DNA from: Synechococcus sp. UW69
Lineage (GTDB): Bacteria; Cyanobacteriota; Cyanobacteriia; PCC-6307; Cyanobiaceae
DNA: 64,000 nt
Assembly: GCF_900474185.1 (NCBI RefSeq)
Contig: NZ_UCNW01000008.1
Coordinates: forward strand, 434,001 to 498,000
Direction of reading: 5' to 3'
In this document: in pieces, positions 1 to 64,000 of the stretch
How the letters are laid out: the number at the start of each line of letters is the position of its first letter
Position numbering within the stretch: the stretch's first letter is position 1
Program-made: the position numbers and the translations under genes
Notes under the pieces: generated by a model
Databases searched by the model: none
The model's input: the letters and a program-made list of their open reading frames with translations, nothing else
Told to the model about the DNA's origin: nothing

Positions 1-533
1 TGAAGCAGCTGGATCGCCATCTCTTCGCTGGGGCCAAAGCGTTGATGCGGCAGTTGAAGCAGAGCACCAGCAGACGCCCGCAGAACTTTCGTCCCCAGGG
101 GGTCAACACCACCGCCCATCCAGACCGCGTTCACATCAGCGGCAAGCGCCGTCCTCAACAACGTGCCCAGATTGCCGGGATCCTGAATGCGATCCAGAAC
201 CAGGACGAAGTCCAACACCGACGGAACGGTGGGCAAAGCCTTCAGTGGGCTCAGACAGGCAACGCCATCGGGTGTGACCGTTGTTAGCGCTGCCCGCAAC
301 ACCTCATCGGTGACAATCCGCCATCGCGCCTGGGAACAACGTTCGGCGAGTTCCGGATGACGCTCCAGCCAGACCTCCGTTGCGATGATTTCCTCCGGCG
401 CCTTCCCTCGCGCCAGAAGCTCTTGCAAGAGATGGGTGCCCTCCAGGAGCAACAGCCCTTCGGCCTCACGCCCAACACGGGTAGCCAAGCTTCTAAGACG
501 CTTGACCAAGGGATTGCGTCGGCTGCTGATCAG
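1..533 (-). CDS. TrmH/SpoU-family RNA 2'-O-ribose methyltransferase (C-terminus beyond window)
   Basis: Minus-strand reading frame that runs off the left edge, so the catalytic C-terminus is not visible. The visible part holds the SpoU substrate-binding region (an LLLEGTHLL stretch near residue 30) and the start of the SPOUT knot with the family motif DRIQDPGNLGTLLRTA near residues 114-129. Members methylate ribose 2'-OH in rRNA or tRNA using SAM; the exact target cannot be told. The start is uncertain: no ATG or GTG precedes the conserved ISSRRNPLVKRL segment, so a CTG (533), a TTG (507-509) or an ATT near 560 must serve. It lies just downstream of the small gene at 560-808 on the same strand, so the two are probably cotranscribed. 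Confidence 0.8.
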   Translation of the reverse strand, partial: MISSRRNPLVKRLRSLATRVGREAEGLLLLEGTHLLQELLARGKAPEEIIATEVWLERHPELAERCSQARWRIVTDEVLRAALTTVTPDGVACLSPLKALPTVPSVLDFVLVLDRIQDPGNLGTLLRTALAADVNAVWMGGGVDPLGTKVLRASAGALLQLPHQRFGPSEEMAIQLL

Positions 534-559
534 GGGGGAGGAGGATTCCAGAGAACGAA

Positions 560-808
560 TCAGAACTCTGCGTGTTTACGCACGTTCAAGCCTTTGTGAA
601 CGCTGAGATTTTCGCCTTCGAGCTCAAGCCCATTAATGGCTGCGATTTCGCCCTTAATCCCTTCCGCCGCAAGATTTTCAATCAGCTTTTTAATGACCTG
701 ATCTTCCACAGTCGTGTGGTCGATGGAGTCGGGGGTTAGAAGCTCAATGAACTTTCCAACCTTGGAAGCAACCACCTCCGAGGCGTTGGAGATCTTGAGA
801 ACGATCAT
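560..808 (-). CDS. Small conserved-looking hypothetical protein (82 aa)
   Basis: Function not recognised. The frame starts at an ATG giving MIVLKISNASEV and ends HAEF. Composition is soluble and acidic with alternating hydrophobics, typical of a small alpha/beta fold; no signal peptide, membrane segment or metal motif is visible. An in-frame extension of 10 residues upstream is possible, but the ATG at 806-808 gives the more natural N-terminus. Its stop sits at the beginning of the methyltransferase frame, so it is probably the first gene of a two-gene unit. Base composition matches the core genome, which argues for an old resident gene rather than acquired DNA. Confidence 0.65.
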   Translation of the reverse strand: MIVLKISNASEVVASKVGKFIELLTPDSIDHTTVEDQVIKKLIENLAAEGIKGEIAAINGLELEGENLSVHKGLNVRKHAEF

Positions 809-843
809 TGTTGCCGGGAGAAGCTTGACTTCCGACAAACTAG

Positions 844-927
844 TGCGGATGGGGAGACTTGAACTCCCACGATGTTGCCACCACTAGTACCTGAAACTAG
901 CGCGTCTACCAATTCCGCCACATCCGC
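844..927 (-). tRNA. tRNA-Leu(CAG)
   Basis: Minus-strand cloverleaf with 7-bp acceptor GCGGATG/CATCCGC, D-arm with GGTAGACGCG, a five-pair anticodon stem around a loop containing CAG, a long variable arm as expected for class II leucine tRNA, and T-arm GGGAGTTCAAGTCTCC. The discriminator base is A (from t844). CCA is not encoded. Confidence 0.93.
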
Positions 928-1077
928 TGGCGTGTCGAGATTCGACCGGATGAACATAGGGCATCACCGATCCCTAGATCCAACACCCTGGAAGCAAACT
1001 GTCCAGTTTGAACGCCGGCCGTCTAGACGGTCTCAGAGAGTATTGGCAAAATCCTCTTATCGGGGATCGGGCAATTG

Positions 1078-2379
1078 ATGATGGCTGTTGCAGAAGCGTC
1101 TCAGGAGAGTCTCAAGCAACGCCTGAACGTCAGTGGCGGCCACGACCTGAACGGCACGCTTCGCGTCAGCGGGGCGAAGAACTCCGCGCTGGTGCTGATG
1201 ACGGCCAGCCTCCTGAGTCAAGAGACCATTGAACTCACCAATATTCCTGCCCTGACAGACATCGATGGCATGAGTGCCATCCTTGAATCGCTGGGAGTGC
1301 AGGTTGATCGAGCCTCTGACCGCATTCGCCTTACCGCCTCCGAACTGAGTGGTTCAGCTCCGCCCTACGAACTGGTCAACAGCCTGCGCGCCAGTTTCTT
1401 CAGCATCGGACCTCTGCTGGGACGGCTGGGACATGCCCGGGTTCCCCTTCCAGGGGGATGCCGCATCGGAGCACGTCCTGTCGTCGAACACATCCGCGGC
1501 CTGAAAGCCCTCGGCGCCATCGTCAATGTGGAGCATGGGATCGTCACGGCGTCCGTTCCGGGCACTAAAAAACGCCTGTCAGGAGCTCAGATCGTTCTCG
1601 ACTGTCCCAGCGTCGGAGCCACGGAAACCATCTTGATGGCCGCCGTTTTGGCGGAAGGGGTCTCAACGATTGAAAACGCCGCCCAGGAGCCTGAAGTGCA
1701 GGACCTGGCCAACCTGCTCAACACCATGGGAGCTCGCGTCACCGGAGCTGGTGGCCCGGTGATCACCATTGAAGGGGTGGAACAGCTCCGAGGATGCAGC
1801 AACTATCCGGTCATACCCGACAGGATCGAAGCAGGAACTTTCCTGATGGCTGCAGCGATCACTCGCTCACAACTGGTGGTAGAGCCCGTTATTCCGGAGC
1901 ATCTCAGCGCTGTGATCCAGAAGCTCCGGGACTGCGGCTGCTCCATCGATATCAACGGGAGGTCCGTCACGATCACACCAGGTGAGATCACCGCTGTGGA
2001 CATCACCACCCAACCTTTCCCAGGGTTCCCAACCGATCTTCAGGCACCGTTCATGGCCCTGATGTGCACGGCCAAAGGAACAAGTGTGATCAGCGAAAAG
2101 ATCTACGAAAACCGTCTGCAGCATGTGGCCGAACTTCAGCGCATGGGAGCGTCCATTCGTCTCAAGGGCAGCACTGCCATCGTTGAGGGAGTGGCCCAGC
2201 TCAGCGGGGCCCCCGTCACTGGCACCGACCTTCGTGCAGCCGCGGCCATGGTTCTGGCAGGCCTTTCAGCCAAAGGCATCACCGAGGTGTCTGGCCTGAA
2301 ACACCTCGACCGGGGTTACGACGACCTCGAAAGCAAGCTCAGCGCTGTGGGTGCTGAGGTGAAGCGCAACATCCCCTGA
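1078..2379 (+). CDS. murA: UDP-N-acetylglucosamine 1-carboxyvinyltransferase
   Basis: Catalyses the first committed step of peptidoglycan synthesis in the cytosol, moving enolpyruvate from PEP to UDP-GlcNAc. The 433-residue length fits the family, and the EPSP-synthase fold runs through the whole protein. The active-site cysteine is seen in the loop VPLPGGCRIGARP (Cys near residue 128), and the N-terminal substrate motif appears as VSGAKNSAL. Three start codons follow one another (TTG 1075, ATG 1078, ATG 1081); the first ATG is chosen. The gene stands alone between two leucine tRNA genes. The cysteine form of the loop predicts fosfomycin sensitivity, as known for Cys-type MurA. Confidence 0.95.
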   Translation: MMAVAEASQESLKQRLNVSGGHDLNGTLRVSGAKNSALVLMTASLLSQETIELTNIPALTDIDGMSAILESLGVQVDRASDRIRLTASELSGSAPPYELVNSLRASFFSIGPLLGRLGHARVPLPGGCRIGARPVVEHIRGLKALGAIVNVEHGIVTASVPGTKKRLSGAQIVLDCPSVGATETILMAAVLAEGVSTIENAAQEPEVQDLANLLNTMGARVTGAGGPVITIEGVEQLRGCSNYPVIPDRIEAGTFLMAAAITRSQLVVEPVIPEHLSAVIQKLRDCGCSIDINGRSVTITPGEITAVDITTQPFPGFPTDLQAPFMALMCTAKGTSVISEKIYENRLQHVAELQRMGASIRLKGSTAIVEGVAQLSGAPVTGTDLRAAAAMVLAGLSAKGITEVSGLKHLDRGYDDLESKLSAVGAEVKRNIP

Positions 2380-2412
2380 AGCGGGGCCCTTCAATCAATA
2401 CAATCCCTGTGC

Positions 2413-2495
2413 GGGAGCCTGGCGGAATTGGTAGACGCAGCTGACTCAAAATCAGCCGGCCACTGGTCTTGGGGGTTCAAGTCCCCCGGCTCCCA
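2413..2495 (+). tRNA. tRNA-Leu(CAA)
   Basis: Cloverleaf with acceptor GGGAGCC/GGCTCCC, D-arm GGTAGACGC, anticodon stem GCTGA/TCAGC around loop CTCAAAA (anticodon CAA), a long variable arm and T-arm GGGGGTTCAAGTCCCCC. It ends only 13 nt before the argD ATG, so tRNA processing must separate it if the two share a transcript. Confidence 0.95.
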
Positions 2496-2508
2496 TCCAT
2501 CCGCTGTG

Positions 2509-3690
2509 ATGAACACCTACGGCCGTTTTCCTCTGGCTTTGGCCAAAGGGAAGGGTTGTTGGGTCAAAGACACGCAAGGTCGGAGATACCTCGATGCGGT
2601 CGCTGGCATCGCGACCTGCACGCTGGGCCACAGCGACAGGGCAATGCATCGCGCTCTGCGCAGACAGCTGGGACGACTCCAGCACGTATCAAATCTCTAT
2701 CAGATTCCTGAACAGGAGCAGCTAGCGAGCTGGCTGGTGAACCACAGCTGCGCCGACAGCGTGTTCTTCTGCAATTCCGGCGCCGAAGCCAATGAAGCCG
2801 CCATCAAGCTGGCTCGTAAACATGGCCATCAACGTCGAGGCATTCAACAGCCCGTGATCCTCACGGCGGCAGCCAGCTTCCATGGCCGCACCCTCGCTGC
2901 TGTTACAGCCACTGGTCAACCCAAATACCACAAGGGTTTTGAACCCATGGTGACCGGGTTTGATTACTTCCCCTACAACGATCTCTCGGCCCTAGAAGCC
3001 CTGATCAACCGCTATGAACAAGTCGGCCCCTCCATCGCGGCTGTGCTGGTGGAACCCCTCCAAGGGGAAGGTGGCGTCAATCCCGGAGACCGCGCGTTCT
3101 TCTCACGCTTGCGCGAGATCTGCACACAACGGAACATCCTGCTGATTCTCGACGAGGTGCAGGTGGGCATGGGACGAAGCGGCCGCTTGTGGGGCTACGA
3201 ACAACTGGGCATTACCCCTGACGCCTTCACCCTGGCCAAGGGGCTGGGGGGTGGCCATGCCATCGGCGCCCTGCTGGTGAACGCATCAGCTGACGTGTTC
3301 GAACCCGGAGACCACGCCAGCACTTTTGGCGGCAATCCCTTCGCGTGCCGGGCCGGGTTGACGGTGGCGACCGAGATCGAACGGCGGGGGCTACTCAACA
3401 ACGTCACAGCCCGCGGTGAACAGCTGCGCGACGGACTCCAAGAACTGGTGAAATGTTTCCCAGAGCACCTGGAAACAGTGCGGGGTTGGGGCCTACTGCA
3501 AGGCATCGTGATCCGTGAAAGCAGCAGCTGGAAGGCTCCTCAGCTGGCTCAAGCCGCCATTGATCAAGGCCTTCTGCTGGTAGCGGCCGGGCCCTCCGTG
3601 CTGCGCATGGTTCCCCCCCTGACCATCAACCAGCGCGAGATCCGCGAACTGCTGCGCCGTCTGGCGGCGACCCTCTCCAGCCTCAGCTGA
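2509..3690 (+). CDS. argD: Acetylornithine aminotransferase (class III PLP aminotransferase)
   Basis: PLP enzyme that converts N-acetylglutamate semialdehyde to N-acetylornithine in arginine synthesis. At 393 aa it matches ArgD. Visible motifs: CNSGAEANEAAIKLARKH (phosphate binding), FHGRTLAA, the DEVQVGMGRSG segment whose Asp contacts the pyridine nitrogen, and TLAKGLGGG with the Schiff-base lysine. The same open frame begins inside the upstream tRNA, so the ATG at 2509 (MNTYGRFPLAL) is the sensible start. folC begins directly after its stop codon, so translation of the two is probably coupled. A related ornithine or succinyl-ornithine activity cannot be excluded, but ArgD is the usual cyanobacterial member. 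Confidence 0.92.
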   Translation: MNTYGRFPLALAKGKGCWVKDTQGRRYLDAVAGIATCTLGHSDRAMHRALRRQLGRLQHVSNLYQIPEQEQLASWLVNHSCADSVFFCNSGAEANEAAIKLARKHGHQRRGIQQPVILTAAASFHGRTLAAVTATGQPKYHKGFEPMVTGFDYFPYNDLSALEALINRYEQVGPSIAAVLVEPLQGEGGVNPGDRAFFSRLREICTQRNILLILDEVQVGMGRSGRLWGYEQLGITPDAFTLAKGLGGGHAIGALLVNASADVFEPGDHASTFGGNPFACRAGLTVATEIERRGLLNNVTARGEQLRDGLQELVKCFPEHLETVRGWGLLQGIVIRESSSWKAPQLAQAAIDQGLLLVAAGPSVLRMVPPLTINQREIRELLRRLAATLSSLS

Positions 3691-4905
3691 GTGGATGAGC
3701 TCTCTGATCTGATCCCACGCTTCGACCTGCGTGGCATGGATCTGCAGTTGGATCGCATGCATGCGGCCCTCCACGAGCTTGACCATCCATGTCAGGCGGT
3801 TCCCGCGATTCAGGTGCTTGGCACCAACGGCAAGGGGTCCATCGTCAGCTTTCTGGAATCAGCCCTCTGTGCCGCAGGACTCCGCTGCGGGGTCACCACC
3901 TCCCCGCACCTGGTGAGCTGGTGCGAACGGATTCGGATCCAGGGAGAGCCGATTGCCGTTGAAACGCTGCGATCCCAGTTGCAGGCTCTCCAACCCCTCA
4001 ACGAACGGCATCGGCTGACCCCCTTTGAACTGCTCGTGACCGCAGCATTTTTGGAATTTCAACGGCACGCCTGTGAACTCATGGTGCTGGAAGTAGGCCT
4101 GGGGGGACGGCTTGACGCCACAACAGCGCATCCCCACCGGCCCGTGATTGCCGTCGCCAGCATTGGACTGGATCACTGCGAACACCTGGGCAACAACCTC
4201 ACCGCCATCGCGATGGAGAAGGCGGCGGCGATCCCCCCGTACGCCACCGTGATCAGCGGGGCACAAGATCCCGCCGTGCAGACCGTCCTGGACGAGACGT
4301 GCCGAAAGCAGCAGGCCAACCTGACGTGGGTGCAGCCCCTGGAATCATCCTGGGAGCTGGGCCTGGCAGGAGAAATCCAGAGAAGCAACGCCGCTGTAGC
4401 CCTTGGAGCTTTAAAGGCCTTGTCGAGCTTGGGCTGGACCCTGCCTGAGGCAGTGATCCGTGAGGGGTTCGCGACAGCCCGCTGGCCCGGTCGTCTGGAG
4501 ACCGTGCGTTGGAGGGAACACCGGCTTCGCCTTGACGGAGCTCACAATCCACCCGCCGCGGTGCAGCTGGCCGAGGAACGCGTTCATTGGACCAGCGCAT
4601 CCATAGGTGTGGTCTGGATCCTGGCCATTCAGGCCCACAAGGATGCTGCCGCCATGCTCCAGGCCTTGCTACAGCCCCAGGACCAAGCCTGGATCATTCC
4701 AGTACCGGGCCACAAAAGCTGGTGCCGAGCGGCCCTCCTCAAGGAACTCCCAGACCGCGGCAACCAGTTGCAAGAGGCCGACAGCCTTGAAACTGTGCTG
4801 AACCAACTCAACAGCGATGGATGGCCAACGCCGATGCCAATTGTTGCCGGATCGCTGTATCTGATCGGGGACCTGTTCGCTCGCGGCGTTGTAACGGCAG
4901 AGTGA
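3691..4905 (+). CDS. folC: Folylpolyglutamate synthase / dihydrofolate synthase
   Basis: Mur-ligase-family ATP-dependent enzyme that adds glutamate to dihydropteroate or folates. Motifs: the P-loop LGTNGKGSIVSF near residues 45-56, EVGLGGRLDATTA near 133, a central HCEHLG region, and DGAHNP in the C-terminal domain. Its 404-aa length is typical. The start is a GTG immediately after the argD stop (zero spacing). Its own stop overlaps the GTG start of the pentapeptide-repeat gene by four bases (GTGA). The run argD-folC-pentapeptide is therefore one translationally coupled unit. Confidence 0.92.
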   Translation: MDELSDLIPRFDLRGMDLQLDRMHAALHELDHPCQAVPAIQVLGTNGKGSIVSFLESALCAAGLRCGVTTSPHLVSWCERIRIQGEPIAVETLRSQLQALQPLNERHRLTPFELLVTAAFLEFQRHACELMVLEVGLGGRLDATTAHPHRPVIAVASIGLDHCEHLGNNLTAIAMEKAAAIPPYATVISGAQDPAVQTVLDETCRKQQANLTWVQPLESSWELGLAGEIQRSNAAVALGALKALSSLGWTLPEAVIREGFATARWPGRLETVRWREHRLRLDGAHNPPAAVQLAEERVHWTSASIGVVWILAIQAHKDAAAMLQALLQPQDQAWIIPVPGHKSWCRAALLKELPDRGNQLQEADSLETVLNQLNSDGWPTPMPIVAGSLYLIGDLFARGVVTAE

Positions 4906-5447
4906 ACGCAGCTTGCGCGTGGACTGTGCTGCGAATTTCCTGGCTGCTGAGCCTTCTCATGCCCCTCCTGTTGATGGGAACTCCGGCCCAAGCCCTAGAC
5001 ACCTCCGCCGGGGCGGGGTTGCAGGACAGGGCCTTGTTCCAGGAAAAGGTGGATTACACGCTCACCAACCAAAGCAACGGAGATTTCCAGGGACAGAACC
5101 TGGCCAACACATCCTTTGCAGGAGCCGTTGGCCGCGGCGCGAATTTCCAAGGCGCCAACCTCCATGGGGCGATCCTCACCCAGGGGGCCTTTGCCGAAGC
5201 TGATTTCCGCGATGCTGATCTCTCCGATGCATTGATGGATCGCGCCGACTTCGTGGACACCGATCTACGCAACGCCGTGCTCACGGGGATCATCGCGTCA
5301 GGCAGCAGCTTCAGTAATGCCCAGATCGAGGGGGCTGATTTCACCGACGCCCTGCTCGATCGTGATGATCAACGCCGGCTTTGTCGGGAGGCGGAGGGCA
5401 TCAACCCCAGCACCGGAGTCGCCACCTTCGACAGCCTCGGATGCTGA
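4902..5447 (+). CDS. Secreted pentapeptide-repeat protein, likely thylakoid lumenal
   Basis: The N-terminus has a signal peptide (hydrophobic WLLSLLMPLLLMG followed by AQA), then about 70 residues later a run of A(D/N)LXX-type pentapeptides such as GANFQGANLHGA, EADFRDADLSDA and RADFVDTDLRNA, which fold as a right-handed quadrilateral beta-helix. Two cysteines near the C-terminus may form a disulfide. The GTG start overlaps the folC stop. Pentapeptide proteins with signal peptides are abundant in the cyanobacterial lumen, mostly of unknown role; the location is inferred and no enzyme activity is implied. Confidence 0.85.
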   Translation: MNAACAWTVLRISWLLSLLMPLLLMGTPAQALDTSAGAGLQDRALFQEKVDYTLTNQSNGDFQGQNLANTSFAGAVGRGANFQGANLHGAILTQGAFAEADFRDADLSDALMDRADFVDTDLRNAVLTGIIASGSSFSNAQIEGADFTDALLDRDDQRRLCREAEGINPSTGVATFDSLGC

Positions 5448-5450
5448 TCG

Positions 5451-6800
5451 TCAGAGGCGCTCCTCCCAGCCCCGCAGCTTGCCTGGATTGAGCAGGCCAG
5501 CGGGATCAAAGCGGTGCTTGGCCGCCACCTGATCAGCGTCGATGACGCCAAGGCCGCCATCCTCCACCGTGATCACATGGGGGTTGAACAGCACGGCACC
5601 CACTGCCCTGCAGTCGTCCATCAATCGGTCCAGCTGCTCAGCCCCCCGCCACCGCACCAGCGGCAGGGCGGCCAAGCGTGGACAGCCCTGCTGGCGCACA
5701 AGCTCGAGATGCCAGATCAGGTCGTCTCCCCACCGCTGCCTCAACGCTGCAATTGCTGGAGCCTCCGGCTGCGGCAACAGCATCTGCAGGTAGGTCCATC
5801 CCGGCTCTGAGGCCCGCACATGCAGGGTGGTGTGATTCCAGCTCAGCTCACGCAATCCATTGCCCCCTGAGAGATCTTCAGGCCCGAGATCCCGCAGGGT
5901 GGCCCCGGCTGACTGCACCATTCGTTGCAGGCTGGTGAGCCCATCCGGCGCGACGAGCAACAGCAACCTGTGGGCAGATACGGCAGGACCTCCCCAACTG
6001 GGCATCCGCGACAGAAGCGGCTGTTCAAGCAGGGTTCCTAGATGAAGATCCAAGGCGGATACCGCGACCCTATGCATCAACTCAATCGCCTGCTCCCAAC
6101 GCTCGCAGTCCACACTCACCTGTTGCCAGTTGACCACTGGAGCGGTGGCCAATCTGAGGGCCGTAATGATGCCGTTCGTGCCGTAGGCATGGTTCAACGC
6201 TTCGGCATCCACCTCGCCGATCTGATGGCGTTGGGCATCGGGACGGAGCGGTACAACCTCCATCCCGAGCAAATGGCCTGGATCGCGCAAAAAGCCCCAG
6301 CGCAACGAACCGATGCCACCGGAGCCCCCAGCAACGAAGCCACCGATGGTGGCGCTGCGCCAGGTGCTCGGCATCAAGCGCAGCTGGCGCCCATACCTGC
6401 GCAGCTCCTGATCCAGATCGCGCATCACACAGCCCGGTTCCACGGTGACCACCCCCGTCGCCGCATCAATTGATCGGATCTGACACAGGGATGTGGTGAG
6501 CATCACCACGCCTCCTTGCAGGGGCACACATTGGCCGTAATTCCCCGTACCGGACCCGCGCAGGGTCAGGGGAACCTGATGCTCGGCGCAGGCTGAGGCA
6601 AGCCGTTCAACGGCCTCCACAGTGCGAGGCCGGGCCACCAAGTCAGCACGACATGGTTCCAGTCGTGGTGTCAAAACCGGGGAGTACTCGAAGGCATCCC
6701 GGGAAAAACGCTGAAGGTCTGCTGGTTCAGCCAACAGCTCAAGATCAGGGACAACGCTGAGGGCTTGCCGCAGGGCGATTAAGGCTTCGGCGCGACCCAT
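5451..6800 (-). CDS. FAD-binding oxidoreductase, GlcD-like
   Basis: A 449-aa protein with a PCMH/VAO-type FAD-binding domain. The segment PLTLRGSGTGNYGQ near residue 78 contacts FAD pyrophosphate, VTVEPGCVMRDLDQEL follows, and FVAGGSGGIGSLRWG closes the domain. The C-terminal NPHVITVEDG and LLNPGKL endings are typical of glycolate or D-lactate dehydrogenase D subunits, but the substrate is not certain. It lies 18 nt downstream of the amidohydrolase gene on the same strand, so the two could act in one small catabolic or salvage unit. A GlcE/F partner is not seen here. Confidence 0.8.
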   Translation of the reverse strand: MGRAEALIALRQALSVVPDLELLAEPADLQRFSRDAFEYSPVLTPRLEPCRADLVARPRTVEAVERLASACAEHQVPLTLRGSGTGNYGQCVPLQGGVVMLTTSLCQIRSIDAATGVVTVEPGCVMRDLDQELRRYGRQLRLMPSTWRSATIGGFVAGGSGGIGSLRWGFLRDPGHLLGMEVVPLRPDAQRHQIGEVDAEALNHAYGTNGIITALRLATAPVVNWQQVSVDCERWEQAIELMHRVAVSALDLHLGTLLEQPLLSRMPSWGGPAVSAHRLLLLVAPDGLTSLQRMVQSAGATLRDLGPEDLSGGNGLRELSWNHTTLHVRASEPGWTYLQMLLPQPEAPAIAALRQRWGDDLIWHLELVRQQGCPRLAALPLVRWRGAEQLDRLMDDCRAVGAVLFNPHVITVEDGGLGVIDADQVAAKHRFDPAGLLNPGKLRGWEERL

Positions 6801-6818
6801 GATGGTGCTGAACTCTGG

Positions 6819-8099
6819 TCAGGGTCTAGCGCCCGGAGACGACACCCAGTGGCCGTTTACGAGAACCTGGCGCTGCGGGGGACATCGCATCAGATCCGAC
6901 CATCCCTGGCCCTCCATGCAGATCAGATCCGCAGGAGCACCAGCCCGCAGCACCCCATCCCATTCCAGTTGAAGAATGGCCGGCGGTGCCGTCGTGAAGG
7001 GGGCCAGGCCCAGGCGCTGCCACGGCAACAACTGGGTCAACGGCATCGACGCGGCCAGCAGGGCCAATGGATCGAAATCGCCTCCGGGGAACCAGGGGTC
7101 GGCCACGTTGTCACCCGCTACCGCCACCGTGACGCCACAGCGTTGCAACTGACGGATCGGGGCTTGCGGACGCTGAAGCGGGGTGGCGTCGTCCGATCGC
7201 GCTAGCAACCAGGCATTGGTGAGGGGTAGTGCGATCACGCGGAGCTGTGCTGCCGCCATGCGCTCTCCCAACCTTGCCAAGCGTGGAGGCGGCAGCAGAG
7301 AAAGACTGCTGGCATGGCTGCAGGTGACAGGAACCTGGACGGGCACGCGCCGCAGAGCCTTCAGCAGCTGAACCATGCCCTCGGCCGGGCCATGGTCGGC
7401 CTCATCAATGTGCAAATCAACGCCGCAGCTGTGGCGATCGGCAAGGCGCAACAACTCCTCCAGCTGATGAGTCACCGCAGCCGATCCACAGGGAGGGGTG
7501 AGAACACCGCCGAGGCAGCCACCACTGGCGGCGACGCGACGTGCCAAATCCTCCGCTTCAGCTGAACACCAGAACTCCAGGGGAACAAGCGCCACCAGCT
7601 GAAGATCGATGCGGCTGCGCCAGCGCTGCTGAAGGGTGAGCAGTGCCTCCCAGCTGGGCTCGGCACCAGGACCACCACTGTCGACATGACTACGCATGGC
7701 ACGCAGTCCATGGCCGAATGCCCTCTCCAACGCTCGCTCCCCGCGCTGGAGAATGGATGCCACGGTTCGGGTGTTGTGCTCCTGCAGGTTGGCGTCCAGG
7801 GCACCTCCGTAGCTGCCGCTGAGGTTGGGGTGCTCCTGCCAGGTGTAGGCCTTGTCCAAATGAACATGGCAGTCCACCAATCGCGGCAGCACCATCCGCG
7901 ATGGTGGCGACTGATCAGCCGTCAGGGGCCTGGGCTCAAGCAGACGTCCCTGATGCCAGGCGAGCCGCACAGGCGTCAGCCCCTGTTTCTGGATTGCTGG
8001 CAGGGGTGTCGCAGGGTCGAAATCAACCAGCCCCAGGGGAACCCAAGCCTCAAGGACACCACTCTCAGACTGTGACTGGAGCGACTGGGCATCCGTCAC
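6819..8099 (-). CDS. Cytosine-deaminase-like amidohydrolase
   Basis: 426-aa metal-dependent hydrolase of the amidohydrolase superfamily. Signature sites in order: HVHLDKAYTWQ (first metal histidines) near residue 80, HIDEAD with another metal ligand, TCSHASSLS, and the late aspartate in VAGDNVADPW. The HxHLDK form is that of the CodA/AtzC-like branch, which deaminates cytosine, isoguanine or triazines; the actual substrate cannot be told. The GTG start overlaps the stop of the DUF4359 gene by four bases, and the FAD oxidase follows closely, so the three genes form an operon. Confidence 0.78.
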   Translation of the reverse strand: MTDAQSLQSQSESGVLEAWVPLGLVDFDPATPLPAIQKQGLTPVRLAWHQGRLLEPRPLTADQSPPSRMVLPRLVDCHVHLDKAYTWQEHPNLSGSYGGALDANLQEHNTRTVASILQRGERALERAFGHGLRAMRSHVDSGGPGAEPSWEALLTLQQRWRSRIDLQLVALVPLEFWCSAEAEDLARRVAASGGCLGGVLTPPCGSAAVTHQLEELLRLADRHSCGVDLHIDEADHGPAEGMVQLLKALRRVPVQVPVTCSHASSLSLLPPPRLARLGERMAAAQLRVIALPLTNAWLLARSDDATPLQRPQAPIRQLQRCGVTVAVAGDNVADPWFPGGDFDPLALLAASMPLTQLLPWQRLGLAPFTTAPPAILQLEWDGVLRAGAPADLICMEGQGWSDLMRCPPQRQVLVNGHWVSSPGARP

Positions 8100-8527
8100 T
8101 CCTCTGCACCGTTGATGGCGTCGGTTCTGAGGATCACAAAACGACCTGCCACACCAAGGCTCAGCACATCGAAGCCGGGCAGACGCAGCCCCGGCAACAA
8201 CTGCTTGCCCTCCATGCTGGTGGAATACAAGCTGGCCACCCCTAAGTTGCGACGGGTGGTGAACTGACCGGCCAGCGCCGCCAGAGCATCCCGCTGAGAG
8301 GCAATCAACTCAGGGCAATTGCTAATCCAAAGACGCAGCACCATGGGCAGGTTCGGTGCCTCGCACAGTTCCTGGGTGCCCAACTTGACCAACTGAGCTC
8401 CGGCATGGGCCTCGTAATCGTCCATGGACGGATTGGAGAACACCAGCGACAGCACACCGGCCATGGCGACACCCCCCGTCAACAGCGCCAGTGCAGGCAC
8501 ACGTTGCGGACGCGATGAAGGGGACAC
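8096..8527 (-). CDS. DUF4359-like membrane-anchored protein
   Basis: 143 aa with one N-terminal hydrophobic segment (residues about 11-30) followed by NPSMDDYEAHAGAQL, a cysteine pair in ELCEAPN and SNCPEL, and a C-terminal LGVAGRFVILRTD. This order matches cyanobacterial DUF4359 proteins, whose function is unknown. The protein is predicted to be anchored with the bulk outside the cytoplasm. It is the first gene of the minus-strand operon with the amidohydrolase and FAD oxidase. It starts at a GTG only about 40 nt from the divergently placed tRNA-His, so promoters for both must be packed in that gap. Confidence 0.7.
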   Translation of the reverse strand: MSPSSRPQRVPALALLTGGVAMAGVLSLVFSNPSMDDYEAHAGAQLVKLGTQELCEAPNLPMVLRLWISNCPELIASQRDALAALAGQFTTRRNLGVASLYSTSMEGKQLLPGLRLPGFDVLSLGVAGRFVILRTDAINGAEE

Positions 8528-8568
8528 CAGGCTGGCTGCGGCTCGTGTTGGTAGATTCTCACGGACGC

Positions 8569-8642
8569 GGCGGGCGTCGCCAAGTGGTTAAGGCAGCGGC
8601 TTGTGGCGCCGCTATTCGGGGGTTCGAATCCCCTCGCTCGCC
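8569..8642 (+). tRNA. tRNA-His(GTG)
   Basis: Acceptor GCGGGCG/CGCTCGC, anticodon stem GCGGC/GCCGC around TTGTGGC (anticodon GTG), T-arm GGGGGTTCGAATCCCCT. The histidine identity element is present: an extra G at 8569 (position -1) faces discriminator C at 8642. A T-rich tail follows. It points towards the end of the minus-strand dgcN gene. Confidence 0.95.
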
Positions 8643-8647
8643 CTTTT

Positions 8648-9691
8648 TCAACGATCGACCAAGGCTCTCAGCAGAGGTTCGGCACCCCAGCGAATGGGAT
8701 CGGTGCAGGGCAAACCCAGAACTTGACTCACCCGATCAATCTCGACCGTTGCCTGATGCTCATCAAGGCGTGCCGTGTTGAGGGCGACGGCAGCCACCTT
8801 GGCTGAAGCGCCTGAATCATCAGGCCGTGCCCAACTGGCTAAGGCCTCTGTGGTGCTCACCAAGGTTGCGAGGTCGGGAAGAGGAATCTGAGGCAACCGA
8901 TCGATGCTCTGCTGGCCGGCCCGATGCACCAACAAGAGGGCGGTTGGCTGAGTTCCCCGCAACAGGGGCAGGGTCGCGGTTGAGGCGGGGTGACACAGCG
9001 AGCCCTGCCCCTCCACAAGCACGAGGCCCTGCTCTGGCAGAGCATCCGCCGCCCGAAGCACCGCCGCCTCCACCGCTCCCGCCGCGTAATCCACCCGAAC
9101 AGCATCAAGGGCAACCCCTTCGCCACTGATCAGAATTCCCGCCTGCCCCGTCCCAACAAATCGCGCGGGAATCCCTGATCGCTGGGCCGCTTCCAGCAGA
9201 GCCAGGCATGCGCTCATCTTGCCCACCGCCATGTCGGTTCCTACTGCCAAAAGGCGTCGACAGGACAGCGCTGCAGCCCCTGCTTGGCCGATACCGAGAG
9301 CCTCCGGCTCCCGTCGGAGATCCCAGATCCAGCGGTTGGGCCAGCAGGCTTCTGCCAATGCCGGATCATTGGCCAGATAGGTATGGAGTCCACTGGCGAG
9401 GTGGAGTCCTGCGCGCAACGCCGCCAGGGCATCGTGGCGAACAGGATCCGGCAGCCGCCCACCAGAGGGAGCCAAGCCAACCACAGCTGCCTCCGGGTGA
9501 TACGGAAGCGCCGCGGCCAAATCCGCCACCACCGGCACGTCTCGCTCGATGCCGGTGACCTGCTGCAGGGGCTGGCCGGCATGGTCTGGATCAATCACCG
9601 CGACGATCGGGCCGGCACGGTGGCGCAGCATGGCCAGCCCGGTCTTGCCGGTGAGACTGGCCAAACCGCCGTGCTGGAGCAGCACCAAGCG
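8648..9691 (-). CDS. dgcN: DgcN-like protein (DUF1611 P-loop family)
   Basis: 347-aa DUF1611 protein. An N-terminal Rossmann-like half (IVAVIDPDHAG, VVGLAPSGGR) precedes a P-loop GTDMAVGKMS near residue 155 and TGQAGILISGEG, VLVEGQGSL. The family is now described as the D-glutamate N-acetyltransferase DgcN, acting with the racemase DgcA; older annotations call it a DUF1611 NAD-dependent epimerase-like protein. ATG 9691 is preferred over ATG 9730 because AGGA lies about nine bases before it. dgcA lies 79 nt upstream on the same strand, and this gene pair is the conserved pairing, so the two assignments support each other. Confidence 0.78.
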   Translation of the reverse strand, partial: RLVLLQHGGLASLTGKTGLAMLRHRAGPIVAVIDPDHAGQPLQQVTGIERDVPVVADLAAALPYHPEAAVVGLAPSGGRLPDPVRHDALAALRAGLHLASGLHTYLANDPALAEACWPNRWIWDLRREPEALGIGQAGAAALSCRRLLAVGTDMAVGKMSACLALLEAAQRSGIPARFVGTGQAGILISGEGVALDAVRVDYAAGAVEAAVLRAADALPEQGLVLVEGQGSLCHPASTATLPLLRGTQPTALLLVHRAGQQSIDRLPQIPLPDLATLVSTTEALASWARPDDSGASAKVAAVALNTARLDEHQATVEIDRVSQVLGLPCTDPIRWGAEPLLRALVDR

Positions 9692-9770
9692 CATCTCTCG
9701 AAATCCTGGCGGCGCCTGAATCCCGCTCATAAAGCTGCTGTGCTTTCACGCACACCGATAGCAGTGCAGC

Positions 9771-10856
9771 TCAAGGCCTGACTGCCGCGGGGCGAATCCC
9801 CAAGCCAGACATCGATGAAGGGTGCAAGCGATCGTCCTGCAGATCCAGACCAGCGAATGGATCGTCAACCAAGTTGAGATGGCTGTCGAGATCGGGCCAA
9901 CGAATCAGGGGCAGCAACTGGGCCGCAGCACCGTTGAGCAGTGAGCTATCGGAATAACAGCCCACCATCAGGTCCAACCCCTTCCGCTGCGCCACCTGGG
10001 CCATCAGCAGAGCCTGACTAAGCCCACCGGTCTTCAGAAGCTTGAGATTCACGCCATCCACCACCGGTGCCAGGCGCAGCAGATCCTCTAGATCCCAGCA
10101 GCTTTCATCCGCCACAAGAGGCATTGGGCAGTGCGGATGCAGTGCCGCGAAGCCCGCCGTATCGCACGCCGGATCCAGATCGGGAGCCAGGGGTTGTTCC
10201 AGCAGAACCACCTGGTGTGTTGCCAGGGGCTCCAGCATCCGCTTGGCCTGATCCACGCTCCAACCGCCGTTGGCATCCACCTGCAGTTCGATCGCTACGC
10301 CCTGCCGCTGGGTTTGGTCCGTGATGGCCTGGGCCACCGCCTCGAGCAGGCTCAGGTCATGGTCCAACCCATCGGGACTGCCCAGTTTGAGCTTCACCCG
10401 CGTTGCCGGCAGCTGCGTCCACCAGCGCGTCAGACGCTCCAGCACGGCAGTCACAGAGGCCAGTCCCAGGGTGACGCTGGTGGCGACCCCGGTCGCTCCA
10501 TCGAGACCCCAGAGGCGCCACAACGGGTGGCCAAGCCGTTGCCCATGCCAGTCCCACAAGGCCAGGTCGATGGCACAACGGGCCGGCGGACTCAAGGGCG
10601 TCAGCAGGGGCTCAAACCGTTGCGGACGGTCGGGATCCAAAGCATCCAATTGCGGCAGCAACGCAAGCAGCTCCTCTTCCACCGCCTCGAGCGCAAAGGC
10701 ACGATGACCGGTCTCGAATCCACCCGTCTCACCGCGACCGATCAGACCATCCCGGTCAAGCGTGAGCTCCAAGCGCACCACAGATGCTGTGGTACCCCTG
10801 CTGATCGTGAGGGGCACAGCCTTGGTGAGCGAAAACCGCCTGAGGGCCCAGCCCAT
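9771..10856 (-). CDS. dgcA: Enolase-superfamily racemase/dipeptide epimerase (DgcA-like)
   Basis: 361-aa enolase-superfamily member of the muconate-lactonising subgroup. A capping N-domain is followed by a TIM barrel with the KxK base (VKLKLG), metal ligands in DANGGW, LEQPLAP and VADES, and the opposing lysine in NLKLLKTGG. Relatives epimerise L-Ala-D/L-Glu dipeptides, while the form paired with DUF1611 is described as N-acetyl-D-glutamate racemase. The pairing with dgcN favours the D-glutamate route; peptidoglycan dipeptide recycling is the alternative. ATG 10856 is chosen, since the upstream TTG at 10880 adds eight weakly conserved residues. Confidence 0.78.
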   Translation of the reverse strand: MGWALRRFSLTKAVPLTISRGTTASVVRLELTLDRDGLIGRGETGGFETGHRAFALEAVEEELLALLPQLDALDPDRPQRFEPLLTPLSPPARCAIDLALWDWHGQRLGHPLWRLWGLDGATGVATSVTLGLASVTAVLERLTRWWTQLPATRVKLKLGSPDGLDHDLSLLEAVAQAITDQTQRQGVAIELQVDANGGWSVDQAKRMLEPLATHQVVLLEQPLAPDLDPACDTAGFAALHPHCPMPLVADESCWDLEDLLRLAPVVDGVNLKLLKTGGLSQALLMAQVAQRKGLDLMVGCYSDSSLLNGAAAQLLPLIRWPDLDSHLNLVDDPFAGLDLQDDRLHPSSMSGLGIRPAAVRP

Positions 10857-10930
10857 CAACACCCGAGCACCAATCCCCAAACTGACACAACACCGCTGTG
10901 ACTCACACTGAGAAGGCTTGAGCTCGAGTC

Positions 10931-12325
10931 TTGGTCGCCTCCGCCCCCCTCGCCACTAACGCCACCGCCCAGCCCCAGCGGGGCAGCTACTGGATCACCA
11001 CTTTCGGCTGCCAAATGAACAAGGCGGATTCCGAACGGATGGCGGGAATCCTGGAGGCCATGGGCTACCGGGAGGCGTCGGCCGAACTGGATGCCGATCT
11101 GGTGCTCTACAACACCTGCACCATCCGGGACAACGCCGAGCAGAAGGTGTACAGCTACCTGGGCAGACAGGCCCAGAGAAAACGCAGCAACCCCAATCTC
11201 ACCCTGGTGGTGGCGGGCTGTGTTGCCCAGCAGGAGGGTGAATCACTGCTGCGGCGGGTGCCGGAGCTGGATCTGGTGATGGGACCGCAGCACGCGAATC
11301 GCCTCGAGACCCTGCTGCTTCAGGTGGACAGCGGCCAGCAGGTGGTCGCCACCGAAGACCACCACATCCTTGAAGACATCACCACGGCCCGCCGGGACAG
11401 CAGCATCTGCGGCTGGGTGAACGTGATCTACGGCTGCAACGAACGCTGCACCTACTGCGTGGTGCCTTCGGTACGAGGCAAAGAACAATCGCGACTGCCC
11501 CAGGCGATCAAGCTGGAAATGGAGGGGCTCGCTGCCCAGGGCTACAGGGAGATCACCCTGCTGGGGCAAAACATCGATGCCTACGGCCGGGATCTGCCGG
11601 GCATCACCCCAGAAGGTCGCCGCCAGCACACCCTCACCGATCTGCTCCATCACGTCCACGACGTGGAGGGCATTGAACGGATCCGCTTTGCCACCAGCCA
11701 TCCGCGCTATTTCACCGAGCGGCTGATCGATGCCTGTGCCGACCTGACCAAGCTCTGTGAGCACTTTCATATTCCCTTCCAGAGCGGCGACAACGACGTT
11801 CTGCAGGCCATGGCCCGGGGCTACACCGTGGAGCGCTACCGGCGGATCATCGACCGCATCCGCGAACGCATGCCCGACGCCTCCCTCAGCGCCGATGTGA
11901 TCGTCGCCTTCCCCGGCGAAACCGATGCGCAATACCGCCGCACCCTCGATCTGATCGAGGAGATCGGCTTCGACCAGGTGAACACGGCGGCCTATTCACC
12001 ACGGCCCAACACCCCCGCCGCCAACTGGGACAACCAGCTGCCGGAGGAGGTGAAGGTGGAACGCCTGCGCGAGATCAATGCCCTGGTTGAACGCTGCGCC
12101 CGCCAGGCCAATGCCCGCTACGAGGGCCGAACCGAAGAAGTGCTGGCGGAAGGCATCAACCCCAAGGACCCATCGCAACTCATGGGGCGAACCCGGACCA
12201 ATCGCCTGACCTTCTTCAGTGCCACCGGACCGGATGGTCACGTCTATGGAGCCGGCGATCTTGTGCAAGTACGCATTGATGCCGTTCGCTCCTTTTCACT
12301 CAGCGGTAGCCCCCTGCCCCGCTGA
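10931..12325 (+). CDS. miaB: tRNA-2-methylthio-N6-dimethylallyladenosine synthase
   Basis: Radical-SAM methylthiotransferase acting on A37 of tRNAs that read U-starting codons. Three domains are evident: the N-terminal UPF0004 domain with cluster ligands Cys27 (FGCQMN), Cys63 (NTCTIR) and Cys97 (AGCVAQ); the radical-SAM core with CNERCTYC (Cys169, 173, 176); and a C-terminal TRAM domain ending near [14 protein letters not shown]. At 464 aa it is full length. The start appears to be TTG 10931; no ATG precedes the conserved [11 protein letters not shown]. The gene is divergent from dgcA with about 75 nt between them. Confidence 0.95.
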
Positions 12326-12376
12326 GCTCAACGCTGATACCTTTGGCGCTCCCACTGCTCAGGGGTCGCAGCAGCC

Positions 12377-13429
12377 ATGCCGTCCAGTCCCATCACGGTC
12401 GGGCTCGTCTTTGGAGGCCGCTCTGGAGAACACGACGTGTCAATCCGATCTGCGGCGACCGTCGTTCGCGGCCTGCGCAGCGGACGGAACACAGATCGCT
12501 ATGTCGTCCAGGCGATTTATATCGACCGTGATGGGCGCTGGTGGGGAACGGATCTCGCCGAGACGACCCTGGCCTCCGAAACCGCTCCGGAGCTCACACC
12601 GCCGCTGCCTCCCTCAGGATTCCAAGGATTCCCTGAGGGTTGCGATGCGGTCGACATCTGGTATCCGGTCCTGCATGGTCCCAATGGAGAGGACGGCACC
12701 ATTCAGGGGTTGTTCCAGCTGACCGGCAAACCCTTCGTGGGTGCCGGAGTTCTTGGCTCAGCAGTGAGCATGGACAAACAAGCGATGAAGTCCGCTTTCG
12801 CCAGCGCCGGGCTGTCTCAAGTGCCCTACGTGTCGCTGCTGGCTTCCGAACTCGAGGAGCCCAACAGCCGATCCGCTCTCCTGGATCGGATCGAAACAGA
12901 ACTGAATTACCCCTGCTTCGTGAAGCCCGCCAATCTTGGTTCCTCTGTGGGCATCAGCAAGGTCCGTTCGCGCCAGGAACTAGAGGCTGGCCTCAACCAG
13001 GCAGCAGCGCTCGACCCAAGGCTGGTGGTGGAGCAGGGCGTCAACGCCAGGGAAGTGGAATGCGCCGTGCTGGGGGGGCGCACGCTCGAGGCGTCGGTGG
13101 TCGGCGAGGTTCGTTTTGATGCGGACTGGTACGACTACGACACGAAATACACCGCTGGGCGCAGCACCACGTTGATCCCAGCTCCCCTGCCCGATCAAGT
13201 GAGTGTCCGCATCCGTGCTCAGGCCTTGCAGGCTTGCGCTGCCGTTGGCGTCAACGGGATGGGTCGGGTGGATTTCTTCTACGACGACAGCACCGATCAG
13301 CTCTGGATCAACGAAATCAACACCCTGCCCGGCTTCACGGCGCAAAGCATGTTCCCCATGCTCTGGGCGGCCAGTGGCGTAACACTCGACCAGTTGGTTC
13401 ACCAACTGATCCAAACAGCAGGAGAATGA
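12377..13429 (+). CDS. ddl: D-alanine--D-alanine ligase
   Basis: ATP-grasp enzyme making D-Ala-D-Ala for peptidoglycan. Motifs: [16 protein letters not shown] at the N-terminus, [11 protein letters not shown], the ATP-grasp loop [31 protein letters not shown] and the metal/carboxylate segment [12 protein letters not shown]. Its 350-aa length is usual. It begins a run of wall and division genes (ddl, hypothetical, ftsQ, ftsZ) that share strand and short spacing, the standard cyanobacterial arrangement. The tyrosine of the D-Ala-D-Lac type is not assessed. Confidence 0.95.
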
Positions 13430-13452
13430 ACGCAGCGTCCTTCGCCTGACCC

Positions 13453-13863
13453 ATGAGCCACGGACTGCTCTGGTTTCCTCTATTGCTGGCCTTTGTGCTG
13501 CTGGCCTCGCTTGGATGGCTGGAACGGCGGCGCCAAAACCTGTTTCGTGCCTGGGCCGAAGGCTCGGAACTGGCCAAGCTCGACGGATGCGGTGGTGCCC
13601 GACTGAAAGACGGGGAACTGCACTGGAGCAGCTTTGAGGCTGGCAAGTTTCAGGATCAGGGCTCGTTTGATGTCTGCCGGCTCGAGCTTGTGGAACTTAT
13701 GTCACTTGCCTCCGGTGATGCCCCCCTGACGGATGAATCCCAGGGGCGCTGTCGGCTGCGACTCATCGGCAAAGGCCTGCAGATGGATGTTCCCTTCTCC
13801 GACGCCGACCGCGCTCGCAGCTGGGGTGAGCAATTAATGGCCCGGGCCCGGTGCGACCTTTGA
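13453..13863 (+). CDS. Membrane-anchored hypothetical protein between ddl and ftsQ
   Basis: 136 aa; function not recognised. A single N-terminal transmembrane segment (residues about 5-22) is followed by a basic stretch LERRRQ and a soluble domain that looks beta-rich (ARLKDGELHWSSFEAGKF, GRCRLRLIGKGLQMDV). It sits 23 nt after ddl, and its 3' end overlaps the GTG start of ftsQ by 13 bases, so it is translated with the division genes. A role in the envelope or divisome is suggested by position only. Confidence 0.75.
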   Translation: MSHGLLWFPLLLAFVLLASLGWLERRRQNLFRAWAEGSELAKLDGCGGARLKDGELHWSSFEAGKFQDQGSFDVCRLELVELMSLASGDAPLTDESQGRCRLRLIGKGLQMDVPFSDADRARSWGEQLMARARCDL

Positions 13864-14696
13864 GCCGGGTCATCAGCAAACACAAAGCATCTGAACGGCC
13901 CATCTCAGCCCAGATGGCCCGTCGCAGGGAATTGCGCCGTCAACGGCGCCTGAGCCTTTTGGTTCAGTTTTGGCGCCTCGTGGCCATGCTTGTTCTGAGC
14001 GGAGGATTCGCTTGGATCCTGCTGCGCCATGGCTGGACCCTGCCTGGCCCTGAGGCGGTGATCCTGAAGGGTGGCGCTGCCCTTGAGACGGACCAAGTCG
14101 TCGAGGCGGCCAATCTGCGCTTTCCCCAACCCCTACTGGAGGTCAGTCCCAGGACGCTTGAACAAGAGCTGATTCGTTCCCTGCCGGTGCGCAGCGCTCA
14201 GGTGGAGCGCCAGATGCTGCCCGCTCGCCTCATCGTCAACCTGAAGCCACAGATCCCAATCGCCCAGGCTGTGCGTCAGGGTCCCGCTGGGCGGGAACGA
14301 GGCTTGTTAGATGCCAAAGGGCAGTGGATGAGCCTGAATGACGCATCACCGCAGCCGCTCACAAAAATCTTGGTGCGCGGTTGGAACGAACAGCAACGCG
14401 GCTATGTCGCTGAGCTGCTGCAACAACGGGATCGCTTCGAGGGGATGCTGAAAAGCATCGTGGTGCACCCCGACGGAGACATCAGCCTTGTCACAACGAG
14501 CCTGGGCAGGATTGATCTCGGAGGCGAACCATCCCTGCTCAACACCCAGATCGAGACGATCATCCACCTCAACAACACGTTGCCGGAGCATCTACGCCAA
14601 GCCCGGAAAAGCAGTCTTGATCTCAGCGATCCCGACCGTCCGGAACTGCAGTTAGCGAATCCACCCGCCCCCCAGAACGCCAAGTCGCAACCCTGA
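13851..14696 (+). CDS. ftsQ: Cell-division protein FtsQ (POTRA domain)
   Basis: 281-aa bitopic membrane protein. A basic cytoplasmic tail (ARRRELRRQRRL) precedes one membrane helix near residues 38-58. A POTRA-like domain follows, starting ILKGGAALETDQVVEAANLR with the FP-LLEVSPRTLEQELI helix, and then the FtsQ beta domain. Cyanobacterial FtsQ/DivIB divisome proteins have this layout; they link FtsZ-side and septal synthesis proteins. The GTG start overlaps the preceding gene. The C-terminal tail is proline-rich and poorly conserved. ftsZ begins 117 nt downstream. Confidence 0.88.
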   Translation: MRPLSRVISKHKASERPISAQMARRRELRRQRRLSLLVQFWRLVAMLVLSGGFAWILLRHGWTLPGPEAVILKGGAALETDQVVEAANLRFPQPLLEVSPRTLEQELIRSLPVRSAQVERQMLPARLIVNLKPQIPIAQAVRQGPAGRERGLLDAKGQWMSLNDASPQPLTKILVRGWNEQQRGYVAELLQQRDRFEGMLKSIVVHPDGDISLVTTSLGRIDLGGEPSLLNTQIETIIHLNNTLPEHLRQARKSSLDLSDPDRPELQLANPPAPQNAKSQP

Positions 14697-14813
14697 GACC
14701 AGAGCGTTGAAAATCTGGAGACCACAACCTCAGCGCCTGGTTTGTGATCTGTTGAAGCCAGGACAGGGCTTCAGGGACATAATGCAACGCAACCAACTGG
14801 TTCAGCCTCGACG

Positions 14814-15923
14814 ATGGAGATGGTGAGCGGCTCAGGGTCTTACACGGCAGCTGGAATCCAGCCCAGCCAATCCGCCCGCATCGAGGTCATTGGCGTTGGT
14901 GGGGGCGGCAGCAATGCTGTCAACCGCATGATCCTCAGCGATCTTGAGGGCGTTGGCTATCGCGTTCTGAACACGGATGCCCAGGCTCTGATCCAATCCC
15001 AGGCCCAGCAACGGCTACAGCTCGGGCAAACTCTGACCCGGGGACTCGGCGCCGGAGGCAACCCCACCATCGGTCAGAAGGCAGCCGAAGAATCCCGCAC
15101 TGATCTGCACGACGCACTGCAGGGAGCTGATCTGGTGTTCATCGCCGCAGGTATGGGCGGTGGAACCGGAACTGGAGCCGCACCTGTGGTGGCTGAGGTA
15201 GCCCGGGAAGTCGGGGCTCTCACCGTTGGCATCGTGACCAAGCCATTCAGTTTCGAGGGCCGCCGTCGCATGCGTCAGGCCGACGAAGGAATCACTCGAT
15301 TGGCCGAGCATGTGGACACCCTGATCGTGATTCCCAATGACCGGCTGCGGGAGGCCATCGGCGGAGCACCTCTTCAAGAGGCATTCCGCAGTGCAGATGA
15401 TGTCCTGCGCATGGGCGTCAAAGGCATCAGTGACATCATCACGTGCCCCGGCCTGGTGAATGTTGACTTCGCGGACGTTCGCTCCGTGATGACCGAAGCA
15501 GGTACAGCACTGCTGGGCATCGGCATCGGTTCTGGCCGGTCCAGAGCCGTGGAGGCAGCCCAGGCTGCGATCGCAAGTCCACTGCTGGAAACAGAGCGCA
15601 TCGATGGGGCCAAAGGCTGTGTGATCAACATCAGCGGCGGCAAGGACATGACCCTGGAGGACATGACCACCGCTTCAGAAGTCATCTACGACGTCGTTGA
15701 TCCGGAGGCGAACATCATCGTGGGCGCCGTGGTGGATGAAGCGCTCGAAGGAGAGATTCACGTCACGGTGATCGCCACAGGATTCGATAACAAGCAGCCC
15801 TACCGCAGTGAGCGCAGCCGCTCCATGCCTGCCATGGCGACCCAAGCGGAACCTGAAGAGAACGGCGCCAGAATCCCTGAATTCCTGCGTCGCCGTCAGC
15901 AGCAGAACAACAGCTCCGATTGA
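14814..15923 (+). CDS. ftsZ: Cell-division GTPase FtsZ
   Basis: Tubulin-like GTPase that forms the Z ring. Motifs: [13 protein letters not shown] near residues 27-39, the GGGTGTG tubulin signature at 115-121, the [12 protein letters not shown]7 loop that completes the GTPase of the next subunit, and a C-terminal [14 protein letters not shown] segment that binds FtsA-like or SepF-like partners. The 369-aa length is normal for cyanobacteria. It has 117 nt of its own leader after ftsQ, room for a separate promoter. Transcription converges on the SRP RNA gene. Confidence 0.97.
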
Positions 15924-15965
15924 AAGTCCTGAGGAATCTGACTCTCAATCGAGCGGTCTGAAAGT

Positions 15966-16058
15966 GGTGACCCGGAATCCACGCCTGCCCTGAGCATCCC
16001 GTGTGGCTGCTCCCTTCCGGTTCTGACCAGATTTGGGCGTCGGAGCCGCATGGGTCCG
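15966..16058 (-). ncRNA. ffs: Signal recognition particle RNA (4.5S, small bacterial type)
   Basis: On the minus strand the segment reads through the SRP Alu-less hairpin. The universally conserved apical region is seen as GGTCAGAACCGGAAGGGAG followed by CAGCC, with the GGAA tetraloop and the Ffh-binding asymmetric loop. The ends close by GACCC (16052-16056) with GGGTC (15969-15973), and an inner helix pairs CTCC/GACGCC with GGCGT/GGA. About 93 nt, as expected for bacterial SRP RNA. The exact ends are estimated from the pairing. It lies between ftsZ and panB. Confidence 0.88.
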
Positions 16059-16105
16059 AGTCGGCAGAATGCTAGCAATGAGCCCCCGAGGGGTTCTGAA
16101 GCTGC

Positions 16106-16915
16106 ATGCGTCCTTCTGATCTGACCCGCTTCAAGCAGAAGGGCCACCCCATCGCCGTGCTCACTGCATGGGACAGCCTCTCTGCGTCTCTCGCAGAAGC
16201 AGCCGGTGCCGATGTGGTGCTGATTGGCGATTCACTGGCCATGGTGGCGCTAGGCCATGCCACAACACTCCCTGTGAGCCTGGATCAGATGCTCCATCAC
16301 ACGCAGGCGGTGGCGCGGGGATTGACAGCCATGCCGGCCGATCAACCCCTGCTGGTCTGCGACCTCCCCTTTCTCAGCTACCAGTGCGGCGAAGACCGTG
16401 CCGTGGCGGCTGCAGGCCGACTCCTGAAGGAGTCCAGTGCTGCCGCAGTGAAGCTGGAGGGGGCGGAGCCTGAGGTCGTGACCGTGATCGACCGACTGGT
16501 GCGGATGGGCATTCCCGTGATGGGGCACCTTGGCCTCACCCCACAGGCCGTGCATCGTCTGGGCTATCGCCGTCAGGCCACGGATGCCATCAGCCAAGAG
16601 CGCCTGCTGGATCAGGCGCGAACTCTGGAACAGAAGGGCTGCTTCTCTCTGGTGCTGGAACATGTCCCGTCGGAGCTGGCGAGCAAGGTGCAACAAGCCC
16701 TGAGCATTCCCGTGATCGGCATCGGAGCCGGTGAGAGCTGCGATGGCCAGGTGCGCGTCACGGCAGACCTGCTGGGCCTAACAACAAAACAACCTCCGTT
16801 CAGTCCGGCCCTTGTGGATGGGCGCCAACTGTTCATTGAGGCGTTGAAGGGGTGGGTCAACCAGACCCGGAACCAAACTCCACCCATCACAGGAAACACC
16901 CATGACAATCAATAA
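16106..16915 (+). CDS. panB: 3-methyl-2-oxobutanoate hydroxymethyltransferase
   Basis: First enzyme of pantothenate synthesis; transfers a hydroxymethyl group from methylene-THF to alpha-ketoisovalerate. It is a (beta/alpha)8 barrel of 269 aa with the expected motifs: [24 protein letters not shown] with Mg ligand Asp, [37 protein letters not shown], the catalytic glutamate in VLEHVP, and [13 protein letters not shown]. It is slightly longer at the C-terminus than most homologues, with a polar tail ending GNTHDNQ. A small gene overlaps its 3' end. Confidence 0.95.
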
Positions 16916-17009
16916 TTCCAATCAGAGCCTAAAAGCACTGCGCCACAACGGCTTCGACTCAACGGCTTCGACTGATGCGAAGCCTGGAGATGAGTGGCTA
17001 AGTGATTAA
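16902..17009 (+). CDS. Possible 35-aa small protein overlapping panB end
   Basis: An ATG lies seven bases after a good AGGA Shine-Dalgarno sequence and opens a 35-codon frame beginning [20 protein letters not shown] and ending GDEWLSD. It overlaps the panB stop by 14 nt in another frame. Function unknown; it is hydrophilic with no membrane segment. The well-placed ribosome site is the main evidence. The inner tandem 14-bp duplication keeps no frame (14 is not a multiple of three), which weakens the case for conserved coding. Confidence 0.4.
16946..16973. repeat. Tandem duplication of a 14-bp unit
   Basis: CAACGGCTTCGACT occurs twice head to tail with no mismatch. It lies inside the possible 35-aa gene and may be a recent slippage product. 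Confidence 0.85.
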
Positions 17010-17194
17010 AAGAATCGATCCGGTTGCAAGTGAGCTACAAACGAGACATTCGTTCAGCTTCAGTACCTCTAGCCGGCTGTGGTGGTGCCGCACCGATGGT
17101 GAAATACAGGGCTGACGCCGTTGTGGACTAATTGATGCCAGCAAGAACGTCAGGGGTTTTCAGCCCAGGAAGGATCAGTCTGTGGGCTGATACT

Positions 17195-17305
17195 TCAGAT
17201 GATCTCTTTACGGCCAGCCTTGATTTTCTGCCTGGCTGTAAGCAGGCCATAGACGAGCAACCCGAGAAGAGCGATGTTCATGCCAATGAAAAACATCATG
17301 TCCAT
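17195..17305 (-). CDS. Small single-span membrane protein (36 aa)
   Basis: A minus-strand ATG opens a 36-codon frame starting MDMMFFIGMN. One hydrophobic helix (IALLGLLVYGLL) is followed by a positively charged tail (ARQKIKAGRKEII). This is the pattern of tiny cyanobacterial thylakoid or photosystem-type membrane peptides, although it matches no named one that I recognise. A purine-rich AAGGA lies about 17 nt before the start, somewhat far; a start at the second or third Met would bring it no closer. The gene stands alone in a gene-poor stretch. Charge bias places the C-terminal tail in the cytoplasm. Confidence 0.55.
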   Translation of the reverse strand: MDMMFFIGMNIALLGLLVYGLLTARQKIKAGRKEII

Positions 17306-17659
17306 GATCTTGTGGCAACTTGTTCCTTGATAGGCAGGACATGCAAGCCGGCCTATCCGTCAGAAGACTCATTTCAACCCCTGGATCGCCATTGACGGTT
17401 GAGGCATCCACCAGTCCCCCTGCTCAACATGAGCGCCGCCAACGATCAAGAAGTGCCGGCGACGGACGCGGAAGAAGAGGGCTGCAAGCTTGACGACGAG
17501 GTTGCTGGGATCCACGAACACCGAACCCCTTGGTACGCCCATACAAACAGCCACGACTCATGGGGCCGGTGGCAACGGTCATCCGTACCTCCGTTGCCTG
17601 CTCTCGATTTTTAAGATCCAAGGGTCTGACAGCTGAGCTGCAACCAGACAGTTGAACTA
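17306..17659. other. Gene-poor interval without a confident gene
   Basis: Between the 36-aa membrane gene and the terminator at 17660. A 61-codon minus-strand frame (17369-17554) has an amphipathic middle but no ribosome site and no recognisable family, and longer frames on both strands look incidental. No repeat or RNA family is recognised. The terminator at its right end implies that a plus-strand transcript crosses the interval. Confidence 0.4.
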
Positions 17660-17692
17660 TCTCTGGTTCTGAGGGGTTCCGGAGATTTTTTA
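17660..17692 (+). terminator. Intrinsic terminator
   Basis: TCTCTGG pairs with CCGGAGA (one T-G wobble) around a 12-nt loop and is followed directly by TTTTTTAT. It ends a plus-strand transcript whose gene is not evident, since no clear plus-strand gene lies just upstream. It sits 12 nt before the 52-aa gene. Confidence 0.65.
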
Positions 17693-17703
17693 TTTGCTTC
17701 CCC

Positions 17704-17862
17704 ATGGATCAAGCTGAAATCAACAATTGGATCTCCATCGCTGAGAGCATGGAAGCCAAGGGCGATACGGAGAGCTGGTTTTACCTTCGCGCTCGCGCAA
17801 TTGCTGACGGGAAGGCGGATCCCATGCCCAATATTTCAGAGTTGATGAGTGATCCTTCTTGA
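17704..17862 (+). CDS. Small hypothetical protein (52 aa)
   Basis: A 52-codon frame starting MDQAEINNWISIAESMEAKG and ending SELMSDPS. The composition is acidic and helix-prone, with an aromatic pair WFYLRARA in the middle. No family is recognised. Coding is suggested by a balanced residue make-up and by position just after a terminator, though no strong Shine-Dalgarno is seen in the C-rich leader. It could be a conserved picocyanobacterial small protein. Confidence 0.55.
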   Translation: MDQAEINNWISIAESMEAKGDTESWFYLRARAIADGKADPMPNISELMSDPS

Positions 17863-17963
17863 TCTGCCTGACCAGATGATGCACTGCAACGCCAGGCAAA
17901 AGATGTGCACTCGTCGAAATTTTTCTTTAGTGGAACCAACTCTCGTTGATCTCTACCTGATTA

Positions 17964-18252
17964 CCTATCAGTGATAGGAGACTTTGATCGAGACCTGATT
18001 CGGCTGATTTAAGCGTTTGGGGAGACGCGGGCGAGGGAACCCGCGAACATTCAGCCTCCCAAGCGCTTGCAGTGGTGCTGGCGCCCAGCTCATCTTCACA
18101 GTCAACTTGAGGAGATTTGGCTAGTAATTAATGCCTAATTTGGTGCATTTGATACCCAGCGAAGGGTCGCCTGTCAGCGAAGATTGGTTCGAAGGCAGTG
18201 GTGCCTTCAATACGTCGTTTGGGGGTGGGCTGAGGGGCCTACCTCTTTTTTT
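17964..18252 (+). ncRNA. Candidate structured non-coding RNA ending in a terminator
   Basis: The interval has no credible gene but is unusually rich in perfect hairpins. CCTATC/GATAGG lies at 17964-17978. An 11-pair stem AAGCGTTTGGG with CCCAAGCGCTT (18011-18068) encloses CGCGGG/CCCGCG. GCTGG/CCAGC follows at 18077-18089, then ACCC/GGGT, then GAAGGCA/TGCCTTC at 18191-18208. It ends in a GGTGGGC/GCCTACC terminator with a seven-T tail at 18246-18252. I do not recognise 6S, tmRNA, RNase P or a known Yfr RNA in it. Strand is inferred from the terminator; the 5' end is unknown, and more than one RNA may be present. Confidence 0.4.
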
Positions 18253-18334
18253 ATGAGCATGCTGCGTGAAGCAGCCATACAGACGTGTCTCGCCCAAGTC
18301 GCTGACACGAGTCGCAACAGCAGCCGCTTGTTGA

Positions 18335-19546
18335 TCAGATCAATGGATATGACTGACTTGTGGCCTTAGCAGTCCTCTCCGAAACCTCTTCCCACCACAG
18401 AATCACCTCAATCAGCACCTGATTGCTGACAGCCATTCCTTCGGGGTCGGTGAGGCACCAACGCCCTGCCCGCTGCTGCAGCCACCCACGCTCAACGAAC
18501 GGCTGCCAGCGACGGACCAGTGCATCTGCATCAAAGCCATGCAGCGTCACCCCTTCCCGGCGCCGCAGTCCCACCAACAATTGGTCATCCAGTGGAAGAC
18601 CAACCTCGGCGACGGTTTCCTCAGGACGGCTGTCGAGCCATGCCGCGTAGGCAGCCCGTGTGCGTGGTCGCGCCAAGCGCTCCCCCCAGGGCGCTGATGT
18701 CGCTCCCATTCCAAATCCCCACCAACCGGCACCGCTCCAATACACCCGGTTGTGACGTGAGGCATGGCCAGGCCGGGCATGGTTGGAAATCTCGTAACGG
18801 CTGAGGCCTGCAGCAGCCAGCCGATGCGTGGTTAGGTCCATCAGCGCAACGGCGAGGTCGTCATCCGGAAGTTTCAGCGCACCAAGCGTGCGTTGGCGAT
18901 CAAACACGGTGCCCGGTTCCACCGAAAGGTCGTAGATCGAGAGATGGGGGGCCTGACTGGCAATGGCCTGATCCAACTGCTCCTCCCACGCGGCCATGGT
19001 CTGACCCGGCAGGTTCTGAATGAGGTCGAGACTCCAGGACTGGAGGACTCCGTCGCGCCGGGCCTGCACCAGCCAGTCGATCGACGCCTGAAGGTCGTGC
19101 TGCCGATGCCGCCGCCCCAGCTGTTCGAGCACCGAGTCGTCAAAGCTCTGCCCTCCCAAGCTGATGCGATTCACCCCGAGGGAGAGAACCGCAGACAGCT
19201 GCGCGCAGTCAAAGGTGGCCGGATCCATTTCCAGGGTGATTTCCGCACCGGGCTGAAGCCCGAACTTTTCCGCCAAGGCGTCGAGCAGTGCAGCGATCTG
19301 ATCCGGACACAAGAGCGATGGCGTCCCGCCACCGATGTAGACCGTGGACAGGGGCGGACCGACTGGTGCAGCAGCGATTTCGCGATGCAGAAGGCTTAGG
19401 TACTCGCGGATGGAGCGACTGCCAGGCCCCTGGTCGGCACGGGCTTGATCCCCCAAGGGAACAACCGCGAAATCGCAGTAGTAACAGCGCCGGTGGCAGA
19501 AGGGAATGTGGAGATAAGCGCTGCGGGGAGGGATGGGATAGGGCAT
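18335..19546 (-). CDS. hemW: Radical SAM heme chaperone / coproporphyrinogen III oxidase-like protein
   Basis: 403-aa radical-SAM protein of the HemN/HemW group. The cluster motif HIPFCHRRCYYC gives Cys17, Cys21, Cys24; then IGGGTPSLL and the E-x-DP segment typical of SAM binding. The fourth cysteine CxxxCxxCxC of true HemN is absent (CYYCDF), which favours HemW, a heme-binding chaperone, over anaerobic coproporphyrinogen oxidase. A longer open frame exists, but the ATG at 19546 (MPYPIPPRSAYLH) matches the family start. It is divergent from the PIN/TRAM gene with about 39 nt between starts, so their promoters overlap. Confidence 0.88.
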   Translation of the reverse strand: MPYPIPPRSAYLHIPFCHRRCYYCDFAVVPLGDQARADQGPGSRSIREYLSLLHREIAAAPVGPPLSTVYIGGGTPSLLCPDQIAALLDALAEKFGLQPGAEITLEMDPATFDCAQLSAVLSLGVNRISLGGQSFDDSVLEQLGRRHRQHDLQASIDWLVQARRDGVLQSWSLDLIQNLPGQTMAAWEEQLDQAIASQAPHLSIYDLSVEPGTVFDRQRTLGALKLPDDDLAVALMDLTTHRLAAAGLSRYEISNHARPGHASRHNRVYWSGAGWWGFGMGATSAPWGERLARPRTRAAYAAWLDSRPEETVAEVGLPLDDQLLVGLRRREGVTLHGFDADALVRRWQPFVERGWLQQRAGRWCLTDPEGMAVSNQVLIEVILWWEEVSERTAKATSQSYPLI

Positions 19547-19585
19547 GCTTCTGGCATCCGGATTGAGCTGCCACGACCTGAACCC

Positions 19586-20743
19586 ATGGTGGATCCGCTC
19601 ATCCTTCTTCTGTTTGTGGTCTCCGGTGCAGCCGCCGGATGGATGGGAGTTCATCTGCTTCCAGACGGACTGGTCACCGAAACCACTGATGCCGAACGGC
19701 TCCGGCTGATTCTCAGCGGGTCGGGAGGCGGCATCGGAGTCATTGCCGGCTTGGTGTTTCAAAGGCTCCGAGTGCGCTTGATGCAGCAAGTGCGCACCAT
19801 GCCCACCGATCTTTTGGTGAGCCGGGCTGTCGGCCTGATCCTCGGGCTGCTGGTCGCCAATCTGCTGCTGTTGCCCGTTCTACTGCTTCCGTTCTCCGGG
19901 GGAATTGCCCTGCTCAAACCGCTGCTGGCAGTGGTGAGCAATGTCTTTTTCGGGATTCTGGGAAGCAACCTGGCTGAGGTGCATGGCCGCACGCTGCTGC
20001 GCCTGTTCAATCCCGCCAGCACGGAAGCCCTGCTGGTGGCCGATGGGGTGCTCACCCCAGCCACGGCCAAGATCCTCGATACCAGCGTGATCATCGATGG
20101 TCGGATCCGCGGAATGCTTGCGTGCGGCTTGCTGGAAGGACAGGTGATCGTCGCTGAATCAGTCATCGATGAAATGCAGCAACTGTCGGATTCCACCAAT
20201 GTTGAGAAGCGGGCCAAAGGCCGGCGTGGATTGAAGTTGCTGAAAGATCTACGGGAGACCTACGGGCGACGGCTTGTGATCAACAGCACCCGTTACGACG
20301 GGAAGGGAACGGACGACCGTCTGCTGCAGCTGGCCTCTGACACGGGCGGAACCCTGGTAACCGCGGACTTCAACCTGGCGCAGGTCGCCCAGGTGAAAGA
20401 ACTGAAGGTGATGAATCTGAGTGAGCTGGTGATCGCGTTGCGGCCTGAGGTGCAACCCGGCGATGAACTCAAACTCAAGATCGTGCGTGAGGGCAAGGAG
20501 GAGAGCCAGGGCGTCGGCTATCTCGACGACGGAACGATGGTGGTGGTCAACGATGCAAAATCGCTGATCGGCCAACGCAAGCCTGTGGTGGTGACCGGTG
20601 CCCTGCAAACGCCAACGGGTCGGATGGTGTTCGCCCGTCTGGACTCCAAAGATGCAACAACCGACACCAAGACTTCAACCAAATCGAAAAGTCAGGGAAA
20701 ACCGGCCAAAACCAGCCACCGCAAGCCCGCTGACCCCGGCTAG
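19586..20743 (+). CDS. PIN/TRAM-domain membrane protein
   Basis: 385 aa. Four hydrophobic segments occupy about residues 3-22, 46-60, 80-104 and 107-127. A PIN nuclease domain follows with acidic residues Asp165 (LDTSVIID), Asp171 and later TADFNLAQVA. A TRAM RNA-binding domain lies near 300-355, and the tail is lysine-rich. This is the YacL-like family conserved in cyanobacteria and Firmicutes. The PIN domain suggests RNA cleavage near the membrane, but the substrate is unknown. The ATG at 19586 is preferred; the longer open frame upstream overlaps the hemW 5' end. clpR starts 15 nt downstream. Confidence 0.85.
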   Translation: MVDPLILLLFVVSGAAAGWMGVHLLPDGLVTETTDAERLRLILSGSGGGIGVIAGLVFQRLRVRLMQQVRTMPTDLLVSRAVGLILGLLVANLLLLPVLLLPFSGGIALLKPLLAVVSNVFFGILGSNLAEVHGRTLLRLFNPASTEALLVADGVLTPATAKILDTSVIIDGRIRGMLACGLLEGQVIVAESVIDEMQQLSDSTNVEKRAKGRRGLKLLKDLRETYGRRLVINSTRYDGKGTDDRLLQLASDTGGTLVTADFNLAQVAQVKELKVMNLSELVIALRPEVQPGDELKLKIVREGKEESQGVGYLDDGTMVVVNDAKSLIGQRKPVVVTGALQTPTGRMVFARLDSKDATTDTKTSTKSKSQGKPAKTSHRKPADPG

Positions 20744-20758
20744 GCTCGCCTCACCGCG

Positions 20759-21436
20759 ATGGTGGAGATGACAACTTCGGCCCCGTACTACGGCGACAGC
20801 GCCGTGATGCGCACACCACCTCCCGACCTTCCGTCCCTCCTACTCAAGGAGCGGATCGTGTACTTGGGCTTGCCCTTGTTTTCTGACGACGATGCCAAGC
20901 GTCAGATGGGAATCGATGTCACTGAGCTGATCATTGCTCAGCTGCTCTTTCTGGAATTCGACAACCCAGAAAAGCCGATTTACTTCTATATCAACTCCAC
21001 GGGAACCAGCTGGTACTCAGGAGAAGCGATCGGCTTTGAGACCGAAGCCTTCGCCATCTGCGACACCCTCCGCTACGTCAAACCCCCGGTGCACACCATC
21101 TGCATCGGTCAAGCCATGGGTACGGCAGCGGTGATCCTTTCAGCAGGAACAAAAGGCCAACGGGCTGCTCTGCCCCACTCCTCCATTGTTCTGCACCAGC
21201 CCCGCAGCGGTGCCCGCGGCCAAGCCACGGACATCCAGATCCGGGCCAAGGAAGTGCTGCACAACAAGCAAGCCATGCTTGAAATCCTTTCCACCAACAC
21301 CGGGAGATCCGTGGAGGAGCTGAGTAAGGACTCCGACCGGATGAGCTACCTGACACCCCAACAAGCCGTCGAGTACGGACTCATCGACCGCGTGCTCAGC
21401 AGCCGCAAAGAACTGCCCGGCAATACCTCCGTCTAA
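20759..21436 (+). CDS. clpR: ClpR, inactive ClpP-family subunit
   Basis: 225-aa ClpP homologue with the fold intact (INSTGTSWYSGEAIGFETEAFAICDTLRY in outline, LHQPRSGARGQ, YGLIDRVL). The catalytic serine region reads IGQAMGTAAVI (about 116-125) where active ClpP has AASMGA, so the nucleophile is missing. The histidine of LHQP remains. This is the defining feature of cyanobacterial ClpR, which forms a mixed ClpP3/R ring. It lies directly before the active clpP, as in other cyanobacteria, and the two should be cotranscribed. Confidence 0.93.
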   Translation: MVEMTTSAPYYGDSAVMRTPPPDLPSLLLKERIVYLGLPLFSDDDAKRQMGIDVTELIIAQLLFLEFDNPEKPIYFYINSTGTSWYSGEAIGFETEAFAICDTLRYVKPPVHTICIGQAMGTAAVILSAGTKGQRAALPHSSIVLHQPRSGARGQATDIQIRAKEVLHNKQAMLEILSTNTGRSVEELSKDSDRMSYLTPQQAVEYGLIDRVLSSRKELPGNTSV

Positions 21437-21472
21437 CCAGCGGCGTCTGACCAGCTGCGTCTGACCAGCGGC
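21431..21472. repeat. Three tandem copies of a 14-bp unit in the clpR-clpP gap
   Basis: Units at 21431, 21445 and 21459 follow GTCTGACCAGCGGC with one or two changes each; a degraded fourth begins at 21473. The first unit contains the clpR stop codon. Probably slippage expansion; a translational spacer role is possible but unsupported. Confidence 0.8.
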
Positions 21473-21517
21473 ATCTGATCCGCCCCACTTGCACTTCTCT
21501 TTTCAACGTCCTGAACC

Positions 21518-22120
21518 ATGCCGATCGGTACTCCCAGCGTTCCTTACCGCCTCCCAGGCAGCCAGATGGAGCGCTGGGTCGACATCTACACCCGTCTTGG
21601 GGTGGAGCGGATCCTCTTCCTTGGCTCTGAAGTCAATGACGGCATCGCCAACAGCCTCGTGGCCCAGATGCTTTATCTCGACTCGGAAGACAGCAGCAAG
21701 CCGATTTACCTGTACATCAACTCCCCCGGCGGCTCCGTCACAGCTGGACTAGCGATCTACGACACCATTCAGTACGTCAAGAGCGAAGTCGTCACCATCT
21801 GCGTCGGCCTCGCCGCATCCATGGGTGCCTTCCTCCTGGCGGCCGGAACGAAAGGCAAACGTGTCGCTTTGCCCCACAGCAGGATCATGATTCACCAGCC
21901 CCTTGGCGGCACCAGCCGGCGCCAGGCCAGTGACATTGAAATCGAGGCACGAGAGATCCTGCGGATGAAGGAGATGCTCAACCAATCCTTGGCTGACATG
22001 AGTGGGCAGAGCTTCGAAAAGATTGAGAAGGACACCGACAGGGACTACTTCCTCAGCGCCGAGGAAGCCAAGGAGTACGGGCTCATCGACCGCGTGATCT
22101 CACATCCCAACGAAGCCTGA
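21518..22120 (+). CDS. clpP: ATP-dependent Clp protease proteolytic subunit (ClpP3 type)
   Basis: 200-aa serine peptidase subunit. The catalytic triad is complete: Ser101 in GLAASMGAF, His126 in IMIHQPLGG, and an Asp near 175 in [10 protein letters not shown]. The N-terminus [11 protein letters not shown] is the short loop that docks with ClpC/ClpX; no long propeptide is present. It pairs with ClpR upstream to form the essential ClpP3/R core that degrades proteins with ClpC in the cytosol. ilvC follows 62 nt later with its own leader. Confidence 0.95.
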
Positions 22121-22146
22121 TCTGAACGGGGCAGGCCGCTGCGTAA

Positions 22147-23178
<1,032 letters not shown>

Positions 23179-23232
23179 TTCAGCGCGAACACTGAACGCC
23201 CGGTGGGATCTCACTCCAGCACTCACCACACC

Positions 23233-23272
23233 CCCCGCTCTGCTGCCTTTTCGGTAGTGAGCGGGGATTTTT
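23233..23272 (+). terminator. Intrinsic terminator of ilvC
   Basis: CCCCGCTC (23233-23240) pairs with GAGCGGGG (23259-23266), with further pairing of CTGCC/GGTAG inside, followed by ATTTTT. It marks the end of the ilvC transcript and lies 26 nt before cobD. Confidence 0.9.
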
Positions 23273-23297
23273 GTTGGCTCCTGAGCGGTCCCCGCCA

Positions 23298-24317
23298 ATG
23301 AACTCAGGAGCGATGGGAAGCCTGCTGATCCTCGGGGCAGCCCTCTTGGATCAGCTGATCGGTGACCCGAGCCGGATGCTCCATCCCGTGGTGGTGATGG
23401 GCTGGTGGATCCGGCAGCTGCGGTGCAGGGTCGAGCAATGGGCTGGGGAGCATCCCATCAAGCTGCGCTTCGGGGGTGGACTGATCACCTTGATCCTGGT
23501 GCCTGGCAGCGCCCTTGCGGGCTGGAGCGTGGAGCGCCTGCTCTGGCTTCCCTCCCCATGGCAGTGGCTTGGCATCGCAGTTGTGACCCTGAGCCTTGCC
23601 AGCGCCCTGGCGGCCCGCAGCCTGACGGACAGCGTGCTGGCGGTACTGAACGCCCTTCCGCCATCGGCAGATGGCAACCTCGAACCGGCACGCCAGAAGC
23701 TGGGCTGGATCGTTGGACGAGACGTGCAGAACTTGGATCAAGCTGGGCTGCTCCGAGCTGCAGCCGAAACAGCCTCAGAAAACGCTGTAGATGGCGTGTT
23801 CGCACCGTTGTTCTGGATGGGCATCGGTGCGTTGCTCTGGATGGGCATGCCCTCAGGCCCAGGACCACTTGCTCTGGCCTGGGCCTTCAAGGCCAGCAGC
23901 ACGCTCGATTCCATGCTCGGCTATCGCACGGGTCGCCTGCGCTGGCTGGGAACGGCGGGTGCACGCCTGGATGATCTGCTCACCTGGCTGCCCTGCCGTC
24001 TGGTCATGCTGACGTTGCCCCTCGTCTGTCCTCCATGGACGCGCTGGGCGCAACGGGTGCAGTTAGCGGAACGGGATGGAGCGGCAGACCCATCACCGAA
24101 TGCAGGTCGCTCAGAAGCGATTTACGCCCACTGCATCGGGATCCAACTTGGCGGGGAAAACCGTTATGGAGAGCGCCGGGTTCTGAAACCGGTGCTTGGG
24201 GCTGGCCAGCCAACGGCCAACGTGCACCTCGTCAGATGTGTGCTCAACGCATCAGGGCGTCTTGAGACCCTCTGGCTGAGTGCTTTTGTGATCAGCCAGC
24301 TGGTGATCAGTCTCTAA
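23298..24317 (+). CDS. cobD: Adenosylcobinamide-phosphate synthase (CbiB/CobD)
   Basis: 339-aa integral membrane enzyme that joins aminopropanol (or its phosphate) to adenosylcobyric acid in cobalamin or pseudocobalamin synthesis. Conserved segments: DQLIGDPSRMLHPVVVMGWW at the N-terminus, GRDVQNLDQAGLLRAAAETASEN in outline, VDGVFAPLFW, and SSTLDSMLGYR. Several hydrophobic helices span the protein. The start is ATG 23298; ATG 23313 is the alternative. Marine Synechococcus make pseudocobalamin, so the gene is expected. The sugar transferase gene converges from the right. Confidence 0.9.
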   Translation: MNSGAMGSLLILGAALLDQLIGDPSRMLHPVVVMGWWIRQLRCRVEQWAGEHPIKLRFGGGLITLILVPGSALAGWSVERLLWLPSPWQWLGIAVVTLSLASALAARSLTDSVLAVLNALPPSADGNLEPARQKLGWIVGRDVQNLDQAGLLRAAAETASENAVDGVFAPLFWMGIGALLWMGMPSGPGPLALAWAFKASSTLDSMLGYRTGRLRWLGTAGARLDDLLTWLPCRLVMLTLPLVCPPWTRWAQRVQLAERDGAADPSPNAGRSEAIYAHCIGIQLGGENRYGERRVLKPVLGAGQPTANVHLVRCVLNASGRLETLWLSAFVISQLVISL

Positions 24318-24338
24318 ACACCTTTCAGCAGGAATCAA

Positions 24339-25097
24339 TCAATAAGCGCCCCGATCCATCGGCAGAAGCAACACACCAAACGTGCGCAGGATGATGGCGA
24401 GATCGAGGCTGAACGAACGACCACGCGCGTAGGCCAGATCGAGCTTGACGCGTTTCTTGTAGCTCAGATTGTTACGACCGCTCACTTGCCACAGCCCCGT
24501 CAAGCCTGGACGAACTGAAGCAACTTCATCCATGTATGGGCCATAACGGCTGAGTTCCTGATCAACGATGGGGCGAGGGCCGACCACACTCATCTCACCG
24601 CACAGGACATTCAAAAACTGCGGCAGCTCATCGAGACTCGATCGGCGAAGGAAACGACCCAAGGGAGTAATCCGGGGATCACGCTTCAGCTTGAAGTCAC
24701 GCTCAAACTCAGCCCGCAGAGATGGATCCGCCTCCAGAACGCGGGCCAAAACAGCATCGGCATCGGCGCGCATGGTGCGGAACTTGATGCAGCCGAAACG
24801 TTTGTAACCCCGGCCCACCCGACGCTGGGTGTAGAACACCGGGCCGGGCGAACTGAGCTTGACCAAGCCAGCCAGGAGCAGCAGCACTGGGGAGCCCAGG
24901 CCGAGAACGGCCAGAGAAAAAACGATGTCTCCAGTGCGCTTGAACACTCGGCCCCACCGGTTCTGATGGCGAATCAGAGCGACAGCCGGCAGAGCCGAGG
25001 GGGGAGCTGAGATCAGCGCAAGATGGGGCTTGTACTTGCCGCGGCGCGCAGGACGTCCTGCTGTCTGAAGCAAAGAGGGCCGAGAGGCCGAGGTCAA
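24339..25097 (-). CDS. Undecaprenyl-phosphate sugar phosphotransferase (bacterial sugar transferase)
   Basis: About 252 aa. The single N-terminal membrane segment ([20 protein letters not shown]) and catalytic block are those of monotopic phosphoglycosyl transferases: [79 protein letters not shown]. The Asp-Glu catalytic pair is in LDELPQ. It loads the first sugar phosphate on the lipid carrier for exopolysaccharide or O-antigen. The start is uncertain: TTG 25097 is chosen, TTG 25073 is possible, and no ATG lies before the conserved region. The glycosyltransferase upstream ends 31 nt away, forming one operon. Confidence 0.88.
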
Positions 25098-25128
25098 AGG
25101 CTCAACCTGGGACTCACCACACTCAACG

Positions 25129-26358
25129 TCACAGGCGGAGTCCTGGCATCTCCGCGGGGTCACTCGCTGCAACGTCACAGCCGCGGCGATGGGCCTGCCA
25201 GGCCGCTTGCAGAGCAGATTCAAAGCGTGCGGCGAATGCTTCGGGCCTAAAGCGCTCGGCCCACTGACGGATGGCTTCCGAATCGAAGGAACGCCAGATC
25301 CGGCCTTGCTCAAACCACTCCACAGCCTGAACAAGCGACTCGACGGTCTGCTCGGGGAAGAGCACCCCTGTGGGCTCCCTCACCCCGGCCGCTGCACAAC
25401 GCACCGTGTCCAACAAACCACCACGCCCCAAGCCGATCACCGGAGCGCCAGCGGCCATCGCTTCAACAGGAGCAATGCCGAAATCCTCAAGCCCGGCATA
25501 AACAAACCCGCGACATCGGGACATGAGCTCCTCCACCTGTGGCCCGGACTGGCGGCCCAGCAAGGTGACGGTTGGCCCTGCCAGGGCCTCCAGCCGAGCA
25601 CGCTCCGGCCCGTCCCCGACCACAAGGAGCGGCAGTCCCAACCGGTTAAAGGCTTCCACCACCAAATCCACCCGCTTGTAAGGGACCAAACGGCACAAGC
25701 AGAGGTAAACATCGTCCCGAGCTGCATCCCAGCGAAAACGATTCACCTCCACGGGTGGATGGATCACGCTGGCCTCCCGCCCCCAATACTTGCGAATTCG
25801 GCGTGCTGTGAAACGGGAATTGGCAATCAGGTGATCCACACGCTGAGCACTGAGTTGATCCCACTGGCGCAGGGCATGCAGCTGCCAGCGAATCAAGGGC
25901 CCGAGGCCGCGCCGCGCCAGCGCCGAGCGCTGCAGATAAGCGTGCATCTGATCCCAGGCGTAACGAACCGGTGTATGCACATAACTGATGTGCAACTGCT
26001 CCGGCCCGGTCAGCACACCTTTGGCCACCAGGTGGCTGCTGCTGATCACCAGCTCAGCTGCGCCGAGATCGATCTGTTCCACAGCAAAAGGCAACAGAGG
26101 CAGGTACTGCTGCACATGGCTACGCCCCCAAGGCAGGCCTTGAATCGGGCTAGTCAAGACGGATCGGCCCTGCAACCAACTGCCAGACCGGCAGGATTCG
26201 GCATCAATTAGGGCGGCCAGCTGTGGCTCGCAGCCGCGGCTTTGCAGCAGGGAATCGATCGTCTCAACAACACGTTCAGCTCCGCCGACCGAGCGTGGTG
26301 AGAACCACTCGTGAACCAGAGCGATCCGCTGCGGGAATTGGTCCGAAGCCGAGGGCAT
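25129..26358 (-). CDS. Glycosyltransferase family 4 (WbaZ-like)
   Basis: 409-aa GT-B enzyme. The N-domain has HEWFSPRSVGGAERVVE, with the GG loop, and SSHLVAKGV, SYVHTPVRYAWD. The C-domain has the GT4 core CRLVPYKRVDLVVEAFNRL, VVGDGPERARLEALA, and the donor motif EDFGIAPVEAMAAGAPVIGL with the E-x7-E pair. It probably adds a nucleotide-sugar (mannose-type in WbaZ relatives) during surface polysaccharide assembly. It is the first gene of a two-gene operon with the sugar transferase, at the left edge of a variable region. Confidence 0.87.
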   Translation of the reverse strand: MPSASDQFPQRIALVHEWFSPRSVGGAERVVETIDSLLQSRGCEPQLAALIDAESCRSGSWLQGRSVLTSPIQGLPWGRSHVQQYLPLLPFAVEQIDLGAAELVISSSHLVAKGVLTGPEQLHISYVHTPVRYAWDQMHAYLQRSALARRGLGPLIRWQLHALRQWDQLSAQRVDHLIANSRFTARRIRKYWGREASVIHPPVEVNRFRWDAARDDVYLCLCRLVPYKRVDLVVEAFNRLGLPLLVVGDGPERARLEALAGPTVTLLGRQSGPQVEELMSRCRGFVYAGLEDFGIAPVEAMAAGAPVIGLGRGGLLDTVRCAAAGVREPTGVLFPEQTVESLVQAVEWFEQGRIWRSFDSEAIRQWAERFRPEAFAARFESALQAAWQAHRRGCDVAASDPAEMPGLRL

Positions 26359-26423
26359 CCAGCCGGAATGATGCGAACGATACGAAGTCTCTCAGCTGAT
26401 TGCAGGACCCTGCCGAGGTCACG

Positions 26424-26699
26424 ATGCTGGTCCACATGTCCATGTCCAGCACGAACCTCACCATCAACATCCTCCTGGAAGAGGCGTTGAACGAACCGGA
26501 CATCGGCACGACGAGCCGGTTCCGTTGGCATGCAACGGCAGTGGGGATCGCTGCGCTCTGCATTGACAGTGCTCCACCATCAACACCCCCCTTTGAGGAT
26601 GCACTTAAAGAGGGGCTCAATGTGGGCCTCGATCTCAGCCGAGAGGAACGAGAGTTCCATCAAGTGGAACAGGGATTGGTGCTCTTGTTCCACTCCTAG
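26424..26699 (+). CDS. Possible hypothetical protein (91 aa)
   Basis: Plus-strand frame starting MLVHMSMSSTNLTINILLEE and ending EQGLVLLFHS. The acidic, helix-prone C-terminal half (EDALKEGLNVGLDLSREEREF) looks like coding sequence, but no family is recognised and no clear Shine-Dalgarno is seen. The opposite strand is also open over most of the interval, so the choice of strand is weak. It is divergent from the glycosyltransferase and precedes the P-loop gene. Confidence 0.35.
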   Translation: MLVHMSMSSTNLTINILLEEALNEPDIGTTSRFRWHATAVGIAALCIDSAPPSTPPFEDALKEGLNVGLDLSREEREFHQVEQGLVLLFHS

Positions 26700-26824
26700 G
26701 AAGATCAACTGGAGCCATCTCGAGGCGTTGCAGCGAAGCAACGCCAAAGTCACCGGAAGTCTTCAGAAGGAAAAGACGGCCTCCGACATGCAGAATTGCA
26801 GCCGGCGAGAAGGCATAGGACGCC

Positions 26825-27415
26825 ATGAGACTTAAGACCAATGGGCGGCGCGCTCGCCACGTGATCGTGATCGCAGGTGCATCGGGCTCCGGCAAAACGC
26901 AGTTGATCCGAAAGATGAGCCAGCCGCCACATGATCCATTCACCTTGAAGGTGCTGAAACACCTGGACTGCGATCCAAATCAACGCCTGAAACGTTCGAC
27001 CGTTGAACGCATGCAGCGGCTGATGAATCCAGCCAATTTCAAGAAACAAAAAACACGAAAGCTGAAATACTGCTTACTGCTTCATATCGACCTGACCAGC
27101 ATTAACCACCACAGCAACTTGAAGCTTTTGCGACAGATTTCAACGCGCGCCAAACGCCTCGACATCATTACTCTCTACACCTCACCCAAAGAATGGCGCC
27201 AGCGCATCTTTGATCGCCTCCACACCGACAATGAACCATCCATGCGAGCAGCATTGATAGCCCTTTCAGGGAAACTAAGCAGCAATTTATCTAATTTCTT
27301 GTATCACAGGGAATACAAGAAGTGGCTTAAAGTGATTCAAGGCTACAACATCCAGACGAACTGCATTGCCAATACATTTGAGCAATCGCTTTTAAAATCT
27401 ATACCGCCTTCTTGA
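26825..27415 (+). CDS. P-loop NTPase/kinase-like protein
   Basis: 196 aa with a clear Walker A motif, GASGSGKT at residues 18-25, after a basic N-terminus. The rest suits a small nucleoside-kinase fold: LLLHIDLTSI may serve as Walker B, IITLYTSPKEWRQRIFDRL resembles an Arg-rich lid, and the C-terminus is Lys and Asn rich. No named family is assigned. Base composition falls sharply towards the 3' end, unlike the GC-rich core, suggesting transferred DNA. The stop lies in a 9-bp AT-rich inverted repeat, CTTGAAAAA/TTTTTCAAG (27411-27430), which may end the transcript. Its neighbours are polysaccharide genes, so a role in surface sugar modification is possible, not shown. Confidence 0.6.
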   Translation: MRLKTNGRRARHVIVIAGASGSGKTQLIRKMSQPPHDPFTLKVLKHLDCDPNQRLKRSTVERMQRLMNPANFKKQKTRKLKYCLLLHIDLTSINHHSNLKLLRQISTRAKRLDIITLYTSPKEWRQRIFDRLHTDNEPSMRAALIALSGKLSSNLSNFLYHREYKKWLKVIQGYNIQTNCIANTFEQSLLKSIPPS

Positions 27416-27481
27416 AAAATGTTTTTCAAGACCAGAAGCGATTCACAAATTTCCCAACTGCTCTACGCCAACCAATAAAAA

Positions 27482-27493
27482 ACGGAGAGGGTG
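27482..27493. other. Candidate distal attachment-site copy of the tRNA-Ser island
   Basis: ACGGAGAGGGTG is an exact 12-bp direct repeat of the 3' end of tRNA-Ser(CGA) at 31099-31110. It lies just before the gene-free hairpin array, where the left end of an island inserted at the tRNA 3' end would be expected. Confidence 0.55.
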
Positions 27494-27612
27494 TTCGTAG
27501 ATTTAGGGATCAGATAGGACTCCTTGGAACCGTTAAGGACGTTTTACTGAAATCGTCTGCCGTTTCCACCAACACTTCCACCAACACATCTGGTGGGAAC
27601 ACCTGGAACCTC

Positions 27613-28348
27613 AAAAAAAGACCCCCGAGGTGCCCACACCTCAGAGGTCCCGTCCTCTCGTTCTGACGCCCCATCACCTTCCTCCTGGTCTCTGGCGATG
27701 AGGAGTGGGAGAACCGTCAGAAGTGGTGGTGAGGACCGTTCATGGTTCGGTCGTCCGTAAGCAATAAAAAAGGCGGCAGGGAATGCCGCCACGAAGGGGA
27801 CGTATGCGTCGAAGGTGCTGGACTCGCCAGCAGCACCACCCTCCTCAAACCAACAGGGGTGGCGTGGGCGCCGTTTACGAACTGCCAAAAAAAAGGAGGG
27901 TCCCTAATCCCTCCCCGTACGACGCATCGTCCCCTCACCGAAGGGAACGAGTCGAAGATGACGGAAGAAATACCTACGAGTCGTCGCCATCACGACAAAA
28001 CGTCGCTGGTGTGAGGCAACCAAGAAAAAGGAGGGTTCCCTAGTCCCTCCCTCGATGACGCATTCACCCCTTCCGAAGAAGGTTGAGCGGATGATCGCCA
28101 CGCCACGGACCTGGTGCCATCCGTAGAAGCGCGCATTTGAAAGGGGGGTGCGGGACCCCCCTAAAGGTCGTTGAGACCTGGTTACTGCTTCAGCGGTCTC
28201 TGACCTCATTCCCGTTCTAAGGCGCTTCAGAGAACCAGGACATGAGCGGAACTACTCCTCAAGGGCACAAAAAAAGGAGCGGTATCCCTATCGCTCCTTC
28301 GGAAACTGAAAGTGCCGCTGGTGGCAACCAAGGAGGAAGCGCCTCCTT
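27613..28348 (-). repeat. Array of seven spaced terminator-like hairpins
   Basis: A 736-bp stretch without a credible gene carries seven hairpins, spaced about 60-155 bp: 27613-27649, 27766-27790, 27887-27914, 28025-28051, 28143-28161, 28269-28299 and 28330-28348. Five have a run of five to eight A on the plus strand just before the stem, so on the minus strand they are textbook terminators. The stems differ but keep pairing (GGAGGG/CCCTCC, GGAGCG/CGCTCC, GGCGGC/GCCGCC), while most loops keep TCCCTA or a variant. Linking sequence is partly shared: GCGTCAT or GCGTCGT before the hairpin and CTTGGTTGCC after it recur on the minus strand. Function unknown. Confidence 0.75.
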
Positions 28349-28554
28349 CAATGACGCCAAATCTGATGTCCACAACTGGAGCACTGCCAAGCAGGGTCGT
28401 CACCGCTGAGGACACACCCGCCCACAACGACCTTGCCTGCCTCCAAATCCTTCTCCAGTTGCGGAGTGAAAACAGGCATCCCCCAAAGGATCTTCGCCAC
28501 AGGTGCGTGACTGCACTTGGGGCACTTGGAGGGTTTGCGATCTCGTCTATCCAC
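28348..28554 (-). CDS. Small zinc-ribbon protein (68 aa)
   Basis: GTG-started frame with two CxxC pairs, CPKC near residue 11 and CSSC near residue 58, separated by LWGMPVFTPQLEKDLEAGKV and GGCVLSGDDPAW. This matches a widespread small zinc-ribbon family of unknown function recognisable by the GGC-SGDDP segment. It starts 10 nt after the nuclease stop, so it ends an operon of island genes. Its stop codon lies in the first hairpin of the array, whose minus-strand reading would terminate the operon. Confidence 0.75.
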   Translation of the reverse strand: MDRRDRKPSKCPKCSHAPVAKILWGMPVFTPQLEKDLEAGKVVVGGCVLSGDDPAWQCSSCGHQIWRH

Positions 28555-28563
28555 CCTTGAGCG

Positions 28564-29493
28564 TTAAGAGGCAGGGATCAGGTTGAACTTGACCTCGTAG
28601 CGGTAGAACTCGATGCCCTGGGCGATCTGAAGTGCTCTTCTGATCCGCTTGTCATCGTCCAAAGCGATGATCACGCCCCGAACCCGCTGGTGGTCCTCAG
28701 CGATCTCCTCCAGGACGTACCCCATGTACCTCTGGATCTGTCCGAACACCGCATCGCTGGCACGTCCCCTCTTCAGTTCGACGACAAGCAACTCCTGCTT
28801 GTCCTTGCTGATGGCGAGCAAATCGATTGGACCCGTATCCGTTGGGAACTGCTGCCCGCCTGACTCTTCCGTTTCGTAGAGGTCATGCGTTCTTCCAAGA
28901 GGAGTGCTGGACCAGTTGGCGACCAAGAAGTCCTCAAGGTGCTTCTCCAGAGCAAAGACCGTGGCGTCCTCAACGGTTGGGTCCTGACTAACGAGTGCCT
29001 GGGTCTTCGCCTCACCCTTGATCAGTTGCTCTAATTCCTCCCTGTATTTGGAGACATTGCTGACCGTTCCGATGGACCCCGCAGAGTTCCTCAGCGATTC
29101 GCTCAGATCGGAACGATCAACAAGTTCCTCATGCCAGGCGACAGGACGCTGATGTGGTTGCTCGTTGCCAGCGACATAGCGGTAGTCACCTGTCACTTCA
29201 CCAACGAAATAACGCCCCTGCCCGTTTGGGGACAGCACGATGTCGCCAACCTGAATCCCCTTTGAGATGGTCCACAGGAATCCACAGGCAAGACCTGCAG
29301 ATCCTTTGCTCTTCTCTGGGAACACCTCCTGGTAAATCGGTCTGATCTGCTGGGTGAACTGCCTTTGCTCACCACCCAAAAAAATTGTCAGGTCCTGGTC
29401 AATGCCGAAGTGAGCACCGATAAAACCCTGCTGACGGCAGACCTCGGCATACATGCTCCCCCTTCCCAACATCACTCGGAAGTAGTCCTTCAA
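28564..29493 (-). CDS. PD-(D/E)XK nuclease, NucS/Mrr-like, with N-terminal recognition-type domain
   Basis: About 309 aa in two parts. The N-terminal half (YFRVMLGRGSMYAE, ACGFLWTISKGIQVGDIVLS, YFVGEVTGDY) resembles the small beta domain that precedes some restriction nucleases. The C-terminal half holds the nuclease core DLLAISKDKQELLVVELKRG, with Asp and Glu-x-Lys in place. It is probably a restriction or repair endonuclease. The TTG start at 29493 overlaps the upstream stop (TTGA), matching translational coupling; TTG 29523 would add ten residues. It sits with hsdR remains and a YgjP-like gene, a setting typical of defence islands. Target DNA type is unknown. Confidence 0.7.
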   Translation of the reverse strand: MKDYFRVMLGRGSMYAEVCRQQGFIGAHFGIDQDLTIFLGGEQRQFTQQIRPIYQEVFPEKSKGSAGLACGFLWTISKGIQVGDIVLSPNGQGRYFVGEVTGDYRYVAGNEQPHQRPVAWHEELVDRSDLSESLRNSAGSIGTVSNVSKYREELEQLIKGEAKTQALVSQDPTVEDATVFALEKHLEDFLVANWSSTPLGRTHDLYETEESGGQQFPTDTGPIDLLAISKDKQELLVVELKRGRASDAVFGQIQRYMGYVLEEIAEDHQRVRGVIIALDDDKRIRRALQIAQGIEFYRYEVKFNLIPAS

Positions 29494-30197
29494 AGCAGTG
29501 ACCTCCCCGAGATCTTCAACCAATCCCTGTGATCAGCGTATGCAGGGTCAAACCGCCCTACCAACGCCCAGAAGTCCTTGGAGTGATTGGGATGGACCAG
29601 GTGGCACAACTCATGGACCACCACATAGTCAGCAATGGCATGAGGTGCCTTGATGATGTTCCAGTTGAAGAGCAACTGACCTCGGGAATCACATGATCCC
29701 CAACGGGACTTGAGGTTGCGAACACTGATCCCTGAAGGCGACACGCCGATCTGCTCGGCATAGCGATTCGTCTTATCCGTGAGTCGCTCTAGTGCTCTGG
29801 TCTTGTACCAAGAGTCCAGATACTGCTGGATTCGCTGCTGGCGTTGCTCTCCCTGCTCAGTGGGGCGGATCGTTGCTTGGAGGTATCCCCCAGAAAGGCA
29901 GACCCCAACTTGATGCCCGTCCTGCACCTTCAAGCGGTAGTTGCGACCCAGGTACGGGAATGACTCGCCACTGACCAATTCCTTGGTCTTCTGGGGTGGC
30001 ATTCGCTTGAGTTCAGCGACCTTGCTGACGATCCAAGGGCGCTTCTGCTGAAGGATTGCTGCCACCCGCTCGTCGCCAAGATCCTGAGGGACACGCACCT
30101 GGAGGTCGCTGCCAACGATGTGGAGAGCAGCAGTTCGCCTTAAAGAACGAACCACCTCAACCTTCAGACCCAGCACCTCCTCGGGGATAGCGGTCAT
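29490..30197 (-). CDS. YgjP/SprT-like zinc metallohydrolase
   Basis: 235 aa with the metal-binding helix VVVHELCHLVHPNHSKDFW (HELCH at about 195-199 and a further His near 205). RNLKSRWGSCDSRGQLLFN lies upstream, the strongly conserved block of the DUF45/YgjP family. The protease activity is inferred from the motif; substrates are unknown. YgjP-like genes often lie beside type I restriction genes. The start ATG overlaps the hsdR-remnant stop by four bases and its stop overlaps the nuclease TTG, so all three are translationally coupled. Confidence 0.85.
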   Translation of the reverse strand: MTAIPEEVLGLKVEVVRSLRRTAALHIVGSDLQVRVPQDLGDERVAAILQQKRPWIVSKVAELKRMPPQKTKELVSGESFPYLGRNYRLKVQDGHQVGVCLSGGYLQATIRPTEQGEQRQQRIQQYLDSWYKTRALERLTDKTNRYAEQIGVSPSGISVRNLKSRWGSCDSRGQLLFNWNIIKAPHAIADYVVVHELCHLVHPNHSKDFWALVGRFDPAYADHRDWLKISGRSLL

Positions 30198-30940
30198 TGG
30201 AATCTGACCTTGGCGAGGTCCATGAAGCGATCAGTCACCTCAGCAATGAGTTCCTTGGTTCCAAAAGAGCGATCAAGGATGGACCGCTTGATCTGACGCT
30301 TGATGGTTTTCATCTCATCGTCCTTCTGGAAGAACCCAACGATCTGCGTTGCTTCCTGGAACTCTGCGACCAGTTCCTTGGTCAGATCTAGGACCTGCTG
30401 GTGGGTCTCTTCGTCCATCGCTCCATCGCCCACTGCCTCTGTGACCTCCTTCATCAGCACCCGATAAAAGGCACCCTCCTCATCTGAGAGACCAAGGTCA
30501 GCGTCCTGCTGGGTCTTCTCCTTCTCCATGCCGTCACGGAACAGCAGAAGTTGCTGAACCAACTCTTCCCAGCGGTTCTCACACTTCTGGATGATCTCCT
30601 GCAAGCGCAGTGAGAGGGACTGATAGTACTCAGGGTCCTCGTCCAACTTGACCTTGATGTGCGCCTTGATGGCGTTCTCCACCTCTGACGCCTTCGCTCT
30701 GTCATTCGTCTGAGCAGCGAGGACCTGCTCAAACTCCACATCAAAGAGTTTGGTGGGAGGGACACGGGGATCAACTCCCGTGGCACGGACATGCTCCTCA
30801 ATCAGGTCTCGGACCTTTTCACCGCACCCAACGATGTCCAACTGCTCGTCCCGATAGCGGTTGCGGCATCCGATGACGACCTTGCCCAGTGACTTGAGGT
30901 CAGCAAGGAAGGGATTAGCAGCAGCAGTGATGGAGATGCG
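30194..30940 (-). pseudogene. hsdR: C-terminal remnant of a type I restriction subunit R
   Basis: The frame resembles the C-terminal helical part (DUF3387) of HsdR: residues read LFDVEFEQVLAAQ, ENAIKAHIKVKLDEDPEYY, LSLRLQEII, DEEGAFYRVLMKE and end KELIAEVTDRFMDLAKVRF. A complete HsdR is about 1000 aa; here only about 215-248 codons survive and the frame is closed upstream by a TGA at 30941-30943. No helicase or nuclease motifs and no hsdM or hsdS are present. A TTG at 30841 could still start a 215-aa product. The break lies about 160 bp from tRNA-Ser, consistent with deletion at the island edge. Confidence 0.7.
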
Positions 30941-31098
30941 TCAGAGGGGTGATGGATACGGAACCATTGCTTCCGCCATGGGGATGACTGACTCAATGGT
31001 TCGGCGGATCCTTCAGCAGCAGCAGCAACAGCAATGAACGACCAGGAGGAGGAGAACCTGTGCCGTTCCATCTACGACGCGATCAGGACTATTTAGAT

Positions 31099-31110
31099 AC
31101 GGAGAGGGTG
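31099..31110. other. Candidate tRNA-proximal attachment site of the tRNA-Ser island
   Basis: ACGGAGAGGGTG covers the last 11 bases of tRNA-Ser and one flanking base and is identical to 27482-27493. Integration at tRNA 3' ends with such short direct repeats is standard for tyrosine-recombinase islands; no integrase remains between the copies. Confidence 0.55.
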
Positions 31111-31186
31111 GGATTCGAACCCACGAGGGTGTTACCCCTACACGATTTCGAGTCGTGCGCGATCAACCGGACTCTGCCACCTCTCC
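31100..31186 (-). tRNA. tRNA-Ser(CGA)
   Basis: 87-nt class II tRNA on the minus strand: acceptor GGAGAGG/CCTCTCC, discriminator G, anticodon stem CACGA/TCGTG around CTCGAAA (anticodon CGA), a long variable arm and T-arm GTGGGTTCGAATCCCAC. Its 3' end faces the island and contains the 12-bp repeat also found at 27482. Confidence 0.95.
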
Positions 31187-31211
31187 ACACGTCCGAAGAC
31201 GTGTAGGAACT

Positions 31212-33053
31212 TTAGAGGCCAATGAACCGCGAGCCAGCCCAATGCTGCAGAAGCCAACGGCGCTGCGGTGCAGAAGGCTTGAAGCCAAGCCATGTTCCAG
31301 TGAAAACCTGCGGGGAACCTGAACGCTGTTGCCCCTGCTGAGTCCACAACGCCTGAGGCCTAGGCAGCAACTGCCAGCGCTGCCATCCCGCCCGCAACAC
31401 CAGTGATCCCGTGCGGTGCTGCGGGCGGTGCACCGACAAGCCATCACTCCGCAGCATCTTGCCTTTGGCAATTGGAGGGCGGCCCTGCTGAGGGGCCTCG
31501 ACGTGGTGTGCCAGCGCTTGCCAACAGGGGAGCACATCCGTGGCCACGGGATCCAACAACATCACCCAATCCAGGCGGGAGTGACCATGCACCGTGGCGA
31601 TCCGTTGGGCCATTCGGCAACTCCGATCATCGCCATGGGTGCTCACCAAAGCAGCACGCCCACGATGACGAGCCAGCAACCAGTGGCGACCAAAATGCTC
31701 GACCGCCAGGAGGCCATCGGAGAGCTGCAACAAGCCGTGGGCCAGCAAGGCAGTTGCCATTGGGAGCAGGGCCCAGCGCCGGCTCCAAGCACTTGCCCTC
31801 AGCAGCCAGGGCAACAAGCCCACAACCAGCAGCGCAACAACCCACCCCTGGGGGCGCCCAGTGAGCAGTTGGGCTCCAGGCCATTGACTGATCCAAATCG
31901 AGATGGCCATCACCAGCCCCGCCATCTGCTGCACCGGCCACAGCAGCAGGGGCAGAACGGACGGAGGCAACACCAACGCCAACAGCGCCGACAACATGGC
32001 CAGCAATGTCAGAGGTGCCAGCAGCGGAGCAACCAGAAGATTGGCGAGTAAGGCGTAAAGCGGCATCGCACCAAAGTGCAGCAACTGCAGGGGCAGCGTC
32101 CAGAGAAGAGCCGCGATGGGGATGGAGAGCGCCGCGGCAACGCCGCGACAGCAATCAGGCAGGCAACCTTGAACAGCCTGCTCCAGGCGTGGAGCCGTAA
32201 GGATCAATCCAGCGGTTGCTGCTGCACTGAGTTGAAAGCCGATCGACAGGGCCCAGCCAGGCCGAAACAGCAGCATCCCGCTGAGTGTCAGCAGAAGCAC
32301 GCCGAGCGGACGGCTGTGATGGCCTGACTCACGAATCAGCAATGCGATCGCAGCCATCAGCACCGCCCGCACCACTGATGGCTGGGCCCCGGCAAGACAG
32401 ACAAACAGCAGCAGCGAAAGACCAGCCAGAGGGAGCCTCAGGCAAGGGGCCCAATGGCGGGCCAGCATCAGCACACTGCCCAGCAGCACTGACAAGTGAA
32501 AACCCGATGCAGCGAGCGCATGGGACAAGCCGGCAACGCGGAACGCCTGTCGCACGTCTTCGGGGAGCTGCACCTGGGCGCTGCCTAGAACCAGGGCGGA
32601 CAGGAAGGCGCCCCGCCGCGGCCCTACGGCCTTCTGAAGCCGCTGGGCAACATCACGCCGCAGATCAACCAAAGGTGTCGGTGGACGCCGCAGAACCTCG
32701 ATGCTGTCGAGCCTGAGTCGAGTCCAACTGCCTTGGCGGGCCAGACGCTCCGCCGATCCCGGCAACAATGGGTGCGCACCAGGCATCGGACGCCGCAGAA
32801 CCCCAGTTGCTTGGACGCGCCAGCCCTGGAGCAGCGTTGAAGCGCAGTTAGGGAGCTGCAACTCAGTGCGCCCCATGGCCCGGTGGCCCTCAACCCGATC
32901 CACCTCCAGCAGGACAGAACACCCTGAGGGGAAACGCCGCACGTCGGCGACCAATCGACCACTGATCACCACCGCTACTGACGGCGTCTGAATCAGGCGC
33001 GATGGATCAGATCGACTCGGCGTCGGCGCTCCCCACAGCAATCCTCGAAGCAC
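31212..33053 (-). CDS. comEC: ComEC/Rec2-family competence protein
   Basis: About 613 aa, a polytopic membrane protein. An N-terminal OB-like DUF4131 region (VAVVISGRLVADVRRFPSG) is followed by the Competence domain with FLSALVLGSAQ, AGLSHALAASGFHLSVL and VRAVLMAAIAL, several helices, and FQLSAAATAGLI. The C-terminal part has HWLLARHRGRAALVSTHGDDR, where longer ComEC proteins have a metallo-lactamase domain; here it is short and lacks HxHxDH. ComEC carries single-stranded DNA across the inner membrane during natural transformation. The first start is a GTG at 33053, but hydrophobic codons continue upstream to a stop, so a rare start may add a helix. Confidence 0.88.
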   Translation of the reverse strand: MLRGLLWGAPTPSRSDPSRLIQTPSVAVVISGRLVADVRRFPSGCSVLLEVDRVEGHRAMGRTELQLPNCASTLLQGWRVQATGVLRRPMPGAHPLLPGSAERLARQGSWTRLRLDSIEVLRRPPTPLVDLRRDVAQRLQKAVGPRRGAFLSALVLGSAQVQLPEDVRQAFRVAGLSHALAASGFHLSVLLGSVLMLARHWAPCLRLPLAGLSLLLFVCLAGAQPSVVRAVLMAAIALLIRESGHHSRPLGVLLLTLSGMLLFRPGWALSIGFQLSAAATAGLILTAPRLEQAVQGCLPDCCRGVAAALSIPIAALLWTLPLQLLHFGAMPLYALLANLLVAPLLAPLTLLAMLSALLALVLPPSVLPLLLWPVQQMAGLVMAISIWISQWPGAQLLTGRPQGWVVALLVVGLLPWLLRASAWSRRWALLPMATALLAHGLLQLSDGLLAVEHFGRHWLLARHRGRAALVSTHGDDRSCRMAQRIATVHGHSRLDWVMLLDPVATDVLPCWQALAHHVEAPQQGRPPIAKGKMLRSDGLSVHRPQHRTGSLVLRAGWQRWQLLPRPQALWTQQGQQRSGSPQVFTGTWLGFKPSAPQRRWLLQHWAGSRFIGL

Positions 33054-33113
33054 AAGGAGTACCAGTAGGCAGAGGGCAACGCCATCAACGGAAAGACGTC
33101 GACTCAGACACCA

Positions 33114-34004
33114 TTACGCCGCTGTCTCGAGAGTTCCCCCCTCCAGCAACGGAAAGCCCAAGGCCTCCCGTTCCGCCAGCCAGCCCTCGGCCACCTTACG
33201 GGCCAGGTTGCGGATACGACCGATGGTGGCCGTGCGTTCGGTCACGGAAATCACGCCACGGGCTTCCAGCAGGTTGAAGGTGTGGCTGCACTTCAGAACG
33301 AAATCCAGGGCCGGCGCAGGCAGTTTCTGCTCGATCAAATCAGAGGCTTCAGCCTCATAGATGGCAAACAACTGCTTAAGCCGCTCAGGATTGGCGGCCT
33401 CGAAGTTGAAATGGCACTGGCCCTTTTCAAACGGCAACCAGATCTCGCCATAGCTGCGCTTGCCGTTCCAGCTCAGATCCCAGATGCTTTCAACGTCCTG
33501 GAGGTACATGGCCAGCCGTTCCAGGCCGTAGGTGATCTCAATGGAAACCGGCTTGCAGTCAATGCCTCCGCATTGCTGGAAATAGGTGAACTGGGTGACC
33601 TCCATGCCATCGAGCCAGACTTCCCAGCCCACTCCCCAGGCCCCGAGAGTGGGGGATTCCCAGTTGTCTTCGACGAAACGGATGTCGTGATCAGCGGCCT
33701 TGATGCCCAGAGCCTCGAGCGAAGCCAAATAGGTCTCCTGAATGCCATCGGGAGACGGCTTAATCAGCACCTGGTACTGGAAGTAGTGCTGAGCCCGATT
33801 GGGGTTATCGCCATAGCGACCATCGGTGGGGCGGCGGCAGGGTTCGGGATAGGCCACGGCCCAGGGTTCGGGGCCTATGGCACGAAGCACCGTGTGGGGA
33901 CTCATGGTGCCGGCACCCTTTTCCGTGTCGTAGGGCTGCAGCAGCAGACACCCCTGGTCCGCCCAGAACCGGTTAAGCGTGCTGATGATGTCCTGGAAGT
34001 GCAT
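33114..34004 (-). CDS. glyQ: Glycyl-tRNA synthetase alpha subunit
   Basis: 296-aa class II synthetase catalytic subunit, acting with GlyS as a heterotetramer. Motifs: [21 protein letters not shown] in outline, [23 protein letters not shown]-type motif 2 region ([14 protein letters not shown]), [20 protein letters not shown] and QQCGG. The start is ATG 34004 ([10 protein letters not shown]). The mobile element is integrated exactly here: its right end carries a displaced copy of the first codons (GTGCATTTTCAGGACAT), so the start codon, ribosome site and promoter now come from the element. The protein is intact. Expression from an element-borne promoter is inferred. Confidence 0.96.
33988..34004. 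other. attL candidate inside glyQ
   Basis: ATGTCCTGGAAGTGCAT; shares 14 of 17 positions with 43261-43277, including an identical 8-bp core ATGTCCTG. It encodes codons 1-6 of glyQ on the minus strand. Confidence 0.7.
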
Positions 34005-34232
34005 ATGTCGGTCTGTTCTAGTAGTGAAGGGGGTTCTGGGAGATGCGAGTCGTTGATAACTCGTTGATAACCGAGGCAAAACCCCAGTAATTCCGTGGTC
34101 TGTTGATAAACGAGTTGATAACCCGCTGACCAACCCCCTCATTTTCCCAAATGAAGGAGTTATCAACGCCGTACCACCCCTAAACATGACGACATCTCTG
34201 GAGCAGAAACCCAGAGACACCCAGGAGGACCC
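34005..34232. promoter_or_regulatory. Left end region with clustered GTTGATAA sites
   Basis: Five copies of CGTTGATAAC or a one-to-two base variant: 34051-34060, 34062-34071, 34101-34110, 34113-34122 and, inverted, 34159-34168. Two pairs are spaced 11 and 12 bp. They match the pair at the right end (43182-43202) and look like integrase arm-type sites; iterons are an alternative. This interval must also hold the present glyQ promoter, although no clear -10/-35 pair stands out. Confidence 0.7.
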
Positions 34233-34793
34233 TCAATCGCCCTTGTCCCTGGGCGGGGGGCATCCGTGCTTCTGGATCCAGTTGAGTTCCTTCTGGCGCT
34301 GCCGCTGCTGCCTGTAGAACTCGCGACGATCCTCAAAGGCAGGCGGTTTATCAACGCTGCTGAACGCCCAGGACTTGTACGCCCTCATCAGATCGGGATC
34401 TGGGTTCTTGCAGTTCTGGTCCTTCCCAGTGCATCCATGCCTTAATCGGTCCCACTGGTAGTGCTCTGCGAGTGCAGAACCCTCGTTATCCACCAGGTAC
34501 TGATGGAGGGTCTTGCTCTCACCACAGCGAAGGCACTTGAAGCGATACCCGTCGGGGTTAGTGGTCCAGAAGAACGAGGAGGTCTGCTTATTGCGCTTGG
34601 ATGCCCCTGATGGATAGCGATGACTGCAGTACGGACACATCTTGCTCTTGAAAACCTTCAGTCCTCTCGCAGTGATGGTGCATTGGGGTCTCGGATGCAG
34701 ACTCTCAATAATCTGTTCATCCAAAGAACGGATATAAGGACGCTTCTGATGGTCATCCAAAAAATCTTTTTTGTAGTAGTTGGGGATATTCAT
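34233..34793 (-). CDS. Element-borne zinc-finger protein (186 aa)
   Basis: Starts MNIPNYYKKDFLDDHQ at ATG 34793. Two CxxC pairs, CPYC near residue 53 and CLRC near 87, make a zinc ribbon of the sort seen in phage and satellite replication or transcription proteins. The C-terminal third is rich in Arg, Gln and Lys (EFYRQQRQRQKELNW) and may bind nucleic acid. No catalytic motif is seen, so primase or regulator remain guesses. It lies next to the left end, transcribed towards glyQ, and its mRNA could read into glyQ. An upstream start would add 38 less plausible residues. Confidence 0.65.
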   Translation of the reverse strand: MNIPNYYKKDFLDDHQKRPYIRSLDEQIIESLHPRPQCTITARGLKVFKSKMCPYCSHRYPSGASKRNKQTSSFFWTTNPDGYRFKCLRCGESKTLHQYLVDNEGSALAEHYQWDRLRHGCTGKDQNCKNPDPDLMRAYKSWAFSSVDKPPAFEDRREFYRQQRQRQKELNWIQKHGCPPPRDKGD

Positions 34794-34880
34794 TTGTGTT
34801 GATTTGTTAATAGTGTGGAGAAAGTGGGGAGTAAGTGTATAAATAACTCTGGCAAGTTTCAGTGATTGAGTTCTAGAGTC

Positions 34881-34987
34881 CTTAAGGTCCTTAAGTTCAC
34901 TGTTCAAGGAAACTGGAGAACTAGATCCTCAAGACCACTGTTCAAGAGAAACTCAAATTCCAACAACCATTAAGTTCACTGCTCAAA
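34881..34987. promoter_or_regulatory. Repeat cluster upstream of the zinc-finger gene
   Basis: A perfect inverted repeat CTTAAGG-T-CCTTAAG (34881-34895) is followed by three direct copies of CACTGTTCAAG (34898, 34936, 34977; the last CACTGCTCAAA), spaced 38 and 41 bp. Placed between divergent genes, they suit an operator or iteron set. Confidence 0.5.
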
Positions 34988-35085
34988 AGAAGAACAGAAA
35001 CAAATAAAATGACTCCTCAAGAGTCCTGAATCAAGTCATACAAGGCAATCTGACCTAAATACACTTAAGAAGAGCAGGGATACTA

Positions 35086-35262
35086 ATGAGCAACATCATC
35101 CAGAAAGCACCGAAGAAGAAGCACATCAGTTACTCCTCCAGAGAGGAATACATCACTGACCTTGAAGAGATGCTCATGCAGAAGTACAGAGTTGGATACT
35201 CTGCTCTGCACAAGCGTCTAGTTGTGGAAAAAAGCAATCAGTTACTCAACTTGAATAATTGA
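35086..35262 (+). CDS. Small basic element protein (58 aa)
   Basis: ATG with an AGGGA ribosome site a few bases upstream opens a 58-codon frame MSNIIQKAPKKKHISYSS through LNLNN. The N-terminus is lysine-rich and the middle is a helix (REEYITDLEEMLMQKY). No family is recognised. Its end overlaps the converging 124-aa gene by 17 bases. Small basic helical proteins of this kind in mobile elements are often DNA-binding, but no motif proves it. Confidence 0.55.
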   Translation: MSNIIQKAPKKKHISYSSREEYITDLEEMLMQKYRVGYSALHKRLVVEKSNQLLNLNN

Positions 35263-35620
35263 GTATTTTATTTTTGATCTCATCCTGATCAGCGCAATAT
35301 GAACACTTAAAATACCAATCGCCAGAGGGTGTATCAGATATATGATCACCTACTTTAAGAAACAAATGATCCAACACCATAAAATGATAATGCTCCTCTT
35401 TATCAGAAGGTTCATGTTCAAATAAACCGCTATGGGCGATAAGTTTGTAGACATCACAAGGGTCTTTGTATTGTTCTTCAGGATCATCTTCATCTAATCC
35501 AAAAACAGCAGCGATATCAGATCCAAAGGCACTCCAGTAAGTCTTCACCTTAAAGATGCTGGTTGATTGTTCATCGCATGGGAGTTCAATGCGATGCATG
35601 TATTGAACAACTAATTCCAT
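35246..35620 (-). CDS. Element-borne hypothetical protein (124 aa)
   Basis: Starts MELVVQYMHRIELPCDE at ATG 35620; a TTG at 35653 would add 11 residues. The protein is acidic (GLDEDDPEEQYKDPCD) with a histidine-rich centre (EHEPSDKEEHYHF) and a C-terminal WYFKCSYCADQDE resembling half a zinc ribbon. No function recognised. AT-rich composition sets it apart from the core genome. It is divergent from the 303-aa gene across a repeat-bearing control region. Confidence 0.6.
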   Translation of the reverse strand: MELVVQYMHRIELPCDEQSTSIFKVKTYWSAFGSDIAAVFGLDEDDPEEQYKDPCDVYKLIAHSGLFEHEPSDKEEHYHFMVLDHLFLKVGDHISDTPSGDWYFKCSYCADQDEIKNKILNYSS

Positions 35621-35754
35621 AAGTAATTTGAGTAAGTTTGTTGGACGAATCAAAAGTATTCAGCTCGGTTCTATGAAGTGCTGCTCTATTCGCCTTGTTT
35701 GTCCCGAAACTGCAGGGCGGATGAACCCTTTCGCTTCATGGACCAAAGCATAGC

Positions 35755-35970
35755 ACGACATTCTCTTGCAGAGACCGTCATGTGCTGGGTCCGAGACAGT
35801 CTCAATATAAGGCAACATTTCTGCACAGAGACTGTCGTATCTCTGCACCAAGACCTGTCCTGCAAATAAGAATGCAGGTTTTTTAGTAGTTGCTGTCTGG
35901 GGATTGAGGTTCCTCTAGGAACGACAACCAATATCAGAGAACGTCATTGATCAAGTGCAGAGAACGTCAT
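35755..35970. promoter_or_regulatory. Five-copy operator-like motif AGAGAACGTCRT
   Basis: Copies: 35755-35766 (minus, AGAGAATGTCGT), 35770-35781 (AGAGACCGTCAT), 35827-35838 (AGAGACTGTCGT), 35936-35947 and 35959-35970 (both AGAGAACGTCAT, 23 bp apart). A sixth, AGAGAACGTCGT, is on the minus strand at 39287-39298, just upstream of the recombinase gene. The interval 35621-35981 has no credible gene. A shared operator for two element promoters is the simplest reading. Confidence 0.6.
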
Positions 35971-35981
35971 ACCTTGAGGTC

Positions 35982-36893
35982 ATGAAGAAAGCAGATGCAG
36001 CAACCTCGGTCACGGGATTCCTGGAGATCCTCGCTGCAGGATCCATGGATACATCTGAAGGGGTTCTTCTCATCGGCAAAACGATCAGGAGCGCCAAGGA
36101 GACCCTTAGTGACCCCGATTTCAAAGACCTCCGTGATCGGTGGGGCAAAGGGCAGAAGATCTGGTCAAAACTCCTTCAGATCGGACTTGATGACCGTCTG
36201 CCTCCACTGAAGGAGCACTTACCCACCTCCTACACAACGATCCACCAGGTTCACTGCCTTACAGACGAGGAACTGAAGGAAGCACTTGATAGTGGTGCTC
36301 TTCACCCGAAGGTCTCACAAGGAGTCCTCGCTCGTTGGTTGAAGGAATACCGCTTCCAGGGATCCACGGGAACAGTCCCAACAGAGTTCAGACCAATCAG
36401 CACAGTCTTGGGTCCGCCCGACCTGGATCCAGAGCACCTAAACCGCTTTAAGGACGACCTAGACAAACTCGCGACGACCTACGGGTTCAAGGTGGTTCAT
36501 GAGGAGGAGAACTCTTCAGTCGCACTGCGCCAGAGGAGGAACAAAGATCGCTCCAACGTCATGGTGGGAACACTCATGAAGGATCTTCGGAGCACCTGGG
36601 ACGGTGCTCCAACGGAACTGAAGACCCTGTTCAAACTCAAGTCGCTAGATGAACTAGTTCAAGGTCAGATGTCTGACTTCACAGGGTTCTTGAACCGAGT
36701 GAGGAGAGGACGAGATCAGTTCTGGACGTTTCATGCTCATGACTACATCCACAAGATCGCCTTGGAGTACCTGAAGACCGAGAGCAGAGGTCAACGCTTC
36801 AACTACCGCAGAAGGTTGCGGGAAGTTGCTGAACAACACCCTCACGTCGCGGAAAAGGTCCAGGTCACCCTTGAGGACTGGATGAAATATTGA
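35982..36893 (+). CDS. Element-borne hypothetical protein (303 aa)
   Basis: No family recognised. It is soluble, helix-rich and charged, with segments such as LIGKTIRSAKETLSDPDFKD, HQVHCLTDEELKEALDSG and a basic C-terminus (RRRLREVAEQHPHVAEKVQV). The HQVHCLTDEEL helix and its spacing suggest a helix-turn-helix-like first half, but this is weak. ATG 35982 is chosen although GTG 35955 is open, because the bases between them form one copy of the repeated motif also seen before the recombinase gene. The strong motif cluster upstream suggests tight control; this could be the element's regulator. Confidence 0.6.
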   Translation: MKKADAATSVTGFLEILAAGSMDTSEGVLLIGKTIRSAKETLSDPDFKDLRDRWGKGQKIWSKLLQIGLDDRLPPLKEHLPTSYTTIHQVHCLTDEELKEALDSGALHPKVSQGVLARWLKEYRFQGSTGTVPTEFRPISTVLGPPDLDPEHLNRFKDDLDKLATTYGFKVVHEEENSSVALRQRRNKDRSNVMVGTLMKDLRSTWDGAPTELKTLFKLKSLDELVQGQMSDFTGFLNRVRRGRDQFWTFHAHDYIHKIALEYLKTESRGQRFNYRRRLREVAEQHPHVAEKVQVTLEDWMKY

Positions 36894-37103
36894 AAGTAAA
36901 ACCGTGATCCTGTTACCAAGACCACGGTTTCACGGGGGTTAAATAAATGCCCTTTTAAATTAGGTTGAGGACGGTACCCAAGACTCCATTTCATGAAGAC
37001 TACGCCCTCTCAAAGGTAAAACTACATAAATACAATGTAGTCCTACCATATTATTTATACAAGATTATTTAAAACTGGGGTTATGAGTTGAGGACATAAA
37101 AAA
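36894..37103. other. Intergenic, AT-rich, with one hairpin
   Basis: AAACCGTG and CACGGTTT (about 36898-36932) form an 8-bp stem after the 303-aa gene but without a following T run. The rest is AT-rich with no gene or further repeat that I can support. Confidence 0.4.
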
Positions 37104-37128
37104 TGACCCCTAATTACCAGAGGGGTCA
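37104..37128 (+). promoter_or_regulatory. Hairpin covering the ribosome site of the next gene
   Basis: TGACCCCT pairs perfectly with AGGGGTCA around a 9-nt loop. The Shine-Dalgarno AGGGG of the gene at 37131 lies wholly inside the 3' arm, two bases before the ATG. On the minus strand the same stem is followed by TTTTTTA and could terminate transcription. Confidence 0.6.
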
Positions 37129-37130
37129 CC

Positions 37131-37367
37131 ATGTCCACATCTCGCAAGAGAAGAAAGTATTCGTACTCTTATTTAGTAGAAGTTCGCGCAGACTACGCGG
37201 AAAAACTTCAGGATCCGCAATGGTCCTGGTTACACAACTTTTTTGAAGAATGGGGGCGCGAACTAGATAAGAAAATACAAACACTTCAATACACAGAATT
37301 ATGCACGCACTTCCAACAGGAAAAAATATTAGCATCCATTTTACAACAGAAGAACTTGCCCTCTTAA
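37131..37367 (+). CDS. Element-borne hypothetical protein (78 aa)
   Basis: Starts MSTSRKRRKYSYSYLVEVRA, basic then acidic and aromatic (WSWLHNFFEEWGRELDKK). No family is recognised. The ATG follows a strong AGGGG ribosome site that is buried in an 8-bp hairpin, so translation may be controlled. Its 3' end overlaps the 59-aa gene in another frame, beginning a chain of four overlapping genes. Confidence 0.6.
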   Translation: MSTSRKRRKYSYSYLVEVRADYAEKLQDPQWSWLHNFFEEWGRELDKKIQTLQYTELCTHFQQEKILASILQQKNLPS

Positions 37368-37480
37368 GTGAATTTGATAAATTCTGCAAGAAGAATTACA
37401 CCACTAAATCTGGGTGGGTCAAGCGAAATATTCACAGACAACTCAAACAAGAACAAGAATACAAAGCAAGTATCAAATGA
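37301..37480 (+). CDS. Small element protein (59 aa), possible ribbon-helix-helix
   Basis: ATG frame reading MHALPTGKNISIHFTTEELA then a helix LLSEFDKFCKKNY and a second helix with WVKRNIHRQLKQEQEY. A short beta-like strand followed by two helices is the arrangement of MetJ/Arc-type ribbon-helix-helix proteins, so a DNA-binding role is suggested but unproven. It overlaps the preceding gene by 67 bases, and its stop overlaps the next ATG (ATGA). Confidence 0.55.
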   Translation: MHALPTGKNISIHFTTEELALLSEFDKFCKKNYTTKSGWVKRNIHRQLKQEQEYKASIK

Positions 37481-37626
37481 AGAACATTCCCGTTAGCGAC
37501 ACAACCATGTCCATGCTCCTTGAAATTGGGAAGAGGCACGGTAACAAGAAGATCAGTCCCATCATTGAAGACCTTATTGAGGAGATTTATCTGAAGATGA
37601 AAAGAACAGGGGGAAAAGTATTGTGA
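37477..37626 (+). CDS. Small ribbon-helix-helix-like protein (49 aa)
   Basis: Begins MKNIPVSDTTMSMLLEIGKR, continues with KKISPIIEDLIEEIYLKMKR. The pattern strand (NIPVSDTT), helix (MSMLLEIGKRHG), turn, helix (SPIIEDLIEEIYLKM) is that of CopG/Arc-type regulators, and the length fits the core domain. ATG overlaps the upstream stop by four bases; its stop overlaps the next GTG (GTGA). Two adjacent small RHH-like genes may act together or antagonise each other. Confidence 0.6.
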   Translation: MKNIPVSDTTMSMLLEIGKRHGNKKISPIIEDLIEEIYLKMKRTGGKVL

Positions 37627-37970
37627 GTACACCCGACAGAAAGGAGAAGGACTATAAAAAACGAATTAAGACCATGAAGGGCAGACGGCAAACACACGAC
37701 CCAACGCTTGTAAATCCACCAATGGGGGACCGACCAAAAGATGATTCAAACCTGATTCACGTTGGGGGTATTGCAGATTTCCATGAGGAGAAGCGCAGAC
37801 TTAAAACCTTCAAAGAGTTGCGTCAAGAAATGCATGAAGCATGGTTGAACGAGAAGAAGAATCAGAAGAAGAGAAAGAGCAAGAACCCAAGTACAGAGGG
37901 CGATGACCCAAGATCAAAGAAGATACGAGACCTCAAAAATAGAGATGACTCCTGGCGTGGATTACGGTAG
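37623..37970 (+). CDS. Highly charged element protein (115 aa)
   Basis: GTG start coupled to the upstream stop. The protein is strikingly Lys/Arg/Asp/Glu-rich (MSTPDRKEKDYKKRIKTMKG, EKKNQKKRKSKN), probably disordered with a central IHVGGIADFHEEKRRLKTF segment. No family recognised. Last of the overlapping run 37131-37970. A GAGCGTC/GACGCTC hairpin at 37985-38105 (first arm 37985, second arm 37999) follows; its T run is inside the loop, so it is not a classic terminator. Confidence 0.55.
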   Translation: MSTPDRKEKDYKKRIKTMKGRRQTHDPTLVNPPMGDRPKDDSNLIHVGGIADFHEEKRRLKTFKELRQEMHEAWLNEKKNQKKRKSKNPSTEGDDPRSKKIRDLKNRDDSWRGLR

Positions 37971-38059
37971 GAGTAAAAAAGAGAGAGCGTCTTTTTTGGA
38001 CGCTCAAATTATTCAATTATTTCTTTAATTTAAACTAAAGTATTTTATATTCAAAAACT

Positions 38060-38479
38060 ATGGCGAACAAGCACGACAAATGGTACAAGGTTGAGGTTAA
38101 CCTTAATTACCATCATTCACCAGAAGAAGTTTATCTGGGTAAATGCTGGACAGTTGTTAACAGAACATATGACGATGGGAAACCAACAGTTCATGATCGT
38201 GACTTCTTTGGACACCTTGGAGCAGTAACGCGAAACCGATTTGAAGTTAAATTGCAAAAAGAATATGGCGTTAATGTACTTGCAGACTTCAGAGAAATTA
38301 CTAACAGCAAACCCTGCTTACTCTGGGAGTATGAATCTTACGAACAGTTGACCCAACAGGAAAAGGATTTATACAACGAAGTTGAGTGGGAATGGGACAA
38401 GGTTCTCAAGCGATCAGTTGTAGAAGAAGTTCTTGTCCCAGTGAGCAACAAAAGGAAGCGATCAACGGTACTCAACTGA
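38060..38479 (+). CDS. Element-borne hypothetical protein (139 aa)
   Basis: Starts MANKHDKWYKVEVNLNYHHS. A soluble alpha/beta protein with aromatic and acidic surface (LLWEYESYEQLTQQEKDLYN, WEWDKVLKRSVVEEVLVP). No motif of known function is visible. AT-rich and in element codon style. Its 3' end overlaps the minus-strand 61-aa gene by 18 bases. Confidence 0.55.
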   Translation: MANKHDKWYKVEVNLNYHHSPEEVYLGKCWTVVNRTYDDGKPTVHDRDFFGHLGAVTRNRFEVKLQKEYGVNVLADFREITNSKPCLLWEYESYEQLTQQEKDLYNEVEWEWDKVLKRSVVEEVLVPVSNKRKRSTVLN

Positions 38480-38647
38480 CGTGATCGTTATCTCCTGGGA
38501 AAATCCATGACGATCACGAAGTTTTTTCATAACAGCACTTTCAGTTTGACCAGCAAACTGCCCTGAAAGACTCATAGTCCAGGAGCGGCGGGAATAACTG
38601 TGTTGGGTGCTGATGACGTAATCAACCTTGGCGACGAAACTAGGCAT
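38462..38647 (-). CDS. Small hypothetical protein (61 aa)
   Basis: Reads MPSFVAKVDYVISTQHSYSR through EITITSVEYR. A beta-strand, helix, beta-strand pattern with a central helix SAVMKKLRDRHG is plausible for a small folded protein, as in several phage-encoded families; no name can be given. It starts 13 nt downstream of the recombinase stop on the same strand and could be its operon partner. Confidence 0.5.
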   Translation of the reverse strand: MPSFVAKVDYVISTQHSYSRRSWTMSLSGQFAGQTESAVMKKLRDRHGFSQEITITSVEYR

Positions 38648-38660
38648 TGATCATTGGGAG

Positions 38661-39257
38661 TTAGGTGGACGCCATGCGTTGGCGGAATTTGCTCACGACC
38701 TCCTCCTTATCCACTTCCAAGTACTCCTGAAGGGATTGCAGCGAGCGGTGCCCACTGATGTGCTGGATCTCTCGCAACGACCAAGCATCGCGATACAACT
38801 CCGTCAGTTGAGTACGACGGAAACTATGTGAGGAGATTCCGCGAAGGTTGTTCCAATCACAGACATGACGAAGCGCCTTATCAAAGGACTGCACCGTCAG
38901 ATGCTTCCTGCATCCACGGTCTTGTGTGGGTGACTCGTTGAAGAACAAATAGTCAGAGGGACCCAGACCAAGGCAACGAGCACGCAGAAGCAACTTCTGC
39001 ATGAGGTGGGCAGGCAAGTAGATCTCTCGGGTTTCCTTGGTCTTGGTGGTCTGCCTCTCCAGAACAACCATCTCCCGATCGGGAACCAGATTCCGCACTC
39101 GGATAGTGAGAACCTCTTTGATCCTGCCCGCAGACCAGTAGAGGGTCTCGGCAATCAGGCGGTATTTCTCGGGCAGTTGCCGAAAAATCAATTCCCGCTC
39201 TTCATCAGAGAGGACCTTTGCCTTGCCCGAGCGGTTGACCTTGTGGAAGACAGACAC
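38661..39257 (-). CDS. XerC/D-like tyrosine recombinase (catalytic domain)
   Basis: About 198 aa, covering the catalytic domain of the tyrosine recombinase family with almost no core-binding domain. All six active residues are visible: Arg in WSAGRIKEVL, Lys in QTTKTKETREI, His and Arg in SSHSFRRTQL, His in ISGHRSLQS and Tyr in LQEYLEV. So it should be active if it has a partner or compact DNA contacts. The open frame continues to a TTG at 39302, but that stretch carries the repeated operator-like motif, so GTG 39257 is chosen with low certainty. It may mobilise cassettes inside the element or act in excision. Confidence 0.8.
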   Translation of the reverse strand: MSVFHKVNRSGKAKVLSDEERELIFRQLPEKYRLIAETLYWSAGRIKEVLTIRVRNLVPDREMVVLERQTTKTKETREIYLPAHLMQKLLLRARCLGLGPSDYLFFNESPTQDRGCRKHLTVQSFDKALRHVCDWNNLRGISSHSFRRTQLTELYRDAWSLREIQHISGHRSLQSLQEYLEVDKEEVVSKFRQRMAST

Positions 39258-39489
39258 GGCGCGAAGGGCGCGAACAACCCAAGTATACGACGTTCTCTGC
39301 AATAGAGGGTCATGCTCTCCGCACTTGGTTGAACTATCCCGAGAAAATCAACCAAGGATTCCAGTTGTGGTGGGCACTTTGGGTTTGACGGATTTGCTGA
39401 GACGAGAAATGAGACAAGTGGACGACATCGCTTGAAGTCACTTGTCGTTGGTATATGAGTACTACTATTAGGTTTTCGCCTAACGCCCG

Positions 39490-39684
39490 ATGACTGATCC
39501 AGAGGAATGGGGATACCTGCCTTACGGGCACCTAACTCGCGCTGGCGAGGGTGCTCAAGCATGTCTCTACTGTTCGCACTACGAGCACTACCCGACGCTC
39601 TTGAGTGTGCCGCTGACGATCTGCCGCCTCCACCAGGGCATCGTTCCGAACCACAGGGCGTCTTCAGTGGTTTGTCATGGTTAG
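39490..39684 (+). CDS. Small cysteine/histidine protein (64 aa)
   Basis: ATG frame reading MTDPEEWGYLPYGHLTRAGE, then ACLYCSHYEHYP, a CxxC followed by histidines, and ICRLHQG with another Cys and His. The spacing could hold one zinc or an iron-sulfur site. No family is recognised. It is GC-richer than its neighbours, which may point to a separate origin within the element. Confidence 0.5.
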   Translation: MTDPEEWGYLPYGHLTRAGEGAQACLYCSHYEHYPTLLSVPLTICRLHQGIVPNHRASSVVCHG

Positions 39685-39748
39685 AAAGCGGAAGGAAATT
39701 CAACACACATGTAAAATGAGAAATAAATTTTGTTTTACAATCTAAAAA

Positions 39749-40855
39749 ATGGATGAGGAAAATTTTTACAGGCAAAACAAAGGATTACCAGAGAGGCAAC
39801 CGACTTGGAATGCATTTGGAATTGCACCAGTTCTTGCTTCCTCAAACAAAAGATGGGCAAAATGGTTTGCAAGAATCATTCTATTAATACTTTCCGCAGC
39901 AATAATGACAGCAATCTTTGCACCACGAAGGGAAGAAAGTTACAACAGATATGTTTTGAGTGGAGAGTCAAATTTCAATACTGGCAATTTTAATGGAGCA
40001 ATAAAAGACTACACGGCAGTAATTAAAATTAATCCTCAAAATGCAGACGCATACAACTATCGTGGTACTTCAAAATATGAATTAAAAGACTACCAAGGAG
40101 CAATAGACGACTACACGCAAGCAATTAGAATAAATCCTCAAGATGGAAATGCTTATTTCTATCGTGGTACTTCAAAATTTGAATTAAAAGATTACCAAGG
40201 AGCAATAAACGACTACACCCAAGCAATTAAAATCAATCCTCAAGACGGAGATTCCCACGTATGGCGAGGTGACGCAAAATACGAATCAAAAGATTATAAA
40301 GGAGCAATAAAAGACTACACACAAGCAATTAGAATAAATCCTCAAAATGAATACAGTTATTACAGTCGCGGACTCTCAAAACATGAATTAAAGGATCGCC
40401 TAGGAGCAATAAATGATTACACACAGGCAATCAAGATTAATCCTCAAGACGATGTTTATTATTACAGTCGCGGCAACTCAAAGTATGTACTGAAAGATTA
40501 CGAAGGGGCAATAAAAGACTACACGCAAGCAATCAGAATAAATCCTCAGGATGATGCTTATCACCTTCGGGGTAAGTCAAAATATGAACTGAAAGATTAC
40601 GAAGGTTCAATAGTTGATTACACTCAAGCAATTACAATAAATCCTCAAAATGATAATGCTTATTACCTTCGGGGTAAGTCAAAATATGAACTAAAAGATT
40701 ACGAGGGTTCAATAGTTGATTACACTGAAGCAATAAGTATAAATTCACAAGATGCCAATTTTTATTACGCCCGGGGTAATTCTAAAATTTCATTGGGAGA
40801 TCAGCAGGGGGCATCAATTGATTTCAGCAAAGGGCGTAGTATTCTTCAAAGATGA
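39749..40855 (+). CDS. TPR-repeat membrane protein (368 aa)
   Basis: After a polar N-terminus there is one membrane helix (FARIILLILSAAIMTAIFA, about residues 40-58). About eight tetratricopeptide repeats of roughly 34 residues follow, each with the pattern ELKDY-GAI-DYTQAIKINPQ. The repeats are unusually alike, even in DNA, so they arose by recent duplication. TPR arrays bind proteins; a membrane-anchored scaffold facing the periplasm or cytoplasm is likely. The gene is strongly AT-rich and resembles TPR proteins scattered in cyanobacterial genomes. It has no obvious operon partner. Confidence 0.85.
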   Translation: MDEENFYRQNKGLPERQPTWNAFGIAPVLASSNKRWAKWFARIILLILSAAIMTAIFAPRREESYNRYVLSGESNFNTGNFNGAIKDYTAVIKINPQNADAYNYRGTSKYELKDYQGAIDDYTQAIRINPQDGNAYFYRGTSKFELKDYQGAINDYTQAIKINPQDGDSHVWRGDAKYESKDYKGAIKDYTQAIRINPQNEYSYYSRGLSKHELKDRLGAINDYTQAIKINPQDDVYYYSRGNSKYVLKDYEGAIKDYTQAIRINPQDDAYHLRGKSKYELKDYEGSIVDYTQAITINPQNDNAYYLRGKSKYELKDYEGSIVDYTEAISINSQDANFYYARGNSKISLGDQQGASIDFSKGRSILQR

Positions 40856-41044
40856 TTTAACAATTGATTTGAAGTAGGCATTCTTCTTCCTGCTGAAACA
40901 AGTCAAGTGCAACGATGTCATCATTGCCAAAAAACACAAAACATCCATCATAAAAGTAAATAAAACTGATGCTTAACACCACTTATAAAATTGACAAAAA
41001 CAAAACCGATGAGAAATCAGCAATTCAACTAATCTTTAATTTCT

Positions 41045-42418
41045 TTAATCATCAACCAACTTATAAGCGCCATATGGGTTCTGATCCTTTCTGCCGTAAC
41101 GACGCTTGGTAACTTCAGGAATCCTGTTCCTCATTTGTGCGCGATCATAAAAACGTCTCATAACGCTATAACTATGACCAGTCAACTTACAAACGTCGTC
41201 AGCAGCTACGCCCTCCTCCAGCAAGTTAGTGACGAAACTACTACGAGTTGAATAGAGGGTATATTCATCCTCAAACTTATCTCCTATCTTTAATTTTAAT
41301 TCTGACCATGCCTTACTGAACATAGTGTACGAATAAGGTTTATTAGTTTTTGGGTTTAAGAAGACTAGGTCATTACCTTTGAGTGGTGGATACCCATTCT
41401 CCTCTCGCCAGCGGACAGCGAAATCCCGCCAACGCTCAAAGTGTTCTGCAGCACGACATGGAACCTCGCGAGGGACCTTTGTTTTAGTTTTAAGGATGTT
41501 TACCAACGAGATAGATTTATCCTCTACCTCCTTCTTCTGACTCTCCGACCAACGGGTTTGAGGAATAATCTCAATATTCTCCCAGAGAACACCACGCTCA
41601 AGAACTCCCTTCTTCTTATTAAAGCGACCAATGAGTTCAGAGGGTCGGTTGCCCAAGTTATAAGAGCAAAGCATGTAATGCCTGAAGCATTGACGCCAGT
41701 AAAGGACTTCAGGTCTGTTCACACCTACCTTTGATTCAGACCAACTCTTCAAATAGCGCCATATCATCTCCCACTGCTTTACTGGAATCGGAGGGTTTGC
41801 AGACAGATCATCATATTCAAGAGTTTTTAACTTGATCACTGGTTTCTTAACAACATATCCCTTTGGTATTAGATAGTTATTAAACCACTCATTGATCAAA
41901 CCGATTTCAGAATTAATAGTTCCATCTGTTGGAGGTTTCCGTTGGTTCGGATTAGAACCGCGATAGAACTTCCACCCTTCAAGAGTTCTCCAATAACGGA
42001 AGTCATTAAATGTATCTGACTGAAGATCAGTAATCCTCTTAACACCACGACTCTTAAAGTAGTTGACCAAACTATTGGTAAAAAATGATTTCTTACTGCG
42101 CCATGTAGATTCTTGAATCTCTCCAGTTTCAACACGCTTGCGGTTCTGCTCAATCCAGTCATCCATCAAAACCTGAATTGACTTTGAGGTAATACTCCCG
42201 CCATCAGTTTGAATACTTTTTAATTTGCTCCAGTAAGTCCATGCTTCTTCTTCAGCAACACCCTGATCATCAGTCTTAAGCGAACGCTTGATATAAGTCC
42301 GCTTACCACCATCATTCACATACTGCCTGTAATACCAGATACGAGGAGAATTAGCAAAGCGACAGATCTCAAACTTGCCTCCCGCCAAAGAAATCTTTTC
42401 AATACATGCTCCGCTCAT
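41045..42418 (-). CDS. int: Tyrosine-type integrase of the glyQ element (457 aa)
   Basis: Full-length phage-type integrase. An N-terminal arm-binding region (residues 1-60) and SAM-like core-binding domain (about 80-200) precede the catalytic domain. Active residues: Arg258 (LGNRPSEL), Arg392 (YSTRSSF), His415 (LTGHSYS) and nucleophile Tyr424 (RRFYDRA). The usual His of the HxxR box is a Tyr here (Tyr389), a known tolerated substitution. The ATG overlaps the stop of the upstream 242-aa gene (ATGA). Its place near the right att copy and its large arm domain fit the role of inserting this element in glyQ. Confidence 0.9.
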   Translation of the reverse strand: MSGACIEKISLAGGKFEICRFANSPRIWYYRQYVNDGGKRTYIKRSLKTDDQGVAEEEAWTYWSKLKSIQTDGGSITSKSIQVLMDDWIEQNRKRVETGEIQESTWRSKKSFFTNSLVNYFKSRGVKRITDLQSDTFNDFRYWRTLEGWKFYRGSNPNQRKPPTDGTINSEIGLINEWFNNYLIPKGYVVKKPVIKLKTLEYDDLSANPPIPVKQWEMIWRYLKSWSESKVGVNRPEVLYWRQCFRHYMLCSYNLGNRPSELIGRFNKKKGVLERGVLWENIEIIPQTRWSESQKKEVEDKSISLVNILKTKTKVPREVPCRAAEHFERWRDFAVRWREENGYPPLKGNDLVFLNPKTNKPYSYTMFSKAWSELKLKIGDKFEDEYTLYSTRSSFVTNLLEEGVAADDVCKLTGHSYSVMRRFYDRAQMRNRIPEVTKRRYGRKDQNPYGAYKLVDD

Positions 42419-43143
42419 AAATCCTCCTCAACCTCACAGACGGACATATTGTGATACTCATTATCTTTAATTAGATAATGCGACACTTTTACTCTGTCCT
42501 CATACTCACCATTATCTAGTCTTCTGGGACGATGCGTTTGCTGGATAAGATAATACTTACCCCTGTGATTGAAATTTGCATGTTGACCTCTGAAAAACCA
42601 TTGCCCAAACTGTTCATTACCATCAACAACCATTAATCCATGACGGTAACCACCATCAATAAAGTCTGAAACCCAATACTGGACTGATTTCCCAGCAGTT
42701 CCACCAGTACAAATCAATCGCCTGGGTTCATCACGCTGAACGTACTTTCTCAATGCAGATGGATCTGGAATTCCTCTGGTGTTCTCATAGTCCCTTTGTT
42801 CCCAACTGTTCCATGCTTTGCAGTTGAAATGCTGACCGCCCACGGTGACGTACTGCATTCCTTTGGTGATCCAAAGAACCTCCTGACGCTCCTCAATGGG
42901 ATAGGGATATACGGCAAGCAACCTGCCCGTTCCCATTTGGTCGCCGTACCGCAGTCGGGACACCAAGGTCTGCCCGTTATCGCAGCGGTAGAAGAACGGG
43001 GGGAAGTTCCGTGTGTACCTCTCATTCGCCTCTGGAGAAGGAATCAGCAGCAGTAGCGGGGGTACGACACCCAAGGAGACCGCAGATCTCTGCACGACCG
43101 CTGCAAGCGCCTTGAATCCATCAACAGCACGACGAACGACCAC
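42415..43143 (-). CDS. Hypothetical exported protein cotranscribed with the integrase (242 aa)
   Basis: No family recognised. The N-terminus has a basic start, a hydrophobic stretch (VSLGVVPPLLLLI) and a small-residue site before EANERYTRNF, consistent with a signal peptide. The mature part is aromatic and Cys-poor with repeated WFF, YYLIQQTHRPRRL and FNCKAWNSWEQRDY segments. The start (GTG near 43143) is uncertain. Its stop overlaps the integrase ATG by four bases, so it is the leader gene of the integrase operon, immediately inside the right end. An exported partner of an integrase is unexpected; a misjudged N-terminus is possible. Confidence 0.6.
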   Translation of the reverse strand: MVVRRAVDGFKALAAVVQRSAVSLGVVPPLLLLIPSPEANERYTRNFPPFFYRCDNGQTLVSRLRYGDQMGTGRLLAVYPYPIEERQEVLWITKGMQYVTVGGQHFNCKAWNSWEQRDYENTRGIPDPSALRKYVQRDEPRRLICTGGTAGKSVQYWVSDFIDGGYRHGLMVVDGNEQFGQWFFRGQHANFNHRGKYYLIQQTHRPRRLDNGEYEDRVKVSHYLIKDNEYHNMSVCEVEEDL

Positions 43144-43181
43144 CCCGAAGACTCGTCAGAAAACCCATCAACGGACAATAA

Positions 43182-43202
43182 CGTTGATAAAGCGTTGATA
43201 AC
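43182..43202. promoter_or_regulatory. Right-end pair of GTTGATAA arm-type sites
   Basis: CGTTGATAAA (43182-43191) and CGTTGATAAC (43193-43202), 11 bp apart, the same motif and spacing as the left-end cluster at 34051-34071. About 60-80 bp from the right att copy. Confidence 0.7.
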
Positions 43203-43260
43203 AGGGTTTGCTAGGGCAAATTTCCCAGTCCCTCACACAATCTGAACCAGGGTGGTAGTT

Positions 43261-43277
43261 ATGTCCTGAAAATGCAC
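43261..43277. other. attR candidate: displaced original glyQ start
   Basis: ATGTCCTGAAAATGCAC. On the minus strand it reads GTG CAT TTT CAG GAC AT, that is Met-His-Phe-Gln-Asp, the same peptide as the glyQ start but with different codons outside the 8-bp core. Confidence 0.7.
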
Positions 43278-43319
43278 TGGGCCGGGGCTACCTGAGTTCC
43301 GATTCTGCCCAGTGACCGG

Positions 43320-43745
43320 TCAGCCCTCCAAGGCCAGGCAACGGCGCAGGTGCGCAATGGCGTGATGGCGATGCGGATTGCTGCCGCTGGGGCCAATCAT
43401 TCCGAGCCAGAAACTGCCGTCCCCTTGAAAGACCAGGACAGGCTTTGCCCCTCCCTTTCCATGGCAGTCGAGCAGGGACATGCAGAGTTTTTCGGCCACT
43501 TCCGGGCCCTTGGGTCGCTGACGCAGGCGGCGCAGCAGCGGATCCACCTGAGAGAAAGAGACGAAACAGGTGCGATCGGAATCCGTGATCAGGATCAGAC
43601 CATCCAGCCACTCGACCTCTTGGAGCAGCTCTTCGATGCGGGGCAGCAGCTTCGGCAGCGGAAACGCCAAACCGGACCCTCCCCTTAACTTTCTCTTTAG
43701 CTTTTCTACGTCAGCGACGGGGCGCGTCGCAAGCGACACAGCCAA
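43320..43745 (-). CDS. Conserved-looking hypothetical protein (141 aa)
   Basis: Starts MAVSLATRPVADVEKLKRKL. A helix-rich N-terminus is followed by alternating strands (LDGLILITDSDRTCFVSF, AKPVLVFQGDGSFWLGMIG). No motif of known activity. GC content matches the core. Before the element arrived this gene lay about 40 nt upstream of glyQ on the same strand, so the two were probably cotranscribed; the element has now cut that link. menG ends five bases upstream. Confidence 0.7.
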   Translation of the reverse strand: MAVSLATRPVADVEKLKRKLRGGSGLAFPLPKLLPRIEELLQEVEWLDGLILITDSDRTCFVSFSQVDPLLRRLRQRPKGPEVAEKLCMSLLDCHGKGGAKPVLVFQGDGSFWLGMIGPSGSNPHRHHAIAHLRRCLALEG

Positions 43746-43749
43746 AGAT

Positions 43750-44451
43750 TCACGCCCTGAGGGTCAAAACCCCCATCTGTCTTCCCACAACAGCGCGATG
43801 GACCGCTTCAGCAAATCCCGCCTCCTGTGCCAGCCGTTCCTGCTCAGACCCATCAGGGAAGCGCTCCAGGCTTCTCTCCAGGTAGGCGTACTCCTCGCGC
43901 AAACCCACTGAAGCGGCGGCGGGCACCACCAGGCGGCGCAGATAGAAGCGTTGAAACGCAGCCGCCGCTCCGCTCTGCGGCAATCGATTGAAATCCAGCA
44001 CCCCTGCGCGTCCCCCTGGCTTCAGCAGCCGTCGCAGTTCCTTCAGCCCCTGCAAAGGGTCCGCCAAATTGCGCAGCCCGTAGGCCATGACTGCGCCGTC
44101 AGCACAGGCACTGGTCAATCCGGTTTGCAGGGCATCCCCTTGCTGGAAGGACACCGGCAACCAAGGCTGCTGGCGTTGGCGCTGGCGGGCCCGCTCCAGT
44201 GGAGCCGCGGCCGCATCCAAACCGGTCACCGCGCCGCCGGGGCGCACACAGCGCCCCAGCTCCAAGGCCAGATCTCCCGTCCCACAGCACAGATCCAGCC
44301 ACTGTTCACCAGCAACTGGCTTGAGGGACCGCACCAGCTGACGTTTCCACTGACGATGCAGCCCAAAACTGAGCACGTCGTTCAGGCGGTCGTAGCGCGG
44401 AGCCACCGCGTCAAACAGCTGTTCAACTGCCGCGGAATCACCAGGCTTCAT
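43750..44451 (-). CDS. menG: Demethylphylloquinone/demethylmenaquinone methyltransferase
   Basis: 233-aa UbiE/MenG-family SAM methyltransferase. Motifs: [21 protein letters not shown] at the N-terminus, SAM-binding [16 protein letters not shown] near residues 46-61, [15 protein letters not shown], and [19 protein letters not shown]. In cyanobacteria this enzyme methylates 2-phytyl-1,4-naphthoquinol, the last step to phylloquinone, the photosystem I quinone. The ATG overlaps the hisF stop by four bases. Confidence 0.92.
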
Positions 44452-45218
44452 GGACGAATCGTCAGGCCACGGGAAAGCAGATCCTGCTTGATTTGTTCCA
44501 CCGTTAGAACGCCATCGTGCAAAAGAGAAGCCAATAACGCTGCAGAGGCATGCCCTCCCTCGGAGCCCACATCCAGAGCTTCAGCGATGTGATCCATGCA
44601 ACCAGCTCCTCCGGAAGCGATCACCGGGATGGGGACGGCATCGGCCACGGCCCGGGTCAAGGCGAGGTCGTATCCAGCCTGGGTTCCATCGCCGTCCATC
44701 GACGTCAGCAGGATCTCACCGGCCCCGAGGCCCGCCACCCTCTTCGCCCACTCCACAACATCGAGACCAGTGTTCTCACGTCCTCCCTTCACATACACAT
44801 CCCACCCACCTGCATCGCGCCGACGGGCATCAATAGCCACAACAATGCACTGACAGCCGAACTGATCCGCCCCCTCCCGCACCAACTCAGGCCGACGCAC
44901 CGCCGAAGAATTGAGGCTCACCTTGTCGGCACCGGCCCGCAACAGCTCGGTGATCCCCTCAACGGTGCTGATCCCACCGCCCACTGTGAAAGGAATCGTG
45001 ACCGATTCAGCGGTGCGACGCACCATGTCGATCAGGGTGCCGCGCCCCTCGTGGCTGGCCGCGATATCGAGGAAAACCAATTCATCAGCCCCTGCACGGC
45101 TGTAACGGCAGGCGAGTTCCACCGGATCACCGGCATCGCGCAGGCCAACAAAATTGACACCTTTCACCACCCGTCCACTGGCGACATCGAGGCAGGGAAT
45201 CAGACGCAGAGCAACCAT
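44448..45218 (-). CDS. hisF: Imidazole glycerol phosphate synthase, cyclase subunit
   Basis: 256-aa (beta/alpha)8 barrel of histidine synthesis that combines PRFAR with ammonia from HisH. The two phosphate loops and catalytic aspartates are seen: [19 protein letters not shown] (Asp11), [22 protein letters not shown] (second Asp near 137) and IASGGAG. Length and order are standard. It is transcribed into menG with a four-base overlap and is divergent from petP. Confidence 0.95.
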
Positions 45219-45274
45219 CGATTCGGCGCAAAAGCGACTGTTAAGGTTGCGCCACTCTCCAAGCCTCGCAGGCC

Positions 45275-45490
45275 ATGTCCCAGGGTGACGTCATCTCGAT
45301 CGGCTCCAAGGTTCGCGTGACCCGCGTGCGGGATCGCATTCCACAGGCGATGGTGGACCTTCTCAAGAAGGACGCCAACGGCACGGTGAAGGATTTCCGC
45401 ACTGTCGACGGCAAGGGAATCGGTGTGGTGGTCGAGCTCAGTGATGGCTCCACCAGCTGGTTCTTCGAAGACGAAATCGCCGCCTCCTGA
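45275..45490 (+). CDS. petP: Cytochrome b6f complex subunit PetP (DUF2862)
   Basis: 71 aa reading [20 protein letters not shown] with the typical [21 protein letters not shown] and C-terminal TSWFFEDEI. This SH3-like small protein is the PetP subunit found in cyanobacteria and red algae, bound to the cytoplasmic side of b6f, where it affects linear electron flow. The N-terminus is a few residues longer than in freshwater forms. chlG starts 11 nt downstream, so the two are cotranscribed. Confidence 0.83.
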
Positions 45491-45501
45491 GGACAGTCTC
45501 C

Positions 45502-46455
45502 GTGAGCGACGCGCGTCAGCTGCTTGGGATGAAAGGTGCCTCCGGCACCACCAACATCTGGAAGCTGCGGCTGCAGCTGATGAAACCGGTCACATGGATC
45601 CCCCTAATTTGGGGCGTGATCTGTGGGGCCGCCGCCAGCGGCAACTACCAGTGGCGTTTGGATCACGTGCTTGCCGCCTTCGCCTGCATGTTGATGAGCG
45701 GCCCCCTGCTCGCGGGCTTCACCCAAACCATCAACGATTACTACGACCGCGAGATCGACGCGATTAACGAGCCCTATCGGCCGATTCCTTCGGGAGCGAT
45801 TCCTCTGGGCCAGGTCAAGCTGCAGATCTGGGTGTTGCTGCTGGCAGGCCTTGGGGTCTCTTACGGACTCGACCGCTGGGCTGGGCACAGCACCCCAGTG
45901 GTGTTTCTCCTGGCCTTGGGTGGCTCTTTTGTGAGCTACATCTACTCAGCACCTCCGCTGAAGCTGAAGCAGAACGGCTGGCTGGGGAACTACGCCCTTG
46001 GGGCCAGCTACATCGCCCTTCCCTGGTGGGCCGGTCAGGCCCTGTTCGGTCAACTCACCTGGGGCACAGCGCTCCTCACCCTCGCCTACAGCCTCGCTGG
46101 ACTCGGCATCGCTGTTGTCAACGACTTCAAGAGCGTCGAAGGCGACCGCGAGCTCGGCCTTCAATCCTTGCCTGTGGTCTTCGGGATCGAACGTGCTAGT
46201 TGGATCAGCGCGGGAATGATTGATGTTTTTCAGCTGGCGATGGTTGCCGTCTTGATTGGGATCGGCCAACATTTCGCAGCGGTTCTGTTGGTTCTCTTGA
46301 TTGTTCCTCAGATCACCTTCCAAGACATCTGGTTGTTGAGAGACCCCGTGGCCTTTGACGTCAAATATCAAGCCAGCGCCCAGCCGTTCCTGGTGCTCGG
46401 AATGCTGGTGACCGCATTGGCTGTGGGCCACAGCCCCCTGACCCAGGTGATGTGA
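45502..46455 (+). CDS. chlG: Chlorophyll synthase
   Basis: 317-aa polytopic UbiA-family prenyltransferase that esterifies chlorophyllide with phytyl or geranylgeranyl diphosphate. Two Asp-rich motifs are visible: NDYYDREIDAINEPYRPIPS near residues 79-98 and NDFKSVEGDRELGLQSLPV near 205-223. About eight to nine membrane helices follow the UbiA pattern. The start is GTG. Its stop overlaps the GTG of the penicillin-binding protein gene (GTGA). Essential for photosystem assembly. Confidence 0.95.
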   Translation: MSDARQLLGMKGASGTTNIWKLRLQLMKPVTWIPLIWGVICGAAASGNYQWRLDHVLAAFACMLMSGPLLAGFTQTINDYYDREIDAINEPYRPIPSGAIPLGQVKLQIWVLLLAGLGVSYGLDRWAGHSTPVVFLLALGGSFVSYIYSAPPLKLKQNGWLGNYALGASYIALPWWAGQALFGQLTWGTALLTLAYSLAGLGIAVVNDFKSVEGDRELGLQSLPVVFGIERASWISAGMIDVFQLAMVAVLIGIGQHFAAVLLVLLIVPQITFQDIWLLRDPVAFDVKYQASAQPFLVLGMLVTALAVGHSPLTQVM

Positions 46456-48506
46456 ACCGTTCCCGCCTGCAATGGGCTCTGATCGCAGGCACTGCAGCTG
46501 CGGTGGGAGTGGGGGCTGCACTGGGCACGAGAGCTCTGACAGAGCTGGTGGATGCCACTCTTCCAGATGCCCGGGGAATTGCCAGCTTCAACCGACCGGG
46601 AACGATCACCCTGCTCTCCACCAACGGCAAGGTGATCCAGAAGCTGGGGCCAGCGACCCGCGAGAAGGTCAAGCCCGGCACGATGCCGCAAACGGTGGCA
46701 GAAGCCTTCATCGCCGCGGAAGATCGGCGCTTCTATCAGCATGACGGGGTGGATGGCTGGGGGATTGCCCGCGCCATTGTCACCAATGTCCGCCAGGGCG
46801 CTGTCCGGGAAGGGGCGAGCACCATCACCCAGCAACTGGCCCGAACCGTCTTCCTGAGCCAAGACCGCACCATCACACGCAAACTCAAGGAAGCGGCTCT
46901 GGCGATGAAGCTGGAACGCCAGCTGAGCAAGCAGCAGATACTCGAGCAATACCTCAATTACGTCTACCTGGGATCCGGCGCCTATGGCGTCGCCGATGCG
47001 GCCTGGATCTATTTCTCTAAAACCCCAGATCAGCTCACGGTTCCGGAAGCGGCGATGATCGCTGGGCTGCCCCCGGCACCATCGATCTATTCCCCCCTGG
47101 TCAACCCTGATCTAGCGAGGGAACAGCGTTCGATCGTTCTCGATCGGATGGCGCAGGCCGGGTTCATCTCCACCAGCGAAGCGGAGCGCGGTCGCAACAG
47201 CCCCCTGGGGCTTAAGCCTGCAACACCAAAATATTTCAACAGTGCAGCGCCCTACTTCACCACTTGGATTGCCCAAGAACTGCCCAAACTTTTAACTCCC
47301 GAACAACTTGAAGTTGGTGGGGTCAAAGTTCGCACCAGCCTCAATCTCGACTGGCAAAAAAAAGCTCAGCAGGTTGTTCGAGCCAATGCACCATTCGACA
47401 CTGAAGGGGCGATGGTTTCGATCGATCCCGGCAACGGACTGGTGAGAGTGATGGTGGGCGGGAAGGATTTCTCCAGGAGTCAGTTCAATCGCACCATCCT
47501 GGCGCTGCGCTCTCCAGGTTCAACCTTCAAGCTTTTTCCTTATGCAGCAGCCATTGATCGGGGAATGAAACCCGAAACCAAGGTGTTTGACGCAAAGCGT
47601 TGCTGGAATGGCTACTGCCCCAAAAACTTTGGGAACAAGTACTACGGCAACATCTCCCTGGCCGATGCTCTGAAGAATTCACTCAACACGGTGGCTGTTC
47701 AACTGCAAGACATCGTTGGGTTTGATGCCGTCATTGACATTGCCAACAACTTCAACATCGGCACCGAGCGTCCTCTCGGCAAGTACTACCCCATGGCTAT
47801 CGGGGCCTACGAGCAAACCATCCTCGACATGACTGCGGCCTATGCAGGCATGGCCAATCGCGGTGTGTTTTTCACACCCAGCCCCTTTGAGGAAATCCGC
47901 GGACCCAAGAATGAGCTTCTTTGGAGTCGGCGATTGAGTGGAAACAGAGGACGACGAGCGGTTGATAGTGATGTCGCCGACACCATGAACTGGATGCTGC
48001 AGCGGGTCGTGACCGGCGGCACGGGCATCGCCGCGAGACTCGATGATCGGCAGGTTGCCGGAAAGACAGGAACGTCAGAGAACACCCGCGATCTCTGGTT
48101 CATCGGTTCGATTCCTCAGCTCACAACTGGTGTTTGGTTCGGATACGACGACGATCGAGCCACCAAAAGTACGAGCGGCGAGGCCGCATGGGCTTGGAAA
48201 CAATTCATGCTTCAGATCAAGGACGAGATTCCCGTCCGCGCCTTCCCTGACAAACCCAAGCTGAAACGAAAAATGCGTCTGGCGGTCGATCCAAAAACGA
48301 TCGCCAAACCGCCCAAGACAAAACCCAAACAAGAGCCGAAGGCCACCTCCGAGCCTGAAGTACCTCAACCGACTGCAGAGACTGAACTGGAACTGCTGAA
48401 CCCCACTCCCGTGGCATCTCCGCGTCGCCAGACGCCTTACCTATGGAGAAACCGCTCGCAAGACGACAACGTTGATCGCCAAGGACGCCGCTGGACCCGG
48501 GATTAA
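46452..48506 (+). CDS. Class A penicillin-binding protein (PBP1A type)
   Basis: 684-aa bifunctional peptidoglycan synthase. An N-terminal membrane anchor (WALIAGTAAAVGVGAALG) precedes the GT51 glycosyltransferase with EDRRFYQHDGVD (catalytic Glu) and GASTITQQLARTVFL. The transpeptidase domain has SPGSTFK (Ser357 nucleophile), SLN-type motif in DALKNSLNT, and KTGTSENTRD (Lys538). The C-terminal tail is rich in Pro, Lys and Glu and probably disordered. It makes glycan strands and cross-links outside the membrane. GTG start coupled to chlG. Confidence 0.93.
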   Translation: MNRSRLQWALIAGTAAAVGVGAALGTRALTELVDATLPDARGIASFNRPGTITLLSTNGKVIQKLGPATREKVKPGTMPQTVAEAFIAAEDRRFYQHDGVDGWGIARAIVTNVRQGAVREGASTITQQLARTVFLSQDRTITRKLKEAALAMKLERQLSKQQILEQYLNYVYLGSGAYGVADAAWIYFSKTPDQLTVPEAAMIAGLPPAPSIYSPLVNPDLAREQRSIVLDRMAQAGFISTSEAERGRNSPLGLKPATPKYFNSAAPYFTTWIAQELPKLLTPEQLEVGGVKVRTSLNLDWQKKAQQVVRANAPFDTEGAMVSIDPGNGLVRVMVGGKDFSRSQFNRTILALRSPGSTFKLFPYAAAIDRGMKPETKVFDAKRCWNGYCPKNFGNKYYGNISLADALKNSLNTVAVQLQDIVGFDAVIDIANNFNIGTERPLGKYYPMAIGAYEQTILDMTAAYAGMANRGVFFTPSPFEEIRGPKNELLWSRRLSGNRGRRAVDSDVADTMNWMLQRVVTGGTGIAARLDDRQVAGKTGTSENTRDLWFIGSIPQLTTGVWFGYDDDRATKSTSGEAAWAWKQFMLQIKDEIPVRAFPDKPKLKRKMRLAVDPKTIAKPPKTKPKQEPKATSEPEVPQPTAETELELLNPTPVASPRRQTPYLWRNRSQDDNVDRQGRRWTRD

Positions 48507-48515
48507 TCCAACGGC

Positions 48516-49853
48516 CTAAACCCGCTGAAGCACAGCGGAATAGAACCCATCCCCCCCGCTGGCTTGATCCGGCCAGCGCTGGCTTTCCTCCTCCAATCGC
48601 AGCGAGGGGTGACGCTTCAACAAGGCCTGCACCTGAGCATGATTTTCATCTGGATGAATGGTGCAGGTGGCATAAACCAACGATCCAGCGGGAGCCAGCA
48701 ACGGCACAAGCCCATCCAGGAGAGCCTGTTGTTGGGGCAGAAGGCCGCGGATGGATTGCGGCGTCACCCGCCAACGGGCATCGGGGTGACGGGCCAAGGT
48801 GCCAAGCCCAGAGCAGGGAGCATCGATCAGGATCCGCTGGAAAGATTCACGCCATTGGGGATGCTCTTCCAACAAGTTGGTGGCATCCGCTGCAAGCGCA
48901 TGAATGGAAGCAAGGCCTAGCCGAGCTGCATTGGCCGCGACGCGCTTGAGCCGTCCAGGAGACCGATCCACAGCCCAAATCTCAGCCTGATCTCCCACCA
49001 ATTCCGCCAAATGGGTGGCTTTCCCGCCCGGCGCAGCGCAGGCATCGAGGATCCGGTCCCCAGGCTGGGGTTGCAGCAGAGGCGCAATCCATTGCGCCGA
49101 ACAATCCTGAACACACCAATGGCCCTCCGCATAACCGGGCCAGTGGCGCAGGTCGCCGCTGTGACCGGAAATGCGAAGGCCATCAGGACAATCAACGATG
49201 GGTTCACAGCTGATTCCTACCGCTGCCAAGGCCTGCTGCACCTGCTGCGGGCTCGAGCGCAGCCGATTCACCCGTAAATCCAGATCCGGCACACGGTTGC
49301 AGGCGCTCGCCACTGCCTCGGCTCCCTCCGAACCGCGCCAGTCGAGCAACAGCTGGGTGAACCAATCTGGAAGGGAATGGGCCTGGGCCAGCTGAGCCGC
49401 CTCATCATTCGGCAGCTCAAGGGTTTCGCCGGCATCCCGCGCCCGCAGCGCCGCCCTCAGAACCCCATTCACCACGGGAGCCAGCCGTGCCAGCCCCTTG
49501 CTGGTTTTGGCCAATTCAACGGCGGTGTTCACCGCTGCTGAATCTGGAATCCGCTCCATCAGCAGCAGTTGATAGAGACCCACGTGCAACAGCCAGCGCA
49601 GCTTGGGCGGCTGCTTCGACGCGGGAACTTTGCCCAGCCGATCCAGCCAGGCATCGAGGTAGCGGCGTTGACGGATGGCGCCATAAGCCAGCTCGGTCAC
49701 CAAGCCTCGATCCGAGGGTTTGAGATCCCGCTCCCGCAGCAACCGCTCCAACGCCACATCGGCATAGGCCCCAGCCGCAACTGCCTGCAACACATCCCAG
49801 GCGAGGCGGCGCGGCAGCAGTCCAATCGGAGCCGAATCAGCCAAGAACACCAC
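48516..49853 (-). CDS. rsmB: 16S rRNA (cytosine-967-C5)-methyltransferase
   Basis: 445-aa Sun/RsmB protein. An N-terminal NusB-like helical domain (RLAWDVLQAVAAGAYADVAL, VNTAVELAKTSKGL) is joined to a SAM methyltransferase with ILDACAAPGGKATHLAEL, LAADATN, ILIDAPCSGLGTLARHPD (Pro-Cys catalytic) and LVYATCTIHPDEN (second catalytic Cys). Converges with the PBP gene. The alkyltransferase-like gene ends three bases upstream, so they share a transcript. Confidence 0.93.
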   Translation of the reverse strand: MVFLADSAPIGLLPRRLAWDVLQAVAAGAYADVALERLLRERDLKPSDRGLVTELAYGAIRQRRYLDAWLDRLGKVPASKQPPKLRWLLHVGLYQLLLMERIPDSAAVNTAVELAKTSKGLARLAPVVNGVLRAALRARDAGETLELPNDEAAQLAQAHSLPDWFTQLLLDWRGSEGAEAVASACNRVPDLDLRVNRLRSSPQQVQQALAAVGISCEPIVDCPDGLRISGHSGDLRHWPGYAEGHWCVQDCSAQWIAPLLQPQPGDRILDACAAPGGKATHLAELVGDQAEIWAVDRSPGRLKRVAANAARLGLASIHALAADATNLLEEHPQWRESFQRILIDAPCSGLGTLARHPDARWRVTPQSIRGLLPQQQALLDGLVPLLAPAGSLVYATCTIHPDENHAQVQALLKRHPSLRLEEESQRWPDQASGGDGFYSAVLQRV

Positions 49854-49856
49854 GCA

Positions 49857-50201
49857 TCAAGCTCCAGCATGGGCGTCCGGGTGCCAGAGGAACTGGCGTA
49901 GGGGCAAGCGTCCTTCCGCATCCACCGGAATGCCTTCTGCCATCAGCAACTCCCGCTGCATCCAGTCACTTCCCTCACGGCTGAGGCTCATCGCGATCCG
50001 ACCCTGAGCATTCACCACGCGGTGCCAGGGAACGGTGGATGGGAGCTTGAGGCGACGCAGCGCCCAGCCAACCTGTCGCGCGCAGCCGTAGGCACCGATC
50101 AAATCAGCGATCTGGCCATAAGTCGCCAAGCGACCGTGGGGGATGCGAGCCACCTCGCTCCAAACACGCTGATCAAATGTGGATGAAGACGACTCCATCA
50201 A
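49857..50201 (-). CDS. Alkyltransferase-like (ATL) DNA-binding protein
   Basis: 114 aa, the DNA-binding domain of O6-methylguanine methyltransferase alone. RIPHGRLATYGQIADLIG, ARQVGWALRRL and PSTVPWHRVVNAQGRI are clear. In the active-site motif PCHRV the cysteine is Trp (Trp59), so it cannot transfer alkyl groups. Known ATL proteins bind O6-alkylguanine and hand the lesion to nucleotide excision repair. The gene is cotranscribed with rsmB. Confidence 0.88.
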   Translation of the reverse strand: MMESSSSTFDQRVWSEVARIPHGRLATYGQIADLIGAYGCARQVGWALRRLKLPSTVPWHRVVNAQGRIAMSLSREGSDWMQRELLMAEGIPVDAEGRLPLRQFLWHPDAHAGA

Positions 50202-50247
50202 TCTGCGTGGCTTTGATGGGAGCTTTCATGCATCAGAACCCAGACAT

Positions 50248-50266
50248 TCTCCGGCGCTGCCGGAGA
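50248..50266. other. Perfect hairpin in the ATL-trmH gap
   Basis: TCTCCGGC and GCCGGAGA flank a 3-nt loop, with no T run on either side. It lies between divergent promoters of the ATL and trmH genes. It could be an operator or RNA structure; nothing more is seen in the 195-bp gap. Confidence 0.45.
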
Positions 50267-50396
50267 CGTACGGTTCAACAGAGGGATCCTTAAGCGGGGT
50301 CTGGATAACGACAGAACCGCAGACTTCTTGATTGTCTTGCCAGGCTTCCAAGCATGAAAGGGCCCCCAACTGTTGCTCTAACCCGATTCATCGCCC

Positions 50397-51086
50397 ATGC
50401 CCCTGTTGCCGCGACGATTTGAGCGGCTGAAATCCGTGCTGAACCACCGCATGGCGGACCTCACGGTGCTGCTCGAACACGTGGAGAAACCCCACAACCT
50501 CTCCGCCATCCTGCGCAGTTGCGATGCCGTCGGGGCGCTTGAAGCCCACGCGGTGAGTTTCGACGGGCGTCCGCGCACCTTCAACAGCACGGCCCAGGGC
50601 AGCCAGAAATGGGTCCCCCTACATGACCACCCCGATACCGAAACAGCCATCCGCTGCTTAAAAGAGCGGGGGTTCCGCCTCTACGGAACCCATCTCGGAG
50701 TCAATGCCAAGGACTACCGAGAGTGCGACTTCACCGGACCCACAGCCTTCGTGCTCGGGGCGGAGAAATGGGGCCTGACCGATCAGGCCAGGGATCTGAT
50801 GGATGAAGCGCTGTTCATCCCCATGCGCGGCATGGTGCAGTCACTGAACGTGTCGGTCGCCACCGCCACCCTGCTGTTTGAGGCGCTGCGCCAACGCCAG
50901 GTGGCCGGCCTGGCGCCGACCCAAGGCGAAGGGCTTAAGCCGGAGCAGTACCAACAATTGCTGTTCGAATGGTCCTACCCCGAGGTTGCTCGCTGGTGCC
51001 AAGAGCAGCAACGGCCCTATCCCGCCCTGAGTGAGGAGGGCGAACTGATGGAAGAGCTGCCTCGGACTGTGAAGCTGCGCTGCTGA
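50397..51086 (+). CDS. trmH: tRNA (guanosine-18-2'-O)-methyltransferase
   Basis: 229-aa SPOUT enzyme. The three family motifs are present: NLSAILRSCDAVG (motif 1, Arg essential), LVLGAEKWGLT-type FVLGAEKWGLTDQA (motif 2) and IPMRGMVQSLNVSVATATLL (motif 3). The N-terminal RRFERLKSVLNHR is a TrmH extension that binds tRNA, and the C-terminal extension is longer than in rRNA enzymes. It makes Gm18 in the D-loop. Distinct from the TrmH-like protein at the left window edge. Confidence 0.9.
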   Translation: MPLLPRRFERLKSVLNHRMADLTVLLEHVEKPHNLSAILRSCDAVGALEAHAVSFDGRPRTFNSTAQGSQKWVPLHDHPDTETAIRCLKERGFRLYGTHLGVNAKDYRECDFTGPTAFVLGAEKWGLTDQARDLMDEALFIPMRGMVQSLNVSVATATLLFEALRQRQVAGLAPTQGEGLKPEQYQQLLFEWSYPEVARWCQEQQRPYPALSEEGELMEELPRTVKLRC

Positions 51087-51149
51087 TCCGACAAAACACT
51101 TGTATCTCCGCGAACCCTGGGCCATAACCAAAGCAGCGGATTGTCAGCA

Positions 51150-51323
51150 ATGGACAACAAACAGCTGCACCAGTACGCGGTCACGTATCACTGCGGCCAC
51201 GAGTGGGGCGAGGAAATGCTCCAGTCCGATGATCTCAGCCATGCCGTGGAAGCAGCCCACGCCATCTTCCCGAGCTCCTGCCGGATTTCGATCCGAGAGG
51301 TGAAGGCCCCGAAACAGGCCTGA
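51150..51323 (+). CDS. Small hypothetical protein (57 aa)
   Basis: Reads MDNKQLHQYAVTYHCGHEWG and ends IREVKAPKQA. A ferredoxin-like beta-alpha-beta pattern is likely (strand QYAVTYHC, helix SHAVEAAHAIF, strand CRISIREV). Function unknown; it resembles small conserved proteins of marine Synechococcus. TTG 51141 could extend it by three residues. It lies 63 nt after trmH and converges on the next gene. Confidence 0.65.
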   Translation: MDNKQLHQYAVTYHCGHEWGEEMLQSDDLSHAVEAAHAIFPSSCRISIREVKAPKQA

Positions 51324-51325
51324 GC

Positions 51326-51544
51326 TCAACGCGGCCGCCGCGGCACCCCAGGCAACTGAACCGCGGCGATCAACACCGCCGTCTCCAACAACAGATTGCG
51401 GCTGACCAGCACCACCACCAACACCAAGGTGGTGGCCAGGATCCGCTGGAGCAACGCGATCACATCATCCATGCTGTCGCTGCTCTTCTTCCAGAGCAGC
51501 GCGGCCATGCTCAGCAACATCAAGCTGATCCACCAGGCCATCAC
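51326..51544 (-). CDS. Small two-span membrane protein (72 aa)
   Basis: Two hydrophobic helices, MAWWISLMLLSMAALLW and LATTLVLVVVLVSRNLLLETAVL, joined by a polar loop with SSDSMDD. No function is recognised. It starts 16 nt after the ABC permease stop on the same strand, so it ends the same transcript. Its role may relate to the transporter, but no evidence beyond position exists. Confidence 0.55.
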   Translation of the reverse strand: MMAWWISLMLLSMAALLWKKSSDSMDDVIALLQRILATTLVLVVVLVSRNLLLETAVLIAAVQLPGVPRRPR

Positions 51545-51560
51545 ACCCGTGCCGATGGCA

Positions 51561-52406
51561 TCAGTCTGACGCGGGCCGGGCTTCGCCGCCGCTCACCCAG
51601 GCTTCGATGCCTTCGCCAAGGAAGGACAGCCCCAGCACCAGAACAAACATCGCCAGGCCGGGGAACAACGCCGTCCACCACACCCCGGTGGGCACCGCGG
51701 CCAACGCCAGGTTGAGATCCCCGCCCCATTCGGGCACGGTCTCCGGCAGGCCGAGGCCGAGAAATCCCAGTCCCCCCAGCACCAGCACCGCATCGGCGGC
51801 GTTGAGGGTGAGCAGCACCGGCACGGAGGTGATCACGTTGCGGAACAGATAGCGGCGCAGAATCCAGAGCGGCCCCGCCCCCAGGCTCTGGGCGGCTTCC
51901 ACAAACAATTCGCTCTTCACCTGGGCGGTTTGGTTGCGCACCACGCGGAAATACTGCGGCACGTAGACCACACAAAGCGCAGCCGCGGCATTGGGAATGC
52001 CCTTGCCCAGCAGAAACGCCAACACCACCGACAGCAAGAGCACCGGCAGGGTGTAGAGCGTGTCCATCAGCAGCACCATCAGGCGATCGACAGCGCCGCC
52101 GAAGTACCCACTCACCATGCCCAGGGGCACTCCCACCAGCAGGGCCAGACCCACCGCCAGAAGCACCACCTGAAGCGCCACACCGCTACCGGCCATGGTG
52201 CGCACACACACATCCCGGCCCAACCGGTCGGTACCGCACCAATGGGTCCAGCTGGGCCCGGAATAGATCGGATTCTCCAGGCCGGCGTTGGCATCCGGCA
52301 GGATCCCAGCAGCCACCAGCAAGGGCGTGATCAACGCCACCAACAGGTAGATCCCCACGATCACCAGGCCCCAACGGGCCATGCGGGTGGAGAGGCTGCG
52401 GGTCAC
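51561..52406 (-). CDS. ABC transporter permease, DppC/OppC type
   Basis: 281-aa inner-membrane permease with the OppC N-terminal region (GLVIVGIYLLVALITPLL), the conserved HWCGTDRLGRDVCVRT stretch, and the cytoplasmic EAA loop AAQSLGAGPLWILRRYLFRN. Five to six membrane helices are evident. It would form the channel of a peptide or other small-solute importer together with a DppB-like permease, ATPases and a binding protein, none of which are beside it here. Such scattering of ABC parts is common in picocyanobacteria. It is divergent from the sensor kinase. Confidence 0.88.
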   Translation of the reverse strand: MTRSLSTRMARWGLVIVGIYLLVALITPLLVAAGILPDANAGLENPIYSGPSWTHWCGTDRLGRDVCVRTMAGSGVALQVVLLAVGLALLVGVPLGMVSGYFGGAVDRLMVLLMDTLYTLPVLLLSVVLAFLLGKGIPNAAAALCVVYVPQYFRVVRNQTAQVKSELFVEAAQSLGAGPLWILRRYLFRNVITSVPVLLTLNAADAVLVLGGLGFLGLGLPETVPEWGGDLNLALAAVPTGVWWTALFPGLAMFVLVLGLSFLGEGIEAWVSGGEARPASD

Positions 52407-52462
52407 GGGCTAGTTGGCCTCAGGCAGATGCATTGTCTCCCGAACCGCGGAAGAATGAAGCC

Positions 52463-53869
52463 ATGGCGTCCCGCTACCGCTGGAGACAACGGCTGCTCGG
52501 CAGCCTCCAAGGCCAGCTGCAGCTGGCCACCTATCTCGTGGTCTTTCTGGGATTCACCGGGGCGTCCTCGGTGGGCCTGTTAATCGGTCAGCGCAATCTG
52601 CTGGCCAACGACCGGCAACTGGCCCTCCAGAGCATCGATCTCTGCGACAAAGCCATCAGTGGTCTGCAGAGCGACCCAGCACGGCTTGAACAGGAGTTGC
52701 TGTTTCACTCCAGCGTGAACACCACCCTTTGGATCGAACGCAACAACGGAACCCTGGTGCGACCCCGCATCCACCAATCCCTTTCGGACGCCGCGATCCA
52801 AACCGCGATGGCGTCCAACCCTGGCCGTGCGCCCGGGCTGCAGCGCACGATCGACATCAACAATCAACGATTGCTGACGGAACTGATCAAACAGTTGCCT
52901 GATGGCTCACGTCTCTGGATGGCTCAGAGCGTGAGCAGCAATCTCCAGGCGCTCAACAACTACCTGGGCTTGATGATCATGGTCTGGGGCAGCTGCCTGG
53001 CCATCACCCTGCTCAGCGTGAGCTGGGTGGTGCGGCGAGTGGTTCAGCCGCTCGACCAGCTCAATGCCGCCACCTCCCAACTCACGGCTGACACCTTGGC
53101 CAACGCGACCTTGCAGCTGGGTGAGGGCCCGATCGAGGTGATGCAGCTGAGCCGCACCTACAACAGCCTGTTGGAACGGCTGGCCCAGTCCTGGAGTCAT
53201 CAACGCCAGTTCGTGAGCGCCGTGAGCCATGAACTGCGTACGCCCCTCACCATCGTGCAGGGCTATCTGCATCGCACGATCAAACGAGGCGACAATCTCA
53301 GTCCCAGCCAGGTGAAAGGACTGCAGACCGCCGAGGAGGAAAGCATCCGAATGCGACGGCTGCTGGACGATCTGCTGGACCTCTCCCGCGGCGACTCCGG
53401 CCGCTTGGCCATCGCCAATGAACCAGTGCGCCTCGCCGACCAACTGGAACAGGTGGCGGATCTGGCCCGCAACACCTTGAGCCGCCCCCTGCTGCTGGAG
53501 CTTCCTGAGGATCCAGCGGCCCGGGATGCCATGGCCCAGGCCGATCCACCCCGGCTGAGGCAAGTGTTGCTGGATCTGATCGAGAACGCCGACAAGTATT
53601 CCCCGAACGAGAGTCCGATCCGCCTGGTGCTGCGGCACAGCGGTAGCACGTCCTTGATCGACGTGATCGATCAAGGCATCGGCATCCCTGAGTCCGAGCA
53701 GAACACGGTGTTTGAGCGTTTTCAGCGCGGCAGCAACGCACCGGCCAAAACAGGCTCCGGCTTAGGTCTATCTGTTGTGAAGCTGCTGGTGGAGGGCATG
53801 GGCGGCAGGATTGAACTGCAAAGCCGCCTTGGCGAGGGCAGCTGCTTCACCGTGATCCTGCCGTCATGA
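52463..53869 (+). CDS. Membrane sensor histidine kinase (468 aa)
   Basis: Domain order: TM helix (about 15-40), an extracytoplasmic sensor region, a second TM near 165-190, HAMP (RRVVQPLDQLNAATSQL), HisKA with phospho-acceptor His256 in VSHELRTPL, and HATPase_c with NADKYSPNE (N box), DQGIGIPESE (G1) and GSGLGLSVV (G2). ATG 52463 is preferred over TTG 52433. No response regulator adjoins; the next gene is a small membrane protein whose ATG overlaps its stop. The signal and partner are unknown. Confidence 0.9.
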   Translation: MASRYRWRQRLLGSLQGQLQLATYLVVFLGFTGASSVGLLIGQRNLLANDRQLALQSIDLCDKAISGLQSDPARLEQELLFHSSVNTTLWIERNNGTLVRPRIHQSLSDAAIQTAMASNPGRAPGLQRTIDINNQRLLTELIKQLPDGSRLWMAQSVSSNLQALNNYLGLMIMVWGSCLAITLLSVSWVVRRVVQPLDQLNAATSQLTADTLANATLQLGEGPIEVMQLSRTYNSLLERLAQSWSHQRQFVSAVSHELRTPLTIVQGYLHRTIKRGDNLSPSQVKGLQTAEEESIRMRRLLDDLLDLSRGDSGRLAIANEPVRLADQLEQVADLARNTLSRPLLLELPEDPAARDAMAQADPPRLRQVLLDLIENADKYSPNESPIRLVLRHSGSTSLIDVIDQGIGIPESEQNTVFERFQRGSNAPAKTGSGLGLSVVKLLVEGMGGRIELQSRLGEGSCFTVILPS

Positions 53870-54219
53870 TTCCGTTTCTGGTGTTCTGTTCGCTGCTGAT
53901 CCCGGTGAACCTCTGGGCAGCCATCACCCCGCACATGCACAGCGATGTATCGATGCGCATCCTGCATGGGGTCTGCACCGTGGTGTTGCTGCCACTGCTT
54001 TGGACGCTGTGGGATCAACGGCGGCTGCTGCAGCCTCTGCCTGCGCTGGTGTTGGCCATCTTTGCAACGGTGATGGTGGTGGTGAACAGCTGGATCACCG
54101 CCATGGGGATGGGCGTGGAGTTCGGCTGGTTGGACCACCTCTTCCTGGCGCTCTCTGAAGTGGCGTTGACCGTGTTCTTCCTGATGGCACCGGAGCCGAA
54201 GCCGATCCCTGAGCCCTAG
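53866..54219 (+). CDS. Hypothetical multi-span membrane protein (117 aa)
   Basis: Three to four hydrophobic helices (FLVFCSLLIPVNLWAAI, ILHGVCTVVLLPLLWTL, ALVLAIFATVMVVVNSWI, LFLALSEVALTVFFLMA) and a proline-rich tail. No family is recognised. The ATG overlaps the kinase stop by four bases (ATGA), so it is made with the kinase and may modulate it. It converges on the pilin operon, the ends overlapping by four bases. Confidence 0.7.
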   Translation: MIPFLVFCSLLIPVNLWAAITPHMHSDVSMRILHGVCTVVLLPLLWTLWDQRRLLQPLPALVLAIFATVMVVVNSWITAMGMGVEFGWLDHLFLALSEVALTVFFLMAPEPKPIPEP

Positions 54220-54761
54220 CCGACGCCCTGGGAACGGACCCGGCCTCCATGGCGAGTGCGTTGTTCCAACTCCATCTGCAGCACCGGCAGCCCCGACGGC
54301 TGATGGAGTGCAAAGCGATCCACAGCATCCAAGACCACACGGTTCTGATAGTGGCTGCCGCTTCGGATCCCGCCGTGGAGATCAAAGGCAGGCCCGCAGC
54401 GCATCAACACATCACCGCGCCAGATGGCCGATGGCGCGGGTCCAAGGCTGTACACAACAGGGTCCGAGCCGTTCCGTGGCGTGATGGCGAGTTTGGGTTG
54501 CCGACCGGCCAAAGCACAGGGCCAATGTTCTGAAGCATCAGGGTCGACCCGCCAACTGGAGCCCCGCGCCAGATCACTTTTCACCAACTCCAGCGTGCGC
54601 CGTTGCCATTGCTTCAGCTGCATACGCTTGGCCAGCGAGCCTCCCTGGCGGGTTTCGGCGACCAAGAGCTGAAACGCCACGCCGCAAAGCAGGCACCCCA
54701 ACAGAGCCGCCAGCATCAACTCCACCAGGGTGAAGCCTTGTGCAGCGCGGGGCTTACGCAT
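54216..54761 (-). CDS. Minor prepilin, GspJ-like (181 aa)
   Basis: Prepilin signal: short basic leader MRKPRAAQG then the mature helix FTLVELMLAALLGCLLCGV with Glu at position 5, cut by prepilin peptidase after Gly. The long C-terminal domain with cysteines resembles GspJ/PilW-type minor pseudopilins. Last gene of a four-gene operon whose members overlap by 4-11 bases. These proteins prime and cap pilus assembly. Confidence 0.85.
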   Translation of the reverse strand: MRKPRAAQGFTLVELMLAALLGCLLCGVAFQLLVAETRQGGSLAKRMQLKQWQRRTLELVKSDLARGSSWRVDPDASEHWPCALAGRQPKLAITPRNGSDPVVYSLGPAPSAIWRGDVLMRCGPAFDLHGGIRSGSHYQNRVVLDAVDRFALHQPSGLPVLQMELEQRTRHGGRVRSQGVG

Positions 54762-55296
54762 CGCTGGGTTGGCAGAGGGAACTGCTCAGGGAGCCGCCGG
54801 GATCGCCTCGATAAACACCGCTGCGGCTGATGCCCAGGGGCAAGCCGATCACCAGGCATAGAGCCTGAGCCTGGCCGGGATGGGACAACACCACCAGGCC
54901 TCCATCGAGCACCAAGCCATTGGTGCTGAAGCGAACGGCGTCAGGAAGGTTGCTGCGCAGCTCCAACGCTCCTGCACCGCTCTCCGCCAAGGGCGTCACT
55001 CCGACCCGACACGCAGGCAGATCGCCCGTCAGCGGTGCCATCCAACCAGTCGCGCTGAGCTGCAGGGCACAGGGGTGGTGGTCCCGTTCGGCGGCCATCC
55101 GGCCTCGGTCGAGCCCCACCCGCAAGCGGCGCAGGCCACTCTCCAATTCCAAGCGCCGTTGCACGGCACTGGAGCTGGGAATCGCCAAGGTCGCCAAAAT
55201 CCCCAGCAGCGCCACCACCAGCAGACACTCCACCAAGCTGAAGCCATTGGGCCGAGTGCTCCTCGACCCGTCAGAGCGCATCAGATCACAGGGCAT
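54754..55296 (-). CDS. Minor prepilin, GspH/FimT-like (180 aa)
   Basis: An 18-residue leader ends RPNG, followed by FSLVECLLVVALLGILATLAIP; Glu is at position 5 and the helix is typical of GspH/FimT. The body is beta-rich (LELRSNLPDAVRFSTNGLVL). ATG 55296 overlaps the upstream stop; ATG 55281 is an alternative. Member of the minor-pilin operon. It probably sits at or near the pilus tip complex, as for FimT, which in some species binds DNA. Confidence 0.85.
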   Translation of the reverse strand: MPCDLMRSDGSRSTRPNGFSLVECLLVVALLGILATLAIPSSSAVQRRLELESGLRRLRVGLDRGRMAAERDHHPCALQLSATGWMAPLTGDLPACRVGVTPLAESGAGALELRSNLPDAVRFSTNGLVLDGGLVVLSHPGQAQALCLVIGLPLGISRSGVYRGDPGGSLSSSLCQPSDA

Positions 55297-55693
55297 CGTT
55301 GGCCTCCCGGGGGCAATGCCCCAGCCCCGCTGGGGTGAACAACTGACTCCGCTTGAACGGGATGGAAGCTTCAGAGGCCGTCAGCTCGATGACGAGCCAG
55401 AGGCCATCCCCTGAGGGTTGAAACTGCCATGACGCCTCGAGGTCGGCGTCTTTGGGCAAGCCCTCCAGAACCCCGACCACAGCCTCGGGATCCCAACGGC
55501 AATCCACAGCAGCAAAGGGAGCACTGGTCAAAGCACGCCGACTGGCCAGGAGCCGTTGCTCCAGCAACCGCACCTGCTGATCGGTGCGGGCCGATGTGGA
55601 GGCGGCCTGGCTGGTGCGCGACCAGCCCTGAAGGGACACCTGGCTGCTGATCCCCAGGATCACCGCGGAGACGACAACTTCCGCGAGCGTCAT
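55286..55693 (-). CDS. Minor pilin-like protein, GspI/PilV-like (135 aa)
   Basis: The hydrophobic N-terminal helix TLAEVVVSAVILGISSQVSL follows the initiator Met directly, and Glu falls at the usual position if cleavage removes only Met. No leader with a Gly at -1 is seen: the codons upstream give a stop and no start. The remaining region is soluble with two cysteines. Order and overlaps place it in the pilin operon as the PilV/GspI member. It may be processed unusually or lack cleavage. Confidence 0.75.
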   Translation of the reverse strand: MTLAEVVVSAVILGISSQVSLQGWSRTSQAASTSARTDQQVRLLEQRLLASRRALTSAPFAAVDCRWDPEAVVGVLEGLPKDADLEASWQFQPSGDGLWLVIELTASEASIPFKRSQLFTPAGLGHCPREANDAL

Positions 55694-56103
55694 TGCAGCA
55701 GCTTCAAATCGAGCCGGCTCTTAGAGCCGTCACTCCAATGCAGTTGCAGCGTTCCAGCCATCGCGCCGTGGGGTTGCCACTCCCGCAGTTGCCAATCGCG
55801 ATCAGCAACGCGGCCCGATTGAAGCAGCCCAGGGTTCATCCCAGGGCAACGCTCTGAACCCTCCCACTCCGAGGAGGGCAAGGCCAACAAGCAGGCATGG
55901 TCACCAACAGCGTGCTGTTGAAAGGCCATCGCGACCGACCGCTCGGCATCACGGGTCTGGGCGATGGCCAGCGCCTGACGGCTGCGCTGGCGCGCGTGCA
56001 GAGCGAGGGTCTGCAACGACAAACTGCTCAGCAGCAGCAGTGCCGAAGTGGTGAGCGCTAGGGGCAAGGCAAACCCCCGCTGCTGTGGATCGGGCAATCG
56101 CAT
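55690..56103 (-). CDS. PilX/GspK-like minor prepilin (137 aa)
   Basis: Leader MRLPDPQQRG then FALPLALTTSALLLLSSLSL; position 5 is not Glu, a trait of GspK/PilX pilins at the pilus tip. A helix-rich segment (RQRSRQALAIAQTRDAERSV) and a short beta part with two cysteines follow. It is the promoter-proximal gene of the operon and is divergent from the response regulator, with 75 nt between starts. Confidence 0.8.
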   Translation of the reverse strand: MRLPDPQQRGFALPLALTTSALLLLSSLSLQTLALHARQRSRQALAIAQTRDAERSVAMAFQQHAVGDHACLLALPSSEWEGSERCPGMNPGLLQSGRVADRDWQLREWQPHGAMAGTLQLHWSDGSKSRLDLKLLQ

Positions 56104-56178
56104 CCAACATCAACCAACACTGGATGAAGCATTCCCCGCAGGTGGGCCGACTTAGCCTGAAGTGGTTGCATCCAGCCC

Positions 56179-56892
56179 GTGAGCCCGGAGCCGAACCGGC
56201 TGCTGATCGTCGATGACGACCCGGAACTGCTGCGGTTCCTGATCGACGAACTCAGCAGCGCCGGCCATCAGTGCATCGGCTGCGACACCGGCCAGGACGC
56301 TCTGCTGCGTTGGCGCCAGGAACAGTTCGATCTGGTGGTGCTGGATTGGACGCTGCCGGACTTCTCGGGAGTGGAGCTCTGCCGCCGGCTGCGCAGCAGC
56401 GGCAACACCACACCGGTGTTGATGCTCACCGCCCGCGACGATGTGGACGAGCGGGTTCAGTCCCTCGATGCGGGGGTGGACGACTACCTGACCAAGCCGT
56501 TCAACCTCAAGGAACTGCACGCCAGGGTGCGGGCCCGGCTGCGCCGTGGCGGCTACGAACAGGAGGCACGAGGAGAGGCCAGCGGCATTGCCCTCGGAGA
56601 TCTGCTGCTGGATCCGATCGAACGCCGCGTGGAGCGGGGCGAGCGCAGCATTGCTCTCTCCCAGCGGGAATTTGAGCTGTTGCTGTTCCTGGTGAGAAAT
56701 GCGGATGCTGTGCAATCGCGCCAAACGATTCTGGATGCCGTGTGGGGTGCGCCGTTCGTTGGCGACCCCAACACCCTCGACGTCTACATGGGCTACCTGC
56801 GCAAGAAGGTGGAAGTCAAAGGGACTGCGCAGTTGCTCCACACGGTGCGCGGCGTGGGCTTCATGGCGCGGGTGGGCGATCCGAAATCCTGA
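56179..56892 (+). CDS. OmpR/PhoB-type response regulator (237 aa)
   Basis: Receiver domain (1-120) with acidic pocket VDDDPE, phospho-acceptor Asp56 in VLDWTLPD, Thr in LMLTARD and Lys in LTKPFNL. A winged-helix DNA-binding domain (about 145-235) follows, with SQREFELLLFLVRNAD and VDVYMGYLRKKVE-like segment. GTG start. It converges on the histidine kinase with a 32-base 3' overlap, and it lies between two pilin operons, so pilus control is likely but inferred. Confidence 0.92.
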   Translation: MSPEPNRLLIVDDDPELLRFLIDELSSAGHQCIGCDTGQDALLRWRQEQFDLVVLDWTLPDFSGVELCRRLRSSGNTTPVLMLTARDDVDERVQSLDAGVDDYLTKPFNLKELHARVRARLRRGGYEQEARGEASGIALGDLLLDPIERRVERGERSIALSQREFELLLFLVRNADAVQSRQTILDAVWGAPFVGDPNTLDVYMGYLRKKVEVKGTAQLLHTVRGVGFMARVGDPKS

Positions 56893-58150
56893 AGCGCAAC
56901 TGCAGATCGGCTCCACCGCCCGGAGCATCGCCAATCAGCAGCTCGCCCTGCATCGCTCGCATTAAGTCGTTCACGATCGCCAGGCCCAGGCCACTGCCCT
57001 GGATGCCACTGGCTGTGCTCCCGCGGGCAAAGCGTTCCAACACCTGATCGCGTTCTGCGACGGGAATGCCGGGCCCTTGATCACGCACATGCAGAGTGAC
57101 GCCATTGGGGGATGCCGAGACCCCCAACTGCACCGAACCCTCGGAGTAGCGCAGGGCGTTGTCCACCAAGGCGGCCAGGCATTGGTGCACCCGATCGGCA
57201 TCAGCGCGGATACAGGGCAGATCTCCTTCCACAGACGGTGCCAATTGCAGACGCTCCGGCGCCAGACCCTGCAGGCGTTCGAACGCTTGCAACAGCAACG
57301 CCTCGGGATCGAGATCGTCCACAGCCAAGGCGAGTCGCCCGGCATCGACGCGGGCAAAGTCGAGCATCACCGCGATCAGTTCACCCAGCCGTTTGGCTTC
57401 AGCAGCGATCAACGCCACTGCCGCTGGTGAGTTCTGCGAGGGCGCAGCCTGAAGACGCTGGGCATGGCTGGAGATCACGGTGATCGGCGTGCGCAGTTCA
57501 TGGGCGACCCCATCAACGAAGCGACGTTCGCGCTGCCATGCCGCCGCCAAGCGGGCTTGCAGCTGATTGAAAGCTTGGACAATCGGCTGCAATTCGCGTG
57601 ACTGTCCCAAGGGATCTAAAGATCGTTGACCAAGCGAGTCGGCGCTCATAGAGGAGAGCTCATCAGCCAGCAACTGCAAAGGCTTGATAAGACCACGCCA
57701 CAGCACCAAACGGAACAACAACGACACAAGCAAGAGAGACCCACCCCCTGCGGCAATCAGAAGGAGTTGATCCCGGCGTTGGGCTTGGATCGACGCCGTG
57801 ACGTTCTGGCGCACCTCCAACACCGCGTGGCTGACACCAAGAGCAGGAAGTGTGCTTCTACTGGTCAACCAGTAGGTCTCGTCAATCCGACGCAACGTCG
57901 GAGATTGATCGGGAACATCATCAGGGACCAAAGCCGCTTGTACACCGAAGGCATGGGGCAGAGGCAACGAAAGTGCACCAGTGCCTAAATCCCTGCGAAT
58001 CTGATCCACCAACCGCTGGTGGCGATCCGACCGTTCAGCATCCGCCAAGAAGGAACCAAAAGCGAAGAGCGCTGCATATCCCGCCACGACCGCCAGCAAT
58101 GACGTGGATTGCAACCAGAGACGCAGGGACGGAAGAGAGCGGAGCGCCAC
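56861..58150 (-). CDS. Sensor histidine kinase, partner of the adjacent regulator (429 aa)
   Basis: Two TM segments (about 14-36 and 129-149) flank an extracytoplasmic sensor region; HAMP, then HisKA with His217 in VAHELRTPITV, and HATPase_c with NALRYSEG, DQGPGIPVAE and GSGLGLAIV. Full-length and apparently active. Its end overlaps the response regulator end. The promoter region is shared with the PilA-like gene, transcribed divergently 130 nt away. Confidence 0.9.
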   Translation of the reverse strand: MALRSLPSLRLWLQSTSLLAVVAGYAALFAFGSFLADAERSDRHQRLVDQIRRDLGTGALSLPLPHAFGVQAALVPDDVPDQSPTLRRIDETYWLTSRSTLPALGVSHAVLEVRQNVTASIQAQRRDQLLLIAAGGGSLLLVSLLFRLVLWRGLIKPLQLLADELSSMSADSLGQRSLDPLGQSRELQPIVQAFNQLQARLAAAWQRERRFVDGVAHELRTPITVISSHAQRLQAAPSQNSPAAVALIAAEAKRLGELIAVMLDFARVDAGRLALAVDDLDPEALLLQAFERLQGLAPERLQLAPSVEGDLPCIRADADRVHQCLAALVDNALRYSEGSVQLGVSASPNGVTLHVRDQGPGIPVAERDQVLERFARGSTASGIQGSGLGLAIVNDLMRAMQGELLIGDAPGGGADLQLRFRISDRPPAP

Positions 58151-58166
58151 GTATCTGAGAGAAAAC

Positions 58167-58194
58167 CTAAGAGCGTTCTTAGAGAAGCTTTAGC
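58167..58194. promoter_or_regulatory. Candidate response-regulator site before the main pilin gene
   Basis: CTAAGAG, CTTAGAG and CTTTAGC recur at 11- and 10-bp steps, the tandem layout bound by OmpR-type regulators; the first two also make an inverted repeat CTAAGA/TCTTAG. It lies between the divergent kinase and pilin starts. Confidence 0.45.
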
Positions 58195-58280
58195 CAGAAC
58201 TTCTTTGCAGGCCAACAAGACAAGTCATGGTTGTCATGTCGGCACCAACGGTGCACATCAACAACCAAAATCCATTAACG

Positions 58281-58793
58281 ATGACTTCCCTCAATTCCAA
58301 GCTGCAGCTGGCAATGCTCAACCGAAAGAAGAGCCGCAACCCACTCGAAAAGGGCTTCACGCTGGTGGAGCTGATGATCGTGATTGTGATTGTTGGCGTT
58401 CTTTCAGCCGTTGCACTGCCAAATTTCCTGGGGCAAACCAATAAAGCCAAAGGCACAGAAGCCCGTTCTCAAATCTCAAGCATCATCAAAGGTGCAGCGG
58501 CGTCATACCTGGAAGGAGGAGACACCAAGGTCAATACTGATATCACGAATGGCACCGCTGGAAATGGCCCATGCTCACTGTGGGGCGCTCCAGGAGCCAC
58601 GGTGACAAAATTTGATTACACATGCGTCAATGGAGCTAATGGACTGAAGGTCACCGCAACAGGCAACGCCAATGACACCAACCTGCAGAGTGCAGTGATC
58701 GTTCATGATGTTGACCTGTCGACAGGAATTGTCACACCAAACAACACCGAGACGTCTCAAATGTTTGGAGGAGCATTGGCCGATCCTGTCTGA
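58281..58793 (+). CDS. Type IV pilin, PilA-like (170 aa)
   Basis: Leader of about 24 residues ending NPLEKG, then FTLVELMIVIVIVGVLSAVA with Glu5 and the classic helix. The mature domain (about 146 aa) has two cysteines, in PCSLWG and DYTCVNG, that could close the D-region loop, and otherwise small residues (TGNANDTN). It is the best candidate here for a major pilin subunit. A start at the upstream 58227 would lengthen the leader improbably. It has its own strong terminator. Confidence 0.92.
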   Translation: MTSLNSKLQLAMLNRKKSRNPLEKGFTLVELMIVIVIVGVLSAVALPNFLGQTNKAKGTEARSQISSIIKGAAASYLEGGDTKVNTDITNGTAGNGPCSLWGAPGATVTKFDYTCVNGANGLKVTATGNANDTNLQSAVIVHDVDLSTGIVTPNNTETSQMFGGALADPV

Positions 58794-58818
58794 AGATAGA
58801 AGACAAAATGCCGCACAA

Positions 58819-58842
58819 GCCCACCACAAGGTGGGCTTTTTA
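58819..58842 (+). terminator. Intrinsic terminator of the PilA-like gene
   Basis: GCCCACC-ACAA-GGTGGGC followed by TTTTTATT, 26 nt after the stop. The 290 bp from here to 59131 are AT-rich, hold only weak short frames, and presumably carry the promoter of the next pilin series. Confidence 0.92.
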
Positions 58843-59131
58843 TTGCACAGAAACAACATGATTCAGGGAGAAAGGATCATCAAAACCAGCCCAAAGCGAC
58901 AGACAAGATCAAGATGCATGCTTCACGCAATGCACATTAACGCAACCGACAAGCCTTCAAAACCATGGCTAACAACAGAAGACTGATCACCCGCAACCAA
59001 GGGATTATCAATACCAGGCGAACAACAAAATAAACACTTAATTTTTTTCAGAACCAACCAACCAAAGTCTCAGAGAATCAACAGACAGCAACCAAAAACA
59101 AATGAGAAGATAGGGGAACTGGAGGGGGCTC

Positions 59132-59608
59132 ATGAAGATTTTACGGAACACAAACAAAAGATCTGCAGGATTCACCCTAATGGAGATGCTCGTAACTGTT
59201 TCACTTGTTGGAATTCTCAGCTCAGTGGCTCTACCGAACTATCTCAATCAAATGAACCGAACAAGGCAAAATGAAGCAGCTTCAACAATCTCCCAGATCC
59301 AAACCACCATCGCAGCCTATGCCGATGAATTTGGACTCTTACCAACAAGCTGGGCTGAACTCAACGACACCAGCGCAGTCATGACAGACAATGGACCAGC
59401 GACAGCGAATAACTTTGAGACCATCACTCTTGCTGGCGGGTATTACAACGTGACCATTTCAAATACTGACAACCTCTTCACCATCACAGCCACACGCTCT
59501 GAAACCCCCAATCTCAACATCATTGCCTGCGTGAATCTCAGCAATGGCGCCAGTAGCATCAATCAAGGTACACAAGCCGCCGCCGCGACAGCCCCAAACT
59601 GCGGATAA
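59132..59608 (+). CDS. Prepilin (158 aa)
   Basis: Leader MKILRNTNKRSAG, mature FTLMEMLVTVSLVGILSSVA with Glu5. The globular part has the Cys pair (IIACVNLS, PNCG) at the C-terminus, as in PilE-like minor pilins. It is the first gene of the second plus-strand pilin series; the next gene starts immediately after its stop codon. GC content is lower than in the minus-strand pilin operon. Confidence 0.88.
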   Translation: MKILRNTNKRSAGFTLMEMLVTVSLVGILSSVALPNYLNQMNRTRQNEAASTISQIQTTIAAYADEFGLLPTSWAELNDTSAVMTDNGPATANNFETITLAGGYYNVTISNTDNLFTITATRSETPNLNIIACVNLSNGASSINQGTQAAAATAPNCG

Positions 59609-61315
59609 ATGAAATTCACACCCCACGCATACAAACAGCATTCACCACAGAAAATCCCAAAGCAAGAGCAGGGGCTTTCGATGCTGATTGCCTTGATGAT
59701 GGGATTGGTCTTGATGGCGGGAGTCACCGGATTGCTGCTGCGACAACTGATGGGGCGCAAGCTAGGAGCGTCGGAAAGCTATCAGCAAATGGCCGAAACA
59801 GCTGCACTGAATGGATTTAACCGAATCCTGAGTGAACTGAATAACAACGACAACACTGCTTACAAGGGATACCTCTTGACTCTGAACCATCATCAAGGAG
59901 ATACAGAGATTCCCGGGAGCGAAGAATGGGGATGGAATCCAGCCAACCAAACAAATTTTCCACTTCGGGAACCGTGTACAGATCGGAGCAGGCTACCGGA
60001 TGCTGCACCAGCCAACAGTGAGACGAGCAATCGTCCTTACGTGGAATTAACAGAACGAACAACCAGCCAACGTGAGGACGGAAAAGGCAATATTCAATTG
60101 CAGTATCGATTGAGGGGATACACAACCACGGCAACAGCGACCAACAATGGAACAGGCGAGGGACGGTTCCAAATCGAAGGCCTTGTCGTACGCGCGGGTG
60201 ATGCTGCCGGTACGGGCTACCTTGCAAGAACCCTTTTACTACGTTCTCTGTATGTGAATTCGATTGTTGCGGGAGAAGGTGATTGGGCTGTATTGGCAGG
60301 ACAAACACTGTCACTAGGTGATACCAAAATTCTTCAAAACAGTGGCCAAACAGGCGAAGGAAAAGTATTGCTGAATGTGAGTACAACCAATCAATACAGC
60401 ACGAGTACTGGCTGTTCGTCGTCCAATCTCCTGGACGATGTCAATGCAAGCCTGACCAACAACAATCTTGAAGGCAAAATCGTGCCGATCATGGGACAAG
60501 GATTGCCTACATCAATTTTATGGAATCAAGGCTTCACCCAGGACAAAGTGGTTGGTTCCAGCGAGGTCAGAGTTTGGAGCTTTGATGACTCAGGAGGCTT
60601 GGACGAATGCGGAGGTATCGCTTGCAGTCGCGATGTCAACAGCGCAACGGCAAGCAACCGAAATGATCTTGAAGAGGATGCAGGTTCTGTGATTCGATTA
60701 AGTTTCGATGAACTCTGTGAAGGCACTGGGGCTGATTGCCACATCTATGTGGAGCACATCAACCTCACTAAAAGTCGTCTGCTGATCGAAACGAGTGCTG
60801 ACCGCCCTGTTGTCTTGCATCTGGAGTATCCCAACACCTCCACCACTGCCCCCTCGCAATCCGGCATTACAGGAAGCATTAATCTTGAAAGTGGCTCACA
60901 AATCTGTGGAGTCAATGTTGGCAGTAGCACCTGCAATGGGAAACCTGAACAGCTCGTCATCCTCTCGTCTACTCCGAAACCAACAAGCATCCGCAGCTGC
61001 GCAGCAACACCACAAAATGAACGTTACGTTCTGGACTTTGATGGCAACAGCCTTCCCCATGCGACTGTGCATCTAATCCCAGGCATCGTGAAGACTGGAA
61101 GCAGCACTACGCAGCTGAATGGGCTCATCTGGGCCGACGTAATCTGTACCGATGCGGGCCCCTTTTCCTTGATTACTGACACCTCTGGAGGAAGAAGTGT
61201 TGTACGTGATCTAAATGAACAGTGGAACTGGGAAAGCCAGAATTTTCCAGGATACGGACAAATGGTAACCCGCGGAGTACGTGGAACCGGCCTGGATACA
61301 TTCCGACGTTGGTAA
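59609..61315 (+). CDS. Large PilX-like prepilin (568 aa)
   Basis: Leader ending PKQEQG, then a hydrophobic LSMLIALMMGLVLMAGVTGL without Glu5, as in PilX/GspK-type tip pilins. A very long extracellular domain of about 540 residues is rich in Thr, Asn, Ser and Cys, consistent with beta structure and adhesin-like surfaces. No catalytic motif is recognised. It starts right after the previous stop codon, so the two are coupled. Such oversized minor pilins often act at the pilus tip in contact or uptake. Confidence 0.8.
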   Translation: MKFTPHAYKQHSPQKIPKQEQGLSMLIALMMGLVLMAGVTGLLLRQLMGRKLGASESYQQMAETAALNGFNRILSELNNNDNTAYKGYLLTLNHHQGDTEIPGSEEWGWNPANQTNFPLREPCTDRSRLPDAAPANSETSNRPYVELTERTTSQREDGKGNIQLQYRLRGYTTTATATNNGTGEGRFQIEGLVVRAGDAAGTGYLARTLLLRSLYVNSIVAGEGDWAVLAGQTLSLGDTKILQNSGQTGEGKVLLNVSTTNQYSTSTGCSSSNLLDDVNASLTNNNLEGKIVPIMGQGLPTSILWNQGFTQDKVVGSSEVRVWSFDDSGGLDECGGIACSRDVNSATASNRNDLEEDAGSVIRLSFDELCEGTGADCHIYVEHINLTKSRLLIETSADRPVVLHLEYPNTSTTAPSQSGITGSINLESGSQICGVNVGSSTCNGKPEQLVILSSTPKPTSIRSCAATPQNERYVLDFDGNSLPHATVHLIPGIVKTGSSTTQLNGLIWADVICTDAGPFSLITDTSGGRSVVRDLNEQWNWESQNFPGYGQMVTRGVRGTGLDTFRRW

Positions 61316-61407
61316 GCCAAAACTCACTCATCACTCAGAATACAGGGAAGAAAATCATTTAGAAAAGAAGGGAGGCAGTTTGTTGTTGTTATTAGCCATG
61401 CCATAGC

Positions 61408-61905
61408 GTGATCAACAAGAAGCGCTATCGACGCCACAATCGATCCAGACAGAAACCGAATGGGTTTTCAATGGTCGAGGTGCTGATTGCAGGGCTTCTC
61501 CTGGCGTCTGCCTTAGCAGCCGTAAGCAGGATCTCTGTTGCAGCATTGAGTGGCAGTGCTCGATTATCAGATCGAGCAAGAATCGAAGCAGCCATCAACG
61601 ACAATATTCAAACCATGCAGAAAGAAGATTCCTACTATACCGATAGCTTTATTGTCCAACAAGGAGGAGATGAAGCATTCCAAAATGCCTGCTCCAATCC
61701 GCCAGAAGCACTCAGCCAACACCTCCAAGCGGTTGCACCTCAACCACGCGAGACATCGATCCAACGGACATTTGATGTGAGCTCGGTGTCCGGAATTTTA
61801 CGAATTATTTATAGCTTCGATGGCCCAGAACAACAGATAAAAACAGAAAAAAGAATAATTGAAATGTCTCCAAACTTTGCCGCCAAATGCTACAGCACAA
61901 CATGA
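61408..61905 (+). CDS. Minor prepilin, PilV/GspI-like (165 aa)
   Basis: Leader MINKKRYRRHNRSRQKPNG is strongly basic; mature FSMVEVLIAGLLLASALAAV with Glu5. The body is short with Cys near the middle (NACSNPPE) and the C-terminus (KCYSTT). GTG start. The stop overlaps the next ATG by four bases. Fits the V/I position in a minor-pilin cluster of order PilE/X/V/U-W. Confidence 0.85.
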   Translation: MINKKRYRRHNRSRQKPNGFSMVEVLIAGLLLASALAAVSRISVAALSGSARLSDRARIEAAINDNIQTMQKEDSYYTDSFIVQQGGDEAFQNACSNPPEALSQHLQAVAPQPRETSIQRTFDVSSVSGILRIIYSFDGPEQQIKTEKRIIEMSPNFAAKCYSTT

Positions 61906-62549
61906 CAAAAACAGAAAACGGCTTTTCGCTACTCGAAATGCTTGTGGGAATAGCAATTATTACAATCGGCTTATCAGCCACAATTCCCTCTTATATGCGG
62001 AACATGCGCCAGGGAGAAGTAGATCGCTACACCCAACAATTGGAGGCAGGATTTTTCGGACTTAGAGCTAAGCTTGGTCGACAGAAGACCAGTTGCACGT
62101 TGAAATTCGACCAGAATGGACTGGATAATTTTGTTGCTCCAACTGACTTGGTAGAAATGCAAAAATACCCTGGGCGAATTGAATGCTGCAACAGTGATAT
62201 TGAAGCAGCAGGCCAAGCCAGCGGGTGTGCCAATGGGCCGGAAATTGGTGCATTACTAGCACAAGGCCAACCAGCAGAAGAACAACCCAAAATCATCCGC
62301 GAGCGATCCTTACGCCTCCTCGACCAAGAAGGAACACCAGAATCGCAAGCGGTGGAGGTGGCTGTGAATCTCCGTCGCTATGAGCTCACGCCTCCGGGAA
62401 CGAGCACGATGTCGGATGACCTGATTTTTCTAATCCGATCGACCAACACCCAGGGACAACGACTGCGCACACGCTGCCTGCAAATATCAGGAACTGGAAC
62501 TGTCATCCGCGCCAGTTGGGACGCTTCATCATCAAGGTGCGAGAAATAA
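61902..62549 (+). CDS. Minor prepilin, GspH/FimU-like (215 aa)
   Basis: Leader MTKTENG, then FSLLEMLVGIAIITIGLSAT with Glu5. The body includes LRAKLGRQKTSCTLKFDQNG, CCNSDIEAAGQASGC and a C-terminal CLQISGTGTV strand, resembling FimT/FimU/GspH folds. ATG overlaps the upstream stop. It precedes the vWA protein by 92 nt. Confidence 0.85.
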   Translation: MTKTENGFSLLEMLVGIAIITIGLSATIPSYMRNMRQGEVDRYTQQLEAGFFGLRAKLGRQKTSCTLKFDQNGLDNFVAPTDLVEMQKYPGRIECCNSDIEAAGQASGCANGPEIGALLAQGQPAEEQPKIIRERSLRLLDQEGTPESQAVEVAVNLRRYELTPPGTSTMSDDLIFLIRSTNTQGQRLRTRCLQISGTGTVIRASWDASSSRCEK

Positions 62550-62641
62550 AAATCTCACCCACTCCTCATAACATCATCATCCCAAACTCATATCATCAAC
62601 TTCAAAAACAACGATAGTAAAAGGATCAAGCTATACGGGTC

Positions 62642-64000
62642 ATGAAATCAAGAACCTTGCTTGCCCATATCCCTCAAAAACCAGAGAAAAATGGCTTTGC
62701 AGGCATGAGTGAATTGGTGATTGCTGCAGGGGTCGGAACACTCTTAATCATGGCCTCTGGGGTAGCACTGCAATCCACTGGAACACTTATTAAGCAGTCC
62801 GAAGAAAAAACAACACTCCGTCAAAACTCAACCAATGGCCTGCGATTACTACGTTCAGAAGTTGAACGAAGCATGCACCTTGTGATCAACAAGACAGAAG
62901 CCTTTACAGAAGAGCAAGCCCATATCAATCTAAGCGACAGTCGGTATACATCACTGCTAGATGAATGCAATCAGTTGGCTGGGGCCCGACCCTTCAAACC
63001 GCTTTTCGGAGTGAAAATGGTCGAGCTCAATAAACCCGTTTTATACGGCATGAGTTTGAGATCAGGTGGTTACACCATTGAGCGATGCGGAGCACCACTG
63101 GATCCGGATGGAAAATACAACGAAACGGCGAATGTTTTCCTTTCTCGCGTCCTGGAAGACATCGGCGCCATTCCCTGCCGCAAGGAAAGCGAACTCAATG
63201 AAGGTGAAAGCCTGGCCACCGTGTGTGAAGAGGATGGTCCGACTAGGGCTGAGATTCTGAACAGCACGGATTTCACCTTCACGGCAGGCAAAACACCAAG
63301 CCGAACGGAGCGTCAACCCGGACTACGCATTGAAACCGACACCAACTACAAATTGGTGAAATTCATTGACCCGACGGAAACTGGCGAGGGTCAAAATGAA
63401 GATACCATCACCGAAAGCTTCATCAACAAGCTCGGCGTTGGTGACAAGCAAGTGACCTACCAACCGCTTTATTTCACCGCCTTCGCACGTGCCGACAAAC
63501 GCGTTGACAACTTCGGGGAAGGAGACCAAGGAGGGCCTCTTAACGGTGCTTTCTTCCAAAACATTGCGAGCAGCAATGTTCGCTTTGTGCTCGACGGATC
63601 AGGCTCCATGAGTGCCTGTGTGATGTGGGGCGATGGCTACGGGGCCTGGAGAACCTTCTACGATCCAAACAAGAAGAGATATCGCGATACTCGAAAAATT
63701 TGCGCACTGACAAGAATGGAGGCTCTTATCAGTGAGATGACAATGATCCTAGAACAATTGCCAGACAACACGAATATCGGGATCGCAGCTTTTAGCTCTG
63801 GCAGCTACCAAAACAATAAAGAGTGGGCAGAATCGTCCGACGGTTTGGTTCGCCTAGGCGACGCCGGCAAACGTGATTCAGCCTTGGCATTTGTGAACAG
63901 TCTTGATGCAGGAAAAGTCAGCAGATGGGGAGGAACAGACCCGTGGTTATCCATTGAAAATGTCTTCAACGACAAACAAACCGATACCCTTTATCTACTC
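62642..64000 (+). CDS. Prepilin-like protein with a von Willebrand A domain (runs off window)
   Basis: 453 codons visible, no stop. The N-terminus (MKSRTLLAHIPQKPEKNG then FAGMSELVIAAGVGTLLIMA) is a prepilin-like leader and helix, with Glu at mature position 6 rather than 5. A linker domain of about 290 residues with cysteines follows. A vWA domain then begins near residue 313 with the metal site FVLDGSGSMS (Asp318, Ser320, Ser322) and continues with NIGIAAFSSG. vWA domains in pilus-tip proteins such as PilY1 or modular streptococcal pilins mediate adhesion. The rest of the metal site and C-terminus lie beyond the window. Confidence 0.82.
   Translation, partial: MKSRTLLAHIPQKPEKNGFAGMSELVIAAGVGTLLIMASGVALQSTGTLIKQSEEKTTLRQNSTNGLRLLRSEVERSMHLVINKTEAFTEEQAHINLSDSRYTSLLDECNQLAGARPFKPLFGVKMVELNKPVLYGMSLRSGGYTIERCGAPLDPDGKYNETANVFLSRVLEDIGAIPCRKESELNEGESLATVCEEDGPTRAEILNSTDFTFTAGKTPSRTERQPGLRIETDTNYKLVKFIDPTETGEGQNEDTITESFINKLGVGDKQVTYQPLYFTAFARADKRVDNFGEGDQGGPLNGAFFQNIASSNVRFVLDGSGSMSACVMWGDGYGAWRTFYDPNKKRYRDTRKICALTRMEALISEMTMILEQLPDNTNIGIAAFSSGSYQNNKEWAESSDGLVRLGDAGKRDSALAFVNSLDAGKVSRWGGTDPWLSIENVFNDKQTDTLYLL

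Follow-up and report, generated by a model that had tools for sequence, protein, structure and literature searches.

Tandem arrays of small RNAs are already known from cyanobacteria. In Nostoc sp. PCC 7120, the ~60-nt sRNA NsiR1 is encoded in 12 tandem copies that have individual promoters and lie beside hetF (PMC9045159). Non-coding RNAs are also found in genomic islands, with 9 of the 21 ncRNAs of Prochlorococcus MED4 falling within its 5 islands, and a reduced set of regulatory proteins has been reported for Prochlorococcus (PMC2518516). Multi-copy RNAs include Yfr103 of marine Synechococcus and some Prochlorococcus, which is 290-328 nt long, has seven paralogs in CC9605, where it accounts for 55.2% of mdRNA-Seq reads, and is present in CC9902 and KORDI-100 (PMC5069720). 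The same lineage has the short sRNAs Yfr1, Yfr10 and Yfr2-5, some of them multi-copy, and the members of the Yfr2 family are described at distant loci and not in arrays (PMC6778093, PMC1242208, PMC2662882).

The locus described here lies in a window of 64,000 nucleotides from Synechococcus sp. UW69 (the whole stretch of DNA that was analysed). It probably consists of distinct minus-strand sRNA genes arranged in tandem and belonging to integrative genomic islands found in marine Synechococcus. It resembles the NsiR1 array, whose copies are partly divergent, in being cyanobacterial and in having short non-coding units that follow one another head to tail along a single strand. Whereas NsiR1 is one RNA, as far as the accessible text of that report goes, at least six unit types occur here in a conserved order and in islands, and a promoter-like block is clear only for U1; NsiR1 itself is ruled out by the different host group and neighbour genes. 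The RNA-like units share an island location with the MED4 ncRNAs, but the latter are mostly single, and the accessible part of that report describes no ordered multi-RNA cassette (PMC2518516). The comparison is best read as showing a variant of the NsiR1-type arrangement in which the new element is an island-borne row of different units, arrayed unlike the Yfr2 family. No earlier description of the array was found in the accessible text of the literature searched, and some units may already be in print.

A preliminary description had reported seven minus-strand hairpins in 736 bp, five of them with T runs, and this is borne out: reading of the sequence places seven hairpins across 27618-28347, and a strict terminator scan lists exactly these five on the minus strand of the 736 nt (Table 1). 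The same scan gives no terminators on the plus strand of 27500-28400 and at most two in any 736-nt stretch of the remaining 64 kb, and 300 dinucleotide shuffles of the stretch yield a mean of 0.24 (sd 0.43, maximum 2). A looser consensus scan of 22000-34000 detects only a mild excess, with 15 terminators found versus 11.1 expected. Of the sequence features reported with the hairpins, the common spacer pieces are real (ATGCGTC and TTGGTTGCC on the minus strand), while the supposedly conserved loop TCCCTA, or TAGGGA in the RNA sense, is shared by three hairpins of the row, those at 28273, 28028 and 27893, and the hairpin at 27772 has the complementary TTCCC (RNA strand). The stems do vary along the row as claimed, but compensatory change is demonstrated only between genomes.

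Table 1. Features of the array, its insertion site and the accompanying genes (window coordinates).
Feature	Position	Strand	Remarks
tRNA-Ser (CGA)	31099..31187	-	3' end is one copy of the 12-nt repeat
Type I restriction R, C-terminal piece	30194-30841	-	cargo, tRNA-to-array interval (28348..30841)
YgjP-like peptidase	29490-30197	-	cargo
NucS_C-like nuclease	28564-29523	-	cargo
Small ORF	28348-28554	-	cargo; weak zinc-finger match below curated cut-off
Seventh hairpin (GGAGG/CCTCC)	about 28333-28347	-	lacks a T run; immediately upstream of U0; outside strict terminator list and outside units
U0	28266..28321	-	near-invariant; 13 copies in 23 regions
Hairpin	28273-28300	-	T run; strict scan; U0 terminator; loop GGGA
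U1	28132..28256	-	structured RNA; model match 133.6 bits; covariation over 46 sequences
U1 promoter-like box	about 28241-28255	-	putative, from conservation pattern
U1 TTAGAA	about 28215-28220	-	putative promoter and start site, from conservation pattern
U1 hairpin 1	28164-28207	-	within structured RNA U1
Hairpin	28142-28162	-	hairpin 2 of U1; missing from strict terminator list
U2	28020..28128	-	linker ATGCGTC; solitary relatives exist
Hairpin	28028-28052	-	T run; strict scan; U2 terminator; loop TAGGGA
U3	27889..28017	-	linker; 27920-27935 complementary to U4
Hairpin	27893-27916	-	T run; strict scan; U3 terminator; loop TAGGGA
U4	27764..27890	-	27796-27811 is complement of U3 linker
Hairpin	27772-27790	-	T run; strict scan; U4 terminator; loop TTCCC
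U5	27615..27770	-	C/U-rich CCCACTCCTC stretch
Hairpin	27618-27651	-	T run; strict scan; long terminator of U5
Direct repeat CACCCTCTCCGT of tRNA-Ser 3' end	27482..27493	-	122 nt past U5; candidate attachment site, far insert end

The row resolves into a head-to-tail succession of several related RNA-like units with a common orientation; there are six types (U0 to U5), and two of them, U2 and U3, match one another. Segmentation of the window and 22 fetched regions, 23 in all, by profile searches seeded from the window's units recovers 19 copies of U1 and 23 each of U4 and U5, along with near-full copies of U2 (21) and U3 (22), whose 3' halves correspond; the unit rows share descent, and counts over them are thus not independent. 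The order U0-U1-U2-U3-U4-U5 is constant across the 23 regions save losses and repeats. Regions and genomes are denoted by L and G numbers. The array of L010, a region of the window's own genome, has U1 and U5 only, with U1 directly abutting U5 as it also does in L108. Region L060 has U0, U1 and U5. U1 is missing from the first array of L045 and U3 from the second of L048, an extra U2 stands ahead of U1 in L046 and L053, and U1 is present three times in L049. Shorter versions comprise U3-U5 only (L055, L056, L057, L059, L061), U4-U5 (L063) and U2-U3 (L009). The U0 unit has a mean column identity of 92% over 12 aligned copies, and an exact pattern taken from it occurs in 3 records, which belong to Synechococcus sp. 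MU1642 (contig NZ_VTKZ01000015.1), to the MAG Synechococcus sp. ARS1019 and to a MAG of an uncultured Synechococcus.

Arrays in related Synechococcus are located beside tRNA-Ser, tRNA-Phe and tRNA-Cys and in other places. A search of its own genome with the array region gives 8 matches, the region itself included, and the array DNA matches 23 of the 34 genus genomes (E<=1e-3, solitary modules counted), with U1 itself present in 14 of the 34. Second genomes with covarying units do exist, as the units recur across the genus and U1, U3 and U5 covary. The array has no match among phages and plasmids, an origin from either being rejected on this basis, and none among viral contigs by exact patterns, which miss diverged copies. 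Two further features were observed in array-related regions. Two genera (L108 3185-3356 and L117 9555-9719) contain U4-U5 fragments whose breakpoints are near-identical (U4 from 53/54, U5 to 104), and a reading frame of ~80 aa, beginning MTEENSSKETSNKCGGKNK in L045 or with a close variant, lies between the two arrays of L045 (about 5320-5580), L048 and L049.

Judged by their indels, units U1-U5 are non-coding. Open reading frames overlap the array on both strands, yet indels break these frames, and a protein-coding function is rejected: counted against the first row of each unit alignment, indels that are not multiples of three number 40 of 44 in U1, 54 of 54 in U2, 42 of 51 in U3, 35 of 56 in U4 and 23 of 27 in U5. 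Comparison across genomes reveals compensatory change in 5 of 20 predicted pairs of U3 and 6 of 21 of U5, in none of the 7 pairs of the U4 hairpin, and RNAalifold returned no consensus pair for the U2 alignment used. Within the genus U1 is near-invariant, with compensatory change in 1 of 26 pairs. Relatives detected with the U1 model extend to 43 of 400 family genomes and 17 of 59 genera, and in the alignment of 46 sequences 92.8% of cells are paired and 19 of the 26 pairs are altered on both sides, the first figure being biased upward in that the structure guided the alignment and three weak matches (E 0.004-0.018) are among its sequences. When the partner is shifted by one column in the same alignment, pairing is 57%. 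This strong covariation marks U1 as a structured RNA. The U3 model has a smaller reach, with matches in 37 of 400 genomes and 2 of 59 genera. Close-set U1-type copies, two or three together, are also seen in other genera (G122:C1:2201363-2201794; L114; L115).

The preliminary description had also stated that no known family fits. Rfam 15 agrees, giving no credible match to the units at gathering score in the window, 15 U1-type loci, 7 further loci and 17 solitary-element loci, although the NsiR1 tandem array and the Prochlorococcus island ncRNAs are close precedents. For the Yfr103 RNA, an imperfect palindrome spanning -29 to -58 is reported (PMC5069720). The box before U1 is similar to it. 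The distance from the start of U1 to the end of U3 is about 320-328 nt in G002, near the length of Yfr103. Matches to the U1 model at E<=0.01 number 2 in G002, 0 in G001 and 0 in G006. We take G002 to be CC9605, and G001 and G006 to be CC9902 and KORDI-100. If these strain identities are right, copy number and distribution both disagree with U1 being Yfr103, in a comparison that covers U1 only. The GGAAACA loop that marks the 5' hairpin of Yfr2-5 is found in some Prochlorococcus-like U1 relatives; the window's U1 has a loop without this motif and conserves its stems and not its loop, and is rejected as a Yfr2-5 member. The Rfam family RF01117, considered as Yfr2, proved to be a different family. 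A CsrA sponge of the CsrB/RsmY type is likewise rejected, as CsrA (PF02599) is present in 0 of 29 relatives including the window's own genome, with control genomes positive in 3.

Each unit would yield a short non-coding RNA closed by its own terminator, and this proposal would account for the presence of many terminators in so short a stretch. The U1 unit has a recognizable plan. A conserved box (GGTAGTTCC.CTCATG) is separated from TTAGAA by a variable stretch, and a further variable stretch, this one short, leads to a conserved hairpin. Its relatives in small, Prochlorococcus-sized genomes have the identical plan, often with AAAACAGGTGTTTT. In several of these genomes, U1-type elements (L097-L100, L102, L114) lie just 5' of a small, conserved frame whose translation begins MSLIPRWEYMTDDAKAMTKR, the RNA and the frame being placed as if one promoter served both. 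At other chromosomal sites, 20 regions with solitary elements were fetched, 19 of which were grouped and one (L142) left out as dissimilar. Types S (8) and S' (6) are relatives of the U2/U3 3' module and have a conserved box, a spacer, a -10-like motif and a short two-hairpin RNA-like segment, and solitary U3-like copies form a third group (5). In the solitary element L154 the box is retained despite a different upstream sequence. The conservation pattern suggests the positions of the putative transcription start site and promoter of U1. Within the array no convincing -10 was seen for U2-U5, and a consensus scan of 22000-34000 gave no sigma-70-type promoter, a consensus that may not suit cyanobacteria.

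That no array unit but U1 shows a clear promoter-like block, that the units are contiguous with their order kept, and that hairpin 2 of U1 ends in TTCTT or TTTC, short of a full T run, would all suit a terminator ladder, in which a single promoter, either that of U1 or one upstream, generates nested RNAs as variable 3' ends of one long regulatory RNA. This explanation is unlikely, as the terminators are strong by the strict scan, U3-U5 or U4-U5 exist without U1 in six regions (L055, L056, L057, L059, L061, L063), and solitary U3-like and S-type elements exist without any other units. Transcription of the units as separate sRNAs is the reading we prefer. The preliminary description had listed a tandem small-RNA array among its options, and this option draws support from the ordered recurrence, the non-coding nature of the units, the covariation of U1, U3 and U5, and the solitary relatives, of U1 as well as of the U2/U3 module, with promoter-like boxes.

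The window array sits within an insert of ~3.6 kb behind tRNA-Ser, and its placement at an island edge in the preliminary description was right, the insert being missing in relatives and a 12-nt repeat of tRNA-Ser lying at its end. The 12-mer CACCCTCTCCGT occurs in the 64 kb only at 31099 and 27482, on the strand of the tRNA, and turns up in 1 of 1000 shuffles of 26400-31090; at 12 nt the repeat is short. Empty sites are represented by L127 and L136, which have nothing of the sequence from about 27320-27410 to 31091; L128, L133 and L135 are also without the neighbouring P-loop gene, and L125 has a different gene there. Both a direct repeat of the tRNA 3' end and an empty site in relatives, features of a tRNA-targeting integrative element, are therefore present. 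The interval between tRNA-Ser and a glycosyltransferase gene ranges from about 0.5 to 45 kb across genomes and is longest in G007, where a tyrosine integrase adjoins the tRNA-Ser. A truncated tyrosine integrase is found past the array in G251, resolvase-like genes lie near five array regions (two confirmed by Pfam), and a ParA-like gene is near the array of L009; no integrase gene is present among the scanned ORFs of the window insert. Other observations at this hotspot include the P-loop protein itself (26825-27415, plus strand), which has AAA_33 and Zeta_toxin matches just below cut-off and adjoins the insertion site in several genomes, and three copies of the tRNA-Ser 3'-end 12-mer in L126 (1247, 4020 and 7601), a region without array units that perhaps reflects stacked insertions of another element. 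Further along the window, G+C is 0.38-0.44 at 34500-35999 versus 0.55-0.65 leftward, perhaps a second island.

The genes between tRNA-Ser and the array read toward the array, which is positioned between this cargo and the far end of the insert. The window insert retains only the C-terminal piece of a type I restriction R protein, beside the YgjP-like and NucS_C-like genes, and L108 4766-8442 (minus strand) encodes a 990-aa HsdR and a YgjP-like protein in the same order as in the window, before the array. In L108, which belongs to another genus, the complete HsdR and YgjP-like genes are followed by U1 and U5 and the start of the YgjP-like protein is nearly identical to that of the window, so the gene and the array probably moved together. 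The position of the array after HsdR and YgjP in G251, as in the window, together with the cargo orientation, would fit an insulator, a terminator cluster that shields host genes from island transcription or the reverse. We regard this as the least probable of the explanations considered, since insulation requires no unit-specific sequence, no order and no covarying hairpin that is not a terminator (U1), since no cargo separates the tRNA from the array in G002, and since the solitary relatives have promoter-like boxes.

The row could alternatively function as DNA, with the units serving as recombination, attachment or protein-binding sites of the island or arising by MITE-like expansion. An attachment-like repeat lies 111-232 nt past U5 in 6 of 22 full U5 copies, and in G002 (L120) the two repeats of the window recur, at 165 and 1219, with the array (249-1108) as the only sizeable feature between them. 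Whole blocks of units come and go, as in the U1-U5 junctions of L010 and L108 and the second array of L048, several copies have resolvase-, ParA- and integrase-like genes nearby, and the linker site is present in both orientations. However, the repeat is absent from 16 of the 22 U5 copies, no second copy of a tRNA 3' end was found in the stretches fetched at the tRNA-Phe and tRNA-Cys loci, and homologous recombination between related terminators would equally produce block changes. The changes in U1, U3 and U5 are also compensatory in RNA terms, and promoter-like boxes are retained by solitary relatives, which together make a DNA-level module very unlikely; the MITE-like expansion raised in the preliminary description is without positive support.

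For the array read as sRNA genes, the unit RNAs may act in trans through base pairing. The U2 and U3 units share a linker and loop with the chromosomal solitary RNAs and, on that account, may act on the same partners. Within the window, a singly bulged duplex of 16 bp can form between AGGGGACG-ATGCGTCG of U3 and U4, and U3-U4 is the sole pair with p<0.001 of the 28 unit pairs tested, the next being U0-U5 (p=0.026). Local complementarity was used because full-length duplex energies between units were uninformative (lowest p 0.020). Across loci, whose rows are related and hence not independent, p<=0.05 is reached in 18 of 21 comparisons of U3 with U4 and 19 of 22 of U2 with U4, against 15 of 120 jointly for seven other unit pairs, of which U3 with U5 is highest (5 of 17). 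Solitary RNA-like elements pair with U4 at p<=0.02 in 9 of 15 comparisons, and in the window's own genome neither of two solitary elements pairs significantly with its U4.

These complementarities raise the prospect of a transferable RNA circuit in which U2 and U3 mimic chromosomal sRNAs, via the linker around TGCGTCGA and the AGGGA loop, and U4, with its complementary TTCCC loop, is their antisense counterpart, an arrangement that we consider rather doubtful. The weak step is the role of U4, which may act as an anti-sRNA to U2 and U3. Predicted folds leave only the smaller part of the U2, U3 and S linkers unpaired, with mean unpaired fractions of 0.36, 0.17 and 0.15 (0.51 for U4), which counts against this idea. 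The partly palindromic nature of the site itself is a further point against it. For co-evolution between U3 and U4, matched loci pair no better than mismatched ones, 774 of 5000 permutations reaching the matched value; for U2 and U4, matched loci pair better, and 39 of 5000 permutations reach the matched value. Should the circuit exist, islands would be able to retune host RNA regulation or to shield themselves from it.

Taken together, the array recurs, is island-borne and mixed in content, and keeps its order, and from its sequence the units are most likely sRNA genes. The unit coordinates and covariance models allow direct testing of this in existing transcriptomes. If it is true, an ordered, transferable cassette of different RNAs would be a way for islands to import their own regulation.
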